Assembly (NCBI RefSeq): GCF_015752155.1
Contig: NZ_JADOVI010000001.1
Location: 248,001-312,000, forward strand
Direction: 5' to 3'
Length of the DNA stretch: 64,000 bases
From: Cryobacterium sp. MP_M3
GTDB lineage: Bacteria > Actinomycetota > Actinomycetes > Actinomycetales > Microbacteriaceae
A program made the translations under genes and the position numbers. The notes under the pieces are model-generated. The model was not told the origin of the DNA. It worked only from the letters and a program-made list of their open reading frames with translations, and made no database searches. Positions within the stretch are counted from its first letter, which is position 1; every line of letters begins with the position of its first letter. Positions 1 through 64,000 of this stretch are shown piece after piece.

Positions 1-1
1 C

Positions 2-721
2 CTCAAGTCCTTCCTCGAAGCCGGCGGCTTCAGTGCCTTCACGACCAGCTTCGAAGACCTCGGCGCCCTCCGCCAGCTGCCCGGCCTCGCCGTGCAGCGA
101 CTGATGGAACAGGGCTACGGCTTCGGTGCGGAGGGCGACTGGAAGACGGCCGTTCTCGTGCGCGTCGCCAGCGTGATGGGCGCGGGTCTCCCCGGCGGCG
201 CGAGCCTGATGGAGGACTACACCTACGACCTCACCCCCGGGGCGGAGCTCATCCTCGGCGCACACATGCTCGAGGTCAACCCCGCGCTCTCGAGTGCCCG
301 GCCGACCCTGGAGATCCACCCGCTCGGCATCGGCGGCCGCGAGGACCCGGTTCGCCTGGTCTTCAACGCCGACCCCGGCCCCGCCGTGGTCGTCGCGATG
401 AGCGATATGCGCGACCGGTTCCGCCTGGTCGCGAACGTCGTCGAGGTCGTCGAACCCACCGAGGCGCTCCCGAAGCTCCCCGTCGGCCGCGCCGTCTGGA
501 GCCCGGAACCCGACTTCGCCACCTCCGCCGCAGCCTGGCTCACCGCCGGCGCCGCCCACCACACCGTGATGTCGACCGCCGTCGGCATCGAGGTGTTCCA
601 CGATTTCGCCGAGATCGCTCGCACCGAGCTTCTCGTGATCGACAAGACCACCACCCTGCGGGATTTCACCCGCGAGGTGCGCTGGAACCAGGCCTACTAC
701 CGACTGGCACAGGGCCTGTAA
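2..721 (+). CDS. araA: L-arabinose isomerase, C-terminal part (5' end outside window)
   Basis: Converts L-arabinose to L-ribulose in the cytoplasm, the first step of bacterial arabinose catabolism. The reading frame is open from base 2 to the TAA at 719-721 (239 residues), about the second half of a family that is usually near 500 residues. Family-typical segments are visible: FTTSFEDL near the edge, [41 protein letters not shown] and the C-terminal [12 protein letters not shown]. No terminator is visible in the 66 bases before the next gene, so it probably shares a transcript with the sugar transporter that follows, which makes arabinose that transporter's likely substrate. The araB/araD partners would lie upstream of the window. 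The identification is firm; only the truncation limits it. Confidence 0.95.
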
Positions 722-787
722 TCACACCCATCAGCACCCACCACCAACTGCAATCAGAGTTGATACAGAAACACGAAAGGTAAATCA

Positions 788-1915
788 GTGAAGACACGTA
801 AGGTCCTCGCCGGCATCGCTGCCATCGGACTTGCACTCTCCCTCGCGGCCTGCTCCGGCGGAACCCGCGGCGGCACCACGACGGTCGACAACTCGGCCGG
901 AGCCAACAAGGGCGCCCTCGTCGGGGTTGCCATGCCGACCAAGACCTCCTCCCGCTGGATCAAGGACGGCGACGCCGTCAAGGCCTCGCTCGAGAAGCTC
1001 GGCTACAAGGTCGACCTCGAATACGGCGACGACAAGATCCCGAACCAGGTGCAGCAGATCAGCAACATGCTGACCAAGGGCGCCAAGGTCCTCATCATCG
1101 CCTCCATCGACGGCACCGCGCTCAGCGACCAGCTCGACCAGGCCGCCAAGTCCGGCGTCAAGGTCATCGCGTACGACCGGCTGATCAACGGCAACAAGAA
1201 CGTCGACTACTACACGACCTTCGACAACAACGAGGTCGGCGTTCAGCAGGCCACGAGCCTGCTCACCGGGCTCGGCGTTCTCGACAAGGACGGCAAGGAC
1301 ACCGGCGCGACCGGCCCGTTCAACGTCGAACTGTTCGCGGGCAGCCCCGACGACAACAACGCCACGTTCTTCTTCAATGGCGCGATGGACACCCTCAAGC
1401 CGTTCATTGACAAGGGCGTCGTCGTCGTCAAGAGCGGCCAGGTCGGTTTCACCCAGGTCGCAACCCTGCGTTGGGACCCGGCGACCGCCCAGAAGCGGAT
1501 GCAGAACCTCATTGCCAGCACGTACTCCGACGGCAGCAAGGTTGACGGCGTCCTGTCCCCGTACGACGGTCTCTCGATCGGCATCATCTCGGCGCTGACC
1601 AGCTCCGGTTACGCCACCGATGCCCTCCCGATCGTCACCGGCCAGGACGCGGAAGCGGCCTCGGTCAAGTCGATCATCGCCGGCCAGCAGTACTCCACCA
1701 TCTACAAGGACACTCGCCTCCTGGGCGACGAAGCCGTGAAGATGGCCGACGACCTGCTCAACGGCAAGACCCCCGAGGTCAACGACACCAAGAGCTACGA
1801 CAACAAGGTCAAGATCGTCCCGACCTTCCTGTTCCCGCCCAAGGTCGTCACGAAGGACAACTACAAGGCGCTCCTGATCGACACCGGGTACTACACCGAA
1901 GCAGACCTCAAGTAG
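788..1915 (+). CDS. chvE: Multiple-monosaccharide ABC transporter substrate-binding lipoprotein (copy 1)
   Basis: Captures a monosaccharide outside the membrane and delivers it to the MmsA/MmsB complex encoded next. A lipoprotein signal peptide is clear: basic start, hydrophobic core, lipobox LSLAAC with the lipidated Cys at residue 22. The mature part is a type I periplasmic-binding fold of the ChvE/xylose-binding family, with MPTKTSSRW at its beginning, IAYDRLI in the middle, [11 protein letters not shown] and TGQDAE further on, and the ending NDTKSYDN...[11 protein letters not shown]. The start is GTG with a GAAAGG Shine-Dalgarno sequence seven bases upstream. It lies 66 bases after araA and is followed by a stable hairpin before the ATPase gene. 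Arabinose is the likely ligand from context; galactose or xylose cannot be excluded. Confidence 0.93.
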
Positions 1916-1930
1916 GTCTTCTCCCACACC

Positions 1931-1962
1931 GGGTAGTGGCGGCGGAGACGCCGCCACTACCC
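1931..1962 (+). terminator. Intercistronic hairpin between chvE copy 1 and mmsA copy 1
   Basis: A perfect 14-bp stem (1931-1944 with 1949-1962) is closed by a GAGA tetraloop, a GNRA-type stable loop. No run of T follows, so I read it as an mRNA-stabilising or attenuating element that leaves the binding protein more abundant than the ATPase and permease, rather than a full terminator. Similar hairpins follow other binding-protein genes at 34764, 51854 and 57979. Confidence 0.8.
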
Positions 1963-1993
1963 TCACCCCCTACCACCGGAAGAAGAAGTAACG

Positions 1994-3535
1994 GTGACCA
2001 CAAATATTCTCGAGATGCGCAGCATCACGAAAACCTTTCCCGGAGTCAAAGCGCTTCAGGACGTCTCCCTCGCGGTGCAGCGGGGCCACATTCACGCGAT
2101 TTGCGGTGAGAACGGCGCAGGAAAGTCCACCCTCATGAAGGTGTTGTCGGGTGTCTACCCGGCCGGCACCTACGACGGTGAGATCGTCTTCGAAAACGAG
2201 ACCGTCGCCTTCAAATCGATCAACGAATCCGAAGCCACCGGCGTGGTCATCATCCACCAGGAACTCGCTCTGAGCCCGTTCCTGTCCATCGCCGAGAACA
2301 TCTTCCTCGGCAACGAGCAGCAGTCCAACGGCTGGATCGACTGGAACAAGACCAACCTCGAGGCCGCGAAGCTGCTCGCCCGGGTCGGCCTCAGGGACAA
2401 CCCGATCACCAAGGTGCGCGACATCGGCGTCGGCAAGCAGCAGCTCGTCGAGATCGCCAAGGCGCTCTCCAAGGAGGTGAAGCTCCTCATCCTGGACGAG
2501 CCGACCGCCGCCCTGAACGACGAGGACTCCGCGCACCTGCTGGACCTGATGAAGCACCTCAAGGGCCAGGGCATCACGTCGATCATGATCAGCCACAAGC
2601 TGAACGAGATCAAGGCCGTCGCCGACGAGGTCACCATCATCCGTGACGGCAAGCTGATCGAAACCCTCGACATGCACACCGACGAGATCTCGGAAGAACG
2701 CATCATCAAGGGAATGGTCGGCCGTGACCTCGGCAGCCGCTACCCGGACCACACGCCGCACATCGGCGAGGAACTCCTCCGGGTCGAGGACTGGAACGTT
2801 TACCACCCGCTGGACCACCAGCGCAAGGTCGTCAAGGACGCCAACATCTCGGTCAGGGCCGGCGAAATCGTCGGCATCGCCGGGCTGATGGGCGCGGGCC
2901 GCACCGAACTCGCGATGAGCGTGTTCGGCCACAGCTACGGCCACAACATCTCGGGCAAGGTCTACAAGAACGGCGCCCTCGTCGACACCAGCACGGTGGC
3001 GGCCGCGATCGACCACGGCCTCGCCTACGCCACGGAGGACCGCAAGCGCTACGGCCTGAACCTGATCGAAGACATCAAGCGGAACATCTCGCTGGTGTCG
3101 CTGCACAAGATCTCGAAGCGCGGCTGGGTGGACTCCAACCAGGAGATCGTCGTCGCCGAGGGTTACCGCAAGAGCATGAACATCAAGGCCCCCAGCGTCG
3201 AGGCACTGGCCGGCAAGCTCTCGGGCGGCAACCAGCAGAAGGTCGTGCTGTCGAAGTGGATGTTCTCCGACCCGGATGTCCTCATCCTCGACGAGCCGAC
3301 CCGCGGAATCGACGTCGGTGCCAAGTACGAGATCTACGGGATCATCAACAAACTCGCCGACGACGGCAAGGGTGTGATCGTCATCTCGTCCGAGTTGCCG
3401 GAGCTGATCGGCATCTGCGACCGCATCTACACGATCTTCGAGGGGCGCATCACGGCTGACGTGCCCCGCGGTCAGGCGACCGCCGAATACCTTATGCAAA
3501 ACATGACTCAGGAAAGGGAGAAGGACAACCGATGA
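1994..3535 (+). CDS. mmsA: Multiple-monosaccharide ABC transporter ATP-binding protein (copy 1)
   Basis: Cytoplasmic ATPase that powers sugar import through the permease encoded next. It has two fused nucleotide-binding domains, as in XylG/RbsA/MmsA proteins (513 residues, normal length). Domain 1 has Walker [10 protein letters not shown] at residues 38-46, a divergent signature [14 protein letters not shown] and Walker B LLILDEPT. Domain 2 has a degenerate P-loop (GLMGAGRTE) but an intact signature LSGGNQQK and Walker [15 protein letters not shown], the asymmetry usual in this family. The GTG start at 1994 is preceded by the purine run GGAAGAAGAAG. It ends in an ATGA overlap with the permease gene, so the two are translationally coupled. 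The protein is strongly similar to the copies at 5118 and 51932. Confidence 0.95.
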
Positions 3536-4713
3536 GCGCGTTCAGATCTGCAGTTAATTACCTTGGCAGCCAGCTGCGCCAAGTCGGCCTCATCATCGCC
3601 CTTCTCGCGATCACCATCTTCTTCCAGATCGCGACGAGCGGCATCACGCTCAAGCCGATCAACGTGTCGAACCTGATCGTGCAGAACAGCTACATCCTGA
3701 TCCTGGCCGTCGGGATGGTGATGGTCATCATCGCCGGCCACATCGACCTGTCGGTCGGTTCCGTCGTCGCCTTCGTCGGCGCCATGGCTGGTGTGATGAT
3801 CACGCAGTGGAACATCCCGTGGTGGGCCGCCATCGTGCTCTGCCTCGGCGTCGGCGCGTTGGTCGGAGTGTGGCAGGGGTTCTGGATCGCCTACTTCGGG
3901 ATACCGGCCTTCATCGTCACCCTGGCCGGCATGCTCACCTTCCGCGGCCTCACCCAGATCGCCCTGCAGAACCAGCAGATCTCCCCGTTCCCGGACGAGT
4001 TCCGCGCACTCGGCAGCGGATTCCTGCCTGACCTGGGCGGCGGAACGACTCTGCTCGAGCCGCTCACGATGGGTATCGGACTGCTGGCGACTGCGCTCCT
4101 GGTCGCCCAGGGCATCCGCTCTCGCCTGGCCCGCAAGAAGTACGACGTCGAAGATGAGCCGTTCGCCTGGTTCATCCTCAAGCTCGTCTTCACGGCCGGC
4201 ATCATCCTCTTCATCACCTACCTGCTCGCCAGCTACCGCGGCACCCCGATCGTGCTCGTCGTCCTCGGCCTGCTCACGGTCGTCTACGCGGCCGTGATGG
4301 CCAACAGCGTCTTCGGGCGGCATGTCTACGCGATCGGCGGCAACCTCAACGCCGCCGCCCTGTCGGGCATCAAGACCAAGCGCGTCACGTTCATGCTGTT
4401 CGTGAACATGGGTGTCATCTCCGCCCTGGCCGGGCTCATCTTCACCGCCCAGCTGAACCTGGCCAACCCGAAGGCCGGTGACGGTTTCGAGCTCGACGCC
4501 ATCGCCGCGGTCTTCATCGGTGGTGCCGCCGTCACCGGCGGCATCGGCACCGTCACCGGTGCCATCATCGGTGGTCTGATCATCGGGCTGCTCAACAACG
4601 GCATGTCGATCCTCGGCGTCGGCACGGAATACCAGCAGCTGATCAAGGGCCTCGTGCTCCTGGCGGCCGTTGCGTTCGACGTCTACAACAAGCGCCGCTC
4701 CGGCGGTCGCTGA
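3532..4713 (+). CDS. mmsB: Multiple-monosaccharide ABC transporter permease (copy 1)
   Basis: Integral membrane channel subunit of the BPD_transp_2 family (RbsC/XylH-like), 393 residues with about ten hydrophobic segments. The conserved block [18 protein letters not shown] near residues 62-80 and the later [11 protein letters not shown] and [14 protein letters not shown] are typical of this family. The central cytoplasmic loop around residues 185-215 is charged ([13 protein letters not shown]), as in the longer MmsB-type permeases. The start codon overlaps the mmsA stop (ATGA). It is the last gene of operon 1, with a strong terminator 15 bases downstream. Confidence 0.94.
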
Positions 4714-4728
4714 CCAGTCAGCAGAGAG

Positions 4729-4756
4729 GGGCCCGGTGTCTTCGGACGCCGGGCCC
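4729..4756 (+). terminator. Rho-independent-type terminator after operon 1
   Basis: A 12-bp stem (4729-4740 with 4745-4756, one G-U pair) is capped by a C(UUCG)G tetraloop, among the most stable RNA tetraloops, and is followed by TTCT. It ends the araA-chvE-mmsA-mmsB transcript and insulates the next operon. Confidence 0.85.
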
Positions 4757-4899
4757 TTCTGCGCGCCCGGCGTGGGCGCATCCGCTAGCCGGGCCGGCCG
4801 GTGGGGAGTACGCTCCCTCTTTATCAACGGGGCGAGGGTCGGTCCGCACCCGCGGAACCCGTCCTGGCCGGGCGTTACCCAAGCGTGACTATCTTTCCC

Positions 4900-4930
4900 T
4901 TGACAGCGCGCGAGGCGCACGCAAACATAA
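4900..4930 (+). promoter_or_regulatory. Candidate promoter of sugar transporter operon 2
   Basis: A consensus -35 TTGACA lies at 4900-4905. The -10 is weak: AACATA at 4924-4929 with an 18-base spacer is the best candidate. An operator-like dyad follows directly downstream, the position expected for a repressor that blocks initiation. Confidence 0.45.
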
Positions 4931-4932
4931 AC

Positions 4933-4950
4933 AATGTGATCGGTCACATT
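4933..4950. promoter_or_regulatory. Operator-like dyad AATGTGA-TCGG-TCACATT
   Basis: A perfect 7-bp inverted repeat with a 4-base centre sits just downstream of the candidate promoter. The arms resemble CRP/GlxR half-sites (TGTGA/TCACA), but those regulators need a 6-base centre, so a GntR-, LacI- or ROK-type repressor is more likely. A weaker dyad, CCGTG-GT-CACGG, lies at 4958-4969. Confidence 0.55.
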
Positions 4951-5117
4951 AAGTTGGCCGTGGTCACGGTCAGTCACACGACATCGAGGTCAAGCTGTGA
5001 GAATACTAGTACATCCGCCCGGCGCTGCCCGCACGACTTCCGCCGCCGCACTTCACGGGCCCACTCCTGACCTGTACCCGACGCCCGGCCACGCCCGCCG
5101 CGGTGGGGAGGCCGGCG

Positions 5118-6668
5118 ATGTCCGCTGAACCGATCATCCTCGAGATGCGTTCGATCACCAAGGAATTCCCGGGCGTCAAGGCGCTCTCGAACGTGTCCCT
5201 CACGGTGAGGGCCGGTGAGATCCACGCGATCTGCGGCGAGAACGGGGCCGGCAAGTCCACCCTGATGAAGGTCCTCTCCGGCGTCTACCCCTACGGCACC
5301 TACTCGGGCGACATCGTCTACCAGGGCCAGGTCATGCACTTCAAGGACATCCGCTCGAGCGAGGCCGCCGGGATCGCGATCATCCACCAGGAACTCGCGC
5401 TGGTCCCCGAGCTGTCGATCACCGAGAACATCTTCCTCGGCAACGAGCCCACGAAGTGGGGCGCGATCGACTGGATCACCGCCAAGAAGACGGCTCTCGA
5501 GTTGCTCGCCCGGGTCGGCCTCCGGGACGACCCCGACACCCTGATCAAGAACATCGGCGTCGGCAAGCAGCAGCTCGTGGAGATCGCGAAGGCGCTCAAC
5601 AAATCGGTCAAGGTCCTCATCCTCGATGAGCCGACCGCCGCCCTGAACGAGGCCGATTCCCAGCACCTGCTCGACCTGATCCGGGGTCTCAAGGGCAAGG
5701 GCATCAGCTCGATCATGATCTCCCACAAACTCAATGAGATCGAACAGGTCGCAGACTCGATCACGATCATCCGGGACGGCCTGACCATCGAGACGCTCGA
5801 CGTGGTCGCGGACGGTGTCAATGAGGACCGGATCATCCGCGGGATGGTCGGCCGCAGCCTGGAAAGCCGGTTCCCCGACCGCACGCCGCACATCGGCGAC
5901 GTCTTCTTCGAGGTGCGCAACTGGAACGTGCAGCACCCGCAGGTCGCCGAGCGGATGGTCGTCAAGAACTCCAGCCTCACCGTGCGCAAGGGCGAGATCG
6001 TCGGCATTGCCGGGCTGATGGGCGCCGGCCGCACCGAGCTCGCGATGAGCATCTTCGGGCGGTCCTATGGCAACTTCCTCTCGGGGCAGGTGTTCAAGGA
6101 CGGCAAGGAGATCGAGTTGCGCAACGTGGCCGAGGCCATCGACCACGGCCTCGCCTACGTGAGCGAGGACCGCAAGGCGCTCGGCCTCAACCTGCTCGAT
6201 GACATCAAGCGGTCCATCGTGTCCGCGAAGCTGTCCAAGATCTCTGCGGGCCCGGTCGTCAACGACTCGAAGGAGTACGCGATCGCCGAGCGCTACCGCA
6301 CCAGCCTCCGGATCAAGACGCCCAGCGTCGACGCCGGCGTCAACAAGCTCTCGGGTGGCAACCAGCAGAAGGTGGTCCTGGCCAAGTGGATGTTCACCGA
6401 CCCTGACCTGCTCATCCTCGACGAACCGACCCGAGGCATCGACGTCGGTGCCAAATACGAGATCTACGGCATCATCCAGGAGCTGGCCGCGCAGGGAAAG
6501 GGAGTCATCCTGATCTCCTCCGAACTCCCTGAGCTGCTCGGCCTGGCCGACCGGATCTACACCGTCTTCGAGGGCGCGATCACCGACTGCATCCCGGCCG
6601 AGACGGCCGACCCAGAAACCCTGATGAAGAGTATGACCTCCGCAAGGAAGAAGGTTCAGAGCATATGA
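5118..6668 (+). CDS. mmsA: Multiple-monosaccharide ABC transporter ATP-binding protein (copy 2)
   Basis: Second paralogous double-domain sugar-import ATPase (516 residues from this start). Walker [10 protein letters not shown] is at residues 40-48, the domain-1 signature is [14 protein letters not shown], and domain 2 has a degenerate P-loop GLMGAGRTE with an intact LSGGNQQK and [15 protein letters not shown] chose the ATG at 5118 because GGGGAGG at 5105-5111 lies six bases upstream; an in-frame GTG at 5103 would remove that ribosome site. This operon is ordered ATPase-permease-SBP, unlike copies 1 and 3, so the ATPase is the first gene after the promoter region. The substrate cannot be told from the sequence; an aldopentose or galactose is plausible from the neighbours. 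Confidence 0.94.
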
Positions 6669-7993
6669 GCGCAGACACGAGTCCCCGGGGCGGCCTCAGG
6701 GACCTGAAGAAGATCTTCGGCGGCGGCAGTTCCAACGTGCGCCAGTTCGGCATCCTGTTCAGCCTGATCGCCATCGTCGTGCTGTTCCAATTCCTCACCA
6801 ACGGGCTGACCCTCTCCTCAGGGAACCTGATTAACCTGGTCAGTCAGTACTCCTACATCCTGATCCTCGCGATCGGCATGGTGATGGTGATCATCGCGGG
6901 CCACATCGACCTGTCGGTCGGCTCCGTCGCCGCGTTCGCGGGCATCGTCGTGGCCACCGCCATGCAGGACTGGAACCTGCCCTGGCCGTTGGCGATCCTC
7001 CTCGGCCTCGCCGTCGGGGTGCTGATCGGCGCCTGGCAGGGCTTCTGGGTCGCCTACATCGGGGTGCCGGCCTTCATCGTCACCCTCGCCGGCATGCTTA
7101 TCTGGCGAGGTGGCAACCAGGTCATCGGCAACGCGAACACCGTGCCGGTCCCCGACGGCTTCACCACGATCGGCTCCGGCTATCTTCCGGAGGTGGGCCC
7201 GTTCACCGGCTACAACAACCTCACCCTGCTGCTCGGCCTGATCATCGCCGTGGCTGTCGTGCTGGTCGAATGGCGCGCCCGCCGCGTGCAGAAGATCATG
7301 GGTTCCGAGCCCGCACCACTCTGGGTCAGCATCCTCAAGGTCGTGCTTCTCGACGCGGTCGTGATCTACGCGACGGTGCTGTTCGCCGGCGGCCGGGTGG
7401 GCACGAGTTTCCCGGTGTCGGGCATCATCCTCGGCGCCCTCGTGCTCTTCTACTCCTTCATCACCCGCAACACGATCTTCGGCCGCCACGTCTACGCGGT
7501 CGGCGGCAACAAGCTCGCCGCAGAACTGTCGGGCGTCAAGTCCCGCCGGGTCAACTTCCTCGTGATGATGAACATGTCGATCCTGGCCTCGCTGGCCGGC
7601 ATGATCTTCGTCGCCCGCTCGGTGGCATCCGGACCCCAGGACGGCCTGAGCTGGGAACTCGACGCGATCGCGGCCGTGTTCATCGGCGGCGCGGCCGTCT
7701 CGGGCGGTATCGGCACCGTGACCGGCTCCATCGTCGGTGGCCTGGTCATGGCCGTACTGAACAACGGCCTGCAGTTGCTCGGCGTCGGCGCCGACCGGGT
7801 GCAGATCATCAAGGGCCTGGTGCTCCTGATCGCGGTGGGCGTTGACGTCTGGAACAAGAGCCAGGGCCGGCCGTCGCTGATCGGCTTCCTGACCCGCAAG
7901 AACAAGACGGGCGAGTTCCCCGCCGAACCGCCGGCCGTGGTCCCGACCTCCGGCACGCCGGACTCCGTGCGGCCGTCGGACGTCTCCACCTGA
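6665..7993 (+). CDS. mmsB: Multiple-monosaccharide ABC transporter permease (copy 2)
   Basis: RbsC/XylH-family membrane permease, 442 residues, about ten hydrophobic segments. It shares [40 protein letters not shown] and [11 protein letters not shown] with the copies at 3532 and 53468. It is about 50 residues longer than those two because of a hydrophilic C-terminal tail rich in Pro, Thr and Ser ([20 protein letters not shown]), probably cytoplasmic and of unknown role. The ATG overlaps the mmsA stop by four bases, so translation is coupled. The binding-protein gene follows 68 bases later. Confidence 0.94.
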
Positions 7994-8061
7994 CCCCGCC
8001 CGTTTCCGGGCGTCGCTTCACCCTTCCCTGCACCAACCTCTCCCACAGAAAGTGATTGACA

Positions 8062-9153
8062 ATGCGAAAACTCCTTACGACCACCGCGATCGCCGCGGTC
8101 GCCTTGATGGCGCTGTCGGGTTGCTCGACCCGCACCGACACGACGGGCGGATCCAGCGCTGCTGCCGGTTTCCCCGCCGACTCACTCATCGGCGTCGCAC
8201 TCCCGTCCAAGACCTCTGAGAACTGGGTCCTCGCCGGCGGGCTCTTCGAAGACGGCCTCAAGGCTGCCGGGTTCAAGGGCGACGTGCAGTACGCCGGCGC
8301 CTCGACCACGGTCAAGGACCAGCAGGACCAGATTTCGGCCATGGTCACCAAGGGCGCCAAGGTCATCATCATCGGCGCGGCCGACGGCGGCCAGCTCGGC
8401 ACGCAGGTCAAGGCGGCGCACGACGCCGGCGCGATCGTGATCGCCTACGACCGTCTCATCCTCAACACCACGGACGTCGACTACTACGTCGCCTACGACA
8501 ACTTCAAGGTGGGTGAACTCCAGGGCCAGGCGCTGCTGGACGGACTCAAGGCGAAGAAGCCGGCCGGCCCGTACAACATCGAGCTGTTCTCCGGTTCCTC
8601 GGATGACGCCAACTCCGCGGTCTTCTTCAACGGTGCGATGAGCGTGCTGCAGCCGAAGATCGACGACGGCACCCTTGTCGTCGCCTCGGGCCAGACCGAC
8701 ATCAAGCAGACGGCGACCGCCGGCTGGAAGGCCGAGAACGCGCAGAGCCGGATGGACTCGCTCCTCACCAGCACCTACGGTGGCAAGACCCTCGACGGCG
8801 TCCTCTCCCCGAACGACACCCTCGCCCGCGCGATCATCACCTCGGTGAAGGCCGCCGGCAAGGAGATCCCCGTCGTGACGGGTCAGGACTCCGAGGCGGA
8901 GTCCGTCAAGTCGATCATGGCCGGCGAGCAGTACTCCACCATCAACAAGGACACCCGTGTTCTCGTGGCGCAGGCCATCGACATGGTCAAGGTCCTCCAA
9001 AAGGGCGAGACCCCCGAGGTCAACGACACCAAGTCGTACGACAACGGCAAGAAGGTCGTCCCCGCCTTCCTGCTCCCCCCGGTCATCGTGACCAAGGCCA
9101 ACGCGGCCGAGGCATACGCGAACGACCCGAAGCTGTCCCCGCTGACCAAGTAG
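8062..9153 (+). CDS. chvE: Multiple-monosaccharide ABC transporter substrate-binding lipoprotein (copy 2)
   Basis: ChvE-family sugar-binding lipoprotein for transporter 2. The lipobox ALSGC places the lipid-bearing Cys at residue 21, followed by a Thr/Ser/Gly-rich linker. Conserved family blocks are LPSKTSENW, TKGAKVIIIGAADG, IAYDRLI, ELFSGSSDDANS and TGQDSEAESVKSIM, close to copy 1. I take the ATG at 8062 rather than the TTG two codons upstream, because AGAAAG lies nine bases before it. Being last in its operon is unusual for a binding protein, which normally precedes the membrane parts to be made in excess; a strong terminator follows 24 bases later. Confidence 0.93.
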   Translation: MRKLLTTTAIAAVALMALSGCSTRTDTTGGSSAAAGFPADSLIGVALPSKTSENWVLAGGLFEDGLKAAGFKGDVQYAGASTTVKDQQDQISAMVTKGAKVIIIGAADGGQLGTQVKAAHDAGAIVIAYDRLILNTTDVDYYVAYDNFKVGELQGQALLDGLKAKKPAGPYNIELFSGSSDDANSAVFFNGAMSVLQPKIDDGTLVVASGQTDIKQTATAGWKAENAQSRMDSLLTSTYGGKTLDGVLSPNDTLARAIITSVKAAGKEIPVVTGQDSEAESVKSIMAGEQYSTINKDTRVLVAQAIDMVKVLQKGETPEVNDTKSYDNGKKVVPAFLLPPVIVTKANAAEAYANDPKLSPLTK

Positions 9154-9177
9154 CGGCCGGCCTCACAGCGCACGCAG

Positions 9178-9208
9178 AAAGGGCCGGTCCCCTCGGGGCC
9201 GGCCCTTT
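9178..9208 (+). terminator. Terminator after sugar transporter operon 2
   Basis: A 14-bp stem (9178-9191 with 9195-9208, one G-U pair) with a 3-base loop begins with AAA and ends with TTT. It is therefore a canonical hairpin-plus-T terminator, and its A-tract could also make it work on the other strand. Confidence 0.85.
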
Positions 9209-9457
9209 CCGCATGCCCGGCCCCGTTCCGCGTCCGGCCACGCCGTTGCCGCGTCGCCTTCAGCGGCTCGCGGCGCACCTTCGGACACGCGGCGCGCGGT
9301 AGAGCCTGCGCCCGCTTCCGCAAGGTGCGCCGCGAGGGAACGACTGCGCGAGAGCTCGGGGAGCGCGGGCGGTTGTCCACAGGGCGGCATCCGTCTGACT
9401 TGTCCACGGATGCGACGGCGCACCGTGCCGGCGGGCCGGCCAGAACCACTGTGGCGG
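9209..9457. other. Intergenic region upstream of the broken AbiEi/DUF559-like gene
   Basis: No gene is supported here. A perfect 15-bp inverted repeat pairs 9267-9281 (CTCGCGGCGCACCTT) with 9322-9336 across 40 bases. Two DnaA-box-like elements, TTGTCCACA at 9373 and TTGTCCACG at 9399, follow in direct orientation. Part of the left arm recurs inverted beyond the pseudogene at 10591. Confidence 0.6.
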
Positions 9458-10476
9458 ATGACCGATATCCGAAGTGCCGTCAGGTCCGACCTGCTCGACG
9501 CCGTCAGCGCGCGGCACGACGGGCTCATCCCGGCCGCGGCGTTGCGGGAGAGCGGCTTCACCTCGCACGCGGTTGGGGTGATGGTGCGGGAAGGGTCGCT
9601 GGTGCGCCCGCGCCGGGGAGTGTACGTGCCGGGCGAGGTGTGGCGTTCCGCCGACCCCGACGAGCGGTACCGTCTTTTCACACGGGCGACGGTGGCTTCG
9701 GCCGAGCGGCCGGCGGTGGTCTCCCACCTTTCGGCTGCCGCGATGCACGGCCTGCCGATCATCGGGTCCTGGCCGCCCGTCGTGCACATGCTCAACCCCG
9801 AGGCATCCGGTGGCAGCACGGCGCGCCACACGACCAGTCATCGCCGGGCGGCGGCTTCGCAGATCGCGGTGATCGCCGGGATTCGCGTCACCTCCCTGAC
9901 GCGGACCCTGGTCGACGTCGCCGCGTCCACGAGCTTTCTCACGGGGGTCGTGATGATCGACCATGCCCTCCGTATCGACCGGGAACGCGTGGCGAGTGCG
10001 GAGCGGCGCGGCGCGGCATCGTCCTGCCTGCCGCCCTGACCAAAGGCCACCTGTTCGCCGAACTCGCGGACGTCAACCCGCGGTTCGGCGCCCGGCAGGC
10101 CGACCGGGCGATCGAGTTCGGGAATGGGTTGTCGGCGAACGGCGGGGAATCGCTGAGCCGAGTGCGGATCTTCCAACTCGGGTTCGAGGTGCCCGAGCTG
10201 CAGGTGCCGTTCCTGAACGTCGACGGGAGCGACTACTGGGTCGACTACTACTGGCGGAGGATCCGCAAGATCGGGGAGTTCGACGGAAAGCACAAGTACA
10301 CCCGCGGCAGGGTACTTGCGGGGCGGAACCCCGGGGAAGTGGTGTGGCAGGAGAAACGCCGCGAGGACGCCCTGCGGAGGCACTCCGACAGCTTCGACCG
10401 CTGGGACTGGGACACCGCGTTCTCGCCCACGCTTTTCCACCGTTTCCTGAGCGAGCGCGGCGTACCGCGGGCCTGA
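9458..10476 (+). pseudogene. Frameshifted AbiEi-antitoxin-domain / DUF559-like protein
   Basis: Two adjacent frames together encode one protein of about 337 residues. The first (from ATG 9458) has an AbiEi-type winged-helix N-terminus: SARHDGLIPAAALRESGFTS, VREGSLVRPRRGVYV, SHLSAAAMHGLP and RTLVDVAA. The second carries the endonuclease-like C-terminus: ESLSRVRIFQLGFEVPELQ, VDYYWRRIRKIGEFDGKHKY and KRREDALR. The frames meet at three tandem GCGGC units at 10003-10017. Removing one unit gives an uninterrupted ASAERRGIVLPAALTKG, so a 5-bp slippage expansion explains the break. Such orphan proteins are common in Microbacteriaceae; a DNA-binding or nuclease role is inferred from the domains only. 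No good ribosome site precedes the start. A sequencing error is possible but less natural than repeat slippage. Confidence 0.75.
10003..10017 (+). repeat. Triple GCGGC tandem repeat at the frameshift
   Basis: Three head-to-tail copies of the 5-mer GCGGC fall exactly where the reading frame of the AbiEi/DUF559-like gene changes. Two copies restore the frame, so copy-number change would switch the gene on or off. Confidence 0.75.
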
Positions 10477-10828
10477 CGGAACCGGTGCATCCGGGCCGGG
10501 TGTTCCCCAAGTCGGGCTGCCGCGGGTCAGGCTCGAAAGTCGCGGCGCATCGTGGGGAAGCCGGCTCATGTTGCAGGGTGCGCCGGGTCGCCGAAGGTGC
10601 GCCACGAACGACCGGTCGGCGACATGCGGCGACGGTGTGGCGACCGCGCGGGCGGCGGCACTGCGACCAGGAATCTCGACACGCCGTTTCTGTTTCCACA
10701 GGGAGAAACTTCGGGCGAGTACCGGCCTGTGGATAACTTCGCCGGATGCCGCGGAGAATGGGCGTTGTCGCCTCCTCCGGGCTGTGCACAACCGGTGGAA
10801 TGTCGGTGGATAACTACATAATTGTAAT
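10477..10828. other. Gap between the broken gene and the nrd control region, with DnaA-box-like sequences
   Basis: No gene is supported. CCGAAGGTGCGCC at 10591-10603 is the inverted copy of 9272-9284. A perfect DnaA box TGTGGATAA lies at 10728-10736 and a one-mismatch copy GGTGGATAA at 10805-10813, with weaker matches in TTTCCACAG near 10693 and TGTGCACAA near 10783. Base composition drops towards AT just before the NrdR boxes, consistent with an nrd promoter near 10810-10880. Confidence 0.55.
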
Positions 10829-10844
10829 TACTGCATGTAGTGGC
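10829..10844. promoter_or_regulatory. NrdR box 1
   Basis: TACTGCATGTAGTGGC resembles the NrdR dyad consensus ACACTATATAGTGT-like with central CATGTAGT. It starts exactly 32 bases before a second box, the three-helical-turn spacing typical of NrdR box pairs upstream of ribonucleotide reductase operons. Confidence 0.75.
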
Positions 10845-10860
10845 CATTCCCATTTCCGAT

Positions 10861-10876
10861 CACTACATGTAGTATT
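10861..10876. promoter_or_regulatory. NrdR box 2
   Basis: CACTACATGTAGTATT contains the exact dyad ACTACATGTAGT. With box 1 it forms the paired NrdR operator expected to repress nrdHIEF when dATP is high. It lies 117 bases before the nrdH start codon. Confidence 0.8.
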
Positions 10877-10992
10877 AAAGTTCAACACAGCACGCCTTGA
10901 ACTTCAGATTTCACATGAAAACCGATTTTGAGCACTGAGTTTGAATACTGAGTTTGAATACTGATTCCTGAACGACGAGAAAGGCCCTTCCC

Positions 10993-11226
10993 ATGGCAAT
11001 CACGGTCTACACCAAGCCCTCCTGCGTGCAGTGCACGGCGACCTACCGCGCCCTGGACAACAAGGGCATCGAATATGAGATCCTCGACCTCTCGGTCGAC
11101 GAGAACGCCCTCGAAGCCGTCAAGGCCCTGGGCTACCTGCAGGCCCCCGTCGTCATCACCGACGAGGACCACTGGTCGGGCTTCCGTCCCGACAAGATCA
11201 ACGAACTCGCGCAGCGCCTCGCGTAA
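10993..11226 (+). CDS. nrdH: Glutaredoxin-like protein NrdH
   Basis: Small cytoplasmic redoxin (77 residues) that reduces the class Ib ribonucleotide reductase NrdE and is itself reduced by thioredoxin reductase. The redox motif CVQC is at residues 11-14, preceded by VYTKPS. The C-terminal WSGFRPDKI is the signature block that separates NrdH from glutaredoxins. A GAGAAAGG ribosome site lies eight bases upstream of the ATG. First gene of nrdHIEF, behind the paired NrdR boxes. Confidence 0.96.
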   Translation: MAITVYTKPSCVQCTATYRALDNKGIEYEILDLSVDENALEAVKALGYLQAPVVITDEDHWSGFRPDKINELAQRLA

Positions 11227-11304
11227 CCGCCCGGCTCGGACCGCGGCTTCCAGCGCGCGCTTCAGCACGGCACGACGGTCTTTCACACACGAAGGGGGTG
11301 TTCA

Positions 11305-11709
11305 GTGACCGATATCGTTTATTTCTCCAGCACCTCGGGAAACACGCACCGCTTCGTTGAGAAGCTCGGTCGCGCGGCGGCCCGCATCCCGCTCTACGCG
11401 CGTGACGAACCGTTGCGGGTCAGCGAACCGTACGTCCTGGTGGTGCCGACCTATGGCGGCGGCGAGACCAAGGGCGCGGTGCCCAAGCAGGTGATCAGGT
11501 TCCTGAACGACGAGCACAACCGGTCGCTCATCCGCGGGGTCATCGGCGCGGGCAACACGAACTTCGGCACGGCCTTCTGCGTCGCCGGCGACATCATCGC
11601 CGCGAAGTGCAAGGTGCCCCACATGTATCGATTTGAAGTACTGGGAACTCCGGATGATGTGCGCATCGTTCATGACGGATTGGAAGAATTTTGGAAGCAA
11701 CAGCCGTGA
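11305..11709 (+). CDS. nrdI: Class Ib ribonucleotide reductase flavodoxin NrdI
   Basis: FMN protein (134 residues) that supplies the oxidant used to assemble the Mn(III)2-tyrosyl radical cofactor of NrdF. The flavodoxin-like FMN loop [12 protein letters not shown] is at residues 7-18, and VVPTYGGG and [15 protein letters not shown] are the other NrdI-specific flavin-binding stretches. The start is GTG behind the purine-rich GAAGGGGG. The 3' end overlaps the start of nrdE by four bases, giving translational coupling. Confidence 0.96.
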
Positions 11710-13847
11710 AGACGATGACTCACCCGGCCCCCGGCCTGGCGATGGACTATCACTCTCTCAACGCCATGCTCAACCTGTACGGCCCGAACGGGGAAATCCA
11801 GTTCGAGAAGGACCGTGAAGCGGCGCGGGAGTTCTTCCTGCAGCACGTCAACCAGAACACGGTGTTCTTCCACAGCCTGCGTGAGCGCCTCGACTACCTT
11901 GTCGAGAAGGAGTACTACGAGCAGGCTGTTCTCGACCAGTACTCGTTCGAGTTCATCACGAGCCTCAACGACCTGGCCTACTCGAAGAAGTTCCGCTTCC
12001 AGACCTTCCTCGGCGCGTTCAAGTACTACACCTCGTACACGCTGAAGACGTTCGACGGAAAGCGTTACCTCGAGCGTTTCGAAGACCGCGTCGTGATGAC
12101 CGCCCTCGGCCTCGCCCAGGGTGACGAGAAACTGGCGATCGCCCTTGTCGAGGAGATCATCGCCGGCCGTTTCCAGCCGGCCACTCCCACGTTCCTGAAC
12201 TCGGGCAAGGCGCAGCGCGGCGAGCTCGTCTCCTGCTTCCTGCTGCGCATCGAAGACAACATGGAGTCGATCTCCCGCGGCATCAACTCCTCGCTGCAGC
12301 TCTCGAAGCGCGGCGGCGGCGTCGCACTGCTGCTCAGCAACATCCGCGAGGCCGGCGCGCCGATCAAGCAGATCGAGAACCAGTCCAGCGGCATCATCCC
12401 CGTGATGAAGCTGCTCGAAGACTCCTTCAGCTATGCGAACCAGCTCGGTGCCCGCCAGGGTGCCGGAGCGGTCTACCTGCACGCCCACCACCCCGACATC
12501 ATGCGCTTCCTCGACACCAAGCGTGAGAACGCCGACGAGAAGGTGCGGATTAAGACGCTGTCGCTCGGCGTCGTCGTGCCCGACATCACCTTCGAGCTGG
12601 CCAAGAAGGATGAGGACATGTACCTGTTCTCACCGTACGACGTCGAACGCGTCTACGGTGTGCCGTTCGCGGACATCTCCGTCAGTGAGAAGTACCACGA
12701 GATGGTCGACGACCCGCGGATCAAGAAGTCGAAGATGAAGGCGCGTGACTTCTTCCAGACGCTCGCCGAGATCCAGTTCGAGTCCGGCTACCCGTACATC
12801 ATGTTCGAGGACACCGTCAACGCGGCGAACCCGATCAAGGGCCGCATCAACATGTCCAACCTGTGCTCGGAGATCCTCCAGGTCAACACGCCAACCACGT
12901 ACAACGAGGACCTGTCCTACGACTCGATCGGCAAGGACATCTCCTGCAACCTCGGGTCGATGAACATCGCCCTGTCGATGGACTCGCCCGACTTCGGCAA
13001 GACCGTCGAGACCGCCATCCGCGGCCTCAGCTCTGTCTCGGAGCAGAGCCACATCTCCTCAGTGCGGTCGATCGAGGACGGCAACGACAATTCCCACGCC
13101 ATCGGCCTGGGTCAGATGAACCTGCACGGCTACCTTGCCCGTGAGCGGGTGTACTACGGCAGCGAAGAGGCCATCGACTTCACCAACATCTACTTCTACA
13201 CGGTCCTGTTCCATGCCCTCCGCGCCTCGAACAAGCTGGCCGTCGAGCGTGGCCGCGCGTTCGTGGGCTTCGAGGACTCCACCTACGCCTCCGGCGCGTT
13301 CTTCGACAAGTACACCGACCAGGTCTGGGCACCCGCCACCGCGCGGGCCGCCGAGCTGTTCGAGACGTCGGGTGTGCGCGTGCCGACGCAGGCCGACTGG
13401 GCCGAGCTCAAGGCATCCGTCATGGAGCACGGAATCTACAACCAGAACCTGCAGGCCGTGCCGCCGACCGGGTCGATCTCCTACATCAACAACTCGACCT
13501 CGTCGATCCACCCGATCGCGTCGAAGATCGAGATCCGCAAGGAAGGCAAGCTCGGCCGCGTCTACTACCCGGCGCCGTTCATGACGAACGACAACCTGGA
13601 CTTCTACCAGGACGCCTACGAAATCGGCGCCGAGAAGATCATCGACACCTACGCCGCGGCCACGCAGCACGTGGACCAGGGGCTCTCGCTCACGCTCTTC
13701 TTCAAGGACACCGCGACGACCCGCGACATCAACAAGGCGCAGATCTACGCCTGGCGCAAGGGCATCAAGACGATCTACTACATCCGCCTGCGCCAGCTGG
13801 CCCTCGAGGGCACCGAGGTTGACGGCTGCGTCAGCTGCATGCTCTAA
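11706..13847 (+). CDS. nrdE: Class Ib ribonucleoside-diphosphate reductase, alpha subunit
   Basis: Catalytic subunit that reduces ribonucleoside diphosphates to deoxyribonucleotides. It has 713 residues, the usual NrdE length, and lacks the ATP-cone of NrdA. Key features are the substrate-site cysteines in [12 protein letters not shown] and SNLCSEIL, the [18 protein letters not shown] loop, and the C-terminal redox pair in GCVSCML that exchanges electrons with NrdH. I chose GTG 11706, overlapping the nrdI stop, because GGAAG lies eight bases upstream; the in-frame TTG at 11691 overlaps that site. The gene is followed by a palindrome-rich 128-base gap before nrdF. Confidence 0.96.
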
Positions 13848-13873
13848 GTTTGCTGCAGCCCTAGCGGATGCAC

Positions 13874-13921
13874 CGGTGGCCGAGCTTGTCGAGACCCGGG
13901 TCTCGACAAGCTCGGCCACCG
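13874..13921. repeat. 48-bp perfect palindrome between nrdE and nrdF
   Basis: Both arms (13874-13897 and 13898-13921) are exact reverse complements, with CGAGCTTGTCGAGACC in the left arm. This is the TCTCGACAAGCTCG type of dispersed intergenic element that recurs in Microbacteriaceae. In RNA it would form a very long hairpin inside the nrd transcript. A third half-copy follows at 13936-13960. Confidence 0.85.
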
Positions 13922-13935
13922 ACTGGCTCGATTCC

Positions 13936-13960
13936 GGGTCTCGACAAGCTCGACCACCGA
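13936..13960 (+). repeat. Third copy of the TCTCGACAAGCTCG repeat unit
   Basis: GGGTCTCGACAAGCTCGACC and the following ACCGA repeat the right arm of the palindrome just upstream with one change, as a direct copy 38 bases further on. A related unit with one more change lies at 58053. Confidence 0.8.
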
Positions 13961-13963
13961 TAA

Positions 13964-14950
<987 letters not shown>

Positions 14951-14989
14951 CAGACGGCAAGGCCCGACAAGGCCGCTGCAGGAGGAGAG

Positions 14990-15406
14990 ATGAGCGTCAG
15001 CATCACCACACTGGTGGCGGCAGTCAACGACCACGACCTGGACAAGATGCTGGCGCTCTTCCATGCCGGATATCGGAGCCTTCAGCCGGCGCATCCGGCT
15101 CGCGCCTTCGTGGGAAGCGCGCAGGTGCGGGCCAATTGGGAAGCGATGTTCGCGGGGATTCCCGACTTCCGAGCGGAACTCGGGCGGGTGGTCCAGGACG
15201 GTGGGACGACCTGGTGCGAATGGACGTGGTTCGGCACGCGAACCGACGGCCGGCCGTTTGAGGCCCGCGGTGTCGCGCTTTTCGAGTTTCGGGACCATTT
15301 GATCACCGCGGGAACGCTTTATATGGAGGACGTCGAGACCGACGGACTCGGCATCGAGCGCACCGTTCAGGACATGTCGGGACGCCCTCCCGGCGACCGC
15401 GCCTGA
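14990..15406 (+). CDS. SnoaL-like / NTF2-fold small protein
   Basis: A 138-residue protein with the NTF2-like pattern: an N-terminal helix LVAAVNDHDLDKMLALFH, then VRANWEAMFAGIPDFRAEL, a strand WCEWTWFGTRTDGRPFEARGVALFEF and LITAGTLYMEDVE. This matches SnoaL-like polyketide-cyclase-family proteins; most have no established substrate. AGGAGGAGAG gives an excellent ribosome site. It follows nrdF by 39 bases without a visible terminator and could be read through from nrd, but there is no functional link. Confidence 0.75.
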   Translation: MSVSITTLVAAVNDHDLDKMLALFHAGYRSLQPAHPARAFVGSAQVRANWEAMFAGIPDFRAELGRVVQDGGTTWCEWTWFGTRTDGRPFEARGVALFEFRDHLITAGTLYMEDVETDGLGIERTVQDMSGRPPGDRA

Positions 15407-15548
15407 TCTCGGCGTGCAAGGAGTTGCCACGACCACGTCGACCGCCGCGAAGGAGGCTCTCGGCCGGCTTACCGTCTTCGGCTGCCGACCGAGAGTGACA
15501 GGGAAGCGTCGCCCGACGACTTCACCCAGGCTCAGGAAGGTGACGTTG

Positions 15549-15725
15549 ATGAAGTCGTTCGCATGTGGGGATGTCGTTCCGGGCTGTGAGTCCCGCTGGG
15601 TGTGTTCGACCGAGGATGAGCTCCTCTTCACCGTGGCGGCGCACGCCGCGACGGCCCACGGTCTGGCCGAGGTATCGCCCGAGCTGGACCAGGCCGTGCG
15701 TGCGGCCATCGTCACGGTCGGCTAG
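15549..15725 (+). CDS. DUF1059 family small protein
   Basis: A 58-residue protein starting MKSFACGDVVPGC, followed by ESRWVCSTEDELL and VAAHAATAHGL. The Cys pattern (residues 6, 13 and 19) and the paired His residues are the diagnostic DUF1059 layout and suggest metal binding; the function is unknown. I chose the ATG at 15549 because AGGAAGG ends eight bases upstream and family members begin with MK-FACGD; the longer frame upstream has no ribosome site. Its stop is five bases from the next gene. Confidence 0.85.
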   Translation: MKSFACGDVVPGCESRWVCSTEDELLFTVAAHAATAHGLAEVSPELDQAVRAAIVTVG

Positions 15726-15730
15726 GCAGG

Positions 15731-16873
15731 GTGCCGGGCAGTCCGGCGGACGCCGGTCCGCGACCCGTCCCCGCTGATTGGGACGCCATGCTGGCGTCGG
15801 CCTGCCGCGGTGAGGGAGTGTCGACGGTGTTCCAGCCGATCGTCGACACCCGGCGTGGCGCGATCGTCGGCTACGAGGCGCTGACCCGGTTCACCGGTTT
15901 CGCCGAACGCAACCCGGAAACCTGGTTCCGGGCGGCCCGCACCCACGGGCGGGCGGAGGATCTGGAGGTCGTCGCGCTGCGCACCGCTCTCCGCTCGAGG
16001 CCCACGCTGCCGCCGAACTGCTTCCTCACGGTGAACGTGTCGCCCGATCTGCTCTCCACCGAGAGCGTGCGGGAGGTCTGGCGCGACGAGGGAGACCTGT
16101 CCGGCCTGATCGTCGAGCTGACCGAACAGGCGCAGATCGAGTCGTACCTGGCACTCGAGCCGGACCTTGACCGTCTCCGGGCCGCCGGGGGCCTGATCGC
16201 CGTGGACGATGCGGGAGCCGGCTATGCCGGCCTGCGCCACCTGCTGGCCATCCGGCCCTCGTTGATCAAGCTCGACCGTGCCCTGGTCGAGGACGTCGAC
16301 CGCGACGAAGCGAAGCGCGCCCTGATCGAGATGATCGGCACGTTCGCCGGCCGGGTGGACGCCTGGCTGCTGGCCGAGGGGGTCGAGCGCGTGGATGAAC
16401 TCGACGCCCTGGCTGAGCTCGGCGTCCCGCTCGTGCAGGGCTACGTGCTGGCCCGGCCGGCCCCGGCCTGGGTCGGGATCGACCAGGACGTGGCTCTGCG
16501 CCTGGCCGGGCGAAGCACCCCCGCCCGGAAGCGGGTCGTCCGGGACTTCCTCGAACCGGTGCCGACGGCCACGAGTGTGGCCCAGGCGGCGGCTGCCTTC
16601 ACGGCCGATCCGCGACTGAGATCCGTCGTGCTTCTCGACGAGTTCCACCGGCCGACGGCGGTCCTCGACGCCGACGCCGCGCAGCTGGGCGTGCTCAGCC
16701 CCGGCATGAGGGTCAACCTCGACACCCCGCTCGGTGAGGCCCTCAATCGGGCCATGACCCGGGATGCCGGGACCCGGTTCGAGCCGCTGCTGGCGACCGA
16801 CAACGCGGGCCGGTACACCGGCCTGGTGCGCCTCGAACGCCTGGTGCAGGCACTCTGTGAGGACAGCGTTTAG
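15731..16873 (+). CDS. EAL-domain cyclic-di-GMP phosphodiesterase-like protein
   Basis: Residues about 30-265 form an EAL domain that hydrolyses cyclic di-GMP to pGpG. All catalytic motifs appear intact: YEALTRF, NVSPDLL, IVELTEQ, VDDAGAGYAGL, LIKLDRALV, LAEGVERVDEL and LVQGYVLARP, so an active enzyme is likely. The remaining C-terminal 110 residues (RKRVVRDFLEPVPTATSV onward) look like a CBS-pair-type regulatory module. No membrane segment or GGDEF domain is present. The start is uncertain: GTG 15731 lies right after the upstream stop with a poorly spaced GGCAGG, and ATG 15788 is an alternative. Confidence 0.85.
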   Translation: MPGSPADAGPRPVPADWDAMLASACRGEGVSTVFQPIVDTRRGAIVGYEALTRFTGFAERNPETWFRAARTHGRAEDLEVVALRTALRSRPTLPPNCFLTVNVSPDLLSTESVREVWRDEGDLSGLIVELTEQAQIESYLALEPDLDRLRAAGGLIAVDDAGAGYAGLRHLLAIRPSLIKLDRALVEDVDRDEAKRALIEMIGTFAGRVDAWLLAEGVERVDELDALAELGVPLVQGYVLARPAPAWVGIDQDVALRLAGRSTPARKRVVRDFLEPVPTATSVAQAAAAFTADPRLRSVVLLDEFHRPTAVLDADAAQLGVLSPGMRVNLDTPLGEALNRAMTRDAGTRFEPLLATDNAGRYTGLVRLERLVQALCEDSV

Positions 16874-16912
16874 GTCCAGGCCCGCAGGCTGTCTTCAATC
16901 TCAGGAACCTCG

Positions 16913-16938
16913 GCCACGCGGCCACGCGGCCACGCGGC
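16913..16938 (+). repeat. GCCACGCG octamer tandem repeat (about three copies)
   Basis: Three uninterrupted copies of the 8-mer GCCACGCG plus two bases lie in the gap after the EAL gene. It is a simple repeat with no visible function. Confidence 0.75.
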
Positions 16939-17042
16939 CGTGCTGTAGGACCCGGCCGGCTGTGTCGGGGTGCTCGAGCGGGCGCTCGGGTGGGGGCGTC
17001 AGCGCGAGCCGCCGGGCGTCACCGACGGCCGGCCACAGACCA

Positions 17043-17073
17043 ACGGCCGGAAGCGCACTGCGCTTCCGGCCGT
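17043..17073. terminator. Convergent (bidirectional) hairpin between EAL gene and secreted repeat protein
   Basis: Perfect 15-bp arms (17043-17057 and 17059-17073) containing GGCCGGAAGCG surround a one-base centre, giving a long stem. It lies between two convergent genes and can serve both transcripts, though no strong T tract is present. Confidence 0.7.
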
Positions 17074-17096
17074 CGGAGGTGTTCGCTTCCGGAGGG

Positions 17097-17948
17097 TCAG
17101 TTCCCGGCCTTGGCGTGGGCACCGGTGTCGGCGCTGCCCGACTCGGTGTCGGTGTGCGCGCCGGCGCCGGCTCCGGCTTCGCCCTTGCCCTGCGAGTGCG
17201 ACTCGGCGCCGGCCTGGATGCGCTCGACGACCTTCTGGATGTCCTTGCCGTAGTCGCCGTTGAGCGCGGCCTTCTCGATAGTCTGGGCGGCGGCATCCTG
17301 CTCACCGGCCGGAGCGTTCTTCAGGTCGGTCAGGGCGGACTGCAGCTCGGCCGGGAGCTTCTGGAACAGCGCCGGGTTGTCGGCGACGCCGAGGGCCAGC
17401 TTCGTCACCGAGGGGGCGGCATCCGTGCCCGCCGCAGTGTCCTCACCGAGCGCGCTGTGGAGCGCGGCGGCGAGCGGGTGCTTCGGGTCGTTCTGCACGG
17501 CGGTGGCGACATGGGCGATCTGCTCGCCGTAACCGCCATCAAGAGCGGTGGTCTGGATGGTCTGCACGGCGGCGGCCCGGTCGGCCGCTGAGGCGTCCTT
17601 GAGGGTGGTCAGGTCGGTCTGCAGGTTCGCCGGCAGGCTCGCGAACAGCTCAGCGTGGTCGACGAGCGTGGCCGCGACCTTCTGCGCCTTCTCGTTCACA
17701 TCGTGCCCGTGGGTGAGGTCGCCGCGGAGTTCCTTCTGCACCGATGCGAGGAACGCGTCGCCCGAGGTGGACTCGGCGGATGCGCTGGAGCTGGCCGTGT
17801 GCTCCGGCGTCGGGGTGAGCGAGGTGGCGCTCGCTCCCTGCACGCCGGCACCGAGCAGGGCGCCGGCAGCCAGGACGGATGCTGCGCCGATGGTGAGACG
17901 CTTCGAGCGGGATGCGCGAGGCGACTGGAAGATCTTGTTCTCGTTCAT
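17097..17948 (-). CDS. Secreted protein with two internal ~68-residue repeats, unknown function
   Basis: I do not recognise a family. The 283-residue protein has a Sec-type signal (RSKRLTIGAASVLAAGALLGAG, cleavage near ASA-TS around residue 42), then a Ser/Ala/Glu linker. Two homologous segments follow, residues about 84-151 and 180-247. Both contain LF..LPA.LQ..L..LK, a stretch of about ten residues, then QTI...AL.G.YG..I. The C-terminus from residue 250 is a Gly/Ala/His-rich low-complexity tail. No cysteine is present in the mature protein. AAAGGAA lies six bases before the ATG. It is monocistronic, convergent with the EAL gene. A cell-envelope or extracellular structural role is possible, but nothing fixes it. 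Confidence 0.75.
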   Translation of the reverse strand: MNENKIFQSPRASRSKRLTIGAASVLAAGALLGAGVQGASATSLTPTPEHTASSSASAESTSGDAFLASVQKELRGDLTHGHDVNEKAQKVAATLVDHAELFASLPANLQTDLTTLKDASAADRAAAVQTIQTTALDGGYGEQIAHVATAVQNDPKHPLAAALHSALGEDTAAGTDAAPSVTKLALGVADNPALFQKLPAELQSALTDLKNAPAGEQDAAAQTIEKAALNGDYGKDIQKVVERIQAGAESHSQGKGEAGAGAGAHTDTESGSADTGAHAKAGN

Positions 17949-18489
17949 GGTGGTTCCTTTCGATTGCGGCGGCCGTTCCGGCGAAAATCCCGGGCAGGCC
18001 GCACGTAGTCACCGGGCGAGTCTAGGCAAGCGGATTGTGCGGCCCGTCACTGCGGGCACAGAAACGCGGTCGCGAACGGACGCGGTCCGGCGGCGCATGG
18101 GCCGGACCGCGGCGACCCAGGGAGCGACTGCGGGCGCCGGGAATCGCCTCTCACCGGGGGATGCGTCCGGCCGGCGAGGACGGCGGGCGGAGGGGCCGGA
18201 TCCGGTCCGCCCGGCGTGCGGGCGCACCGGGGATTACGCTCTGCGCGGAGAGTGGTCGTGGTGTGTCGGCCACGACCCTCTCCCTCGAGGTGGGGCGGAG
18301 CCGACCGCCGGATTCGGACCCGAAGAAGCTGAGTTTCTGTCAAACTGGAAACGTCAATTGTGACCTGGTTCCAACCGCTGATTCTGACGCCCACGTCGAT
18401 TCACGCGATACGCAAACGACACCGATGTGATTCGACACTGAAGTGACCGGGTAAGCAACAAGATCCTGGCACCTCGGAGTCGACAAGCA
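17949..18489. other. 541-base gap between divergent secreted-protein genes
   Basis: No gene is supported; the open frames here have poor starts and read across on both strands. The right 150 bases (from about 18330) are less GC-rich and should hold the promoter of the gene at 18490; TTGTGA at 18357 is the only -35-like element I see, without a convincing -10. Confidence 0.5.
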
Positions 18490-19332
18490 ATGAACAGGCA
18501 CCACCCAGCACTCCCGCTCGCCCTGCTGCTGGCGATGTCGGGCATCACGGCGGTTCTGACCGCCCAGACCGCAGCCGCCTCGACCACCAGGACTGTGACC
18601 ACCGTGAACGTGAACGCCGTGTCCGTGAAGGCCATTGACTCCGCCAACATCATCACCGACCCCGGCTGGTTCGTGCGGGCCTACGACGCCGGCATCCGGC
18701 TTTACATCATGCATTCGACCGGGTGGGGCACCTGCGAACCCTGGAGTCGAACCCAGGAGCAGCTCAAGATGGCCCTGGATGCCGGGCTCGAGATTGCCGT
18801 CTACACCCGGGACGCCACGTGCTGGCAGGGCGGGATCGCCGCCGCCGGCCCCTATCAGGTCCAACTGGCGTTCTTCGCCCTTGACGTGGAGCCGGGCAGC
18901 CCGCCGGTGACCCGGGAAATGGTCGACGGCGTGCGGGCGATGGGCGTCCGCCCCGTGATCTACAGCGGCTCCGGCATGTGGCCGACGATCATGGACGGCA
19001 GCACGGCCTTCGCCGACGTCCCGCTGTGGGACGCGAACGCCGGGCCGGTCGACTACGCCGGCTGGACCGCCGACACCGGCGCGCCCGGCCCGGTCGGGTA
19101 CGGCGGCTGGAACACCGCCGCCAACCCGCGGATCGGCGTGCAACAGAAGTTCGAACACGAACTCAACGGCGTGCTCGTCGACCTCAACTCGTTCGACGCC
19201 GCCTTCCTGGGCCTGGCGAGCCCGGAGGCACCCCCGGCCGCACCGCTCGCGGCGGCACCCGCGCCCCAGCTCACGGCGACGCCGCTCTCCTCACCGGCGC
19301 CCCGGGCCGTGCGCGTGCGGTGGCGGCGCTGA
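18490..19332 (+). CDS. Secreted GH25-like / glycoside-hydrolase-like TIM-barrel protein
   Basis: A 280-residue exported protein with an N-terminal signal (PLALLLAMSGITAVLTAQTAAAS). The mature domain begins VKAIDSANIITDPGWFVRAYDAGIRLYIMHS. It continues with LKMALDAGLEIAVYTRD, FFALDVEPGSPPVTREMVDGV and MGVRPVIYSGSGMW, and ends with VDLNSFD. The order of strands and the acidic pair in ALDVEP resemble GH25 lysozymes and related GH-like domains, where those acidic residues act on peptidoglycan. The C-terminus is Pro/Ala rich with a basic end (RVRWRR). Activity is inferred only from the fold-like pattern, so a cell-wall hydrolase is a working guess. Confidence 0.6.
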   Translation: MNRHHPALPLALLLAMSGITAVLTAQTAAASTTRTVTTVNVNAVSVKAIDSANIITDPGWFVRAYDAGIRLYIMHSTGWGTCEPWSRTQEQLKMALDAGLEIAVYTRDATCWQGGIAAAGPYQVQLAFFALDVEPGSPPVTREMVDGVRAMGVRPVIYSGSGMWPTIMDGSTAFADVPLWDANAGPVDYAGWTADTGAPGPVGYGGWNTAANPRIGVQQKFEHELNGVLVDLNSFDAAFLGLASPEAPPAAPLAAAPAPQLTATPLSSPAPRAVRVRWRR

Positions 19333-19360
19333 CCTCGCCCCAGACGGCGGTCGAGCGGAC

Positions 19361-20248
19361 TCAGCGCGGCCAGAACTCCTGCGCGCGGCACGGCTGGCCG
19401 CCGACCAGGTTCAGACACGACCCGAAGACGGTGGGATAGCCCTCCGTCTGCGCGGGGCCGAACCAGGTCGTGTAGAACAGCCAGAAATTCAGGTTGCCGT
19501 GGGTGGAGCATCCGTCGCCGTCGTCGCCCGGCCGGGCCAGGGCGGCCTTGTTGGGCTGGTACGGCGTGTAGTTATAGAGGTTGGCCGTGGCCTGGTTGCG
19601 GATGCGCACCGGACTCGCCCCGCAGGCAGGGTCAGGGTTGTAGCCCACATCGACGACGCCCACCTTGTAGGCGCGGTCCGGCTCCTGGGTGTACTGACGG
19701 AACTGCCAGGCCGCCCGGTAGACCTGGTTGAAAAAGCCGAAGTACTCCGTGTCGCAGTCGGCGGTGTCGGGGCAGCCGTACCCGGTCGCGCGCAGGTAGC
19801 CGGATGCGCTGGGCCGGGTCAGCAGGGACTGCTCCTTCTGCAGGAGCACCAGCAGCACCCGCGGACTGATGGTGCACGCCTTCGCGACCTTGGCGATGAT
19901 CCGGCTCGCGCGCTCGTCGGCGGCCGGGCGGTAGGCCGCGCAATGGCCGGCGCCCTGGGCCGGCTGGGCCGTCGTGGATTCCCGGAACTCCCAGAGGCAC
20001 GGCGCGTCCGCGCGGGCGACGCAGGCGCGGTCTTCCAGGAACGCTTGGATGCCGGCCTCGGTCATCGCGTCAGGGTTGAAGAAGTTGTAGTCGCTGATGA
20101 TGGCGCCCGGGTCGAACGCCGCCGGCGCCGCGATCGTCTCAATCCGGCGGATCGAGCCGCCGAGAGCGAAGCCGGATCCGACGACGACCACCGCGATCGC
20201 GGTCACCAGCGCGAGCAGTTTGCGGCGCGGTGTCCCCAGATGCGTCAT
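19361..20248 (-). CDS. Exported protein of unknown function with lysozyme-like motif
   Basis: A protein of 295 residues with one N-terminal membrane segment (LLALVTAIAVVVVGSGFAL) and an extracellular part. I know similar proteins in Microbacteriaceae by the block DPGAIISDYNFFNPDAMTEAGIQAFL, followed by SPRVLLVLLQKEQSLLTRP, in which the Glu sits where lysozyme-superfamily enzymes have their catalytic acid. Many Cys residues (about eight) and Trp/Tyr-rich stretches are consistent with a secreted fold. I chose ATG 20248 because AAGG lies seven bases upstream; a TTG two codons earlier directly follows the same site. It is convergent with the GH25-like gene, so both may act on the wall, but no activity can be assigned. 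Confidence 0.65.
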   Translation of the reverse strand: MTHLGTPRRKLLALVTAIAVVVVGSGFALGGSIRRIETIAAPAAFDPGAIISDYNFFNPDAMTEAGIQAFLEDRACVARADAPCLWEFRESTTAQPAQGAGHCAAYRPAADERASRIIAKVAKACTISPRVLLVLLQKEQSLLTRPSASGYLRATGYGCPDTADCDTEYFGFFNQVYRAAWQFRQYTQEPDRAYKVGVVDVGYNPDPACGASPVRIRNQATANLYNYTPYQPNKAALARPGDDGDGCSTHGNLNFWLFYTTWFGPAQTEGYPTVFGSCLNLVGGQPCRAQEFWPR

Positions 20249-20291
20249 GGGCAAACCTTATCGGGACCCGGCGGGAGAGTGCTGGGAGGGA

Positions 20292-20759
20292 TCAGTCACC
20301 GTCCCGCACGACGAGCTCGTCACTGATCCGCACCCAGCGGCCCGGGATCATCTCCTCGTCACCACCCGGCTCCACATAGCGCACGGCCCCGCCGTGCGGG
20401 GTCGAGATCGTCAACGGGGACAGGGCGCCGCAGCCGAGGTTCGACTGGCCGGAGTCGGGGCGGAACACGACGATGCAGACCCCGTCGGGACCGTCATCCC
20501 CGGCGAAGGTGGTGAGGAAGAAGTCGGCGCCGTTCCGGGACCCCACCAGACGCGAGGAATCGGCGTCCGCCCCGTGCGGGAGCGCGATCGTGTCCGGTAC
20601 CCGGTCGCGCTCCGCCTGGGCGGTGGCGCGGGCGGCGAACGGAGAATCCGGGGAACACGCCGAGAGCAGGAGCAGCATCGACACGGCCACGCCGAGCGCC
20701 GTCGCGCGTCGCGCAGGCGCCGGCCTCACCGGTGCGGCAGGCGCTGACGGCGGGGTCAT
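20292..20759 (-). CDS. Small lipoprotein of unknown function
   Basis: 155-residue predicted lipoprotein: hydrophobic segment ALGVAVSMLLLLSAC with the lipobox Cys at residue 35, then a mature region with GSRNGADFFLTTFAGDDGPDGVCIVVFRP and ALSPLTISTPHGG. No family is recognised. The ATG at 20759 overlaps the stop of the upstream membrane-protein gene (ATGA), so the two are coupled and probably act together. Confidence 0.7.
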   Translation of the reverse strand: MTPPSAPAAPVRPAPARRATALGVAVSMLLLLSACSPDSPFAARATAQAERDRVPDTIALPHGADADSSRLVGSRNGADFFLTTFAGDDGPDGVCIVVFRPDSGQSNLGCGALSPLTISTPHGGAVRYVEPGGDEEMIPGRWVRISDELVVRDGD

Positions 20760-21049
20760 TCTGAGTCCAGCCGGTTGCCGATGGCGAACCAGGCGATCGC
20801 GCCGAACAGGGGCGCGCAGACCACGGCCAGCACCCAGTTCGTGCGCGCTGCCGCCCGAAGATGCACCGCCCGGGCGATCTGCACCAGGGCTGCCCCGATC
20901 AGGCCGACTGCGCCCACCGCGGCCAGGCCGGCCAAGGCAACGGCCGCCCACTCGATTGTGTCTGCACTGACTTGCACGCGCGGCCCCGCTAACGATCGAT
21001 ACCCCCGGTGATGCTGTCGGCGAATCGATGGTGCCGCTAGCCGGCCCAT
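20756..21049 (-). CDS. PLDc_N-like small membrane protein
   Basis: A protein of up to 97 residues with two hydrophobic helices (WAAVALAGLAAVGAVGLIGAALVQIA and WVLAVVCAPLFGAIAWFAIG) and the ending AIGNRL, the pattern of the phospholipase D nuclease N-terminal (PLDc_N) family of short membrane proteins. The start is uncertain: ATG 21049 has a GGGGGAAGG purine tract just upstream, while GTG 20977 would leave a shorter, more typical protein. It is translationally coupled to the downstream lipoprotein and divergent from the TetR gene. Confidence 0.65.
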   Translation of the reverse strand: MGRLAAPSIRRQHHRGYRSLAGPRVQVSADTIEWAAVALAGLAAVGAVGLIGAALVQIARAVHLRAAARTNWVLAVVCAPLFGAIAWFAIGNRLDSE

Positions 21050-21085
21050 CAACCTTCCCCCGCGAAAGCATCCTGTCCCTGAACC

Positions 21086-21099
21086 ATACCAATTAGTAT
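21086..21099. promoter_or_regulatory. Candidate TetR-type operator ATAC-N6-GTAT
   Basis: A short inverted repeat (ATAC caatta GTAT) lies in the AT-rich patch 50 bases before the broken TetR gene. Repressors of the gamma-butyrolactone-receptor type use dyads of this form, so autoregulation is plausible. Confidence 0.4.
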
Positions 21100-21147
21100 T
21101 CTTTTGTGGGGGAATGAGACCATTCCGTTGCCGACCCGAGGAGTGTC

Positions 21148-21805
21148 ATGCCGAGACAACAGCGGGCGATCGGAACGAGGGCGGCCATCGTGCGGGGAGC
21201 CGCGGAGGCGTTCCGCCGGAACGGCTATGGCAGCACCTCGCTCGCGGACGTGGCCACGGAGGCGGGGGTGACCAAGGGCGCGCTCTTTCCACTTCGACTC
21301 CAAAGAGGCGATCGCGCTCGCCGTGATCGGCGCCCAGCACGAAGCGTCGATCGCGCTGGGCCACCGGATGCTCCACGGCTCCCTTCCCGGGTTGGAGGCC
21401 ATGATCACGATGTCACTCGAACTGGCCGCACAGCTGCGCACCGACCCGGTCGTGGCCGCGGGCATCCGCCTCACCATGGAATCGTCGGTCTTCTCGACGC
21501 CGATCGTCGGCCCCTACCGCGACTGGATGGCCGTCTGCGAGGAACTGCTGGCCCGCGGAATCGCCGAGGGGGACGTCGCCGCCGGCACGGATGTCGCGGC
21601 GGCAGCCCATTTCATCAGCCCGGCCTTCACCGGGGTGCAGCTCGTGTCGGAGGCGCTGACGGGGCGGGAAGACCTTGACCGCCGGGTCGACGAGATGTGG
21701 GCGTTGATCCTCCCGGCTCTCGTGGCCCCGGACCGCCGCGAACGCCTGATCGGCCTGCCCGCCCGGGTGCGGACCGCCCGCGCCGCCGCCGCGTCCCGTG
21801 CCTAG
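21148..21805 (+). pseudogene. Frameshifted TetR-family regulator (ScbR-like)
   Basis: The N-terminal frame encodes a TetR helix-turn-helix (TRAAIVRGAAEAFRRNGYGSTSLADVATEAGVTKGAL) and then runs into nonsense. The neighbouring frame continues with FHFDSKEAIALAVIGAQHEASIALG and a full ligand domain ending near 21805. Family members read GALYFHFDSKE here, and the sequence around 21286 lacks two bases of the Tyr codon, so a 2-base deletion explains the shift. Intact, it would be about 219 residues, resembling gamma-butyrolactone-receptor-type regulators. The 3' end overlaps the stop of convergent ohr by four bases. The break could be real decay or a base-calling error. Confidence 0.75.
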
Positions 21806-22266
21806 TCCTCGTCGTCGACGACGACGAGCGTGACGGCGATGTTGCCGCGGGTCGCCCGGGAGTACGGGCAGACCTGGTGGGCGGCCTCGAGCAGCTCCCG
21901 GGCGACCGGGGCGTCGATGCCGGGCAGCTGGGCCTCTATGGTGACCTCGAAGTCGAATCCGGTGGCCATGCCTCCGACGAGGTGCACGGTCAGCGTGACC
22001 GCCGAGTCGGCCACATCGAGCTTCCGCTGCCGGGCGACCCCCTTCAGCGCGTTGTGGAAGCAGGCCGCCCAGCCGCTGGCGAACAGCTGCTCCGGGTTTG
22101 TGCCCGGCCCGCCGTCGCCGCCCATCTCGGCCGGCATCGACAGGTCGAGGTCGAGCTTACTGTCGCTCGTGACGACCTTGCCGGTGCGACCGCCCCAGGA
22201 CGTGGCGGAGGCGGTGTAGACGGCAGTCGTCGGGGCGGCCGTGCCCAGTGCGGTGGGGATGCTCAT
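21802..22266 (-). CDS. ohr: Organic hydroperoxide resistance protein (Ohr)
   Basis: 154-residue cytoplasmic peroxidase of the OsmC/Ohr family that reduces organic and fatty-acid hydroperoxides with lipoyl-type thiols. The two redox cysteines lie in FASGWAACFHNAL and HQVCPYSRATRGN, and the Ohr-type SWGGRTGKV and GTNPEQLF stretches are present. AGAGGA lies six bases before the ATG. It is divergent from a MarR regulator across an 86-base region containing a TTCG-N4-CGAA dyad. Confidence 0.94.
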   Translation of the reverse strand: MSIPTALGTAAPTTAVYTASATSWGGRTGKVVTSDSKLDLDLSMPAEMGGDGGPGTNPEQLFASGWAACFHNALKGVARQRKLDVADSAVTLTVHLVGGMATGFDFEVTIEAQLPGIDAPVARELLEAAHQVCPYSRATRGNIAVTLVVVDDED

Positions 22267-22320
22267 GGTGGTCCTCTTTCAGTCGGGGGAGAGGACACTG
22301 GGAACAGGCCCTCGAGGAAG

Positions 22321-22338
22321 TGCTTCGTATTCGAAACA
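22321..22338. promoter_or_regulatory. Candidate operator between ohr and marR
   Basis: TTCG-TATT-CGAA with partly matching flanks (TG...CA) forms a dyad in the shared ohr/marR region, 15 bases before the marR start. It is a candidate MarR-family site. Confidence 0.5.
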
Positions 22339-22352
22339 ACTAGGAGTGACCG

Positions 22353-22877
22353 ATGAGTATTCCCCCGGATGAGCCCCAATCGGCGGTGACCCCGGATGAG
22401 ATGCGCGCCTGGGCGGCGATCTTCGAGACCTCCAACATCGTGCAATACGCCGCCGATCGGCAGCTGCGGGCTGCCGTTGGCCTCACCCTGGCCCAGTTCG
22501 AGATCCTCGCCCGCATCGGCGAGGGGGCGGAGGGCGGCCGGAGGATGACCGACATCGCCGACGATCTCACCGTCTCCCGCAGCGGCCTGACCTACCAGGT
22601 CGACCAATTGGAGAGGAAAGGGCTGGTCCTGCGCCGCCCGGCACGGGACGACGAGCGGTCGGTCGTGGCGCAGCTCACCCCCGAGGGAGCCGCGTGCCTG
22701 GCCGCCGGCAGCCCCGGCTACGTGCGGCTCGTGCGCGAGATGCTCTTCGACCGGATCAGCCTGGCCGACCTTCTCGCGGTCACGGACATCCTCGACTCGG
22801 TGCGCACCCTGCTCAAGTCCCAGCCGAAGCGGTCCACCCTTCGGCGGCCGCGCCGGCAGGCGGGACCGCGCGCTTAA
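22353..22877 (+). CDS. MarR-family transcriptional regulator
   Basis: 174-residue dimeric winged-helix repressor: LTLAQFEILARIGEG, then RRMTDIADDLTVSRSGLTYQVDQLERKGLVLRR (recognition helix and wing) and DERSVVAQLTPEGAA. Its divergent position suggests that it controls ohr. However, it lacks the N-terminal reactive cysteine used by OhrR to sense peroxides; its only Cys is near residue 118. So it may respond to another ligand or use that Cys. AGGAG lies seven bases upstream of the ATG. The C-terminus is Arg-rich, and the gene overlaps the convergent PGPGW gene by four bases. Confidence 0.88.
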   Translation: MSIPPDEPQSAVTPDEMRAWAAIFETSNIVQYAADRQLRAAVGLTLAQFEILARIGEGAEGGRRMTDIADDLTVSRSGLTYQVDQLERKGLVLRRPARDDERSVVAQLTPEGAACLAAGSPGYVRLVREMLFDRISLADLLAVTDILDSVRTLLKSQPKRSTLRRPRRQAGPRA

Positions 22878-23242
22878 TCGGTCGCGGCTGTGCCGCGGGT
22901 CGCGCGTCTGGCCGGCCGGGTGGCGGCGCCCCGAGTGCGCCACCAGACCCACAGCCGGGTCAGGATGCGTTTGAGGAAGGCCCCGACCCGATGGGCCGTC
23001 GGGAATTCCGTGCCGAGGACCGCGAGCCCGAGGAAAACGATGAGCCAGCCGGGGCCGGGCAGGGGAACGAGAATGAGGCCGATGCCCACAATCCCCGCCC
23101 CGAGCAGCCCGACCAGGACGCGGTAAACCCAGCGCACCCGGGGGTGGAGTTCGACCCATCCGCGGCACCGCCGGAGGAGGCGCCTGACCGGGTGCCCGGG
23201 GTTGTTTCCGCTGTCGATCTCCTCTGGAATGCTCACTCCCAT
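22874..23242 (-). CDS. PGPGW-motif transmembrane protein
   Basis: 122-residue membrane protein of the PGPGW/TIGR02611 family. The signature LVPLPGPGWLIVFLGLAVLGTEFP is split between two hydrophobic helices (YRVLVGLLGAGIVGIGLILV and LIVFLGLAVLG), with basic termini (RRLLRRCRG and RRATRG). The molecular role of the family is unknown. The start is ATG 23242, with GTG 23236 as an alternative; neither has a strong ribosome site. Confidence 0.8.
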   Translation of the reverse strand: MGVSIPEEIDSGNNPGHPVRRLLRRCRGWVELHPRVRWVYRVLVGLLGAGIVGIGLILVPLPGPGWLIVFLGLAVLGTEFPTAHRVGAFLKRILTRLWVWWRTRGAATRPARRATRGTAATD

Positions 23243-23339
23243 GATCCGAGGGTAGGACCGCCCGCTGGGAGTGGACTGCGGGCTTCCGCGGCACGACCGG
23301 TTCGTGCCGCGTTCGGGGGGTCTTTCTGGGTGTTTTCTC

Positions 23340-23368
23340 TTGACAGCACTGAACTTAACCGGTTTAGT
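23340..23368 (+). promoter_or_regulatory. Promoter of the secreted glycosidase-like gene
   Basis: TTGACA at 23340-23345 and TTTAGT at 23363-23368 are separated by 17 bases. An AACCGGTT-centred operator lies between and over these elements and a second one directly follows, the classic arrangement for LacI-type repression. Confidence 0.7.
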
Positions 23369-23369
23369 T
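23352..23369. promoter_or_regulatory. Operator 1, AACT-T-AACCGGTT-T-AGTT
   Basis: An 18-bp dyad with one mismatched pair centred on AACCGGTT, overlapping the spacer and -10 of the promoter. Confidence 0.7.
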
Positions 23370-23375
23370 GACCTT

Positions 23376-23391
23376 ACTGAACCGGTTCAGT
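23376..23391. promoter_or_regulatory. Operator 2, perfect palindrome ACTGAACCGGTTCAGT
   Basis: A perfect 16-bp palindrome with the central CG typical of LacI-family operators. It is centred 23 bp (about two helical turns) downstream of operator 1, near the transcription start. No cognate LacI gene lies nearby. Confidence 0.8.
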
Positions 23392-23412
23392 GCTCGAACC
23401 AGGAGACCCACA

Positions 23413-25497
23413 ATGACGTACAACGCTGTTCGCTCACCATTCGCCCTTAAAGCCGTCGCCCTCACGGCCGCCGTGTCGATGCTCATGCTCGGAGCAGGCA
23501 CCGCCGCCGCGGTCGCGTCGCCACCGACATCCGTCGCCCACGGAGGGCAGCCGGCCTCGGCTCCGCTGACCAACCTCGCGCACCTCGACTTCCTCCTCGA
23601 CACCGTGCCGCTCCCGGCCGTCGAAGGCCACACGACCTACGGAATCGAGGCCAAGCCGACCGCCCAGGCGCCGTGGACCTATTCGGACAAGAAGGCGGAC
23701 GGCAGCTACGGGCGGGTGGGCGGCGGGTCGCTCGACCCGGCCACCGGGCACTGGAGCCAGGGTGCTTACAACGCAGACGACATCGCCCGCACCGCAGTCG
23801 TCTACCTTCGCCATTGGCAGCTGACCGGCGACCCGGCGAGCAGGGAGCACGCGCTGCAGACGCTCCGCTCGCTGACCTACCTGCAGACCGCCACCGGTCC
23901 GAACGCCGGCAACGTCGTGCTCTGGCAGCAGGCCGACGGAACGCTGACGCCCAGTGCCACCCCCCGGGAGCTGCCCGACCCGAGCGACTCCGCCGAGTCG
24001 TACTGGGTGGCCCGCACTGTCTGGGCCCTCGGTGAGGGCTACGCCGCCTTCAAGGGCGCCGACCCGAAGTTCGCGGCATTCCTCCAGGACCGGCTGCACC
24101 TCTCCCTCGACGCGCTCGGTCGCCAGTCGCTGGCCAGATTCGGCCAGTTCGACGTGGCTGACGGCGTGAAGGTGCCGGCCTGGCTGATCGCAGGCGGGAC
24201 GGATGCCTCGGCCGAGGCAGCGCTCGGACTCTCCGCCTACGTCACGGCCGCGCCCGCCGACGCTGCGGCGCGCACCACGCTCACCCGGCTGGCCGAGGGT
24301 GTCGCCGCGATGTCCTCCGGATCGGTCACCCAGTGGCCGTTCGGGGCGATCATGCCGTGGAACAAGTCGCAGACCCTGTGGCATGCCTGGGGCGGCATGG
24401 CCCCGGCCGCCGTCGCGACGGCATCCGCGGCGCTCGACCGGACCGACCTGCTCGGCGCCGCGGTGAAGGATTCCGCCCAGTTCACGGCCCAGTTGCTCGC
24501 CGCCGGGGGACCGGACAACGCCTGGAGCCCCACCCCGGGTGAAGCGCAGATCGCCTACGGGGTCGACTCGCGGGTGCAGAGTCTGGTCGCCACGGCCAGG
24601 GTCGCGAAGGCCCCCGGCCTGATCGACCTCGCCGCCGTCACCGCCGGCTGGTTCTTCGGGGCCAACCGGAGCGGGCAGCCCGCCTACAACCCGGCCACCG
24701 GCGCCGCCATCGACGGGATCGAACACGACGGCCGGGTCAACCCGAACTCCGGCGCTGAATCGACCATCCATGCCCTCCTCACCATGCTGGCGCTGGACGC
24801 GAACCCGGCACTGAAGGCGAAGGCGCTCGGCATCAACAAGACGGTCGGCACCAACGGCCTGAGCGTTGTCGAGGCCGAGGCCGGCACGATCACCGGGACC
24901 GGCGCCGTCGTTCGGCCCGCCTCCGCGTGGACCGGCGAGGCCAATCTGTCGGGCGGGGCCTACGTCGCCCTGGCTGCGGGGGACACGCTGAGCATCCCCG
25001 TTCCGGCGGCCGACCAGGCGCGCAATGTGTACCCGATCGTGAACCAGACCGAGGCGCCCTCCGGCAGCACGACGTGGTCCGCGGGCACCGTGCGGCTGGG
25101 CGGAACCGCCAACGGCGGCGCGGGCGCGCAGGGCATCACGGATGCGCCGGGCCGGCTCTTCCCGCTCACGCTCAAGCGCTCCCTGCCGGCCGGGGCCACG
25201 GTCGTCGTCGGGGCGGCTGATGGTCCTGTCGCCGTGGACGCCCTGCTGGTGCAGCCGCTCGTCTCCACCGTCTCGGTGACCGGCCCGGCCGGGGACAGCA
25301 CCGTCTACGTCAGCGCGTCCGGTGAGCCCAGCGTGCGACCGGTGGCCGTGCCGCGCGGCTTCCGGCTGCAGCAGCAGGCGTTCGACGCGACCGGCAAGCA
25401 CGTGGCTTCCGGTCGAGACGACCGGAAGGGCGAATCGTCGACCGCCGTCATGGTCGCGCCGGGCGGATTCACCGTCACAAAGCTGGTGCGCAAGTAG
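23413..25497 (+). CDS. Secreted six-hairpin-glycosidase-like protein, substrate unknown
   Basis: 694-residue exported protein with a signal peptide (LKAVALTAAVSMLMLGAGTAAAVA). Residues about 45-480 have the helical, Trp- and Ala-rich pattern of (alpha/alpha)6 glycosidases: YNADDIARTAVVYLRHWQLTGD, SYWVARTVWALGEGYAAF, LWHAWGGMAPAA and GAESTIHALLTMLA. The last 200 residues are beta-rich and carbohydrate-module-like (VEAEAGTITGTGAVV, PVPAADQARNVYPIV). I cannot place it in a named GH family or identify the catalytic acids. The start ATG 23413 has AGGAG seven bases upstream; a TTG-type start at 23368 lies inside the promoter. Control by a LacI-type repressor is clear from the operators, pointing to an inducible extracellular polysaccharide-active enzyme. 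Confidence 0.65.
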   Translation: MTYNAVRSPFALKAVALTAAVSMLMLGAGTAAAVASPPTSVAHGGQPASAPLTNLAHLDFLLDTVPLPAVEGHTTYGIEAKPTAQAPWTYSDKKADGSYGRVGGGSLDPATGHWSQGAYNADDIARTAVVYLRHWQLTGDPASREHALQTLRSLTYLQTATGPNAGNVVLWQQADGTLTPSATPRELPDPSDSAESYWVARTVWALGEGYAAFKGADPKFAAFLQDRLHLSLDALGRQSLARFGQFDVADGVKVPAWLIAGGTDASAEAALGLSAYVTAAPADAAARTTLTRLAEGVAAMSSGSVTQWPFGAIMPWNKSQTLWHAWGGMAPAAVATASAALDRTDLLGAAVKDSAQFTAQLLAAGGPDNAWSPTPGEAQIAYGVDSRVQSLVATARVAKAPGLIDLAAVTAGWFFGANRSGQPAYNPATGAAIDGIEHDGRVNPNSGAESTIHALLTMLALDANPALKAKALGINKTVGTNGLSVVEAEAGTITGTGAVVRPASAWTGEANLSGGAYVALAAGDTLSIPVPAADQARNVYPIVNQTEAPSGSTTWSAGTVRLGGTANGGAGAQGITDAPGRLFPLTLKRSLPAGATVVVGAADGPVAVDALLVQPLVSTVSVTGPAGDSTVYVSASGEPSVRPVAVPRGFRLQQQAFDATGKHVASGRDDRKGESSTAVMVAPGGFTVTKLVRK

Positions 25498-25562
25498 GGA
25501 AACCTCGATCGCACCGACCTGCGCCCGCCGCACCCGTGGGGGGCGGCGGGCTCAGTTCTGCC

Positions 25563-25632
25563 CCGAGATCCACCTTTTCGGTCGAGACCGACCGGCACAG
25601 CGGTCGGTCTCGACCGGAAAGGTCGATCTCGG
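25563..25632. repeat. 70-bp near-perfect palindrome downstream of the secreted glycosidase-like gene
   Basis: Arms 25563-25594 and 25601-25632 match at 30 of 32 positions around a 6-base loop. Each arm itself contains the smaller dyad CGGTCGAGACCG. It may act as the terminator of the preceding gene, but its length and self-similar arms look more like a REP/mobile palindrome. Confidence 0.8.
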
Positions 25633-25906
<274 letters not shown>

Positions 25907-26266
25907 ATGTCGCTCACTGATATCCATACCCCCGTGCGCACCGGCACGGATGCCGCGTGCTGCGCCCCGGCGAGCAGGGACGCGATCGGGGCGGAGGCCG
26001 CGGAGACGCTGGCCAGGTCGCTCAAGGCGCTCGCCGACCCGGCCCGGCTGCGCCTGGTCTCGATGGTCGCTGCGCACCCGGATGCCGAGGCCTGCGTCTG
26101 CGACCTGACCGAACCGCTCGGACTCAGCCAGCCGACCGTCTCGCACCACCTCAAGGTGCTCGTCGAGGCCGGACTGTTGACGCGGGACAAGCGCGGGACC
26201 TGGGCCTACTACCGCCTCGTCCCGGGCGCGCTCGACTCGCTCGCGGCGCTCCTCGCCGCCGTCTGA
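25907..26266 (+). CDS. ArsR-family metalloregulator
   Basis: 119-residue winged-helix repressor. The helix-turn-helix is LTEPLGLSQPTVSHHLKVLVEAGLLTRDKRGTWAYYRL. Candidate metal/As(III) ligands are the N-terminal Cys pair in DAACCAPAS and CVC in EACVCDLTE, the arrangement of arsenite-sensing ArsR proteins. I chose ATG 25907 with GGGGGA ten bases upstream; in-frame ATG 25889 is possible. No arsenite pump, arsenate reductase or metal transporter is adjacent, so its target is elsewhere or it only regulates itself. Confidence 0.85.
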   Translation: MSLTDIHTPVRTGTDAACCAPASRDAIGAEAAETLARSLKALADPARLRLVSMVAAHPDAEACVCDLTEPLGLSQPTVSHHLKVLVEAGLLTRDKRGTWAYYRLVPGALDSLAALLAAV

Positions 26267-26592
26267 GGGTGGGGGCCTGAGGGCGCCCCGTCGTCCGGCG
26301 TCGGGTCACCGCGGCTTGCTCCGCTCCGCGCGGGCGCGGGAGATCCGGGACCGGTCATGGCTTTCACAGGATGCCGAGATATTCTCAAGTCTTGCGCGCC
26401 TGGCCCGATGCCGACCCAGGTGTGCCCCAGGACACTTCCCGACGAGGGAGCGTCGTTCCCTTGGGCCAGCTCCACGCCGTGAACGCATCTCCGTCTGAAC
26501 GAGGTCTCCGCTCCCCGTCCCCAAACGAGAGACCCCGATGCCCCACCGTTCTTCTCCTGCGCCCTGCCCGACCGCTTCGATGGAAGGCGCCT
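26267..26592. other. 326-base gap upstream of the M23 peptidase gene
   Basis: No gene is supported. GTGT-N8-ACAC near 26430 is the only small dyad seen. I looked for a c-di-AMP (ydaO-type) leader, common before actinobacterial cell-wall hydrolases, and did not find its conserved blocks. Confidence 0.4.
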
Positions 26593-27276
26593 ATGCGGAC
26601 GCGTAGGCCGGCCGCGTTCGCGTTCCTCTCGATGGCGCTCGCCGCCCTGTTGACCACGGTGCTCGCGATTCCGGCCCAGGCCGTCGAGCGCGACGCCTCG
26701 TCCGGCCTGCCGCCCAACACGGCGGCTTCGGCCGGACCGGCGCAGAGCCTGGCCGCGGGCAACGTGCTCGTGGCCGCGATCGCGCGTGACGGCTACTCCG
26801 TCGGCCAGGCCCCGGCATCCGTGGCGAACATCGCCGCGGCCGGACCGGCCGTGCGCTGGCCGTTCCCAACGGCGACGCGGCTCTCCGACGGCTTCGGCCC
26901 GCGGGCCTCGCCGTGCGCCGGCTGCTCGTCGTTCCACAAGGGGCTAGACCTCCTCCCGGGTGAGGGAACCCCTGTTCACGCGATAGCCGACGGTGTCGTG
27001 CGCGAGGTGTCCGCCTATGACGACGGCGGGCTGGGCGTGCACGTCGTGCTCGACCACACGATCGACGGGCGGCTCGTCAGCAGCGTCTACGCGCACTTCC
27101 AGGAGGGCTCGCTGGCCGTGGCCGTCGGCCAGGCCGTCTCCGCCGGTGACGAACTCGGCGCCGTCGGCACGACCGGGCAGAGCACCGGGCCGCACCTGCA
27201 CCTGGAGATCCTGCTCGACGGAGTCACCCCCACCGATCCGTTCGCGTGGCTGACCGAGCGGGCCGGGCCGCAGTAG
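26593..27276 (+). CDS. Secreted M23-family metallopeptidase
   Basis: 227-residue exported LytM-type endopeptidase expected to cut peptidoglycan cross-links. The signal peptide is RRPAAFAFLSMALAALLTTVLAIPAQA. Zn ligands appear in FHKGLDLLPGEG (HxxxD) and in PHLHLEI (HxH), with the catalytic-type His in YAHFQEG; WPFPTATRLSDGFGPR precedes the domain as usual. ATG 26593 has GGAAGG five bases upstream, and the longer open frame before it has no ribosome site. It is monocistronic, convergent with the CHY zinc-finger gene. Confidence 0.92.
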   Translation: MRTRRPAAFAFLSMALAALLTTVLAIPAQAVERDASSGLPPNTAASAGPAQSLAAGNVLVAAIARDGYSVGQAPASVANIAAAGPAVRWPFPTATRLSDGFGPRASPCAGCSSFHKGLDLLPGEGTPVHAIADGVVREVSAYDDGGLGVHVVLDHTIDGRLVSSVYAHFQEGSLAVAVGQAVSAGDELGAVGTTGQSTGPHLHLEILLDGVTPTDPFAWLTERAGPQ

Positions 27277-27299
27277 GCGCAGACCCCGATGCCGCGCGC

Positions 27300-27626
27300 T
27301 CAGGCGGTGGGCGCCGGAACCTCGAAGTACAGGTGCGCGTGGGCGCGGCATCCGTCATTGAACGCTGCCGAGCAGTGCGGGCACCGGGTGACCTGCCGGT
27401 AGTCGGTGATGCTCAGGATGCCCCGGCAGGCGCCGCAGAGGACGGCAGGCTCAGACCACTCCGACGCCGGCCATTGCCGGGCCGGGTGGGTCTCCCCGGC
27501 CGCGTGGCAGAGGAAGCAGGGGTAGAACCGGCCGCAGCAGGCGAACTTGATCGCAACGATGTCCGCCGGCGTGCGGTAGTGCACGCAACGGGTCTCGTCG
27601 TCGACGGTCTGGCCGAACACCTGCAT
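27300..27626 (-). CDS. CHY zinc-finger protein
   Basis: 108-residue cytoplasmic protein with CVHYRTPADIVAIKFACCGRFYPCFLCH, then CGACRGIL and CPHC, the CHY zinc-finger signature with enough Cys/His for two to three zinc ions. The family's function in bacteria is unknown. GTAGGG lies six bases before the ATG. It follows the DsbA-like gene by eight bases on the same strand and is probably co-transcribed with it; both are thiol-rich or thiol-active proteins. Confidence 0.88.
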   Translation of the reverse strand: MQVFGQTVDDETRCVHYRTPADIVAIKFACCGRFYPCFLCHAAGETHPARQWPASEWSEPAVLCGACRGILSITDYRQVTRCPHCSAAFNDGCRAHAHLYFEVPAPTA

Positions 27627-27634
27627 GCGGGACC

Positions 27635-28513
27635 CTACTTCGCGGCGGCGACCTGGGCGGTGACGAAGTCGGAGAACGTGGTCGCGTTGTCGAGGGCGCC
27701 CGTGTATGCGACGCCGTTCACCAGCACGGTCGGCGTGCCGCTGACCTTCTTGATGTCGGCATCCGGCAGCGGGCCGGCCAGGGCTCGCTTGGTGGCGGCG
27801 CCCAGCCAGTTCGCGAAGGTGCGGTCGGTGATGCAGGAGGCCACCTTCTTGTCGGTGACGCCGGCCGTCTTGACCAGGGTGGCCAGTTCGGCGTCGGTGA
27901 GCCCGGTGGTGTTCTCCTTGGGCTGGCTGGCGAACAGGGCGGTGTTCACGGCGAGGAAGTCGTCGGGCTGGTAGTTCGCCACGCAGGCGGCCGCGTTGGC
28001 GGCCCGGGTGGAGTACTTGCTGCCCGCGGAGTTGGAATCGAGGATCGAGATCGGGTGGAACTCGAGCGTGGCGGTTCCGGCGGTGACCCAGCTCGCGATC
28101 TGGGCGCCGTTGGTGGCCTCGAACTGGCCGCAGTACGGGCACAGGTAGTCGACGTAGACGGCGATGTTCGCGGTGCCGGTGAGAGCGGTGCGGTCGGTCG
28201 CGACCGGCTTGGCGTCGGCGGCGAGGGCCTTCGTCGGCGTGGCCGTGATCGACGAACCGTTGCCGGTGAGCAGGATGCCGTCACTGGCCATGTTGGCGGG
28301 GCCGGCGGCGGCAGGTCCGACGCTGTTGACGATCACCAGGGCGACGATCGCCGCAACGGCGAGCAGGCCGACCCCGATCCCGCCGCGCATGAAGAGGCGC
28401 TTGCGCTTGTCGCGCTTCTGCTGCTCCTCGCGCATGAGCCGGGCGCTTTCGCGCGCCTGCTCGCGGCGGTCCTTCTTCGGGGGGACTGGCTTGCCGTAGG
28501 CATTGCTGTTCAT
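27635..28513 (-). CDS. Membrane-anchored DsbA-family thioredoxin-fold protein
   Basis: 292-residue extracytoplasmic thiol-disulfide oxidoreductase. A cytoplasmic basic N-terminus (DRREQARESARLMREEQQKRDKRKR) is followed by one membrane helix at residues about 43-63 and an outside domain. The redox motif CPYC is at residues 125-128 (YVDYLCPYCGQFE), and the cis-Pro loop is VSGTPTVLVNG. Two further Cys (AACVANY and ASCITDR) sit in the helical insert, as in actinobacterial DsbA-like proteins. The start is taken at ATG 28513; the ribosome site is weak. Probable role: disulfide formation or isomerisation in exported proteins. Confidence 0.88.
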   Translation of the reverse strand: MNSNAYGKPVPPKKDRREQARESARLMREEQQKRDKRKRLFMRGGIGVGLLAVAAIVALVIVNSVGPAAAGPANMASDGILLTGNGSSITATPTKALAADAKPVATDRTALTGTANIAVYVDYLCPYCGQFEATNGAQIASWVTAGTATLEFHPISILDSNSAGSKYSTRAANAAACVANYQPDDFLAVNTALFASQPKENTTGLTDAELATLVKTAGVTDKKVASCITDRTFANWLGAATKRALAGPLPDADIKKVSGTPTVLVNGVAYTGALDNATTFSDFVTAQVAAAK

Positions 28514-28570
28514 CTGGCTGGGCACCGTTTCGTCTGGGCTGACTCTTCGGTTCAAGGTTACGGCGTGCGC

Positions 28571-29293
28571 CTATGGGCGAGATGCAGCGCGGCTGTGAGG
28601 CGGCTGTGAGCCAGGGTGCCGGTCGGTGTCTCGCATGGTCGCGAGCCCGTCGAGTACGAGGTCGAGCCCGACCAGGAATTCGTCACCGTAGTAGTACCCG
28701 GGCTGTAACACGTGGTCGGCCGTGAGCTCGGCCAGGTAGGGATATTCGGCGCGGGGCAACTGTGCCAGCATGATCGCGGCCATCGCCGCCGTTTCCTCCG
28801 GAGTTGTGAAGGGCAGGCTCTTCTCCTGCATCGCAAACCCGTAGATGTAACTGTCGACGGCGGAGAACGCGTGGGCCGTCTTCTCCACCGAGAACCCGCC
28901 GTTGCGGAAGGTGCCGATCACCCGGTCATGGTGCCGGAGGGTGGCCGGTCCCGGATTGGTCCCGGAATCTCGCACGGTGGTCGCCCAGGGGTGGCGGGCC
29001 AGGACCTCACGGAAGGAGATCGAGCGCTTGCGGATGGCGCTTTTCCAGTCGTCGCTGTGCGACGGCAACTCGATCTCGCCGAAGATCGCATCGGCCATCC
29101 CGTTGATCAGGTCGTCCTTGTTGGCCACGTGGTTGTAGATCGACATGGCCTCCACGTTCAGGTCGTCGCCGAGGCGCCGCATGGTGAGGGCCTCAAGCCC
29201 CCCGGTGTCGGCGAGGACGATGGCTGCGGCGATCACCCGCTCTCGGTTGAGGCGGATTCGGGGCGCTGGCGCTGCCTTGCGCGGTGATGCCAT
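28571..29293 (-). CDS. TetR-family regulator with TetR_C-type domain
   Basis: 240-residue repressor. The helix-turn-helix is RVIAAAIVLADTGGLEALTMRRLGDDLNVEAMSIYNHVANKDDLINGM, and the C-terminal half has the TetR_C pattern (VLARHPWATTVRDS, GFSVEKTAHAFSAVDSYIYGFAMQE). I chose ATG 29293 because GGGAG lies six bases upstream; GTG 29308 is an alternative. A 17-bp TTACG-N7-CGTAA dyad lies in its promoter region. The regulated gene is not obvious: it is divergent from nothing and lies downstream of the Eis-like gene on the same strand. Confidence 0.88.
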   Translation of the reverse strand: MASPRKAAPAPRIRLNRERVIAAAIVLADTGGLEALTMRRLGDDLNVEAMSIYNHVANKDDLINGMADAIFGEIELPSHSDDWKSAIRKRSISFREVLARHPWATTVRDSGTNPGPATLRHHDRVIGTFRNGGFSVEKTAHAFSAVDSYIYGFAMQEKSLPFTTPEETAAMAAIMLAQLPRAEYPYLAELTADHVLQPGYYYGDEFLVGLDLVLDGLATMRDTDRHPGSQPPHSRAASRP

Positions 29294-29314
29294 ATGGGTC
29301 TCCCACACTTTGCC

Positions 29315-29331
29315 TTACGACGTACACGTAA
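29315..29331. promoter_or_regulatory. Operator-like dyad TTACG-N7-CGTAA upstream of tetR
   Basis: Perfect 5-bp arms with a 7-base centre lie 22 bases before the tetR start codon; a TTGTAA -35-like element is on the minus strand just upstream. It is probably the autoregulatory site. Confidence 0.55.
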
Positions 29332-29362
29332 CTGACTTACAAGATAAACCTACAACGAGACG

Positions 29363-30694
29363 TCAGAACCAGGTGCTCAGGTGCGGCGGCTGAATGGTGT
29401 GGAACGCGGCGTCGAGGCGCGCGGCGGCATCCGTGCTGCCCTCGCTGAGCCGGCCTGCCCGGGCGAGGGTGACCGCGCTCGTGCCGCCGAGATAGAGACT
29501 GGCCAGGTCCGCGGCCGACAGGGAGACCCGCACATCGTCGGCTGCGGCTGCGGCCGGTCCGCTCACCGGTCGGGCCTCGCCGCGGCCGCGCTCGTCCACC
29601 GTGAGCCGGAACTCGCCGTCGGCGAAGCCGAGGTCGTCGCTCACCGTGAGGTGGAAGGTGCCGGGCGCGCTATAGCGGCGCCGGCCGAGAACGACGGGCA
29701 GGTCGAGGATGCGCAGCCAGAGGTGGTCGCGCTCGTCTGTCTTGCGCAGGGCGCGCGGGTCGGTGACCTGCCACCGGACGGGCTCGGCCACGCTGCGGAG
29801 CGGGGCTGAGATCTCGCTGACCAGGTCCATCTCGAGCAGGAATCGCCAGAGCCCCGCGTAGGCATCGTCGGTCGCCGCGACCAGGTCGGCGAGATCGAGC
29901 CGGGCCGGGTAGCCGTTCGGCCCGAGGGCCACCCGGTAGAGGGCGAAACCCTGGGGGATGCCGTCGGGGTCGTCGAAGCGCACGGCGCGGAGGGTGAGCC
30001 CGGGGGTGCCCGGCGCTGCCGGCATCAGGCCGAGCGCCTGCCGCCACCAGCCTTCCCGGCGGTCGACCTCGCCGGCCGCCCCGGCCAGCGCCCGGGCCCG
30101 GGCGAAGACGGGCGGACCGTCGGTCTGGAGCGTCGCCGGCGCGACCAGGTGCAGGCGGCCGGCCGGCGCGGGCCTGGCCCAGCGGGCCCTGGTCGTGTCA
30201 ATCGTGTAGCCGGCTTGGTGCACGGCGGGGCCGAAGCCGTAGCGGGCGTAGATGGTGGCCTCGGAGACGGTCAGCATGGCCAGCGGCAGGCCGAGCCGTG
30301 CGGCGGTGCGCAGTTCGGCGGTGAGCAGGGCGCGGGCGATGCCCCGGCGCCGGTGGGTGGGTGCCACCGTGACCGAGCTGATCGCCCAGGCCGGGAGGCT
30401 GCCGCCGGGAACCGTGACGTCCATCGGCCAGCACCGCACCGTGGCGACGGGCGTGGCCGGATCGGCGGCCGTAGGGTCGAGCACGGCCGTGATGCGGTCG
30501 CCGGCCACCTCCGCGGCCTGGGCGGCGAGCGACTCCGCGCCGGGCGCGGAATCGTGGAAGCCGCGGGCATCCGCCTGCAGCCAGCGCGTCACGGCGGAGT
30601 CATCCGCGGGGTCGACCAGGCGCAGCTCGAGGTCGTCGGCCGCCAGGGCGGCGTGGGAATCGGCGTCGATGGGGAGCGCGGCGTAGTCGGTCAC
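29363..30694 (-). CDS. Eis-like GNAT N-acetyltransferase
   Basis: 443-residue enzyme of the Eis/enhanced-intracellular-survival type. The N-terminal GNAT domain carries the acetyl-CoA loop VTVAPTHRRRGIARALL and ATIYARYGFGPAVHQAGY. A second GNAT-like domain follows, then an SCP2-like C-terminal domain (FRLTVDERGRGEARP, DLASLYLGGTSAVTLARAGRL). It ends in Phe (LSTWF), consistent with the terminal carboxylate used in catalysis by Eis proteins. Eis family members acetylate amine substrates, including aminoglycosides and lysine side chains; the substrate here is unknown. The start is GTG 30694, divergent from glycerate kinase. Confidence 0.88.
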   Translation of the reverse strand: MTDYAALPIDADSHAALAADDLELRLVDPADDSAVTRWLQADARGFHDSAPGAESLAAQAAEVAGDRITAVLDPTAADPATPVATVRCWPMDVTVPGGSLPAWAISSVTVAPTHRRRGIARALLTAELRTAARLGLPLAMLTVSEATIYARYGFGPAVHQAGYTIDTTRARWARPAPAGRLHLVAPATLQTDGPPVFARARALAGAAGEVDRREGWWRQALGLMPAAPGTPGLTLRAVRFDDPDGIPQGFALYRVALGPNGYPARLDLADLVAATDDAYAGLWRFLLEMDLVSEISAPLRSVAEPVRWQVTDPRALRKTDERDHLWLRILDLPVVLGRRRYSAPGTFHLTVSDDLGFADGEFRLTVDERGRGEARPVSGPAAAAADDVRVSLSAADLASLYLGGTSAVTLARAGRLSEGSTDAAARLDAAFHTIQPPHLSTWF

Positions 30695-30820
30695 GGCCTC
30701 ACCCTAGCCGTGTTGCTCGCGGGGCGGCAGGCGGGCGGGGCAGTGCAGCACCGGCACGCCTGTCGGCGTGTCCGGGGCATCCGGAGCAGAATGGCCAGGC
30801 AGCACCATCGGAGGTCACCT

Positions 30821-32092
30821 GTGTCGAATCCCCCTTCCCTGACCCCTGCCCGTGCCGGCGGCCGGGCGGTCGTGATCGCGCCCGATTCGTTCAAGGGCAC
30901 GATCGGGGCGAGCGACGCCGCGCGTCGGATCGCGGCGGGCTGGGCATCCGTTCGCCCGCAGGACCGGCTGCGGCTGCTGCCGATGGCCGACGGCGGCGAG
31001 GGAACCCTCGACGCGTTCGAACTGGCCGTGCCCGGCGCGACCCGGATGCCGGTGACCGTTCCGGGCCCGGACGACCGGCCGGTCGACACGCACTGGTTGC
31101 TGCTGCCCGACGGCACCGGCGTCGTCGAGCTCGCGGCGACGAGCGGGATCACCCTGCTCGACCGGCTGCGGCCACTCGACGCGCACACGCTGGGCTTCGG
31201 CCAGGCCATTGCCGCCGCCCTGGAGCACGGAGTCACCCGGCTGCTGCTCGCCATCGGCGGCAGCGGCTCGACCGACGGCGGCTCGGGCATGCTCCGGGCG
31301 CTCGGCGCGCAGATCCTCGACTCGGCGGGCCGGCCGGTGCCGCCGGGCGGCCGCGGCCTCGCCCGGCTGGCCGCCGTGGAGCTGTCCGGCCTGCGCCCGC
31401 TGCCGCCGGGAGGGGTGCTCGTGCTCACGGACGTGACCAGTCCGCTGCTCGGCGAGCGGGGTGCGGCCGCCGTGTTCGGCCCGCAGAAAGGCGCGAGCCC
31501 GGAGCAGGTGGCGGAGTTGGAGGAAGGGCTGGCCCGGTGGGCGGCGGTCGTCGGGGACGCGCGGACCGGGGCCGGAGTTGGGACGGGGGTTGGGACTGCC
31601 GGTGCGAGGGCGAGTGACGGTGCGGCTGCCGGCGTGGGTGCGGGTGCGAGTTCGGATGTGGGTGCCGCTGCGGGTGCGGCTGCCGCGGAGATGCCGGGCG
31701 CAGGGGCCGCGGGCGGCACGGGCTTCGGGCTGCTGGCCTGGGGAGCGACTCTCGCCCCGGGGGCCGATGCCGTGGCGGAGGCGCTGGGGGTTCCGGCGGC
31801 GGTGCGGGGGGCGTCCGTCGTCGTGACCGGGGAAGGCCGGTTCGACTCCCAATCGGCGGCGGGGAAGGTGCCTGGCCACCTGGCCGCGCTCGCCGCTGAT
31901 GCCGGGGCACAGGCGATGCTCGTGGCCGGACAAATCGAGGCGCCCACCGACGGTTTCACGGCTGTGGTGTCCCTCACCGACCTCGCGGGCGGCCGGGAGA
32001 GCGCGACCCGTGACGCGGCCGCGTGGCTCGAGCGGGCCGGCGCGCGCCTCGCCGAGGCGTACCGGCCCGATGAAGGCGGTACAACGTTGTAA
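30821..32092 (+). CDS. glxK: Glycerate kinase with Gly/Ala low-complexity insert
   Basis: Phosphorylates glycerate to phosphoglycerate using ATP. Family blocks are IAPDSFKGTIGASDAARRI, LPMADGGEGTLDAF, LLLAIGGSGSTDGGSGMLRALG, LTDVTSPLLGERGAAAVFGPQKG and VVTGEGRFDSQSAAGKVPGHLA. The GTG at 30821 has GGAGGT five bases upstream. At 423 residues it is longer than the usual 375-380, because residues about 249-290 are a Gly/Ala/Val/Ser repeat-like tract just before GAGAAGGTGFGL; this looks like a slippage expansion in a surface loop. The last codons contain the palindrome TACAACGTTGTA, matching the operator proposed for the next gene, a LacI regulator. Confidence 0.92.
   Translation: MSNPPSLTPARAGGRAVVIAPDSFKGTIGASDAARRIAAGWASVRPQDRLRLLPMADGGEGTLDAFELAVPGATRMPVTVPGPDDRPVDTHWLLLPDGTGVVELAATSGITLLDRLRPLDAHTLGFGQAIAAALEHGVTRLLLAIGGSGSTDGGSGMLRALGAQILDSAGRPVPPGGRGLARLAAVELSGLRPLPPGGVLVLTDVTSPLLGERGAAAVFGPQKGASPEQVAELEEGLARWAAVVGDARTGAGVGTGVGTAGARASDGAAAGVGAGASSDVGAAAGAAAAEMPGAGAAGGTGFGLLAWGATLAPGADAVAEALGVPAAVRGASVVVTGEGRFDSQSAAGKVPGHLAALAADAGAQAMLVAGQIEAPTDGFTAVVSLTDLAGGRESATRDAAAWLERAGARLAEAYRPDEGGTTL
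32078..32089. promoter_or_regulatory. LacI operator TACAACGTTGTA (upstream of lacI at 32145)
   Basis: A perfect 12-bp palindrome with central CG lies inside the final codons of glxK, 56 bases before the LacI gene. The identical sequence occurs at 33254 before the importer operon, so both are probably bound by this LacI protein. Confidence 0.75.
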
Positions 32093-32144
32093 CATGCGAA
32101 GAGAACGGATGCCGACCATCCGTCAGTGAATGAACGGGGACTTC

Positions 32145-33164
32145 ATGGCGGCAACGCTTCACGACGTCGCCCGGATCGCCGGGGTGTCGATCAAGACCGT
32201 CTCCAACGTGATCAACGACTACCCGCACATCCGCTCGACGACCAAGCAGCGGGTGCTCGACGCGATCGCAGAGCTTGACTACCAGCCCAATCTCTCGGCT
32301 CGCAGCCTGCGCTCCGGGCGCACCGGGGTGATCGGACTTGCCGTTCCCGAGCTGTCGTTGAGCTACTTCGCAGAACTGGCGGATGCTGTGATCCGCTCTG
32401 CGGAACGCCACGGTGTCACTGTGCTGATCGAACAAACCGGCGGCGACCGCGCCCGCGAGATCGAGCTGCTCACGAGCCCGCGTCGCCAACTCACGGACGG
32501 GCTGATCTTCAGCGCGCTGGGCATGGACAGCGATGATTCCGAATACCTGCGGGTGGGCTATCCGCTTGTACTCCTCGGCGAGCGGATCTTCGGTGGGCCG
32601 ACCGATCATGTCACCATGCGAAACGTCGATGCGGCCCGGGCCGCCACGGAGCACCTGATCGCACTCGGACGGCGTCGGATCGCCGTCATCGGCGCCCATG
32701 AAGGCGAGGTCATCGGGTCGGCCGGCCTGCGCCTACGCGGATACCGCGAGGCGCTCGAGGCCGCGGGGATCCCGTTCGACCCTGCCTTGATCGGTTACAC
32801 GACCCTGTGGCACCGCTCCAATGGCGCCGACGCGATGCGCGCGTTGCTCGCCTCCGGAGTGGAGTTCGACGCGGTTTTCGGGCTCAACGACACCCTCACC
32901 CTGGGTGCCATGCGGGTGCTGCAGGAGGCCGGGTTGCGCATCCCGAAGGATGTCGCCGCCATCGGCTTCGACGACCTGGATGAGGCACAGTACAGTCTGC
33001 CGACCCTGACCACGATCGACCCGGGTCGGGAGGAGATCGCCGAGACGGCCGTGCGGGTGCTTCTGGAGCGCATCGCGTCGACCGACCTGGCGCTACCGCC
33101 ACGGGAAATCCTGGCCGACTTCCGGATCGTCGAACGCGAGTCCACGGCCCCCGCCGCCGCCTGA
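32145..33164 (+). CDS. LacI-family regulator of the arabinoside importer operon
   Basis: 339-residue repressor. The N-terminal helix-turn-helix with hinge is ATLHDVARIAGVSIKTVSNVINDYPHIRSTTKQRVLDAI..LDYQPNLSARSLRSGRTG. The sugar-binding core shows LIFSALGMD, GERIFGGPTDHVTMRNVDAARAATEHLI and AIGFDDLDEAQYSLPTLTTIDP. I chose ATG 32145, with GGGGA four bases upstream; ATG 32130 has no ribosome site. The same palindrome TACAACGTTGTA occurs before this gene and before the importer at 33398, so it should autoregulate and control the importer, arabinofuranosidase and epimerase, with an arabinose-type inducer inferred. Confidence 0.92.
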   Translation: MAATLHDVARIAGVSIKTVSNVINDYPHIRSTTKQRVLDAIAELDYQPNLSARSLRSGRTGVIGLAVPELSLSYFAELADAVIRSAERHGVTVLIEQTGGDRAREIELLTSPRRQLTDGLIFSALGMDSDDSEYLRVGYPLVLLGERIFGGPTDHVTMRNVDAARAATEHLIALGRRRIAVIGAHEGEVIGSAGLRLRGYREALEAAGIPFDPALIGYTTLWHRSNGADAMRALLASGVEFDAVFGLNDTLTLGAMRVLQEAGLRIPKDVAAIGFDDLDEAQYSLPTLTTIDPGREEIAETAVRVLLERIASTDLALPPREILADFRIVERESTAPAAA

Positions 33165-33206
33165 CCCTCACGCAGGGATTCGTTCGGCCGAATCTTTCGA
33201 TTTCAC

Positions 33207-33235
33207 TTGACAGCGGGTCGCCAGGCTCGCATGAT
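33207..33235 (+). promoter_or_regulatory. Promoter of the arabinoside importer operon
   Basis: TTGACA at 33207-33212 and CATGAT at 33230-33235 are 17 bases apart. The LacI palindrome follows from about +12 onward, where a bound repressor would block initiation. Confidence 0.7.
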
Positions 33236-33239
33236 GAAT

Positions 33240-33268
33240 TTACAACGTTTACCTACAACGTTGTAAAC
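33240..33268. promoter_or_regulatory. Double LacI operator (TTACAACGTTTAC and TACAACGTTGTA)
   Basis: A perfect TACAACGTTGTA is at 33254-33265. A degenerate copy begins at 33240, with its centre 13 bp upstream. Outer arms GTTTAC/GTAAAC (33247-33252 and 33263-33268) extend the symmetry. The perfect site is identical to that at 32078. Confidence 0.78.
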
Positions 33269-33397
33269 GCGTCGACGATGACTCGCCTCTCGCGTTGGTT
33301 CGTCCCACGCACCATCTCCCGCATGACTCAGTCGCCCCGGCACTGACCACAGCATTGAACAACGGTGTTCACGCACCGTGAGAGGAAACTACACGAC

Positions 33398-34738
33398 ATG
33401 AAGACCAAGCTCCTGGCCACGATCGGCGTCATTGCCGTCGCCGCGGCCGCCCTCACCGGATGCTCCGCCGGCACCGCGGCCAAGACGGAAGCGTCCTGCA
33501 CCAACAAGATCGTCAACAAGACCGCACCGCAGGTCACCGTCTGGGCCTGGTATCCCGCCTTCGAAGAGGTCGTCGACCTGTTCAACAAGACCCACGAGGA
33601 CGTGCAGGTCTGTTGGACGAACGCCGGCCAGGGTAACGACGAGTACACCAAGTTCTCCACCGCGATCGAGTCGAAATCAGGTGCCCCCGACGTCGTCATG
33701 CTGGAGTCTGAGGTGCTCTCCAGCTTCACCATTCGCAAGGCGCTCGTCGACCTCACCGAGTTCGGCGCCAATGACGTGAAGGCCAACTACACCGAGGGGT
33801 CCTGGAAGGATGCCTCCAGTGGCGATTCCGTGTACGCCATCCCCGTCGACGGCGGCCCGATGGGCATGCTGTATCGGAAGGATCTCTTCGACAAGTACTC
33901 GATCCCCGTGCCCACCACCTGGGCCGAGTTCGAGACTGCCGCGCAGACCTTGAAGACGGCCGGCTCCGACGGGGTCCTGGTCAACTTCCCGACCAACGGC
34001 CGCGCCTTCAACCAGGCCCTCTTCGCCCAGGCCGGATCCGTCCCGTTCGTCTACGACTCGACCAGCCCGACCGACGTCGGCATCGCCGTCAACGACCAGG
34101 GGTCGAAAGACGTGCTGAACTACTGGAACGGCCTCGTGCAGAAGGGCCTCGTCACCACCGACGACGCCTTCACCGCCGATTACAACACGAGCCTGGTCGA
34201 CGGCACCTATGCCGTCTACCTCGCCGCTGCCTGGGGCCCCGGCTACCTGCAGGGCCTGTCCGACGCCGACGCGGATGCCGTCTGGCGCGTCGCTCCGCTG
34301 CCGCAGTGGGACGCCGCCAACCCGGTCCAGGTCAACTGGGGTGGCTCGACCTTCGCAGTGACCAGCCAGGCCACGGACAAGAAGCTCGCGGCCGAGGTCG
34401 CCATCGGAATCTTCGGCACCGACGAAGCCTGGAAGATCGGCGTGGAAAAGGGAGCGCTGTTCCCCTCCTACGCGCCCATGCTCGATTCGGACTACTTCAC
34501 CAACCTCGAGTACCCCTTCTTCGGCGGGCAGCAGATCAATAAGGAAGTCTTCCTGAATGCGGCTGCCGGCTATACAGGCGCCACCTTCAGTCCGTTCCAG
34601 AACTACGCGTACGACCAGCTGACCGAAGAGCTCTACTCGATGGTGCAGGGCGAGCAGGACGGTTCGAAGGCCCTCGACGACCTCCAGGCCAGCCTCGTCA
34701 AGTACGCGACGGAACAAGGCTTCACCGTCGCCAAGTAG
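33398..34738 (+). CDS. CUT1-type ABC transporter substrate-binding lipoprotein (arabinoside locus)
   Basis: 446-residue extracellular binding protein, family 1 solute-binding type. The lipobox ALTGC gives a lipidated Cys at residue 22. Mature features include VTVWAWYPAFEEVVDLFNKTHEDVQVCW, PDVVMLESEV, YAIPVDGGPMGMLYRKDLFDKYSIPVPTTWAEFE and VNWGGSTFAV, as in oligosaccharide-binding proteins. ATG 33398 is preceded by AGAGGA eleven bases away. First gene of a LacI-controlled operon ending in GH51 arabinofuranosidase, so arabinooligosaccharides are the likely ligand. A hairpin separates it from the permease genes. Confidence 0.9.
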   Translation: MKTKLLATIGVIAVAAAALTGCSAGTAAKTEASCTNKIVNKTAPQVTVWAWYPAFEEVVDLFNKTHEDVQVCWTNAGQGNDEYTKFSTAIESKSGAPDVVMLESEVLSSFTIRKALVDLTEFGANDVKANYTEGSWKDASSGDSVYAIPVDGGPMGMLYRKDLFDKYSIPVPTTWAEFETAAQTLKTAGSDGVLVNFPTNGRAFNQALFAQAGSVPFVYDSTSPTDVGIAVNDQGSKDVLNYWNGLVQKGLVTTDDAFTADYNTSLVDGTYAVYLAAAWGPGYLQGLSDADADAVWRVAPLPQWDAANPVQVNWGGSTFAVTSQATDKKLAAEVAIGIFGTDEAWKIGVEKGALFPSYAPMLDSDYFTNLEYPFFGGQQINKEVFLNAAAGYTGATFSPFQNYAYDQLTEELYSMVQGEQDGSKALDDLQASLVKYATEQGFTVAK

Positions 34739-34763
34739 GTCATCCGGCGATCCAGCCGTCCCC

Positions 34764-34797
34764 GCTGCCGGTCGGTCGACCACCACCGGCCGGCAGC
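34764..34797 (+). terminator. Intercistronic hairpin between binding protein and permease genes
   Basis: A 13-bp stem (34764-34776 with 34785-34797, one G-U pair) with an 8-base loop and no T run. It probably lowers downstream expression or protects the upstream message. Confidence 0.7.
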
Positions 34798-34839
34798 ATC
34801 TCACGCTTCTGCCCCGGCAGCCCAGCAAAGGACACGAAC

Positions 34840-35796
34840 ATGGCACTCACGACCGCGGCAAACGCGAAGAAGGCATTGTCGCCTCCGAGACGCGCGCCGC
34901 GACGAACCGGCATCGACCGGATGGACCGCAAACGCCAAAGGTGGGGCTGGCTCTTCGTGGCCCCGTTCGGGGTCGTCTTCCTCACTTTTCTCGTCGCGCC
35001 GCTCGCCTACGCGTTCTGGATGAGCCTGCAGACGAACACCCTCGCCACGGGCACGACGTTCACCGGGCTGGCGAACTACGTCAAAGCGTTCAGCGACCCG
35101 ATCTTCCTGGGTGGCCTCGGCCGGGTCGGCCAGTTCGCTCTGATCATGATCCCCGCCCAGATGATCGTCGCGCTCGTTGCCGCGCTCGTCCTCGACAATC
35201 TCTCCACCGCGCTGTCGAAGTTCTCCCGGCTGATGATCTTCGTTCCCTACGCCATCCCCGTCGTGATCGGCGCGCTGATGTGGGGATTCCTGTACAGCCC
35301 CCGATTCGGTCCCGCAACCGACATATTCGGCCTCATCGGGCTGGCAGCGCCCGACTTCCTGGCGAAAGGGAGCATTTTCGCGAGCCTGGTCAACATCGTG
35401 ACCTGGCAGTGGGCCGGGTACTACATGATCATCATCTATGCCGCCCTCCGCGGCATCGACCCGGCAATCTATGAGGCCGCGCGCCTGGACGGCGCGAACG
35501 GTCGCCAGATCGCCCTCCGGGTCAAGGTGCCCATGATCTCCTCGTCGATGGTCATGGTGCTGATCTTCTCCCTGATCGGCACTCTGCAGTTCTTCACCGA
35601 ACCGCAGGTGCTGCGCGCCGTCGCCCAGGGTGCCATCCCGGTCTCGTACACCCCGAACATGTACGCCTATTCGCTCGCGTTCTCCTACAGCCAGTTCAAC
35701 TACGCCTCGGCGATCTCGTTCTCGCTCGGAATCGTGGTCTTCATCGGCTCCTACCTCTTCCTCTTCGTCACCCGCAAGCAGAGCGGACTCAAATAA
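34840..35796 (+). CDS. CUT1-type ABC permease, MalF-like (arabinoside locus)
   Basis: 318-residue membrane protein with six hydrophobic segments after a basic N-terminus. The EAA loop that contacts the ATPase is IYEAARLDGANGRQIALRVKVPMI near residues 208-230. AAGGA lies eight bases before ATG 34840. Its TAA overlaps the ATG of the next permease by one base. No ATPase gene is present in the operon, so the importer must use a shared MsiK-type ATPase encoded elsewhere. Confidence 0.92.
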   Translation: MALTTAANAKKALSPPRRAPRRTGIDRMDRKRQRWGWLFVAPFGVVFLTFLVAPLAYAFWMSLQTNTLATGTTFTGLANYVKAFSDPIFLGGLGRVGQFALIMIPAQMIVALVAALVLDNLSTALSKFSRLMIFVPYAIPVVIGALMWGFLYSPRFGPATDIFGLIGLAAPDFLAKGSIFASLVNIVTWQWAGYYMIIIYAALRGIDPAIYEAARLDGANGRQIALRVKVPMISSSMVMVLIFSLIGTLQFFTEPQVLRAVAQGAIPVSYTPNMYAYSLAFSYSQFNYASAISFSLGIVVFIGSYLFLFVTRKQSGLK

Positions 35797-36734
35797 TGGC
35801 CATTCTCACGCCCCGAGCGGATGCCCCGTCGGATCCGGAAGGCATCGGCCCCACCGTGATCGTGCGACGGCGCAACTCGGGCCGCGACGGCGGCCGACGG
35901 ATCGGGTCGCACGTGCTGCTGCTCGTGCTGGTGATCTACTTCATCACCCCTCTGTGGTGGTTGGCCGTCGCCGCGACCAAGGACACGTCGGGGCTGTTCA
36001 GCGGCACCGGCGGCCCGCTCTGGTTCGACAGGGACTTCAACCTGTTCAGCAACATCGCCGCGCTGTTCGAACACCAGGGCGGGATCTACTGGCGCTGGCT
36101 GGGAAACTCGTTCTTCTACGCGATCACCGGCGGCGTCGGCGCCACAATACTTGCGGTGCTGGCCGGCTACGGGTTCGCCAAATACCGGTTTCGGGGCCGC
36201 AACGCGTTCTTCTCGTTGCTGCTCGGCGCCGTGATGGTGCCCATGACCGCGCTTGTCATCCCGACCTTCGTGCTGCTGAGCAACATCGGCCTCGTCAACA
36301 CGATCTGGGCGGTCATCCTGCCCTCGCTCCTGAGCCCCTTCGGCGTCTACCTGATGCGGGTGTACACCCAGGACGCGATTCCAGACGAACTGCTCGACGC
36401 TGCCCGAGTCGACGGAGCCGGTGAGTTGCGAACCTTCTTCCAGGTGGCGTTGCCGCTCCTACGGCCGGCGATCGTCACCGTGCTGCTGCTCTCCGTGGTC
36501 GGCACCTGGAACAACTTCTTCCTGCCGCTGGCCGTGCTCAGCGACCCGAACCTGCTGCCTGTGACCGTGGGATTGAACAACTGGCAGGCGCTCTCGAACG
36601 CCGGGGCCGGCGGCGAGCAGGTCTGGAACCTGATCGTCACGGGCGCTTTCGTCTCGGTGCTGCCGCTCATCATCGCCTTCCTCTCCCTGCAGAAGTACTG
36701 GCAGGGCGGCCTGTCCCTCGGCGCGCTCAAGTAG
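35796..36734 (+). CDS. CUT1-type ABC permease, MalG-like (arabinoside locus)
   Basis: 312-residue partner permease with six hydrophobic segments. The EAA loop is IPDELLDAARVDGAGELRTFFQVALPLLRP, and the family-typical LLSNIGLVNTIWAVILPSLLSPFGVYLMRVY precedes it. The start overlaps the previous stop (TAATG), so translation is coupled. It forms the membrane channel with the MalF-like subunit. Confidence 0.92.
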   Translation: MAILTPRADAPSDPEGIGPTVIVRRRNSGRDGGRRIGSHVLLLVLVIYFITPLWWLAVAATKDTSGLFSGTGGPLWFDRDFNLFSNIAALFEHQGGIYWRWLGNSFFYAITGGVGATILAVLAGYGFAKYRFRGRNAFFSLLLGAVMVPMTALVIPTFVLLSNIGLVNTIWAVILPSLLSPFGVYLMRVYTQDAIPDELLDAARVDGAGELRTFFQVALPLLRPAIVTVLLLSVVGTWNNFFLPLAVLSDPNLLPVTVGLNNWQALSNAGAGGEQVWNLIVTGAFVSVLPLIIAFLSLQKYWQGGLSLGALK

Positions 36735-36804
36735 TCGCCGATCCCGGCCCCGGGCATCCGTTTCTCATTCCTTTCCACCTGACCCGCACGATGAAAGAAA
36801 CCCC

Positions 36805-38322
36805 ATGTCTACCGCTCGCCTGACCCTCGACCCTCACTTCCAGGTCGGAGCCATCAACCGTCGCCTCTTCGGATCGTTCGTCGAACACCTCGGCCGGTGT
36901 GTCTACGACGGCATCTACGAGCCAGGACACCCCACGGCCGACGCGGAGGGCTTCCGCGAAGACGTCATCGACCTTGTCAAGGAGCTTGGCGTCTCTGCGA
37001 TCCGGTACCCCGGCGGCAATTTCGTCTCCGGCTTCCGCTGGGAGGACAGCGTCGGGCCGCGGGCCGAGCGCCCCACGCGGCTGGACCTGGCCTGGCATTC
37101 CACCGAGACCAACCAGATCGGCCTGCACGAGTTCTCGTCATGGCTCGAGAAGGTCGGCAGTGAACTCATGCTCGCTGTCAACCTCGGCACCCGGGGTGTG
37201 GCCGAGGCCCTGGACCTGCTCGAGTACGCCAACCTCGGCAATGGCACCGCCCTCGCCGAGCAGCGGATCAAGAACGGAAAACGGGATGCCTTCGGCATCA
37301 AGATGTGGTGCCTGGGCAACGAGATGGACGGGCCGTGGCAGCTCGGCCACCGCTCGGCCGATGATTACGGCAAGATCGCCTCGCGCACCGCGAAGGGAAT
37401 GCGCCAGCTAGACCCGTCGATCGAGCTGGTTGTCTGCGGGTCGTCGAGCGCACAGATGCCGACCTTCGGCGAGTGGGAGCGCGTCGTGCTCGGCCACACC
37501 TACGACGACGTGGACTTCATTTCCTGCCACGCCTACTACGAAGAGAAGGACGGCGACCTCGGATCGTTCCTGGCCTCCGGCGTGAACATGGACCGGTTCA
37601 TCGAATCGGTGGTCGCCACGGCCGACCACGTGAAGGCCGTCAACGGCAGCGACAAGACCATCAACATCTCCTTCGACGAGTGGAACGTCTGGTACATCGA
37701 CAGGTTCGAGGGTGTCGACAAGATCACCGGGATCGACAACTGGCCGGTCGCGCCGCGCCTGCTCGAGGACGCGTACACGGTGGCGGATGCCGTGGTGTTC
37801 GGCAGCCTGCTGATTTCGCTGCTCAAGCATGCGGACCGGGTGACGAGCGCGTCGTTGGCGCAGTTGGTCAACGTGATCGCGCCGATCATGACCGAGCCGA
37901 ACGGCCCGGCCTGGCGGCAGAGCACGTTCTTCCCGTTCGCGCTCACCTCGCGGCTTGCCACCGGGGTCACGCTCGAGGTGAAGCTCGAGGCGGACAGCTA
38001 CGACACCGCCGTGTACGGGACCGTGCCGCTGGTCGACGCGGTGGCGACGCACGATGCGACGAGCGGGGCGACATCCGTCTTCCTGGTGAATCGTTCGCAG
38101 ACCGAGGACGCCCTGATCACGATCGACATCGCCGCTCTCGGCCCGGTCGGGATCATCGACGTCCAGACGCTGACCGACCCGGATGTCTACGCCGCGAACA
38201 CGCTTGACGCGCGCGACCGCGTAGGGCTGGCAGCGAACGCATCCGCCGCGCTCGGCACAGGCGTGGTCACTCTGACCCTGCCGCCGGTGTCGTGGACGGC
38301 GCTGGCGCTGCGGACGGAGTGA
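36805..38322 (+). CDS. abfA: GH51 alpha-L-arabinofuranosidase (intracellular)
   Basis: 505-residue enzyme that releases arabinofuranose from arabino-oligosaccharides or arabinoxylan fragments. The catalytic acid/base is Glu173 in CLGNEMDGPWQ and the nucleophile is Glu292 in SFDEWNVWY. Other GH51 blocks are NRRLFGSFVEHLGRCVYDGIYEP, VSAIRYPGGNFVSGFRWED and ISCHAYYEE. No signal peptide is present, so it acts in the cytoplasm on imported oligomers. It sits 70 bases after the permease genes and overlaps or abuts the epimerase gene, consistent with one operon under the LacI at 32145. Confidence 0.95.
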   Translation: MSTARLTLDPHFQVGAINRRLFGSFVEHLGRCVYDGIYEPGHPTADAEGFREDVIDLVKELGVSAIRYPGGNFVSGFRWEDSVGPRAERPTRLDLAWHSTETNQIGLHEFSSWLEKVGSELMLAVNLGTRGVAEALDLLEYANLGNGTALAEQRIKNGKRDAFGIKMWCLGNEMDGPWQLGHRSADDYGKIASRTAKGMRQLDPSIELVVCGSSSAQMPTFGEWERVVLGHTYDDVDFISCHAYYEEKDGDLGSFLASGVNMDRFIESVVATADHVKAVNGSDKTINISFDEWNVWYIDRFEGVDKITGIDNWPVAPRLLEDAYTVADAVVFGSLLISLLKHADRVTSASLAQLVNVIAPIMTEPNGPAWRQSTFFPFALTSRLATGVTLEVKLEADSYDTAVYGTVPLVDAVATHDATSGATSVFLVNRSQTEDALITIDIAALGPVGIIDVQTLTDPDVYAANTLDARDRVGLAANASAALGTGVVTLTLPPVSWTALALRTE

Positions 38323-38327
38323 CGCTC

Positions 38328-39320
38328 GTGGCCGGGGCCTCGGCGAACGGCATCCAGTACGAGTTCGAGTGGCACGGGTACCGGGCCATGGTGACCGGGA
38401 CCGGGGCCGGCCTGCGATTGCTTCAGCACGACGGGCGGGACCTGATCGTCGGCTTCCCCGCCGACGAGCCGATGCCGAACTTCCGCGGCGCCCTCGCGGC
38501 GCCCTGGCCCAACCGGATCGACTCGGGTCGTTACCCGGTCGACGGTGTCGACCGGCAGCTGCCGGTCAACGAACCGGGCCGGGAGTGCGCCTTGCACGGA
38601 CTCGTCTTCGACCGGGACTGGCGGCTACTCGAACGAACCACGGCAGAGGTCGTCCTCGGGCTCCGGCTGTCGTCAAGCGCCGGCTACCCGTTCGACCTGG
38701 ATCTGGTCGCCCGGTATGAGCTCGGCCCCGACGGGCTCACGACGACCGTCGAGGCTACGAACGTCGGCAGGGGCACGGCACCCTATGGAGTGTGCCCGCA
38801 CCCCTACCTGAGGGCGGGGGACTCGCCGCTCGACAGCTGGCTGCTCACCCTGCCGGCCGACAGTTACCTGCGCGTCACGCCCGATCGGCTGCTGCCGGCG
38901 GCTGGTCTCGCCGGGGTCGCCGACGGCGCCGACGGTTCGTTCGACTTCCGCAGGCCCCGCTTGATCGGCGCCACGAAGATCGACCATGCCTTCACCGGGA
39001 TCGTGCGAGAGCCGGCGAGGAAGAGGGCCGGCCGCGACGGACTGGTCGGTGGAAGCCTCAGTGCCGAGCTCGGCACTGGCCTGGCAACCGTCGTGCTGAG
39101 GGAAGTGTCCGGCCGTGGGGTGGCGATGAGTTTCGGCCCCGAGTGCGCGTGGCTGCAGATTCACACGGCCGATCTGCCTGCCCCGGGACTCAACCGTCTG
39201 GGGCTGGCCGTCGAACCGATGACGTGCCCGCCGGATGCCTTCAATTCCGGGACCGACCTGATCCGCCTGGCGCCGGGGGAGTCACATCGGGCGAGCTGGA
39301 GCATCCGCGCGCTGGAGTGA
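38328..39320 (+). CDS. Aldose 1-epimerase family protein
   Basis: 330-residue mutarotase-type enzyme that interconverts sugar anomers before isomerase or kinase steps. Recognisable elements are FRGALAAPWPNRI, ECALHGLVFDRDW (first catalytic-type His), GVCPHPYLRAGD (second His) and LGLAVEPMTCPPDAFNSG (the Glu). I prefer GTG 38328 with GGAG eight bases upstream; GTG 38319, which overlaps the arabinofuranosidase stop, is an equally open alternative. Likely the last gene of the arabinoside operon; it converges on xylB. Confidence 0.9.
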   Translation: MAGASANGIQYEFEWHGYRAMVTGTGAGLRLLQHDGRDLIVGFPADEPMPNFRGALAAPWPNRIDSGRYPVDGVDRQLPVNEPGRECALHGLVFDRDWRLLERTTAEVVLGLRLSSSAGYPFDLDLVARYELGPDGLTTTVEATNVGRGTAPYGVCPHPYLRAGDSPLDSWLLTLPADSYLRVTPDRLLPAAGLAGVADGADGSFDFRRPRLIGATKIDHAFTGIVREPARKRAGRDGLVGGSLSAELGTGLATVVLREVSGRGVAMSFGPECAWLQIHTADLPAPGLNRLGLAVEPMTCPPDAFNSGTDLIRLAPGESHRASWSIRALE

Positions 39321-39350
39321 CTCGCCGCGGGCGGAGGGCGGAACGGGCGG

Positions 39351-40871
39351 TCAGCCGGTGACCCGGTGCGCCGCGTACTGTGCCCGGATGACAGGCTGGA
39401 AGTCCTGCGCCGGCTGGGCGGCGATGGGCAGCGGCCAGTCCGGCCGGTGATCGGCGAGTGCCCAGGCCGCCTGGACGGCGGCGCCGTCCGCGACATACTC
39501 GCCGGGGGCCGGCACCACGACCGGGTTCTCGAACAGCTGGGCGGCGATCGTGCGCACGGCCGGGTTCTGGGCCGCGCCGCCGATCAGCAGGATGCGGGAC
39601 ACCGCCACACCCTGCGCCCGCACGGCGTCGAGCCCGTCGGCGAGCCCGCAGAGGAGCCCCTCGATCGCCGCGCGGGCGAGGTTCGGCCGGGTCGCCCCGG
39701 CCAGGGTCAGGCCGAACAGGGTGGCGGTCGCATCGGGCAGGTTCGGGGTGCGCTCACCCTCGAAGTAAGGCTGGAGCACGAGACCGCCGCTGCCGGGCGC
39801 GGCCTCGAGGGCGAGCCGGCCGAGCTCGTCATGGTCGACGCCGAGCAGCCCGCGCACGGCATCGAGCACCCGGGCGGCGTTGAGCGTGGCGACGAGGGGC
39901 AGGAAGAGCCCGCTGGCGTCGGCGAATCCCGCGACCGTGCCGGAGGCATCCGTCGCCGGGTGGTCGGTCACGGCGAACACGGTGCCGCTCGTGCCGATCG
40001 ACACGATCACGTCGCCGTCGGACGCGCCGAGGCCGAGCGCGGCGCCGGCGTTATCGCCCGCACCGACGCCGACGACGATCCCGGTCGGGATGTCGCCCGT
40101 GGCGGGGCGTGCTTCAGACGGAGATTCCTGGCCGGGGGTGGCGTGTCGCGGCAGGGATGCCGGCGTGTCGACGGACTCTCCGATCGACGGGGCGGGCAGG
40201 TGCACGGTCGTGCCGGCGGTGGCGCCGGGGCCGAGCACGCGGGGAAGGACCGCGGCGTGGCCGAGGGCGCGCTGGAACAGTTCGAGGTCGTAGTCGCCGG
40301 TGACGGGGGACCAGTAGCCGGTGCCGCTCGCGTCCGACCGGTCGGTGGTCAGGGCGGAGAGGTCGGGGCCGAGCGGGCTCCGGCCGGCCGGGCCGTAGCC
40401 GAGCAGCCGCCAGGTGAGCCAGTCGTGCGGGAGCGCCACGGCGGCGACGCGCGCGGCGTTGGCGGGTTCGGCATCCCGGAGCCAGCGCAGCTTGGTGGCG
40501 GTGAATGAGGCTACGGGCACGACACCGGTGCGGCGCGCGTACTCGCCGGCGCCGACCTCGGACACGAGGTCGGCCGCGGCCGGGGCGCTGCGGGTGTCGT
40601 TCCAGAGCAGGGCCGGGCGGATGACCTCGCCGTCGCCGTCCAGCACGACCATGCCGTGCTGCTGCGCCGCGATCGAGACGGCGGCGACATCCGCGAGCCC
40701 GCCGGCGTCGGCGAGGGCGGCGTGCAGCGCGTCCCACCACTGCTCCGGGTCGACCTCGGTGCCGTCCGGATGCGAAGCGCGCCCGCTCCGCACGAGGGCG
40801 CCCGTTGCGGCATCCCGGATGACGACCTTGCAACTCTGCGTCGAGGAGTCGACTCCGGCAACCAGTGTCAT
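39351..40871 (-). CDS. xylB: Xylulokinase
   Basis: 506-residue FGGY-family kinase that phosphorylates D-xylulose with ATP. Motifs: [15 protein letters not shown] (phosphate loop), [56 protein letters not shown] and [12 protein letters not shown]. It is slightly longer than usual because of a Pro/Ser-rich stretch ([20 protein letters not shown]) between the domains. GGAG lies upstream of ATG 40871. It follows xylA on the same strand after a 233-base gap with two hairpins, so it may be partly uncoupled from xylA. Confidence 0.94.
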
Positions 40872-40923
40872 GGCTTCATTCTCCGCTCGATGGGCCGTTC
40901 TCAATGAGGGTGTGGTGCATAAT

Positions 40924-41001
40924 TCCTGCAATTTCTGCGGGAGGGATTCGACTGCCTCGGAATTCCGGGGCTCCGCGCGCCGGGACCTCGAAATTGCAGG
41001 A
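40924..41001. repeat. Inverted repeat TCCTGCAATTTC / GAAATTGCAGGA in the xylA-xylB gap
   Basis: Perfect 12-bp arms (40924-40935 and 40990-41001) are separated by 54 bases that include GGAATTCCGG. A structured intercistronic element or REP-like unit is likely; no gene fits here. Confidence 0.65.
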
Positions 41002-41053
41002 GTTGCGAACGGGGAGACCCCGGTGACCGGGACACGCGCCCCCGGCGGAATGT

Positions 41054-41096
41054 CGCGCCCCCCAGGTGAGCGTGACATGCCGCACCAGGGGGCGCG
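41054..41096 (-). terminator. Hairpin directly downstream of xylA
   Basis: CGCGCCCCC (41054-41062) pairs with GGGGGCGCG (41088-41096), and GGTG/CACC extends the stem inward after a small bulge. It begins eight bases after the xylA stop on the minus strand. There is no T run, so attenuation or message protection rather than complete termination is likely. Confidence 0.6.
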
Positions 41097-41104
41097 GATG
41101 CCGG

Positions 41105-42295
41105 CTAGCGGGCGCCGAGCAGGTGCTCGAGGGCCAGCTGCTGCAGCCGCACGAAGCCGAAGCCCTTGCCGCCGAAGTAGGCATCCGTGTTGAAGTCCTC
41201 GTAGGAGGCGCGGTCGGCGAGCAGGTCGTCGTAGCTCTCGCCGGCGGCGAGGGTCGGCTGGGCCAGCTCGGGCACCATCGACGCGGCCAGCATCTGCTGC
41301 ACCTCGGGGTCGGCTCGGAAGGCCTTGGCGCGCTCCTTGAGCAGCAGGTAGGTCTGGATGTTCGCCTTGGCGGAATCCCAGACGCCGGTGATATCCTCGG
41401 TGCGGCTCGGCTTGTAGTCGAAGTGGCGCGGCCCGTCGTAGGCCTGGCCGCCGTTCGGGCCGCCGTTCTCGAGCAGGTCGACGAGCGCGAACGCGTTGTG
41501 CAGGTCGCCGTGGCCGAAGACGAGGTCCTGGTCGTACTTGATGCCGCGCTGGCCGTTGAGGTCGATGTGGAAGAGCTTGCCCTGGTACAGCGCCTGGGCG
41601 ATGCCGGCGGCGAAGTTGAGCCCGGCCATCTGCTCGTGGCCGACCTCGGGGTTCACGCCGACCAATTCGGGGCGCTCGAGGGTCGTGATGAATGCCATCG
41701 CGTGGCCGATCGTCGGCAGCAGGATGTCGCCGCGGGGTTCGTTCGGCTTCGGCTCGATCGCGAAGCGGATGTCGTAGCCCTTGTCGGTGACGTAGTCGCC
41801 GAGCAGGTTGACGGCCTCGCGGTAGCGCGAGAGCGCCGAGCGGATGTCCTTGGCGGAGTCGTACTCTGCGCCTTCCCGTCCGCCCCACATCACGAACGTC
41901 TTCGCGCCGAGCTCGGCGGCGAGGTCGAGGTTGCGCAGCACCTTGCGGAGGGCGAAGCGGCGGACGCTGCGGTCGTTCGAGGTGAATCCGCCGTCCTTGA
42001 AGACCGGCTCGCTGAATAGGTTGGTCGTGATCATCGGGATGATCAGGCCGGTGTCCGCACAGGCCTGCTTGACCCGGTCGATCTGCGACTGGCGCTTCTC
42101 CTCGGCGCAGCCGAAGGGGAACAGGTCGTTGTCATGGAAGGTCAGGCCGTACGCCCCGATTTTCGCCAGGTTCTCCACGGCGTCGACGACGTCGAGCGGC
42201 GGACGGGTCGGCCCACCGAACGGGTCAGCGCCGTTGTAGCCGATGGTCCAGAGGCCAAAGGAGAATTTGTCTGCGGGGGTGGGCGTGATGGCCAT
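41105..42295 (-). CDS. xylA: Xylose isomerase
   Basis: 396-residue enzyme converting D-xylose to D-xylulose, of the short actinobacterial class. Catalytic and metal-binding blocks are [11 protein letters not shown] (His and Asp), [13 protein letters not shown] (Glu and Lys), [12 protein letters not shown] (Glu and His) and [17 protein letters not shown] (Asp ligands). AAGGA is six bases before ATG 42295. A ROK-type dyad lies 31-53 bases upstream of the start, overlapping the end of the GH3 gene, so xylA probably has its own regulated promoter. Confidence 0.97.
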
Positions 42296-42325
42296 GAGGT
42301 TCCTTGTCTGTCAGCGACGTTGGTG

Positions 42326-42348
42326 ATTTGTTGTAGCTAAAAACATAT
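42326..42348. promoter_or_regulatory. Candidate ROK/XylR box upstream of xylA
   Basis: Reads ATTTGTT-N9-AACATAT on the plus strand, i.e. ATATGTT-N9-AACAAAT towards xylA. It is one of five copies of this 23-bp dyad in the window (also 47896, 50603, 54679 and 56487). Confidence 0.7.
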
Positions 42349-44780
42349 TAGTGCAGAATCCGCGCCGGCGCGACTGCCGGGCGGGAATCGGCGAGCAAGA
42401 GCCCGGTCAGGGACGGTGCCACGGACACCGGGGCCACGAGCGAGCGGGTCTGGTCGACCGTGCGCGTCTGCCCGGTCAGGGCAGCCGGCAGTGCGTAGGC
42501 GATCCGGGAGCTCGAGTGCCCGAGGCGAAGCTCGAGAAGTCCGGGCTCGACTATGCGGTCGCCGTCGCGCCCGGTGAACGAGGCAAGGTCGGCGTGCACG
42601 GTGAACGTGATTCGCACGCTCTCGCCGGGATCGAGGTCGACCCGGTGATAGCCGACCAGCCGGTTCACCGGGCGCACGACGGATGCCACGGGGTCATGCA
42701 GGTAGAGCTGCACCACGTCGGCGCCGCGCCGGTCACCCGCATTGGTGACGGTGAGCGCCACCGTGGTGGCGGCATCCGTGGCGAACTCGGCCGCACCGAC
42801 CGCCGGGTCGGTCCAGTCGAAACTCGTATAGCCGAGCCCGTGCCCGAAGGCGAAACGGGCGGTCGGATCGAGGTTGGACACCTCGCTGAGCGTGCCGAGC
42901 GGTGAGGCGAGGTAGCCGGCCGGCTGCCCGCCCGCCCGGTTGGGGATGCTCACCGGCAGCCGGCCGGACGGGTTGACGCGCCCGCTGACCACACCGGCGA
43001 TTGCGCCGGCTCCCTCCTCGCCGGGGAAAAAAGATTGCAGCACGGCGGCGGAGCGCTCCGGCGCGTCGTGCAGGAAGTAGGGTCGGCCGGCCACGAGCAC
43101 GGTCACCACCGGGGTCCCGGCGGCGAGCACGGCATCGAGCAGGGACCACTGGCGGCCGGGCAGGTCAAGCGACTCGGCGTCGCAGCCCTCGCCGGAAGTG
43201 CCGCGGCCGAAGAGACCGGGCCGGTCGCCGAGCACCGCGATGACAAGGTCCGCGTCCGCGGCGGCCGCACAGGCCGCGGCGATCCCGGACTCGTCGGTGC
43301 CGTCGACAGTGACTCCGGCCGCGTAGCTCACTCGCGCGAGCGGGTACTCGGCGCGGACGGCCTCGAGCACGGTACGGATCTCGATGCCGATCGGCGTCTC
43401 CGGGTGCAGCGTACCGACGTGGCCCGGGAACGAATAGCATCCGAGGAGGTTGAGGGCGTCGTGGGCGTTAGGGCCGACGACGGCGATCCGTCGCACCGCG
43501 GGCAGCGGCAGCGTCCCGTCGGTGCTGAGCAACACGATGGACTGTTCGGCCACCCGGCGCGCCGTCAGGCGGTCGGCCGCCTGGTCGAGGTCGACCCGGC
43601 CGCGCACCGCGTCGATGTCGGCGAGGTCGGCCTCGGTCCAACCGGCGGGCAGCGGGGACCAGCCGGACTCGAGCAGGCCGAGGTCGAGTTTCTGCAGGAG
43701 CACCCGGCGGGCCGCCCGATCGATGAAGTCCAGGGGCAGGCGCCCCGCGGCGACCTCGGCGAGGAGCGGCTCGGCGAAGGTCTTGACCGTGGGCAGCTCG
43801 ACGTCGACCCCGGCGCGCAGCGCCTGGGCTGCGGCGTCTCCCCAGGTGCCGGCGACGCCGTGCAGGGCCTTGAGGAACGCGATCCCGAAGTAATCGGCCA
43901 CGACGGTACCGGTGAAGCCCCACCGGTCACGGAGAAGCTCCGTGAGCAGGGTCGGGTCGGCGGCCGTCGGCACGCCGTCCACATCGGTATAGGCGTGCAT
44001 GACCGAGCGCACGCCGCCGTCGCGGATGGCCATCTCAAAGGGCGGGACCAGCACGTCGTTGAATTCGCGCGCTCCGATCGACACGGGGGCGAGATTGCGC
44101 CCGGCCTTCGACGCCGAGTAGCCGATGAAATGCTTGAGGGTGGCGACGATGCCGGCGGATTCGAGTCCGCGCACGTAGGCGGTCGCGATGGTGCCGACGA
44201 GCGTCGGGTCCTCTCCGATGGTCTCCTCGACGCGGCCCCAGCGGGCGTCGCGCACGACGTCGAGCACGGGTGCGAGGCCTTGGTGCACGCCGACGGAGCG
44301 CATGCTCGCGCCGATCCGGCCCGACATCTCCCGCACCAGGGCCGGGTTGAAGGTCGCACCCCAGGCCAGGGGGACCGGGTAGGCGGTCGCTCCCCACGCC
44401 GTGAAGCCGGCGAGGCATTCCTCGTGGGCGAGGGCGGGGATGCCGAAGCGGCCGGCCGCGGTGATCCGGCGCTGGCTGCGCACGAGCGAGACCACCCCGA
44501 TCGCGGCGTCGACGGGGCCGGAGCCGAACGGCCGGGTGAGCTGGCCGAGGCCGTGCGGGAGCAGCTCGTCGAGGTCGACGACCTCTTCCATGTCGTGCTG
44601 GTAGGGGGCGACGCCGCCGCCGTCGCTCGCGGCGCCGACCCACACCCCGTAGAGCTGGGCGATCTTCTCCCGGGTGGTCATCGCGGCGAGGAGGGCGTCG
44701 ACGCGCTCGCCGGCGGACAGTGTGGTGTCGTGCCAGGCCGGAGTTGAGGCATCCGCGGGCATAGGGACGGTCGTGGGCAT
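42348..44780 (-). CDS. GH3 beta-glycosidase (probable beta-xylosidase/beta-glucosidase), intracellular
   Basis: 810-residue GH3 enzyme with the (alpha/beta)8 domain, alpha/beta sandwich (residues about 400-650) and C-terminal fibronectin-like domain (VVQLYLHDPVASVVRPVNRLVGY). The nucleophile is Asp296 in GTVVADYFGIAFL; substrate-site blocks are GLAPVLDVVRDARWGRVEETIGED and ATLKHFIGYSASKAGRN. No signal peptide, so it is cytoplasmic. It overlaps the upstream permease stop by one base (TAATG) and completes the importer operon that starts at 47826. Xylobiose-type or other beta-linked oligosaccharides are plausible substrates given xylA and xylB next door; specificity cannot be read from the sequence. 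Confidence 0.92.
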   Translation of the reverse strand: MPTTVPMPADASTPAWHDTTLSAGERVDALLAAMTTREKIAQLYGVWVGAASDGGGVAPYQHDMEEVVDLDELLPHGLGQLTRPFGSGPVDAAIGVVSLVRSQRRITAAGRFGIPALAHEECLAGFTAWGATAYPVPLAWGATFNPALVREMSGRIGASMRSVGVHQGLAPVLDVVRDARWGRVEETIGEDPTLVGTIATAYVRGLESAGIVATLKHFIGYSASKAGRNLAPVSIGAREFNDVLVPPFEMAIRDGGVRSVMHAYTDVDGVPTAADPTLLTELLRDRWGFTGTVVADYFGIAFLKALHGVAGTWGDAAAQALRAGVDVELPTVKTFAEPLLAEVAAGRLPLDFIDRAARRVLLQKLDLGLLESGWSPLPAGWTEADLADIDAVRGRVDLDQAADRLTARRVAEQSIVLLSTDGTLPLPAVRRIAVVGPNAHDALNLLGCYSFPGHVGTLHPETPIGIEIRTVLEAVRAEYPLARVSYAAGVTVDGTDESGIAAACAAAADADLVIAVLGDRPGLFGRGTSGEGCDAESLDLPGRQWSLLDAVLAAGTPVVTVLVAGRPYFLHDAPERSAAVLQSFFPGEEGAGAIAGVVSGRVNPSGRLPVSIPNRAGGQPAGYLASPLGTLSEVSNLDPTARFAFGHGLGYTSFDWTDPAVGAAEFATDAATTVALTVTNAGDRRGADVVQLYLHDPVASVVRPVNRLVGYHRVDLDPGESVRITFTVHADLASFTGRDGDRIVEPGLLELRLGHSSSRIAYALPAALTGQTRTVDQTRSLVAPVSVAPSLTGLLLADSRPAVAPARILH

Positions 44781-45598
44781 TACTTTCCTCCGACGCCCAT
44801 GAGGCCCTGGACAAGGGCGCGCCTGGCGAAGAGATAGACGAGCAGGACGGGGAGCATCGACAGCAACACGGCCGCCATCAGGCCGGGGATGTTGATGCCG
44901 TACTGGGACTGGAAATCGAACAGTCCGAGGGTGATGACCTTGGTCGACGCCGACTGGGTCAGGATCAGGGGGAAGAGGAACCCGTTCCAGGCCTGCAGCG
45001 CCGAGAACACGATGATGGTCGAGATGCCGCCCTTGGACAGCGGCAGCACGAGCCGGAAGAAACTGCGCATGGGCGTCGCCCCGTCCATGGCCATGGCCTC
45101 GTAGAGTTCCGGCGTGATGTCACGCATGCTGCCGCTGAGGATGAGGGTGCAGATCGGCAGGCAGAACGCGGCGGTCGGCAGGATGATGCCGATCAGGCTG
45201 TCGTAGAGGCCGGCGACGGTGATCAGGTAGAAGATCGGCACGATCACGGCCTGGGCCGGGATCGCGAGTCCGAGCAGGAAGGTGCGGAAGACGAGGGAGA
45301 TGCCGCGGCTCCGGCTGCGCACGACCGCGTAGGCCAGCGGCGGCACGAGCACGACGACGATTCCGACGACGCTCACCGTGACGATCGCCGTGTTGAGCAC
45401 GTAGGCGAGGAAACCGCTGCTGACCAGGGCGGTGAAGTTCTCCAGGGTGAAGCTGCCCGGCAGTGACAATGGGCCCTTGGCGGCGTAGCCCTGCTGGCTC
45501 TGGATCGTCGCGGTGAGCATGACGTAGATCGGCACGAGCACGATCAGGAGCCAGATGACGCTGCCGGCCCCCGCGATGTAGTTCGGTTTGGCCTTCAT
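44780..45598 (-). CDS. CUT1-type ABC permease, MalG-like (GH3 locus)
   Basis: 272-residue membrane protein with six hydrophobic segments and the EAA loop ITPELYEAMAMDGATPMRSFFRLVLPLSKGG. It overlaps the stop of the upstream permease by one base and the start of GH3 by one base, so the three are tightly coupled. Its MalF-like partner carries an in-frame stop, which questions whether this importer works. Confidence 0.92.
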   Translation of the reverse strand: MKAKPNYIAGAGSVIWLLIVLVPIYVMLTATIQSQQGYAAKGPLSLPGSFTLENFTALVSSGFLAYVLNTAIVTVSVVGIVVVLVPPLAYAVVRSRSRGISLVFRTFLLGLAIPAQAVIVPIFYLITVAGLYDSLIGIILPTAAFCLPICTLILSGSMRDITPELYEAMAMDGATPMRSFFRLVLPLSKGGISTIIVFSALQAWNGFLFPLILTQSASTKVITLGLFDFQSQYGINIPGLMAAVLLSMLPVLLVYLFARRALVQGLMGVGGK

Positions 45599-46515
45599 CA
45601 GATGCCCTCCTGCACGCTGTGCATCTTGTCGTAGCCGGTGACCCTGACCAGGACCAGGGAAATTGTCGTCGCGACAATGACGAGGACGAGCGCGATCGCG
45701 CTTCCGACGCCGAAGTCGAACGACTGGAACGCCTTCCGATACATGTAGAACGCGGTGATCGTCGTGTCGGTTCCCGGGCCGCCCTTGGTCAGGATGAGCA
45801 CCGTGTCGAACGTCGTCAGACCGCCGACGACCATGAGGATGACGGAGGTGACGATGGTGTTGCGCAGCTGCGGCAGGGTGATGCTGAAGAACTTTCAGAC
45901 CGTTCCCGCGCCGTCGATATCGGCGGCCTGGTAGAGCACCGGCGGGACTGAACGGGCTGCGCCCTGGTAGAGGAGCGTGTGCAGGGGAGTGAACTGCCAG
46001 GCCCCGACGAACGTGAGCACGGCGATCGCGCCGGCCTGGGTGCCGAGCACGTTGCCGTCGCCGCCGAAGAAGCTGCTGAACTGCCCGGGGAGGCCGAAGT
46101 TCGGGTCGAGCAGGGCCCGCCAGAGCACGGAGACCGCGGCGGAGGAGAGCAGGAGCGGCACGAAATAGATGGCCGAGAGGATGGCCCGGTTCTTCTGGTG
46201 GCCGGCCGCCCACGTGCCGAGCAGGATGCTCAACGGCGTCTGGATGGCGACCCCGAGCAGGGTCAGTAGCGCGCTCAACCAGAGGCTCTGCATCATGACC
46301 TTGTCGCCGGCCAACTTGACCCAGTTGTCGAGGCCGTTGAACGTGGGATTGCCGAGGCCGCTCCAGCTGGTGAAGGACATCACCGCGACGCCGATCAGCG
46401 GGAGGATGGCGAAGAGCGCGAAGAACAGGGTGGCGGGGAGCGCCCAGGCGAAGCCCGGGCGGCCCGCATTGGGGCCGCCCGGGTGCCGTGGGCGCCCGGT
46501 GTCGGAGCGCGTCAT
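45598..46515 (-). pseudogene. CUT1-type ABC permease, MalF-like, interrupted by an in-frame TGA
   Basis: The frame from ATG 46515 (AGGA eight bases upstream) encodes a normal MalF-like permease up to ADIDGAGTV, meets TGA at 45897-45895, and continues in the same frame with KFFSITLPQLRNTIVTSVILM to the true end at 45598. The stop falls inside the EAA loop, between DGAG and the ITLP segment. A one-base change from CGA (Arg) or TGG (Trp) explains it. Truncated at 206 residues, the product would lose the last two or three membrane helices. All neighbours are intact and the start signals are good, so the lesion is recent, a base-calling error, or tolerated through readthrough. Confidence 0.85.
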
Positions 46516-46524
46516 GTCAGGTTC

Positions 46525-47826
46525 CTAGAGCGCCTGCATCGCGGCGATGAAGCCGTCGACGTCCAGCTTGCCGCTGAAGAACTGCGCGACGGCGGTGTGC
46601 ATGTCGGCGGAGGCCGACTGCGGGTAGGCCTGGTCCCAGGAGAGCTGGAAGGCAGGGGCATCCTGCACCATCTTGAATTGGAATGCGGCGTAGGTCGGGT
46701 CGGCAGCCTGGTCGAGGAACTTCTCGGTCGAGGTCGTCGTCGTCAGATTGCCGATCGCGAGCTGGGCCTGCACGAACTCATCGGAGTACATGAGCTTGAG
46801 GAAATCGCGGGCGGTGTCGGGGTACCGGGTGGCCTTGATCACGGAGTAATAGTTGTTGGTGTTGCCGACGAGGTCCGCGGCGTCACCCTTTCCTCCCGTG
46901 ACGGTGGGGAAGGTGGCATAGCCGAGGTTGGCGGCGGTCCAGTCCTTGTCGGCGCTCTGTTGGGTGGAGTACTCCCACGAGCCCATCAGCTCGAATGCAG
47001 CCTTGCCGGTGCGTAGCAGGGCGGGCGAACCGCCGTCGACGAAGCTGACCGAGTCGAAGTTGGAGCCGAAGGCTCCTGCGTCGATGAGGTCCTTGAGCTT
47101 GGTGAGGGCGGCGCGGCTGTCCTTGCTGTCCCACGCGCTCGAGTCGCCGCCGATTGCCTTCGTCAGCAGATCGGGGCCGGCCACCCGGTCAAACATGTAC
47201 TCGTACCACATCAGTGTCGGCCACTGGTCGGCGCCACCGAGGGCGATCGGGGTGATGCCCTTGTCTTTGAGAATCTTCACGGAGGCCAGCAGGTCGTCCC
47301 AGGTTTTCGGGGATTCGATACCGGCGTCGGTGAGCACCTGCTTGTTGTTGAACAGGATGACCGGCTGGGTGCCGCGCATCGGAATGCCATACGGCACGCC
47401 GTCGATCGCGGCGGCGTTGAAGACCGAGGGGAGGAACGACGACTCGAGCTTGGGGTCGTCCTTGATCATGCCGGTCAGCGGGAGGAGCAGGTCGGCCTTC
47501 ACGAACGGCTGGATGCTGCCGCCGCCCCAATTGAAGAAGATGTCGGGGGCCGACGCGGTGCTGATGATCGTCTGGAGCTTCTGCTGGTAGTTGGCGCCGG
47601 GGATGCGGTCGAGGATGACCTTGACGTCGGACGTCGCGTTGAACTTCTTGACCATTGCCTCTTCGACCGTGTTGCCGGCATCGCCATAGACGGCGACGTG
47701 GATCACGTTCTCCGGGCGGTTGCTCGCCGCTCCGCTCGCGGTGGAGCACGCGGTGAGCGTCACTCCCAGCGCGAGTACTGCTGTGCCGGCGATGGCCCGG
47801 ATGAGCCACGTACTCTTGTTCGACAT
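46525..47826 (-). CDS. CUT1-type ABC transporter substrate-binding lipoprotein (GH3 locus)
   Basis: 433-residue oligosaccharide-binding lipoprotein; the lipobox TLTAC places the lipidated Cys at residue 27. Family-1 features are PDIFFNWGGGSIQPFV, DGVPYGIPMRGTQPVILFNNKQVL, SPKTWDDLLASVKILKDKGITPIALGGADQWP and FELMGSWEYS. GAGAGG lies six bases before ATG 47826. First gene of the operon with two permeases and GH3, divergent from a LacI gene, with a TTTCGG-N8-CCGAAA dyad and a ROK-type box in the shared region. Unlike the other binding-protein genes, only nine bases separate it from the permease gene and no hairpin is present. Confidence 0.92.
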   Translation of the reverse strand: MSNKSTWLIRAIAGTAVLALGVTLTACSTASGAASNRPENVIHVAVYGDAGNTVEEAMVKKFNATSDVKVILDRIPGANYQQKLQTIISTASAPDIFFNWGGGSIQPFVKADLLLPLTGMIKDDPKLESSFLPSVFNAAAIDGVPYGIPMRGTQPVILFNNKQVLTDAGIESPKTWDDLLASVKILKDKGITPIALGGADQWPTLMWYEYMFDRVAGPDLLTKAIGGDSSAWDSKDSRAALTKLKDLIDAGAFGSNFDSVSFVDGGSPALLRTGKAAFELMGSWEYSTQQSADKDWTAANLGYATFPTVTGGKGDAADLVGNTNNYYSVIKATRYPDTARDFLKLMYSDEFVQAQLAIGNLTTTTSTEKFLDQAADPTYAAFQFKMVQDAPAFQLSWDQAYPQSASADMHTAVAQFFSGKLDVDGFIAAMQAL

Positions 47827-47843
47827 TGAACGCCTCTCGAAAG

Positions 47844-47863
47844 TTTCGGTAATCTTGCCGAAA
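47844..47863. promoter_or_regulatory. LacI-type operator TTTCGG-N8-CCGAAA
   Basis: A perfect 6-bp inverted repeat in the divergent region between the importer operon and the LacI gene at 47961, 17 bases upstream of the importer start codon. It is the probable site of that LacI protein. Confidence 0.65.
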
Positions 47864-47895
47864 GTGATTAGGATGGTCGGAGTCTAGGTCGCCGG

Positions 47896-47918
47896 TTATG
47901 TTGCGTCAAGCCACAAAC
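47896..47918. promoter_or_regulatory. Candidate ROK/XylR box between importer and lacI
   Basis: TTATGTT-N9-CACAAAC, with the same arm spacing as the copies near xylA, chvE copy 3, the acetyltransferase and the alpha-xyloside operon. Confidence 0.6.
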
Positions 47919-47960
47919 CAACCGAGACTCGAATTCGACACCCCGAGAAAGGAACCTCAG

Positions 47961-49001
47961 ATGGGAAAGACCACCGCGGAGGACTCCGAACGCGTCACCC
48001 TCGCGGCGATCTCGGCCCTCGCCGCGGTGTCGCTGTCGACCGTGTCCAAGGTGCTCAATGGGCGGGGCGACGTCGCGGCCTCGACCCGGAGCCGGGTCGA
48101 GGCGCTCCTCACGGAGCACGGCTACAGCCGCCGGGGCGACGCAGCCGCCTCGGCGCCCCTGCTCGAGCTCGTCTTCCACGAGCTCGAGAGCGTGTGGGCG
48201 ATCGAGATCATCCGCGGCGTCGAGCGGGTGGCCAGGGAACACGGGATGAGCATCATCCTGACCGAGAGCGGGGACCGGCATTCGCCCGACCTCGATTGGA
48301 TCGACGGGGTGATCGCCCGCAACCCGGCCGGGGTGATCCTCGTCTTCTCCGACCTCTCGGCCGGGCACAAGCAGCAGCTCGCCACCCGCGGCATCCCCTT
48401 CGTCGTCGTCGATCCGGCGGGAGACCCTGCCCCCGACGTGCCGTCGATCGGCTCGGCCAACTGGTCGGGCGGGCTCGCGGCGACCCGGCACCTGATCGAC
48501 CTCGGGCACACCCGGATCGGCATGATCAGCGGCCCGTTCGACATGATGTGCTCGAGCGCACGGATCGGCGGCTATCGGGCCGCCCTCGACGCCGCGGGGA
48601 TCACCTTCGACCCGGCGCTCGTGCTCGAGGGCGACTTCCACCCCGAGGGTGCCAGGCTGCGCGCACTCGAACTGCTCGAGCGTGCCGACCGCCCCACCGC
48701 CATCTTCGCCGGAAGCGACCTGCAGGCGATGGGGGTCTACGAGGCGGCCAGAGCACTCGGCCTCGCGATCCCCGCCGACCTGTCCGTCGTCGGCTACGAC
48801 GACCTGCCGCTGGCCCGCTGGGTGGGCCCGCCGCTCACGACCGTTCGCCAACCGCTCACCGAAATGGCGGAGGAGGCGGCGCGGCTCGCGCTCCGGCTCC
48901 GGCGCGAACCCGGTCTCGAGGTGCAGCGGATGGACCTGGCCACGAGCCTGGTCTCGCGCCAGAGCACGGCGCGCGTCGATCAGGCGGTCGCCGGTCGGTA
49001 G
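47961..49001 (+). CDS. LacI-family regulator of the GH3 importer operon
   Basis: 346-residue repressor: helix-turn-helix VTLAAISALAAVSLSTVSKVLNGRGDVAASTRSRVEALLTEHGY, then a ligand core with VIARNPAGVILVFSDL, IGSANWSGGLAATRHLIDLGHTRIGMISGP and SVVGYDDLPLARWVGPPLTTVRQPL. ATG 47961 has AAGGAA six bases upstream. Divergent from the importer it likely controls, with a shared operator at 47844. The 3' end overlaps the end of the convergent GH43 gene by 22 bases. Confidence 0.92.
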   Translation: MGKTTAEDSERVTLAAISALAAVSLSTVSKVLNGRGDVAASTRSRVEALLTEHGYSRRGDAAASAPLLELVFHELESVWAIEIIRGVERVAREHGMSIILTESGDRHSPDLDWIDGVIARNPAGVILVFSDLSAGHKQQLATRGIPFVVVDPAGDPAPDVPSIGSANWSGGLAATRHLIDLGHTRIGMISGPFDMMCSSARIGGYRAALDAAGITFDPALVLEGDFHPEGARLRALELLERADRPTAIFAGSDLQAMGVYEAARALGLAIPADLSVVGYDDLPLARWVGPPLTTVRQPLTEMAEEAARLALRLRREPGLEVQRMDLATSLVSRQSTARVDQAVAGR

Positions 49002-50530
49002 TCGAAGGCCGTGACGACGGCCGGCCGGGCGGCGTCGCCGGTGGCGAACGGGCCGACAAACGTGCCCACAAAACCGCCGGCCCGTTCGGTGGTGAGCACC
49101 CCGGCATCCGTCTCGGCGACCGGGTACCTGGTGCTTCCGGCGGTCGCGACCAGCGCGACCCCTCGCCCGGACAACCGTGCCTCGAGCCGAACGCCGGCCG
49201 GGTCGGCCGCCTCGACCGGGTTGAGGCGCACGCTGCCCAGGACCCGATCGACCCCGCCGTCACGCTCGACCGCGGTCACGAGCGCGCCCGAGGGCCCCGT
49301 GCGCAACTCGAGCCGGAGCTGGAACGCCCCGCTCTGCCGCAGGGCCAGCCCCGCGGTCAGCCCGGGGGCAGGCGGGACTACCCGGATGCCGGCGCTCGCA
49401 TCCGGATGCCGCCAGCGGTATCCGAGGAACGCGGCCTGTCCGGCAGAACCCAGGTCGTGGCCGGTCGGAGTCAGTCGCAATCCGCCTGGTCCGGTCTTCG
49501 CGAAACTCGCCGGGCCGCGCAGGCTCAGCCAGTGACCGGCCGGAGCCGCTGCGGAGAAGTCGTCGTGCAGCCCGGCCGAGGTCGGCATGGCCGCGCCGGG
49601 CGGAGAGTCGAAGGGCGTGCTGCCGGCCGCGCTGAGCATCCCGGCCCCCGGGTTCACGACCGGCCAGTCGTCCTCCCAGGCCACCGGAGCCAGGAAGGTC
49701 TCCCGCCCGAGCAGGTGGCCGCCGGCCCGGGGCCGCACCCCGAGGGCGAGCGCCCACCACGATCCGTCGGGGCCGTCGACGAGGTCGGCGTGGCCGACGT
49801 TCTGCACCGCGGCCGTGCGGCCGAGGTGGCGGTGGGTCAGGATCGGGTTGCCGGGGTTGCCCTCGTAGGGGCCGGTGACCCGGCGCGAGCGGGCGACCGA
49901 CACGGCATGATGCTGCTCGGTGCCGCCCTCGGCCGCGACGAGGTAGAACCAGCCGTCGCGCTGGTAGAGGTGCGGCCCCTCCGCCCAGACCGCTCCGTGC
50001 AGGGCGCCGTTCCAGAGGATGTGCTCCTCCCCGACGAGCGCGCCGGCGGCCAGGTCGAGTTCTCGCAGCCAGACCTCGGTCTGACCGGGGTACGCGCCCG
50101 GTTCGACCAGCCTGCAGCCGGCCCACCAGGCCGTGCCGGCGTCGAAGAAGAGGTCCGGGTCGATGCCCCTGGCCTCGTCGATCCAGACCGGGTCCGACCA
50201 GGGGCCGGCAGGGTCGGTGGCGGTGACCAGGAAGGAGCCGTCGCGCTCGCCGCCGACGCTTGTGCAGGCCAGGTAGAAGCGACCGTCGTGATGGCGGAGG
50301 GTGGGGGCGTAGAGGCCGCCCGAGTCGGGGACCCCGGCCAGGTCGAGCTGGCCCGGCCGGTCGATCGCGTGTCCGATCGGTGTCCAGGTCACCAAGTCGG
50401 TGCTCGAGTGCAGCGGAAGGCCCGGGAAGTACTCGAACGAGGAGGTCACGAGGTAGAAGGTGTCCTCGACCCGGCACACCGATGGGTCGGGGTGCATGCC
50501 TGGCAGGACGGGATTCGAGTACGCGGTCAT
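48980..50530 (-). CDS. GH43 beta-xylosidase / alpha-L-arabinofuranosidase, intracellular
   Basis: 516-residue enzyme with the five-bladed propeller of GH43 and a C-terminal beta-sandwich (from about residue 330), as in XynB-type xylosidases of this length. Catalytic acids: Asp15 in MHPDPSVCR (base), Asp126 in RGIDPDLFFD (pKa modulator) and Glu184 in WAEGPHLYQ (acid). No signal peptide, so it acts in the cytoplasm on xylo- or arabinoxylo-oligosaccharides. It is divergent from chvE copy 3 and shares a 189-base control region with the ROK-type box at 50603. The gene ends 22 bases inside the convergent LacI gene. Confidence 0.93.
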   Translation of the reverse strand: MTAYSNPVLPGMHPDPSVCRVEDTFYLVTSSFEYFPGLPLHSSTDLVTWTPIGHAIDRPGQLDLAGVPDSGGLYAPTLRHHDGRFYLACTSVGGERDGSFLVTATDPAGPWSDPVWIDEARGIDPDLFFDAGTAWWAGCRLVEPGAYPGQTEVWLRELDLAAGALVGEEHILWNGALHGAVWAEGPHLYQRDGWFYLVAAEGGTEQHHAVSVARSRRVTGPYEGNPGNPILTHRHLGRTAAVQNVGHADLVDGPDGSWWALALGVRPRAGGHLLGRETFLAPVAWEDDWPVVNPGAGMLSAAGSTPFDSPPGAAMPTSAGLHDDFSAAAPAGHWLSLRGPASFAKTGPGGLRLTPTGHDLGSAGQAAFLGYRWRHPDASAGIRVVPPAPGLTAGLALRQSGAFQLRLELRTGPSGALVTAVERDGGVDRVLGSVRLNPVEAADPAGVRLEARLSGRGVALVATAGSTRYPVAETDAGVLTTERAGGFVGTFVGPFATGDAARPAVVTAFDYRPATA

Positions 50531-50579
50531 GCTTGACACCCTAGTGAGCGGCCATGCCGAGCGGCGCCGGGTTTGGTGG

Positions 50580-50607
50580 TTGTCTCCTGGCTCACAGGTG
50601 CTATATG
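50580..50607 (+). promoter_or_regulatory. Candidate promoter of chvE-mmsAB copy 3
   Basis: TTGTCT (50580-50585) and TATATG (50602-50607) are 16 bases apart. The ROK-type box begins inside the -10 element, so binding would repress. Confidence 0.5.
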
Positions 50608-50625
50608 TTGGAGCCGTCAACATAA
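50603..50625. promoter_or_regulatory. Candidate ROK/XylR box upstream of chvE copy 3
   Basis: ATATGTT-N9-AACATAA; the inner TATGTTG/CAACATA arms form a perfect 7-7-7 dyad, the most symmetric of the five copies. It overlaps the candidate -10 element. Confidence 0.75.
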
Positions 50626-50719
50626 ACGGTTCGACCGGATGTCGACCCAGCGTTACAAGGAGGTGATCGGCAGTTCTGCCTCCTCGTGCGATCACAGCAT
50701 TCAGAGCAGAAAGCAGATC

Positions 50720-51841
50720 ATGACGACAACCAAGAGGCTGTTCACCATCGTTGCCACGGGAGCAGTCGCGCTCTCGCTCGCGGCATGTTCGGGCACCACC
50801 ACCGGCTCCACCGGAAGCACCGGCGCGGCCATCGCCGACTGCAACGTCGGCATCTCGATGCCCACCCGCAGCCTCGAGCGCTGGATCAACGACGGTGAGG
50901 GTCTCAAGACCCAGCTCGAAGACGCCGGCTGCACCGTCGACCTCCAGTACGCCGACAACAAGACCGACCAGCAGATCAGCCAGATCCAGAACCAGGTCGC
51001 CGGTGGTGCCAAGATCCTGGTCGTTGCATCCATCGACGGCAAGGTGCTCTCGCCCGTGCTCGCCGAGGCCAAGAAGCAGGATGCCACGGTGATCGCCTAT
51101 GACCGGTTGATCAACGGCACCAAGGACGTCGATTACTACGCCACCTTCGACAACTACAAGGTCGGGCAGCTGCAGGGCGAGTTCATCGAAGCCCAGCTCG
51201 GCCTGGCCGACGGCAAGGGCCCGTTCAACCTCGAGCCCTTCGCCGGCAGCCCCGACGACAACAACGCCAAGTTCTTCTTCTCCGGCGCCTGGGACGTGTT
51301 GCTGCCCTACGTCGAGAGCGGCCAGCTCGTCGTACCCAGCGGCAAGGCGCCCAAGTCCAACGACGAGTGGACGACGCTCGGCATCCAGGGCTGGGCTTCT
51401 GACAAGTCCCAGGCCGAGATGGACAACCGTCTCTCCTCGTTCTACGGCAACGGCGCGAAGGTCAACGTCGTGCTCTCGCCCAACGACAGCCTGGCCGTCG
51501 GGATCGAAGCCTCGCTCAAGTCCGCGGGCTACAAGCCCGGCGCTGACTACCCGCTGATCACCGGGCAGGACGCCGACAAGGCCAACGTCAAGGCGATCCT
51601 CGATGGCGCCCAGTCGATGACCGTCTGGAAGGACACCCGCACCCTGGGCAAACAGGTCTTCACCATGATCCAGTCCATCGCGGCGGGCGACACGGTCGAG
51701 GTCAACGACACCAAGACCTATGACAACGGCAAGAAGGTCGTGCCGTCGTTCCTGCTCGCCCCCGAGGTCGTCACCAAGGACGACGTGCAGACCAAGCTCA
51801 TCGATTCCGGGTTCATCAAGGCCTCGGACGTCGGCCTCTAG
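50720..51841 (+). CDS. chvE: Multiple-monosaccharide ABC transporter substrate-binding lipoprotein (copy 3)
   Basis: 373-residue ChvE-family lipoprotein; the lipobox LSLAAC gives Cys at residue 23. Conserved blocks are [60 protein letters not shown] and TGQDADKANVKAIL. More like copy 1 than copy 2 in the ligand region (RW instead of NW after the first strand). Its box of the ROK type and position among xyl genes make D-xylose the likely ligand. The ribosome site is weak (AGAAAG nine bases before ATG 50720). Confidence 0.93.
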   Translation: MTTTKRLFTIVATGAVALSLAACSGTTTGSTGSTGAAIADCNVGISMPTRSLERWINDGEGLKTQLEDAGCTVDLQYADNKTDQQISQIQNQVAGGAKILVVASIDGKVLSPVLAEAKKQDATVIAYDRLINGTKDVDYYATFDNYKVGQLQGEFIEAQLGLADGKGPFNLEPFAGSPDDNNAKFFFSGAWDVLLPYVESGQLVVPSGKAPKSNDEWTTLGIQGWASDKSQAEMDNRLSSFYGNGAKVNVVLSPNDSLAVGIEASLKSAGYKPGADYPLITGQDADKANVKAILDGAQSMTVWKDTRTLGKQVFTMIQSIAAGDTVEVNDTKTYDNGKKVVPSFLLAPEVVTKDDVQTKLIDSGFIKASDVGL

Positions 51842-51853
51842 GTCGACTCCCCG

Positions 51854-51881
51854 GGTGGCGGGGCCGGCCGGTCCCGCCACC
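51854..51881 (+). terminator. Intercistronic hairpin between chvE copy 3 and mmsA copy 3
   Basis: A 12-bp stem (51854-51865 with 51870-51881, one G-U pair) with a GGCC loop, followed by ATTT. It sits at the same position as the hairpin of operon 1 at 1931. Confidence 0.75.
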
Positions 51882-51931
51882 ATTTCGGCACGCTGCACCA
51901 CCGATGAAACACGCTGACAGGAGCGCCAGTC

Positions 51932-53461
51932 ATGAATGGTCCGATTCTTCGGATGCTCGGCATCGAGAAGGACTTCAGTGGGGTCAAAGCCCTCGACGGG
52001 GTCTCGATCGAAGTGGAACGCGGCAAGGTCCACGGCATTTGCGGGGAGAACGGGGCCGGGAAGTCCACGCTGATGAAGGTGCTCAGCGGCGTCTACCCGC
52101 ACGGCAGTTACGACGGCAGGATCGAATTCGAGGGCGAGGAAGCCGCCTTCCGCTCGATCAACGACAGCGAAGCCGTCGGCATCGTCATCATCCACCAGGA
52201 ACTCGCCCTGAGCCCGTACCTCTCTATTGCGGAGAACATCTTCCTCGGCAACGAGAACTCGAAGCGCGGCGTCATCGACTGGAACAAGACAAACCTCGAG
52301 GCGTCGAGCCTGCTCGCGAGGGTCGGGCTCGACGAGAACCCGGCCACCAAGGTACTCGAACTCGGCGTTGGCAAGCAGCAGCTCGTCGAAATCGCCAAGG
52401 CCCTCTCCAAGCGGGTCAAGCTGCTCATCCTCGACGAACCGACCGCCGCGCTCAACGACGAAGACTCCGACCACCTGCTCGACCTGATCGAACACCTCCG
52501 CGGGCAGGGCATCACCTGCATCATCATTTCCCACAAGCTCAAGGAGATCCGCCGGATCGCAGACACCGTCACGGTGATCCGTGACGGTAAGACGATCGAG
52601 ACGATCGACATGCACGGCCCGGATGCCACCCAGGCCCGGATCATCCGCTCAATGGTGGGCCGCGACCTGAACAGCATGTTCCCGCCGCGCGAACCCAAGA
52701 TCGGCGCGGAGATCCTCCGGGTCGAGGACTGGACGGTCTACCACCCGGTCGACACGGCACGCAAGGTCGTCGACAACGCCTCCTTCACGGTGCGGGCCGG
52801 CGAGGTGGTCGGCTTCGCCGGACTGATGGGGGCCGGCCGCACCGAACTCGCAATGAGCCTGTTCGGCCGCTCCTACGGCACCAACATCTCCGGTCGGGTC
52901 TACAAGAACGGCGAGGAAATCTCCGTGCGGACCGTCGACGAGGCCATCCGGAATGGGATCGCCTATGCCACCGAGGACCGCAAGAAATACGGCCTCAACC
53001 TGATCGGCGACATCACCGTCAACGTCTCGGCCGCGGCCCTGGCCACCCTCGCGAAGTACGGGGTGATCGACCGCCACCGGGAATACAAGGTCGCCGAGAG
53101 CTACCGCACCCGGATGAATATCAAGGCGCCGACCGTCTCGGCCATCACCGGCAAACTCTCCGGCGGCAACCAGCAGAAGGTGGTGCTGTCGAAGTGGATC
53201 TTCGCCGGCCCCGACATCCTCTTCCTCGACGAACCGACGCGTGGAATCGACGTCGGCGCCAAGTACGAGATCTACGGAATCATCAACGAACTCGCCGCCG
53301 CCGGCAAAGCCGTCGTCGTCATCTCCTCTGAACTGCCGGAGCTGCTCGGCATCTCCGACCGCATCTATGCGATCTCCGACGGCCGGATCACCGGCGAAGT
53401 CGCCGGCGTCGACGCCACCCAGGAATCCCTCATGCACTACATGACCGCGGGAAAGGACTAA
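51932..53461 (+). CDS. mmsA: Multiple-monosaccharide ABC transporter ATP-binding protein (copy 3)
   Basis: 509-residue double-domain ATPase of the sugar importer. Walker [10 protein letters not shown] is at residues 38-46, the divergent domain-1 signature is [14 protein letters not shown] with Walker B LLILDEPT, and domain 2 has a degenerate P-loop GLMGAGRTE with an intact LSGGNQQK and [19 protein letters not shown] lies seven bases before the ATG. Closely related to the copies at 1994 and 5118. Probably the xylose importer's engine, judged from the locus. Confidence 0.95.
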
Positions 53462-53467
53462 ACCGCA

Positions 53468-54655
53468 ATGACAACCACCACTCCCGCCAAGCGCAAGCCG
53501 CGGCTGGCCATCAACTTTCGCCAGTACGGAATCCTCGCCGCCCTGGTCGTCATCGTCGTGCTGTTTCAGGTGCTCACCAACGGGCGCCTGCTGCTGCCGG
53601 GCAACGTCAACAATCTGATCCAGCAGAACGCGTACGTGCTGATCCTCGCCGTCGGCATGGTGGTGGTGATCATCGCCGGCCATATCGACCTGTCGGTCGG
53701 GTCGGTGGTCGCCATGGTCGGTGCGGTCTCGGCGATCGCCACGAACGTGTGGGGCCTTCCCTGGTGGGCGTCCGTGCTGCTCGCCCTGCTCGTCGGTGCG
53801 CTGGTCGGGGCCTGGCAGGGTTTCTGGGTGGCGTTCGTGGGCATCCCCGCCTTCATCGTGACGCTGGCCGGAATGCTCATCTTCCGAGGTCTCACCCTCG
53901 TCCTGCTGACCGGCGGCACCATCAGCGGGCTTCCCGACCAGTTCACCGCGATCGGGGCCGGCTGGCTGCCGGGCTTCCTTGGTGAACTCGGTGGACGCGA
54001 CGTGCTGACCCTGGGTCTCGGGCTGGTCACCTGCGTGGCGCTCGTGCTGCAGCAGCTGCGCACCCGGGCGACCCTCCGCCGGCTGGAGTTGCCCCGCGAG
54101 ACGCTCACCCAGCTCTGGCTGAAGAACGGCATCGCGATCGTCGCCATCATGTGGCTGGCTTGGCTCCTGTCGGGATACAGTGGCACTCCGATCATCCTGA
54201 TCATCCTTGCCGTGCTGATCCTGCTCTACACGTTCATGCTCAACCAAACCGTGTTCGGCCGGCACGTGTACGCCATCGGCGGCAACCTGTTCGCCGCCAT
54301 GATGAGCGGCGTGAAGACGAAGTGGGTCAACTTCTACGTCTTCGTCAACATGGGCGTGCTCGCCGGCCTGGCAGGGGTCGTCAGCACGGCCCGCGCGGGC
54401 GGCGCCGTGGCATCCGCCGGCCAGAACTACGAATTGGATGCCATCGCGGCCGTCTTCATCGGCGGTGCCGCGGTGCAGGGAGGCATCGGCACGGTCGTCG
54501 GGGCCATAGTCGGCGGCCTGGTGATGGGCGTCCTCAACATGGGCCTCTCGATCCTCTCGGTCGACGCGGCGTGGCAGATGGCGATCAAGGGGCTTGTGCT
54601 TCTGCTCGCGGTCGCCTTCGACATCTTCAACAAGCGCCGCAGCGGCGGACGCTGA
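53468..54655 (+). CDS. mmsB: Multiple-monosaccharide ABC transporter permease (copy 3)
   Basis: 395-residue RbsC/XylH-type permease with about ten hydrophobic segments and the blocks [54 protein letters not shown] and [14 protein letters not shown]. It follows mmsA by six bases. The ending [12 protein letters not shown] is nearly identical to that of copy 1 ([12 protein letters not shown]). A sugar acetyltransferase gene follows 31 bases later without a visible terminator. Confidence 0.94.
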   Translation: MTTTTPAKRKPRLAINFRQYGILAALVVIVVLFQVLTNGRLLLPGNVNNLIQQNAYVLILAVGMVVVIIAGHIDLSVGSVVAMVGAVSAIATNVWGLPWWASVLLALLVGALVGAWQGFWVAFVGIPAFIVTLAGMLIFRGLTLVLLTGGTISGLPDQFTAIGAGWLPGFLGELGGRDVLTLGLGLVTCVALVLQQLRTRATLRRLELPRETLTQLWLKNGIAIVAIMWLAWLLSGYSGTPIILIILAVLILLYTFMLNQTVFGRHVYAIGGNLFAAMMSGVKTKWVNFYVFVNMGVLAGLAGVVSTARAGGAVASAGQNYELDAIAAVFIGGAAVQGGIGTVVGAIVGGLVMGVLNMGLSILSVDAAWQMAIKGLVLLLAVAFDIFNKRRSGGR

Positions 54656-54678
54656 TTCGGCGGGCGGCCACCGATAGG

Positions 54679-54701
54679 ATATGTTCATGTCTCAAACAAA
54701 T
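54679..54701. promoter_or_regulatory. Candidate ROK/XylR box over the acetyltransferase start
   Basis: ATATGTT-N9-AACAAAT spans the ribosome site and start codon of the acetyltransferase gene. The spacing equals the other four copies, but its position over a start codon makes it the least certain as an operator. Confidence 0.45.
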
Positions 54702-55373
54702 AGGCCGACGCCGGACCCCGGTCGCTCGGAATTCGACAAGATGGTGGCGGGGGACTGGTACCGGTACCGCTCCGGCCCCGAGCTCGCCGAGCTGACCATC
54801 GGCACCCAGCGCACCTGCCGGCAGATCACCGCCCTCTTCGACGAGGACAGGGATGCCGCCCAGGAACTGTTCACCGGGATGCTCGGCACGGCCGGCGAGG
54901 GCGTCGACTTCCGGCCGCCGCTCTACCTGGACTACGGCTCGCGCCTGCACGTGGGGTCCGGCACCTTCATCAACGCCGACTTCCTCGCCCTCGGCGGTGG
55001 GGAGATCACGATCGGGAAGAACGTGCTCGTCGGGCCGAGCGCACGCCTCTACACCCCGATCCACGCCCTTGACGTCGGCGAACGCCGGGCCGGCTACGAA
55101 CGGGTGCTGCCGATCCGGATCGGCGACGACGTCTGGCTCGGCGGGAACGTCGTCGTCTGCCCCGGTGTCACGATCGGCGCCGGCAGTGTCATCGGCGCCG
55201 GCTCCGTGGTCACCAGGGATGTGCCGCCGGGTGTCATCGCCGTCGGCAACCCGGCCCGCGTCATCCGCACCCTCGCCGAGGCCGCCGAGGCCGCCGAGGC
55301 CGAGGAGGCCGAGCAGGCCGAGCAGGCCGAGCAGGGCCGGTCTGAGCCGGACCCGGGCGCACCCGCACGGTAG
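54687..55373 (+). CDS. Maltose/galactoside O-acetyltransferase family protein
   Basis: 228-residue left-handed beta-helix acetyltransferase that moves acetyl from acetyl-CoA to a sugar hydroxyl. The N-terminal maltose-acetyltransferase cap is SEFDKMVAGDWYRYRSGPELAEL, and the hexapeptide repeats run from about residue 70 to 185 (GGGEITIGKNVLVGPSARLYTPIHALDV with the catalytic-type His, then GDDVWLGGNVVVCPGVTIGAGSVIGAGSVV). After VGNPARVIRTL comes a low-complexity tail of AEAAEAAEAEE and EQAEQAEQ units. ATG 54687 is favoured by AGGAT seven bases upstream over ATG 54681. It is probably the last gene of the chvE-mmsAB copy 3 operon and may detoxify non-metabolised sugars, as proposed for LacA. 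Confidence 0.9.
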   Translation: MSQTNRPTPDPGRSEFDKMVAGDWYRYRSGPELAELTIGTQRTCRQITALFDEDRDAAQELFTGMLGTAGEGVDFRPPLYLDYGSRLHVGSGTFINADFLALGGGEITIGKNVLVGPSARLYTPIHALDVGERRAGYERVLPIRIGDDVWLGGNVVVCPGVTIGAGSVIGAGSVVTRDVPPGVIAVGNPARVIRTLAEAAEAAEAEEAEQAEQAEQGRSEPDPGAPAR

Positions 55374-55445
55374 CCTGCACGACCTGACCGGATGCCGCGC
55401 ACGGCCTGATGCGGCAGACTGTGCCACGAGGGATTCGAGGGGTTC

Positions 55446-56462
55446 ATGGCGAGCATTCACGACGTGGCGCGGGTGGCCGGCGTGTCGATCAGCACGGTGT
55501 CCTATGCGCTTTCCGGCAAGCGTTCCATCGCGGAGTCGACCCGGCTCCGCATCAACAATGCCGTGGAACAGTTGGGCTACCGGCCCAACGCGGGAGCGCG
55601 CATGCTTGCCGGGACGCGCACCAACATCTTCGCGCTGACCGCGCCGTTCCATGCGGAGACCTACGCGCCTGCGCACATGGCCTTCGTGCTCGCCGTGGCG
55701 CAGGCCTCCCGCGCCCACGACTACGACGTGCTGCTGCTCACCCAGGATGAGGCCACCAGCGGACTGCGGCGAGTCGCCTCCAGCCGCCTTGTCGACGGCA
55801 TCATCGTGCTCGACGTCGCGGCCGACGACGACCGGGTGGGGGTGATCAGGAAGCTCGGCACGCCGGCCGTCTTCATCGGGGTTCCGCGGGACGCCGAGGG
55901 GCTGGTCTGCGTGGACCTCGATTTCGAAGCCGCGGCGGCCCTGGCGATCAGTCGCCTCGCCGACGCCGGCCACCGGGCGATCGGGCTCATCGGCCACTCT
56001 CCCGGCGTGTATGCGCGCGGCTCCAACTTTCCGCCCCGGTTCCGGGACGGCTTCTTCCGCGCTGCGGCGGCGCGGGGAATCGGAACGGCGTTCGCCATGC
56101 CCGAGCGTGACGGGTCGAGCGTGCGAGCGGCCGTCGACGAGCTCTACCGGGCGCTGCCGGGGATGACCGCCCTCGTGCTGCACTGCGAAGAGGCGGTGCA
56201 GGCGGCCGTGATGGACATCCTGCGCGAACGCGGGTTGCGCGTGCCGGAGGACCTGTCGGTGATCTCAGCCTGCGCGAGCTTCGAGACGGATCACTTCGAG
56301 CCTGCCCTCGACACCATCCCCCTGGTCGCGGCCGACTCCTGCACGCGGGCAGTGGAGCTGGCGATCGAGCAGGTCGCCGGACCGATCGCCCCCCGGGTCG
56401 AGCTCGTGCCGCCGCGCTACCTCGAGCGCGGATCGATCGCGCCTCCCGCCCCCCTCCGCTGA
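55446..56462 (+). CDS. LacI-family regulator of the alpha-xyloside operon
   Basis: 338-residue repressor with helix-turn-helix ASIHDVARVAGVSISTVSYALSGKRSIAESTRLRINNAVEQLGYRPNAGARMLAGTRTN and a ligand core (RLVDGIIVLDVAADDDRVGV, DLDFEAAAALAISRLADAGHRAIGLIG, SVISACASFETDHFEPALDTI). It lies 203 bases upstream of, and in the same direction as, the binding-protein gene at 56666. The two TCGAAGCGTTTCG dyads in that gap are its probable targets. The start ATG 55446 follows GAGGGGTTC. Confidence 0.92.
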   Translation: MASIHDVARVAGVSISTVSYALSGKRSIAESTRLRINNAVEQLGYRPNAGARMLAGTRTNIFALTAPFHAETYAPAHMAFVLAVAQASRAHDYDVLLLTQDEATSGLRRVASSRLVDGIIVLDVAADDDRVGVIRKLGTPAVFIGVPRDAEGLVCVDLDFEAAAALAISRLADAGHRAIGLIGHSPGVYARGSNFPPRFRDGFFRAAAARGIGTAFAMPERDGSSVRAAVDELYRALPGMTALVLHCEEAVQAAVMDILRERGLRVPEDLSVISACASFETDHFEPALDTIPLVAADSCTRAVELAIEQVAGPIAPRVELVPPRYLERGSIAPPAPLR

Positions 56463-56486
56463 CGCCAACCGAGCCCCCTCGCGCGG

Positions 56487-56509
56487 ATATGTTGCAATTC
56501 TCCACAAAC
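56487..56509. promoter_or_regulatory. Candidate ROK/XylR box upstream of the alpha-xyloside operon
   Basis: ATATGTT-N9-CACAAAC, ending three bases before the -35 element of the operon promoter. Its arms and spacing match the other four copies. Confidence 0.65.
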
Positions 56510-56512
56510 CCC

Positions 56513-56541
56513 TTGCGCGCGCGTCCCCCCGCCCTTATGCT
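56513..56541 (+). promoter_or_regulatory. Promoter of the alpha-xyloside operon
   Basis: TTGCGC (56513-56518) and TATGCT (56536-56541) are separated by 17 bases. The ROK-type box lies just upstream and two LacI dyads just downstream of the expected start near 56548. Confidence 0.65.
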
Positions 56542-56557
56542 TCAAAGCGACCCACTG

Positions 56558-56571
56558 TCGAAGCGTTTCGG
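56558..56571. promoter_or_regulatory. LacI operator 1, TCGAAGCGTTTCGG
   Basis: A near-palindrome with central GCGT about 10 bases after the predicted transcription start; the same core recurs 36 bp downstream. Confidence 0.7.
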
Positions 56572-56592
56572 CAGGCGATAGGCACTGCAACT

Positions 56593-56608
56593 ATCGAAGC
56601 GTTTCGAT
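56593..56608. promoter_or_regulatory. LacI operator 2, ATCGAAGCGTTTCGAT
   Basis: A 16-bp dyad with a single mismatched pair, a more complete copy of operator 1. Two sites 36 bp apart suggest cooperative binding by the LacI protein encoded at 55446. Confidence 0.75.
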
Positions 56609-56665
56609 TGCGTTTCGCTCAGGGTTTCGGGGCGGCCGGCGTCGCCCACTACAAGGAGGTAGAAC

Positions 56666-57961
56666 GTGAGATTAGGTAAGCGCACTCTCGCCGTCGTGGC
56701 GATGGCGGCAACGGCGGCCCTGTTGTCGGGCTGTGTAAACGGCGGGGGCGGCGGCGCGGCGGACGACGCGAGCAAGACCCTCACCCTGTGGGACTTCGAG
56801 AGCGACACGAGCGCGATGGGCATCGCCTGGAACCAGGCGATCAAGACCTTCGAGAAGGAGACCGGCGCGAAGGTCAAGTTCGAGGCCAAGAGCTTCGAGC
56901 AGATCCGCTCGACCGCGAGCCAGGTGCTCAACTCGGACAAGGCCCCAGACGTGCTCGAGTACAACAAGGGCAACGCGACCGCCGGGCTCCTGGCCAGCCA
57001 GGGCCTGCTGAGCAACCTCGACGACGCCGTCAAGAAGTACGGCTGGGCCGACAAGCTCGCACCGTCGCTGCAGACCACGGCGAAGTATGACGAAAACGGC
57101 ATCATGGGCTCCGGCTCCTGGTACGGCGTGCCCAACTACGGCGAATTCGTCGAGGTCTATTACAACAAGGACATGTTCGCGAAGTACAACATCGCTATCC
57201 CGACCACGCAAGCCGAATTCGAGGCGGCGCTCAAGACCTTCGCCGACGCCGGGATCACCCCGCTGGCCGAGTCGGCCGCCGAGTACCCGCTGGGCCAGCT
57301 CTGGTACCAGCTCGCCCTCACCAAGGCCGACCGAAGCTTCGTCGACGACTACCAGCTCTACAAGGGCAAGGTCGACTGGCAGGGCAAGGAACTGAGCTAC
57401 GCCACGGAGACCATCAAGGACTGGACCGACATCAGCAAGGACGCCAGCGGCACCAAGGCAGAGGATGCCGGCACCGCCTTCATCGCCGGCACCAACCCGA
57501 TCTTCTTCTCCGGCAGCTGGTGGTACAACCGCTTCACGACCGAGGTCAAGGGGTTCGACTGGGGCACCTTCCTCTACCCCGGCGCGAAGATGTCGCCCGG
57601 CTCCGCCGGCAACATGTGGGTCGTCCCGGAGAACGCGAAGAACAAGGACCTCGCGGCGAAGTTCATCGACATCACCATGCGACCGGAGATCCAGGCCCTG
57701 ATCGGCAACAACGGCGGCGTGCCCGTCGCGGCGAACGCGGCAGACATCACCGACCCGAAGAGCAAGGAACTGATCGACAACTTCAACACCCTCACCGGTG
57801 AAGACGGCATCGCGTTCTACCCCGACTGGCCCACCCCGACCTTCTACGACCAGCTCAACGCCGGCCTGCAGGAGCTCATCAACGGAACCAAGTCGTCCAA
57901 GGACGTGCTGACCCAGCTCGGCGGCCAATACGAAGACGGCATCAAGGACATCAAGAAGTAG
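56666..57961 (+). CDS. CUT1-type ABC transporter substrate-binding lipoprotein (alpha-xyloside locus)
   Basis: 431-residue oligosaccharide-binding lipoprotein; the lipobox LLSGC places the lipidated Cys at residue 23. Family-1 features: KTLTLWDFESDTSAMGIAWNQAIKTFEKETGAKV, KAPDVLEYNKGNATAGLLASQGLL, GSWYGVPNYGEFVEVYYNKDMFAKYNI and GSWWYNRFTTEVKGFDWG. The start is GTG with an ideal AAGGAGGT five bases upstream. First gene of an operon with two permeases, GH31 alpha-xylosidase and GH1 beta-glucosidase, so xyloglucan-type oligosaccharides or isoprimeverose are plausible ligands. Confidence 0.92.
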   Translation: MRLGKRTLAVVAMAATAALLSGCVNGGGGGAADDASKTLTLWDFESDTSAMGIAWNQAIKTFEKETGAKVKFEAKSFEQIRSTASQVLNSDKAPDVLEYNKGNATAGLLASQGLLSNLDDAVKKYGWADKLAPSLQTTAKYDENGIMGSGSWYGVPNYGEFVEVYYNKDMFAKYNIAIPTTQAEFEAALKTFADAGITPLAESAAEYPLGQLWYQLALTKADRSFVDDYQLYKGKVDWQGKELSYATETIKDWTDISKDASGTKAEDAGTAFIAGTNPIFFSGSWWYNRFTTEVKGFDWGTFLYPGAKMSPGSAGNMWVVPENAKNKDLAAKFIDITMRPEIQALIGNNGGVPVAANAADITDPKSKELIDNFNTLTGEDGIAFYPDWPTPTFYDQLNAGLQELINGTKSSKDVLTQLGGQYEDGIKDIKK

Positions 57962-57978
57962 TCCTCCCGGCCGCTGAA

Positions 57979-58027
57979 TTGCGGAGAAAACACCCTTGAC
58001 TCGAGGGTGAAGGTGTTTTCTCCGCAA
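57979..58027 (+). terminator. Large intercistronic hairpin TTGCGGAGAAAACACC / GGTGTTTTCTCCGCAA
   Basis: Perfect 16-bp arms (57979-57994 and 58012-58027) enclose 17 bases; an alternative inner stem CACCCT/AGGGTG (57991-57996 with 58004-58009) overlaps one arm. It lies between the binding-protein and permease genes and would limit permease expression or stabilise the upstream message. Confidence 0.85.
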
Positions 58028-58052
58028 CTCGGGGCGGCTCGAGGCCCTCGTG

Positions 58053-58077
58053 GGGTCTCGACACGCTCGACCACCGG
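58053..58077 (+). repeat. Dispersed repeat unit GGGTCTCGACACGCTCGACC
   Basis: The same unit as at 13936-13960 (one base differs in the core), again in an intercistronic gap. It supports a dispersed REP-like family in this genome. Confidence 0.75.
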
Positions 58078-58116
58078 GCGCGAGGCCCGACCACCGAACT
58101 CAAGAAAGGCACGACG

Positions 58117-59100
58117 ATGGCCACACCAGCCCCGTTTGCCGGCACGAAGACCGCCTCGCGGAAGGCGCCCGCGGGCGCCGCCCCGATCACCAGCCTCATC
58201 CCCGGGGCGACCGGCCGTGGCTTCTGGATCTACCTTCTGCCCGGCCTGCTCCTCCTCACCATCATCGTTCTCATCCCGCTGGGCTGGAACCTGTACCTGA
58301 CCTTCACCTCCTACCGCGGCATCCGCCCGCCGGTCTGGAACAACTTCGAGAACTGGACGAAGCTGTTCGGTGACGACGTCTTCTGGACCTCGTTCGGCAA
58401 CTCGGTGGCGATGATCGTCGCGATGGTGATCGTGCCGACGCTGCTCGGCCTCGTGCTCGCGGCCATGCTCTTCGACCTGGTAGGCAAGAAGTTCGGCAGC
58501 AGGATCGCCAGCTTCCTCCGCGCCACCTACTACCTGCCGCAGATCCTCCCCGTGGTCATCGCGGCGATCGTGATCGGCTGGATCCTCCGCCCCGAGAACG
58601 GCGCGCTCAACCAGGTGCTCGGCGCCGTCGGCCTCGAGTCGCTCCAGCACAACTGGCTCGGCAGCCCCGACACGGCCCTCGCGAGCATCATGGTGATCAT
58701 GGTCTGGGTGCAGCTCGGCTACCCGATCGTCATCTTCATGGCCGCGCTGCAACGCGTCGACCCCGAGCTGTACGAAGCCGCCGAACTCGACGGGGCCAAC
58801 TGGTTCCAGCGGTTCCAGGCCATCACGGTCGGCATCATCCGGCCCGAGATCTTCGTCGTCACCCTCACCTGCACGATCGCCGCCCTCAAGGTGTTCGGCC
58901 CGATCTACGCGCTCACCCGCGGCGGCCCCGGAACGTCCACGATCGTGCCCAGCTACTACTCGTACAGCGAGTTCTTCCAGAACCAGCAGGTCGGCTACGG
59001 CGCCACGATCGCGACGGCACTCACCGTCGTGGTCGCGATCGTCGCGATCGTGTTCATCACTTTCCAGACCCGGCTCGAGCGCCGGGACGAGGAGCGCTAG
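58117..59100 (+). CDS. CUT1-type ABC permease, MalF-like (alpha-xyloside locus)
   Basis: 327-residue membrane protein with six hydrophobic segments after a 25-residue cytoplasmic start. The EAA loop is DPELYEAAELDGANWFQRFQAITVGIIRPE, preceded by MVIMVWVQLGYPIVIFMAALQRV. The intact loop contrasts with the interrupted paralogue at 45598. It follows the hairpin and repeat region, with the next permease two bases after its stop. Confidence 0.92.
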   Translation: MATPAPFAGTKTASRKAPAGAAPITSLIPGATGRGFWIYLLPGLLLLTIIVLIPLGWNLYLTFTSYRGIRPPVWNNFENWTKLFGDDVFWTSFGNSVAMIVAMVIVPTLLGLVLAAMLFDLVGKKFGSRIASFLRATYYLPQILPVVIAAIVIGWILRPENGALNQVLGAVGLESLQHNWLGSPDTALASIMVIMVWVQLGYPIVIFMAALQRVDPELYEAAELDGANWFQRFQAITVGIIRPEIFVVTLTCTIAALKVFGPIYALTRGGPGTSTIVPSYYSYSEFFQNQQVGYGATIATALTVVVAIVAIVFITFQTRLERRDEER

Positions 59101-59102
59101 AA

Positions 59103-60002
59103 ATGTCCAGCCTGACCGAGAAACTCCGCCCCGCCCGTGCCGTGGCACCCCGACCCCCGAGACTGCCGAAGGTGCGCACCCGCAAGTCGGCAGGCGACTG
59201 GGTCATCCTGGTCGTCGCGATCCTGATCGGCTTCTTCATCGCCGTCCCGTTCCTGATGATCCTGGTCAACTCGTTCAAGTCGCCCGCCGACTACAACAGC
59301 TCAGGCCCGCTCACCCTGCCGACCAACCTCTACTTCGACGGCATCGTCAACTTCTGGACCCGGGTGAACTTCCCGGAGAAGCTCTGGAACAGCATCCTGA
59401 TCTCCACCGTCGTGGCGGTCGCCGCGGTGGGCATCTCGATGTTCAACGCCTTCGCGATCGGGATCGGCCGGGTGCGCGGACGCACCTGGATCGTCGTGCT
59501 CGTGCTGCTGGCCAACATGGTGCCGCAGGAGGCCCTGCTCTACCCGCTGTACTACATGTTCAAGCAGGTCGGCCTGTACGACAACGTCTGGGCCGTGATC
59601 ATCATCTTCACAGTCATCCAGAGCGCGTTCGGCACCTACCTGCTCGCCTCGGTCTACGGCACCTTCCCCAGGGAACTGCTCGAGGCCGCGTCGCTCGACG
59701 GGGCGAGCCGCTGGCAGATCCTCTGGCGGGTCGTCTACCCGATCAGCCGGCCGACGCTCTCGGTGCTTCTGATCTTCTTCTTCATCTGGACCTGGAACGA
59801 ATTCCTCATTCCGTTGACCTTCCTGGTCAGCAACGCGAACCAGACCGTGCCCGTGGCGATCAGCGTGCTGCAGGGCGACCGGCTGATGGACGTCACCACC
59901 ACGAGCGCCTCGGCACTGCTCGGCCTGCTGCCGACGCTCATTTTCTTCCTCATTTTCCAACGCACGCTGACGCGTGGCATCACCGCGGGAGCAGTCAAGT
60001 AA
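59103..60002 (+). CDS. CUT1-type ABC permease, MalG-like (alpha-xyloside locus)
   Basis: 299-residue partner permease, six hydrophobic segments, EAA loop FPRELLEAASLDGASRWQILWRVVYPISRP. Starts two bases after the previous stop and ends two bases before GH31. No ATPase gene in the operon; a shared MsiK-type ATPase is required. Confidence 0.92.
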   Translation: MSSLTEKLRPARAVAPRPPRLPKVRTRKSAGDWVILVVAILIGFFIAVPFLMILVNSFKSPADYNSSGPLTLPTNLYFDGIVNFWTRVNFPEKLWNSILISTVVAVAAVGISMFNAFAIGIGRVRGRTWIVVLVLLANMVPQEALLYPLYYMFKQVGLYDNVWAVIIIFTVIQSAFGTYLLASVYGTFPRELLEAASLDGASRWQILWRVVYPISRPTLSVLLIFFFIWTWNEFLIPLTFLVSNANQTVPVAISVLQGDRLMDVTTTSASALLGLLPTLIFFLIFQRTLTRGITAGAVK

Positions 60003-60004
60003 TC

Positions 60005-62359
60005 ATGAAGTTCACCGATGGATTCTGGCATGTCCGCCCCGGCGTGACCCCCCTCTACGCCCAGGAGGCGTACGACCTCGAAACAGTGACGGATGCGGGC
60101 CCCGACGGTGACGCGCTGCGAATCGACGCGCCGACCAGGGTCATCGCCCACCGTGGCGACGTGCTCAACCGGGCGCTGCTCTCGGTGACGCTCTCGTCAC
60201 CGCTGCCCGGCATCATCCGGGTGCGGGTGGCCAAGGACACCGGCGGTCACACCGAGCCCGGTTTCGAGCTCGACGGCCAGACCCGCGGCAGCGGCACCGT
60301 CACCGTCGACGACACGGGCGGATCGGTGACCAGCGGTCCCCTGACCGCCCGGATCGACCGCGGCAGCCCCTGGAACCTCCGGTTCGAGGCCGACGGGCGC
60401 ACCCTCACCCAGAGCGGTGCGAAGTCGATCGGCCACATCTCGCTCGCGGCCGGAGCCCCCATCGCCGCGGAACCCACCGGGGTCTCCGGCGTCACCGCGA
60501 CCGGGCTCGCCCCGGCATCCGCGTACACGCACGCCCGGCTCGGGCTCGGCGTCGGCGAACTCGTCTACGGGCTCGGCGAACGGTTCGGCCCGCTCGTGAA
60601 GAACGGCCAGACCGTCGACATCTGGAACGCCGACGGCGGCACCTCGAGCGAACAGTCCTACAAGAACATCCCGTTCTACCTCACCAACCGGGGCTACGGC
60701 GTGCTCGTCAACCACCCGGAGCACGTCTCGTTCGAGGTGGGCAGCGAATCGGTCGAACAGGTGCAGTTCTCGGTCGCCGGCGAGCACCTCGAGTACCTCG
60801 TGATCTACGGGCCGACGCCCAAGGAGATCCTCAGCCGCTACACCGCGCTGACCGGGCGCCCAGCCCAGGTGCCGGCCTGGTCGTACGGCCTGTGGCTGTC
60901 GACCTCGTTCACCACCAAGTACGACGAGGCCACGGTGAACTCCTTCATCGACGGCATGGCCGAGCGGGATCTGCCGCTCTCGGTCTTCCACTTCGACTGC
61001 TTCTGGATGCGCGAATTCAACTGGACCGACTTCGAATGGGACCCCCGCGTCTTCCCCGACCCTGAGGGCATGCTCGCCCGCCTGCACGGCAGGAACCTGC
61101 ACGTGAGCGCGTGGATCAACCCGTACATCGCCCAGCGCGCCCCGATCTTCGCCGAGGCCCAGGCCGCCGGCTACCTCGTGAAGAAGGCCAATGGCGACGT
61201 CTGGCAGTGGGACTTCTGGCAGGCCGGCATGGGCCTGGTCGATTTCACCAACCCGGATGCCGTGACCTGGTTCCAGGGCAAGCTGCGCCGCCTGCTCGAC
61301 CAGGGCGTCGACGCGATCAAGACCGACTTCGGCGAGCGGATCCCTCTCGACGTCGTCTGGCACGACGGTTCCAGCCCCGAGCGGATGCACAACTGGTACA
61401 CCCAGCTCTACAACGCAGCCGTGTTCGAGGTGCTCCAGGAGCGCCGCGGCACGGGCGACGCGGTGCTCTTCGCCCGCTCGGCCACCGTCGGCGGCCAGAA
61501 GCAGCCCGTGCACTGGGGCGGGGACAACTCCTCCAGCTACGAGTCGATGGCCGAGACCCTGCGCGGCGGGCTCTCCCTCGCCCTCTCCGGCTTCGGGTTC
61601 TGGAGCCACGACATCGGCGGCTTCGAGGGCATGCCCAACGCGGCCGTGCTCAAGCGCTGGCTCGCCTTCGGGCTCATGTCCAGCCACTCCCGGCTGCACG
61701 GCTCCACCAGTTACCGGGTGCCGTGGCTCTTCGACGACGGCACCGAGGCGCCGGGGCAGAGCGCCGTCGACGTCACCCGCCGGTTCACGAAACTCAAGCT
61801 CTCGCTGATGCCGTACCTCTACGAGGTCGGCCTCGAGGCGCACCGCACCGGCATCCCGTTCATGCGGCCGATGCAGCTCGAATTCGCCGGCGACCCTGCG
61901 GTCGACTACCTCGACCGCCAGTACCTGCTCGGCCACGACCTGCTCGTCGCCCCGGTGTTCAGCGAGGCCGGCGACGTGTCGTACTACCTGCCGGCCGGAA
62001 CGTGGACGAACTACCTGACCGGCGAGACCGCCACCGGCCCGGCCTGGCGCCGGGAGACGCACGCGTTCGACAGCATCCCGCTCTGGGTGCGGGAGGGTGC
62101 CGTGCTCGCGACCGGGGCCAGGGACGATGTCCCGGACTACGACTTCACCGAGAACGTTCTGCTCACCGTCTACCCGGGCGGAGCGCCGACGCGCACCGTG
62201 CGGGTGTCGAATCCGCTCGGCACCATCGTCGTGACCTTTACGATTGTGGATAACGGCGACGGTGTCACCGTGCACTGCGACTCGACCGCGGCATTCCGCG
62301 CTCGGCGCGTGGGAGGCGACACCACGAAATCCGCCCACGGAAAGGCAACCCTCTCATGA
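60005..62359 (+). CDS. yicI: GH31 alpha-xylosidase (YicI type), intracellular
   Basis: 784-residue enzyme that releases alpha-linked xylose, for example from xyloglucan oligosaccharides (isoprimeverose). The N-terminus [26 protein letters not shown] is characteristic of YicI-type enzymes. The nucleophile is the Asp in [10 protein letters not shown] (about residue 440) and the acid/base the Asp in [13 protein letters not shown] (about 507); [30 protein letters not shown] is the substrate-site block. No signal peptide. Its stop overlaps the start of GH1 (ATGA), so both hydrolases are made together, consistent with alpha-xylose then beta-glucose removal. Confidence 0.94.
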
Positions 62360-63801
62360 CCGTTTCCCGCCAGGGCAACCCCGACTACCGCGACTCCGGG
62401 CTCGAGTTCCCGGAGGGCTTCATCTTCGGTTCGGCCACCGCCGCGTACCAGATCGAGGGCGCGTTCGACGAGGACGGCCGGGGTCCGTCGATCTGGGACA
62501 CCTTCAGTCATACCCCGGGCAAGGTCGAGAACGGCGACACCGGCGACAAGGCCAGCGACCACTACCACCACCTCGAGGAAGACCTCGACCTGATGGAGTC
62601 CCTCGGGCTGCACGCGTACCGGTTCTCGATCGCCTGGTCGCGCATCCAGCCGACCGGCCGCGGCCCGGCCAACGAGAACGGTCTCGCGTTCTACGGGCGC
62701 CTCGTCGACGGGCTACTGGCCCGCGGCATCCGCCCGATCGCGACCCTCTACCACTGGGACCTGCCGCAGGCGCTCGAGGACGAGGGCGGCTGGACCAACC
62801 GGGACACCGCGTATGCTTTCGCCGACTACGCGCGCATCATGGGCGAGGCCCTCGGCGACCGGATCGACACCTGGACCACTCTCAACGAGCCGTGGTGCTC
62901 CGCCTACCTCGGTTACGCCTCCGGCGCGCACGCGCCGGGCCGCACCGACGACGCGGCGGCGCTCACCGCGGTGCACCACCTCAACCTCGCGCACGGCCTC
63001 GCGATCACCGAGCTCAAGAAGGTCGTCACCAACGACCCCGACTTCTCGATCACGCTCAACCTGCACGTCATCCGCGGCGAGGGCGAGACCGGACCCGAAG
63101 CGGTGCGGCAGATCGACGGCCTCGGCAACCGGGTCTTCCTCGGCCCGCTCCTGACCGGTGAGTACCCGGCGGATGTCCAGGCCGACACCGCGGGCATCAC
63201 CGACTGGTCGTTCGTGCGGCCCGGTGACACCGAGATCATCCACCAGCCGCTCGACGTGCTCGGCGTCAACTACTACTCCACGACGCTCGTGCGGCTCTGG
63301 GACGGCGTCTCGCCGCGCCAGCACTCCGACGGGCACATGGATGTCGGCGCCTCGCCGTGGCCCGGCGCCGAGCGGGTCGAGTTCCTCGCCCAGCCCGGCC
63401 CCTACACGGAGATGGGCTGGAACATCGAGCCGGCCGGCCTGGAAGAGCTGCTGGTCAAGCTGCGCGACGAATTTCCCGGCCAGCCGCTGATGATCACCGA
63501 GAACGGCGCGGCCTTCGCCGACGTCGTCGTGCAGGAACCGACCGGCCCTGCCGTGCACGACCTGGAGCGCACCGACTACCTTCGCCGGCATTTCACGGCC
63601 GCCCACCGGGCGATCCAGCGCGGCGTCGACCTGCGCGGCTACCAGGTCTGGTCGTTCATGGACAACTTCGAGTGGGCCTACGGCTACTCCAAGAGGTTCG
63701 GCATCGTCTACATCGACTACGACACCGAGGCACGCATCCCCAAGGACAGCGCGCTCTGGTACCGGAGCCTCGTGTCGACCGGCATCATCCCGGAGGGCTA
63801 G
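62356..63801 (+). CDS. GH1 beta-glucosidase, intracellular
   Basis: 481-residue GH1 enzyme. The N-terminal signature [31 protein letters not shown] is present, with acid/base Glu178 in [13 protein letters not shown], nucleophile Glu382 in [11 protein letters not shown] and the glycone-site block [23 protein letters not shown]. No signal peptide. Translationally coupled to GH31. It would release glucose from cello- or xyloglucan-derived oligosaccharides after the alpha-xylose is removed; other beta-glycosides are possible. Confidence 0.95.
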
Positions 63802-63830
63802 GGGCGGGACGCTAACCTGAGGGCAACCGA

Positions 63831-64000
63831 GTGGAATGGAAAGCAGTGCAGGGGAGCAACCATGACGATGTGCGCCGGCACAACCTGTCGGCGATCCTCC
63901 GCATCGTCCACCGCAACGGGCCGACCTCCCGCGCGCAGCTGACCCGGTTGACCGGCCTGAACCGGTCCACGATCGCCGCCCTCGTCGGCGAGCTCGGCCA
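63831..64000 (+). CDS. ROK-family transcriptional regulator, N-terminus (runs off window)
   Basis: Only the first 56 codons are in the window. They encode a winged helix-turn-helix of the ROK repressor type: VRRHNLSAILRIVHRNGPTSRAQLTRLTGLNRSTIAALVGELG. In XylR/NagC-type ROK proteins this precedes a sugar-kinase-like sensor domain. I chose GTG 63831 because GAGGG at 63819-63823 lies seven bases upstream; in-frame GTG 63846 is the alternative. It follows GH1 by 29 bases on the same strand, so it may be the last gene of the alpha-xyloside operon. I propose it as the regulator that binds the five 23-bp boxes in the window. Confidence 0.88.
   Translation, partial: MEWKAVQGSNHDDVRRHNLSAILRIVHRNGPTSRAQLTRLTGLNRSTIAALVGELG

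Follow-up and report, generated by a model that had tools for sequence, protein, structure and literature searches.

A 23-bp dyad repeated across a Cryobacterium xylose locus and its probable recognition by a ROK-family XylR repressor

The window analysed here is a 64,000-nucleotide stretch of the Cryobacterium sp. MP_M3 genome that carries a xylose and xyloside locus and, at its right edge, the 5' part of a ROK regulator gene (Table 1). Five 23-bp boxes of the form WTWTGTT-N9-MACAWAH occur in the locus, at 42326, 47896, 50603, 54679 and 56487, each with 0 mismatches to the pattern. The locus raises the question of which protein reads these boxes and how far its control extends. With a probability of about 0.9, the boxes serve as operators for a xylose-released XylR of the actinobacterial kind, namely the ROK repressor encoded from 63831, and this repressor acts by occlusion. 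Control by a XylR of the ROK type is of a known kind; here it is spread over genes for both xylose and xylosides. Among open-licence papers, no prior description of XylR in Microbacteriaceae or Cryobacterium was found.

Table 1. Genes and boxes of the xylose/xyloside locus, in window coordinates.
Feature	Position	Strand	Evidence or remark
xylB, FGGY sugar kinase	39351..40871	-	FGGY_N and FGGY_C; comes after xylA
xylA, xylose isomerase	41105..42295	-	TIGR02631
Predicted XylR box, xylA	42326..42348	-	Upstream of xylA, 30 bp from ATG
GH3 beta-xylosidase/alpha-L-arabinosidase	42348..44780	-	NF052329, above cut-off
Sugar-binding protein, GH3-linked importer	46525..47826	-	Putative promoter at box 47896 reads toward it
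Weaker asymmetric box	47896..47918	-	Between GH3-importer operon and a lacI gene
LacI-family regulator a	47961..49001	+	Start inferred
GH43 beta-xylosidase-like enzyme	48980..50530	-	PF04616 (1e-88) and PF17851
Box, chvE/GH43	50603..50625	+	Between divergent GH43 and chvE-gguAB
chvE (copy 3), multiple-monosaccharide binding protein	50720..51841	+	NF040907, above cut-off
gguA and gguB, ATPase and permease of ChvE importer	51932..54655	+	NF040905, NF040906
Box, acetyltransferase	54679..54701	+	Overlaps the gene's start codon and a -10-like TAGGAT at 54675-54680
Mac/hexapeptide sugar acetyltransferase	54687..55373	+	PF12464, PF00132; start inferred
LacI-family regulator b	55446..56462	+	PF00356
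Asymmetric box, GH31/GH1 operon	56487..56509	+	3 bp upstream of TTGCGC-N17-TATGCT (TTGCGC read by eye)
Importer (binding protein, two permeases), GH31, GH1	56666..63801	+	Upstream of xylR
xylR, predicted ROK repressor gene, 5' part	63831..64000	+	Whole frame 394 aa, L007:2831-4015

The five boxes described in the first-pass annotation are all present, and no sixth match is found in the window when up to 2 mismatches are allowed. Shuffled versions of the window contain a mean of 0.30 matches and a maximum of 2. The nine-base centre, which had been called invariant, is constant in length and variable in sequence. Three boxes (42326, 50603 and 54679) are symmetric; in the other two, 47896 and 56487, the right arm is degenerate, with 2 mismatches to the symmetric form. 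A scoring matrix was built from 47 xylA-promoter sites in loci whose XylA is less than 94.5% identical, the training sites being chosen with the annotation's pattern, made symmetric. When all window positions are scored with it, the five boxes take ranks 1 to 5 (35.8, 32.7, 28.4, 14.7 and 9.2 bits) and the next position scores 4.3. A clear gap separates the symmetric boxes (28 to 36 bits) from the asymmetric ones (14.7 and 9.2), and boxes 47896 and 56487 are the weaker ones.

Four of the five boxes had been assigned to control regions; all five are in such regions, including 54679, which extends over a start codon. The promoters named here are putative, since their hexamers are consensus matches, some of them found by eye. 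A scripted search returns a -35/-10 pair for the GH3 importer and chvE only, and no pair at xylA, GH43, the acetyltransferase or the GH31 operon. Box 42326 overlaps TAATAT, a -10-like hexamer (42350-42345). The -10 of TTGTCT-N18-TATGTT, ahead of chvE-gguAB, falls within box 50603, and chvE is preceded by a box in other loci as well (L087, L096, L102, L271 and L272). Box 47896 covers the -35 of TTGACG-N17-TAGACT, which reads toward the sugar-binding protein of the GH3 importer. A 1-mismatch site is found at the equivalent position in Galbitalea (L200), and two Cryobacterium genomes (G002 and G016) have no exact match at this place. The GH31-operon gene of L087, L092 and L096 is preceded by boxes that match better than 56487. 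The case for repression by XylR is strong at xylA, chvE and the acetyltransferase. Repression is likely at the GH31 operon, whose box is better formed in the three loci just named, and the case is weakest at 47896. Downstream of the putative GH31-operon promoter, at window positions 56555-56610, there are repeated GAAGCGTTTCG-type palindromes that resemble LacI-family operators.

The acetyltransferase box has an unusual position that recurs in other Cryobacterium genomes, where a TANNNT hexamer stands 6-7 bases before the start codon and the box lies over the start (starts assigned by eye). This arrangement is seen once beside xylA (L098) and away from xylA in L026, L046 and L050. Both features suggest that the mRNA is leaderless and carries the operator at its first codons. 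The box of L035 (G016) precedes the likely acetyltransferase start by about 30 bp. In G048 (L102), there is no box at the start of the acetyltransferase gene, which counts against the XylR reading.

When up to 1 mismatch is allowed, a pattern search of all 56 contigs of the genome (3.94 Mb) returns six places, every one of them exact on at least one strand. Five are within a 14.2-kb part of the window and the sixth is at C2:214677. The backwards pattern, used as a control in the same genome, gives 1 match on one strand and 3 on the other at up to 1 mismatch, and 0 exact matches. At up to 3 mismatches, a stricter symmetric pattern is scarcely more frequent than its backwards control (55 v 42 per strand), and little weight can be given to sites that are not near-exact. 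A weaker genome-wide regulon was rejected on this ground, and no 3-mismatch site was added. The boxes are thus concentrated in this locus. The annotation's proposal of a global xylose-type control is not supported, since every credible site of the genome falls in one 14.2-kb stretch; the control is local.

The sixth box, an exact match, is 43-65 bp upstream of the start of another ROK gene in this genome, ROK2 (C2:214743), and this raises the possibility that ROK2 is the real binder. ROK2, scored as present when the best match has at least 60% identity, does not track the box, however: the box is found in 15 of the 19 genomes with ROK2 vs 22 of the 38 others (p=0.10). Among eight ROK2 upstream regions, the site is near-exact in the window's genome only, has 3 mismatches in G013 and 2 in G048, and has no counterpart within 3 mismatches in the remaining five. 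The ROK2 intergenic region also carries a different dyad of its own, ATTCTTT-N9-AAAGAAT. ROK2 is therefore very unlikely to be the binder, and it was rejected for its lack of tracking and for the poor conservation of the site at its orthologues. The dyad ATTCTTT-N9-AAAGAAT is at L055:1346-1368 (G000 C2), between ROK2 and a divergent gene for a sugar-binding protein. By eye, it is exact in L055, L056 and L060, near-exact in L061 and altered in L057. It is likely to be the operator of ROK2 itself and shares the 7-9-7 geometry of the XylR box.

Across 57 Cryobacterium genomes, the exact box is found in 37, and all 37 contain an orthologue of the ROK protein encoded at 63831 (at least 66% identity). 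The exact box is present in 37 of the 45 genomes with the orthologue vs 0 of the 12 without (p=1.8e-7, a value that ignores phylogeny). G027, which has only paralogues of 50-56% identity, is counted among the genomes without the orthologue; one of its paralogues is divergent from xylA, with a 1-mismatch box between them. The eight orthologue-bearing genomes that have no exact box all have a site with 1-2 mismatches before xylA and/or the ROK gene. At 1e-60, three of these eight (G023, G029 and G045) give no xylA match, which means that xylA is not the sole basis of the link between the ROK gene and the box. In G025 (L097), the box is between divergent ROK and xylA genes. Co-occurrence with xylA is equally tight (37 of 43 genomes with xylA vs 0 of 14 others), and the profile could therefore partly reflect the pathway. 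Upstream of xylA, 55 of 56 Cryobacterium regions, some of them repeats of one genome in several loci, have a site at up to 1 mismatch (0.1 in shuffles). Among the ROK types of the window's genome, the 63831 type is nearly the only one in box loci, with 27 matches compared with 4 of another, ROK8-like type.

The family sample consists of 120 genomes, the window's genome and 119 others, with a ROK match threshold of 1e-70. The exact symmetric box is found in 37 of the 120, that is, in 35 of the 86 genomes with a ROK match vs 2 of the 34 without (p=7.5e-5, which ignores shared ancestry). Two features count against the XylR reading: no exact box is found in 51 of the 86 genomes that have a ROK match, and an exact box is found in two genomes (G458 and G480) that lack such a match at 1e-70. 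The xylose and ROK queries give no match in the 13-14 kb surrounding the box in these two genomes, nor in G515, whose ROK match is on a different contig. With the window's genome left out, 34 of 40 exact boxes are within 20 kb of a ROK homologue, and 13 are within 500 bp. The other six are the three without query matches nearby and those of G488, G562 and G510, where the homologue is on another contig, 1.15 Mb away or 39 kb away, and the box is still found before chvE-gguAB or xylA.

Among 59 non-Cryobacterium loci fetched by ROK similarity, 36 have one or more sites at up to 1 mismatch and 23 have none; together they contain 53 such sites in 727 kb, compared with 0 in ten shuffles. The xylA upstream regions of other genera, which come from these ROK-fetched loci and not from a random xylA sample, have a site at up to 1 mismatch in 31 of 32 cases (0 in shuffles). 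The xylA box persists in Arthrobacter and in the mycobacteria, where xylA, a box at up to 1 mismatch and a divergent ROK gene follow in this order in 10 of 10 mycobacterial loci listed, the listing covering 65 of 80 loci. This conservation bears on whether the boxes are AT-rich promoter elements that arose by chance or through tuning of the pattern. Such an origin would fit the promoter-like hexamer that every box overlaps or abuts, and it was to these five sites that the pattern had been fitted. It is nevertheless extremely improbable: the exact backwards pattern has 4 matches in all over the 57 Cryobacterium genomes, and the box is conserved across genera and is specifically close to one ROK family. 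These results contradict a chance origin for the symmetric sites, and for 47896 chance is possible.

The closest published system is the XylR of Mycobacterium smegmatis, whose DNase I footprint is CATCTTATGTTCGTCGAGAGAACAAAATA (PMC10138657). This footprint holds TTATGTTCGTCGAGAGAACAAAA, which has 0 mismatches to the box pattern, and it agrees at 20 of 23 positions with the site between xylA and the ROK homologue of M. chubuense. None of 396 genomes of M. chubuense's genus matched the footprint, in a set that probably did not include M. smegmatis. D-xylose binds M. smegmatis XylR with a Kd of 4.72 uM and inhibits its binding to DNA (PMC10138657). The likeness thus includes a xylR gene divergent from the xylA cluster and a repressor released by D-xylose; the reported system differs in having one footprinted site, compared with five here over several xylose operons. 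A set of 166 genes, in lipid synthesis and metabolism, is reported as affected by M. smegmatis XylR, and the word ROK is absent from the main text of that paper (PMC10138657). From the shared gene layout in mycobacterial loci, we infer that M. smegmatis XylR is an orthologue of the window's ROK protein. By this analogy, the Cryobacterium protein would bind the dyad and be released by xylose. The operator adjoins xylA and/or the regulator gene and matches a footprinted XylR site. Genus and family tracking, proximity and this footprint all support the annotation's proposal that the ROK protein of 63831 binds the box. Its observation is confirmed, and its choice of protein is very probably correct.

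The presence of boxes near both lacI genes would be consistent with binding by either local LacI repressor or by a different sugar regulator. Such a binder is highly unlikely, as the box persists without a LacI homologue in the fetched stretch in six loci (L097, L101, L104, L219, L222 and L228), and the site footprinted for M. smegmatis XylR is the same as the box (PMC10138657).

The XylR of Bacillus subtilis is a member of the ROK family. It is a xylose-responsive repressor with TGTT/AACA arms, but its operator, TTAGTTTGTT-N5-AACAAACTAA, has 5 bases between TGTT and AACA, compared with 9 here (PMC12034463). The ROK-family XylR of Firmicutes has a similar regulon, with xylA, xylB, transporters, alpha- and beta-xyloside genes and often xylR; it differs in phylum and in its group-specific motifs, one of them very different (PMC2873477). 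Streptomyces XylR, set beside the present case by description, represses a xyl operon in another actinobacterium (PMC6149001). RokB of Streptomyces coelicolor is a ROK regulator with a site overlapping a start codon, as at the acetyltransferase, but has another regulon (PMC4856308).

The xylR frame starts 29 bp after the end of the GH1 gene and probably closes the GH31-GH1 operon. Its 394-aa product contains a ROK domain (PF00480, 8.1e-37, residues 97-380). From residues 7-9 onward, the N-terminal, DNA-binding part can be aligned with Mlc and further ROK regulators; it has no separate HTH Pfam match at 1e-5. A cysteine (zinc) motif, CxCGxxGC, is typical of ROK-family repressors, though not required. 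By text pattern, it is present in 60 of the 89 rows of the family set. Of the six rows for Cryobacterium paralogues (50-56%; two of them represent one gene), five keep it. The motif is absent from the window protein and from the other Cryobacterium XylR-orthologue rows that were inspected. Cryobacterium XylR thus appears to have lost a motif that most of its relatives keep.

In the proposed mechanism, XylR would occupy the 23-bp dyad when xylose is absent and block RNA polymerase, at the -10 of xylA and chvE and at the -35 of the GH3 importer. At the acetyltransferase, it would cover the start point of the probably leaderless mRNA. D-xylose binding would free XylR from the DNA, and this release would switch on the xylose isomerase and kinase, the ChvE-type importer, the xylosidases and the acetyltransferase. 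With its box just upstream of the -35, the GH31 operon would make XylR indirectly autoregulatory. The local LacI repressors would add substrate-specific control. A layering of XylR above them is plausible, because both LacI-linked importers have boxes in their control regions. The wider proposal is that a single 7-9-7 operator is common to the xylose regulons of Microbacteriaceae, Arthrobacter and mycobacteria. In Cryobacterium, this operator would have spread across an entire xylose/xyloside locus and added a second level of control to that of the LacI repressors. One copy would lie inside the start of a leaderless acetyltransferase gene, and the protein reading it would be a XylR that has lost the zinc-type cysteine motif. 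For this proposal as a whole, the odds are about even. The XylR reading of the boxes provides an operator code that can be tested in a large actinobacterial group and ties one of the genome's ten ROK genes to targets. It also suggests which transporters and glycosidases serve xylose sugars, and it offers candidate xylose-inducible promoters for cold-adapted Cryobacterium.

The window's genome has 11 ROK-domain matches, two of which are pieces of one frame. The tree of ROK rows left out those with an internal stop or fewer than 330 aligned residues. Two XylR orthologues (G055:C5:61584 and G014:C26:282979) have one in-frame TAG each, which may mark pseudogenes or errors of sequencing. A second ROK paralogue, with about 52% identity to XylR, is present in G004, G005, G006, G034 and others, and it adjoins gguB in G004, G006 and G034.
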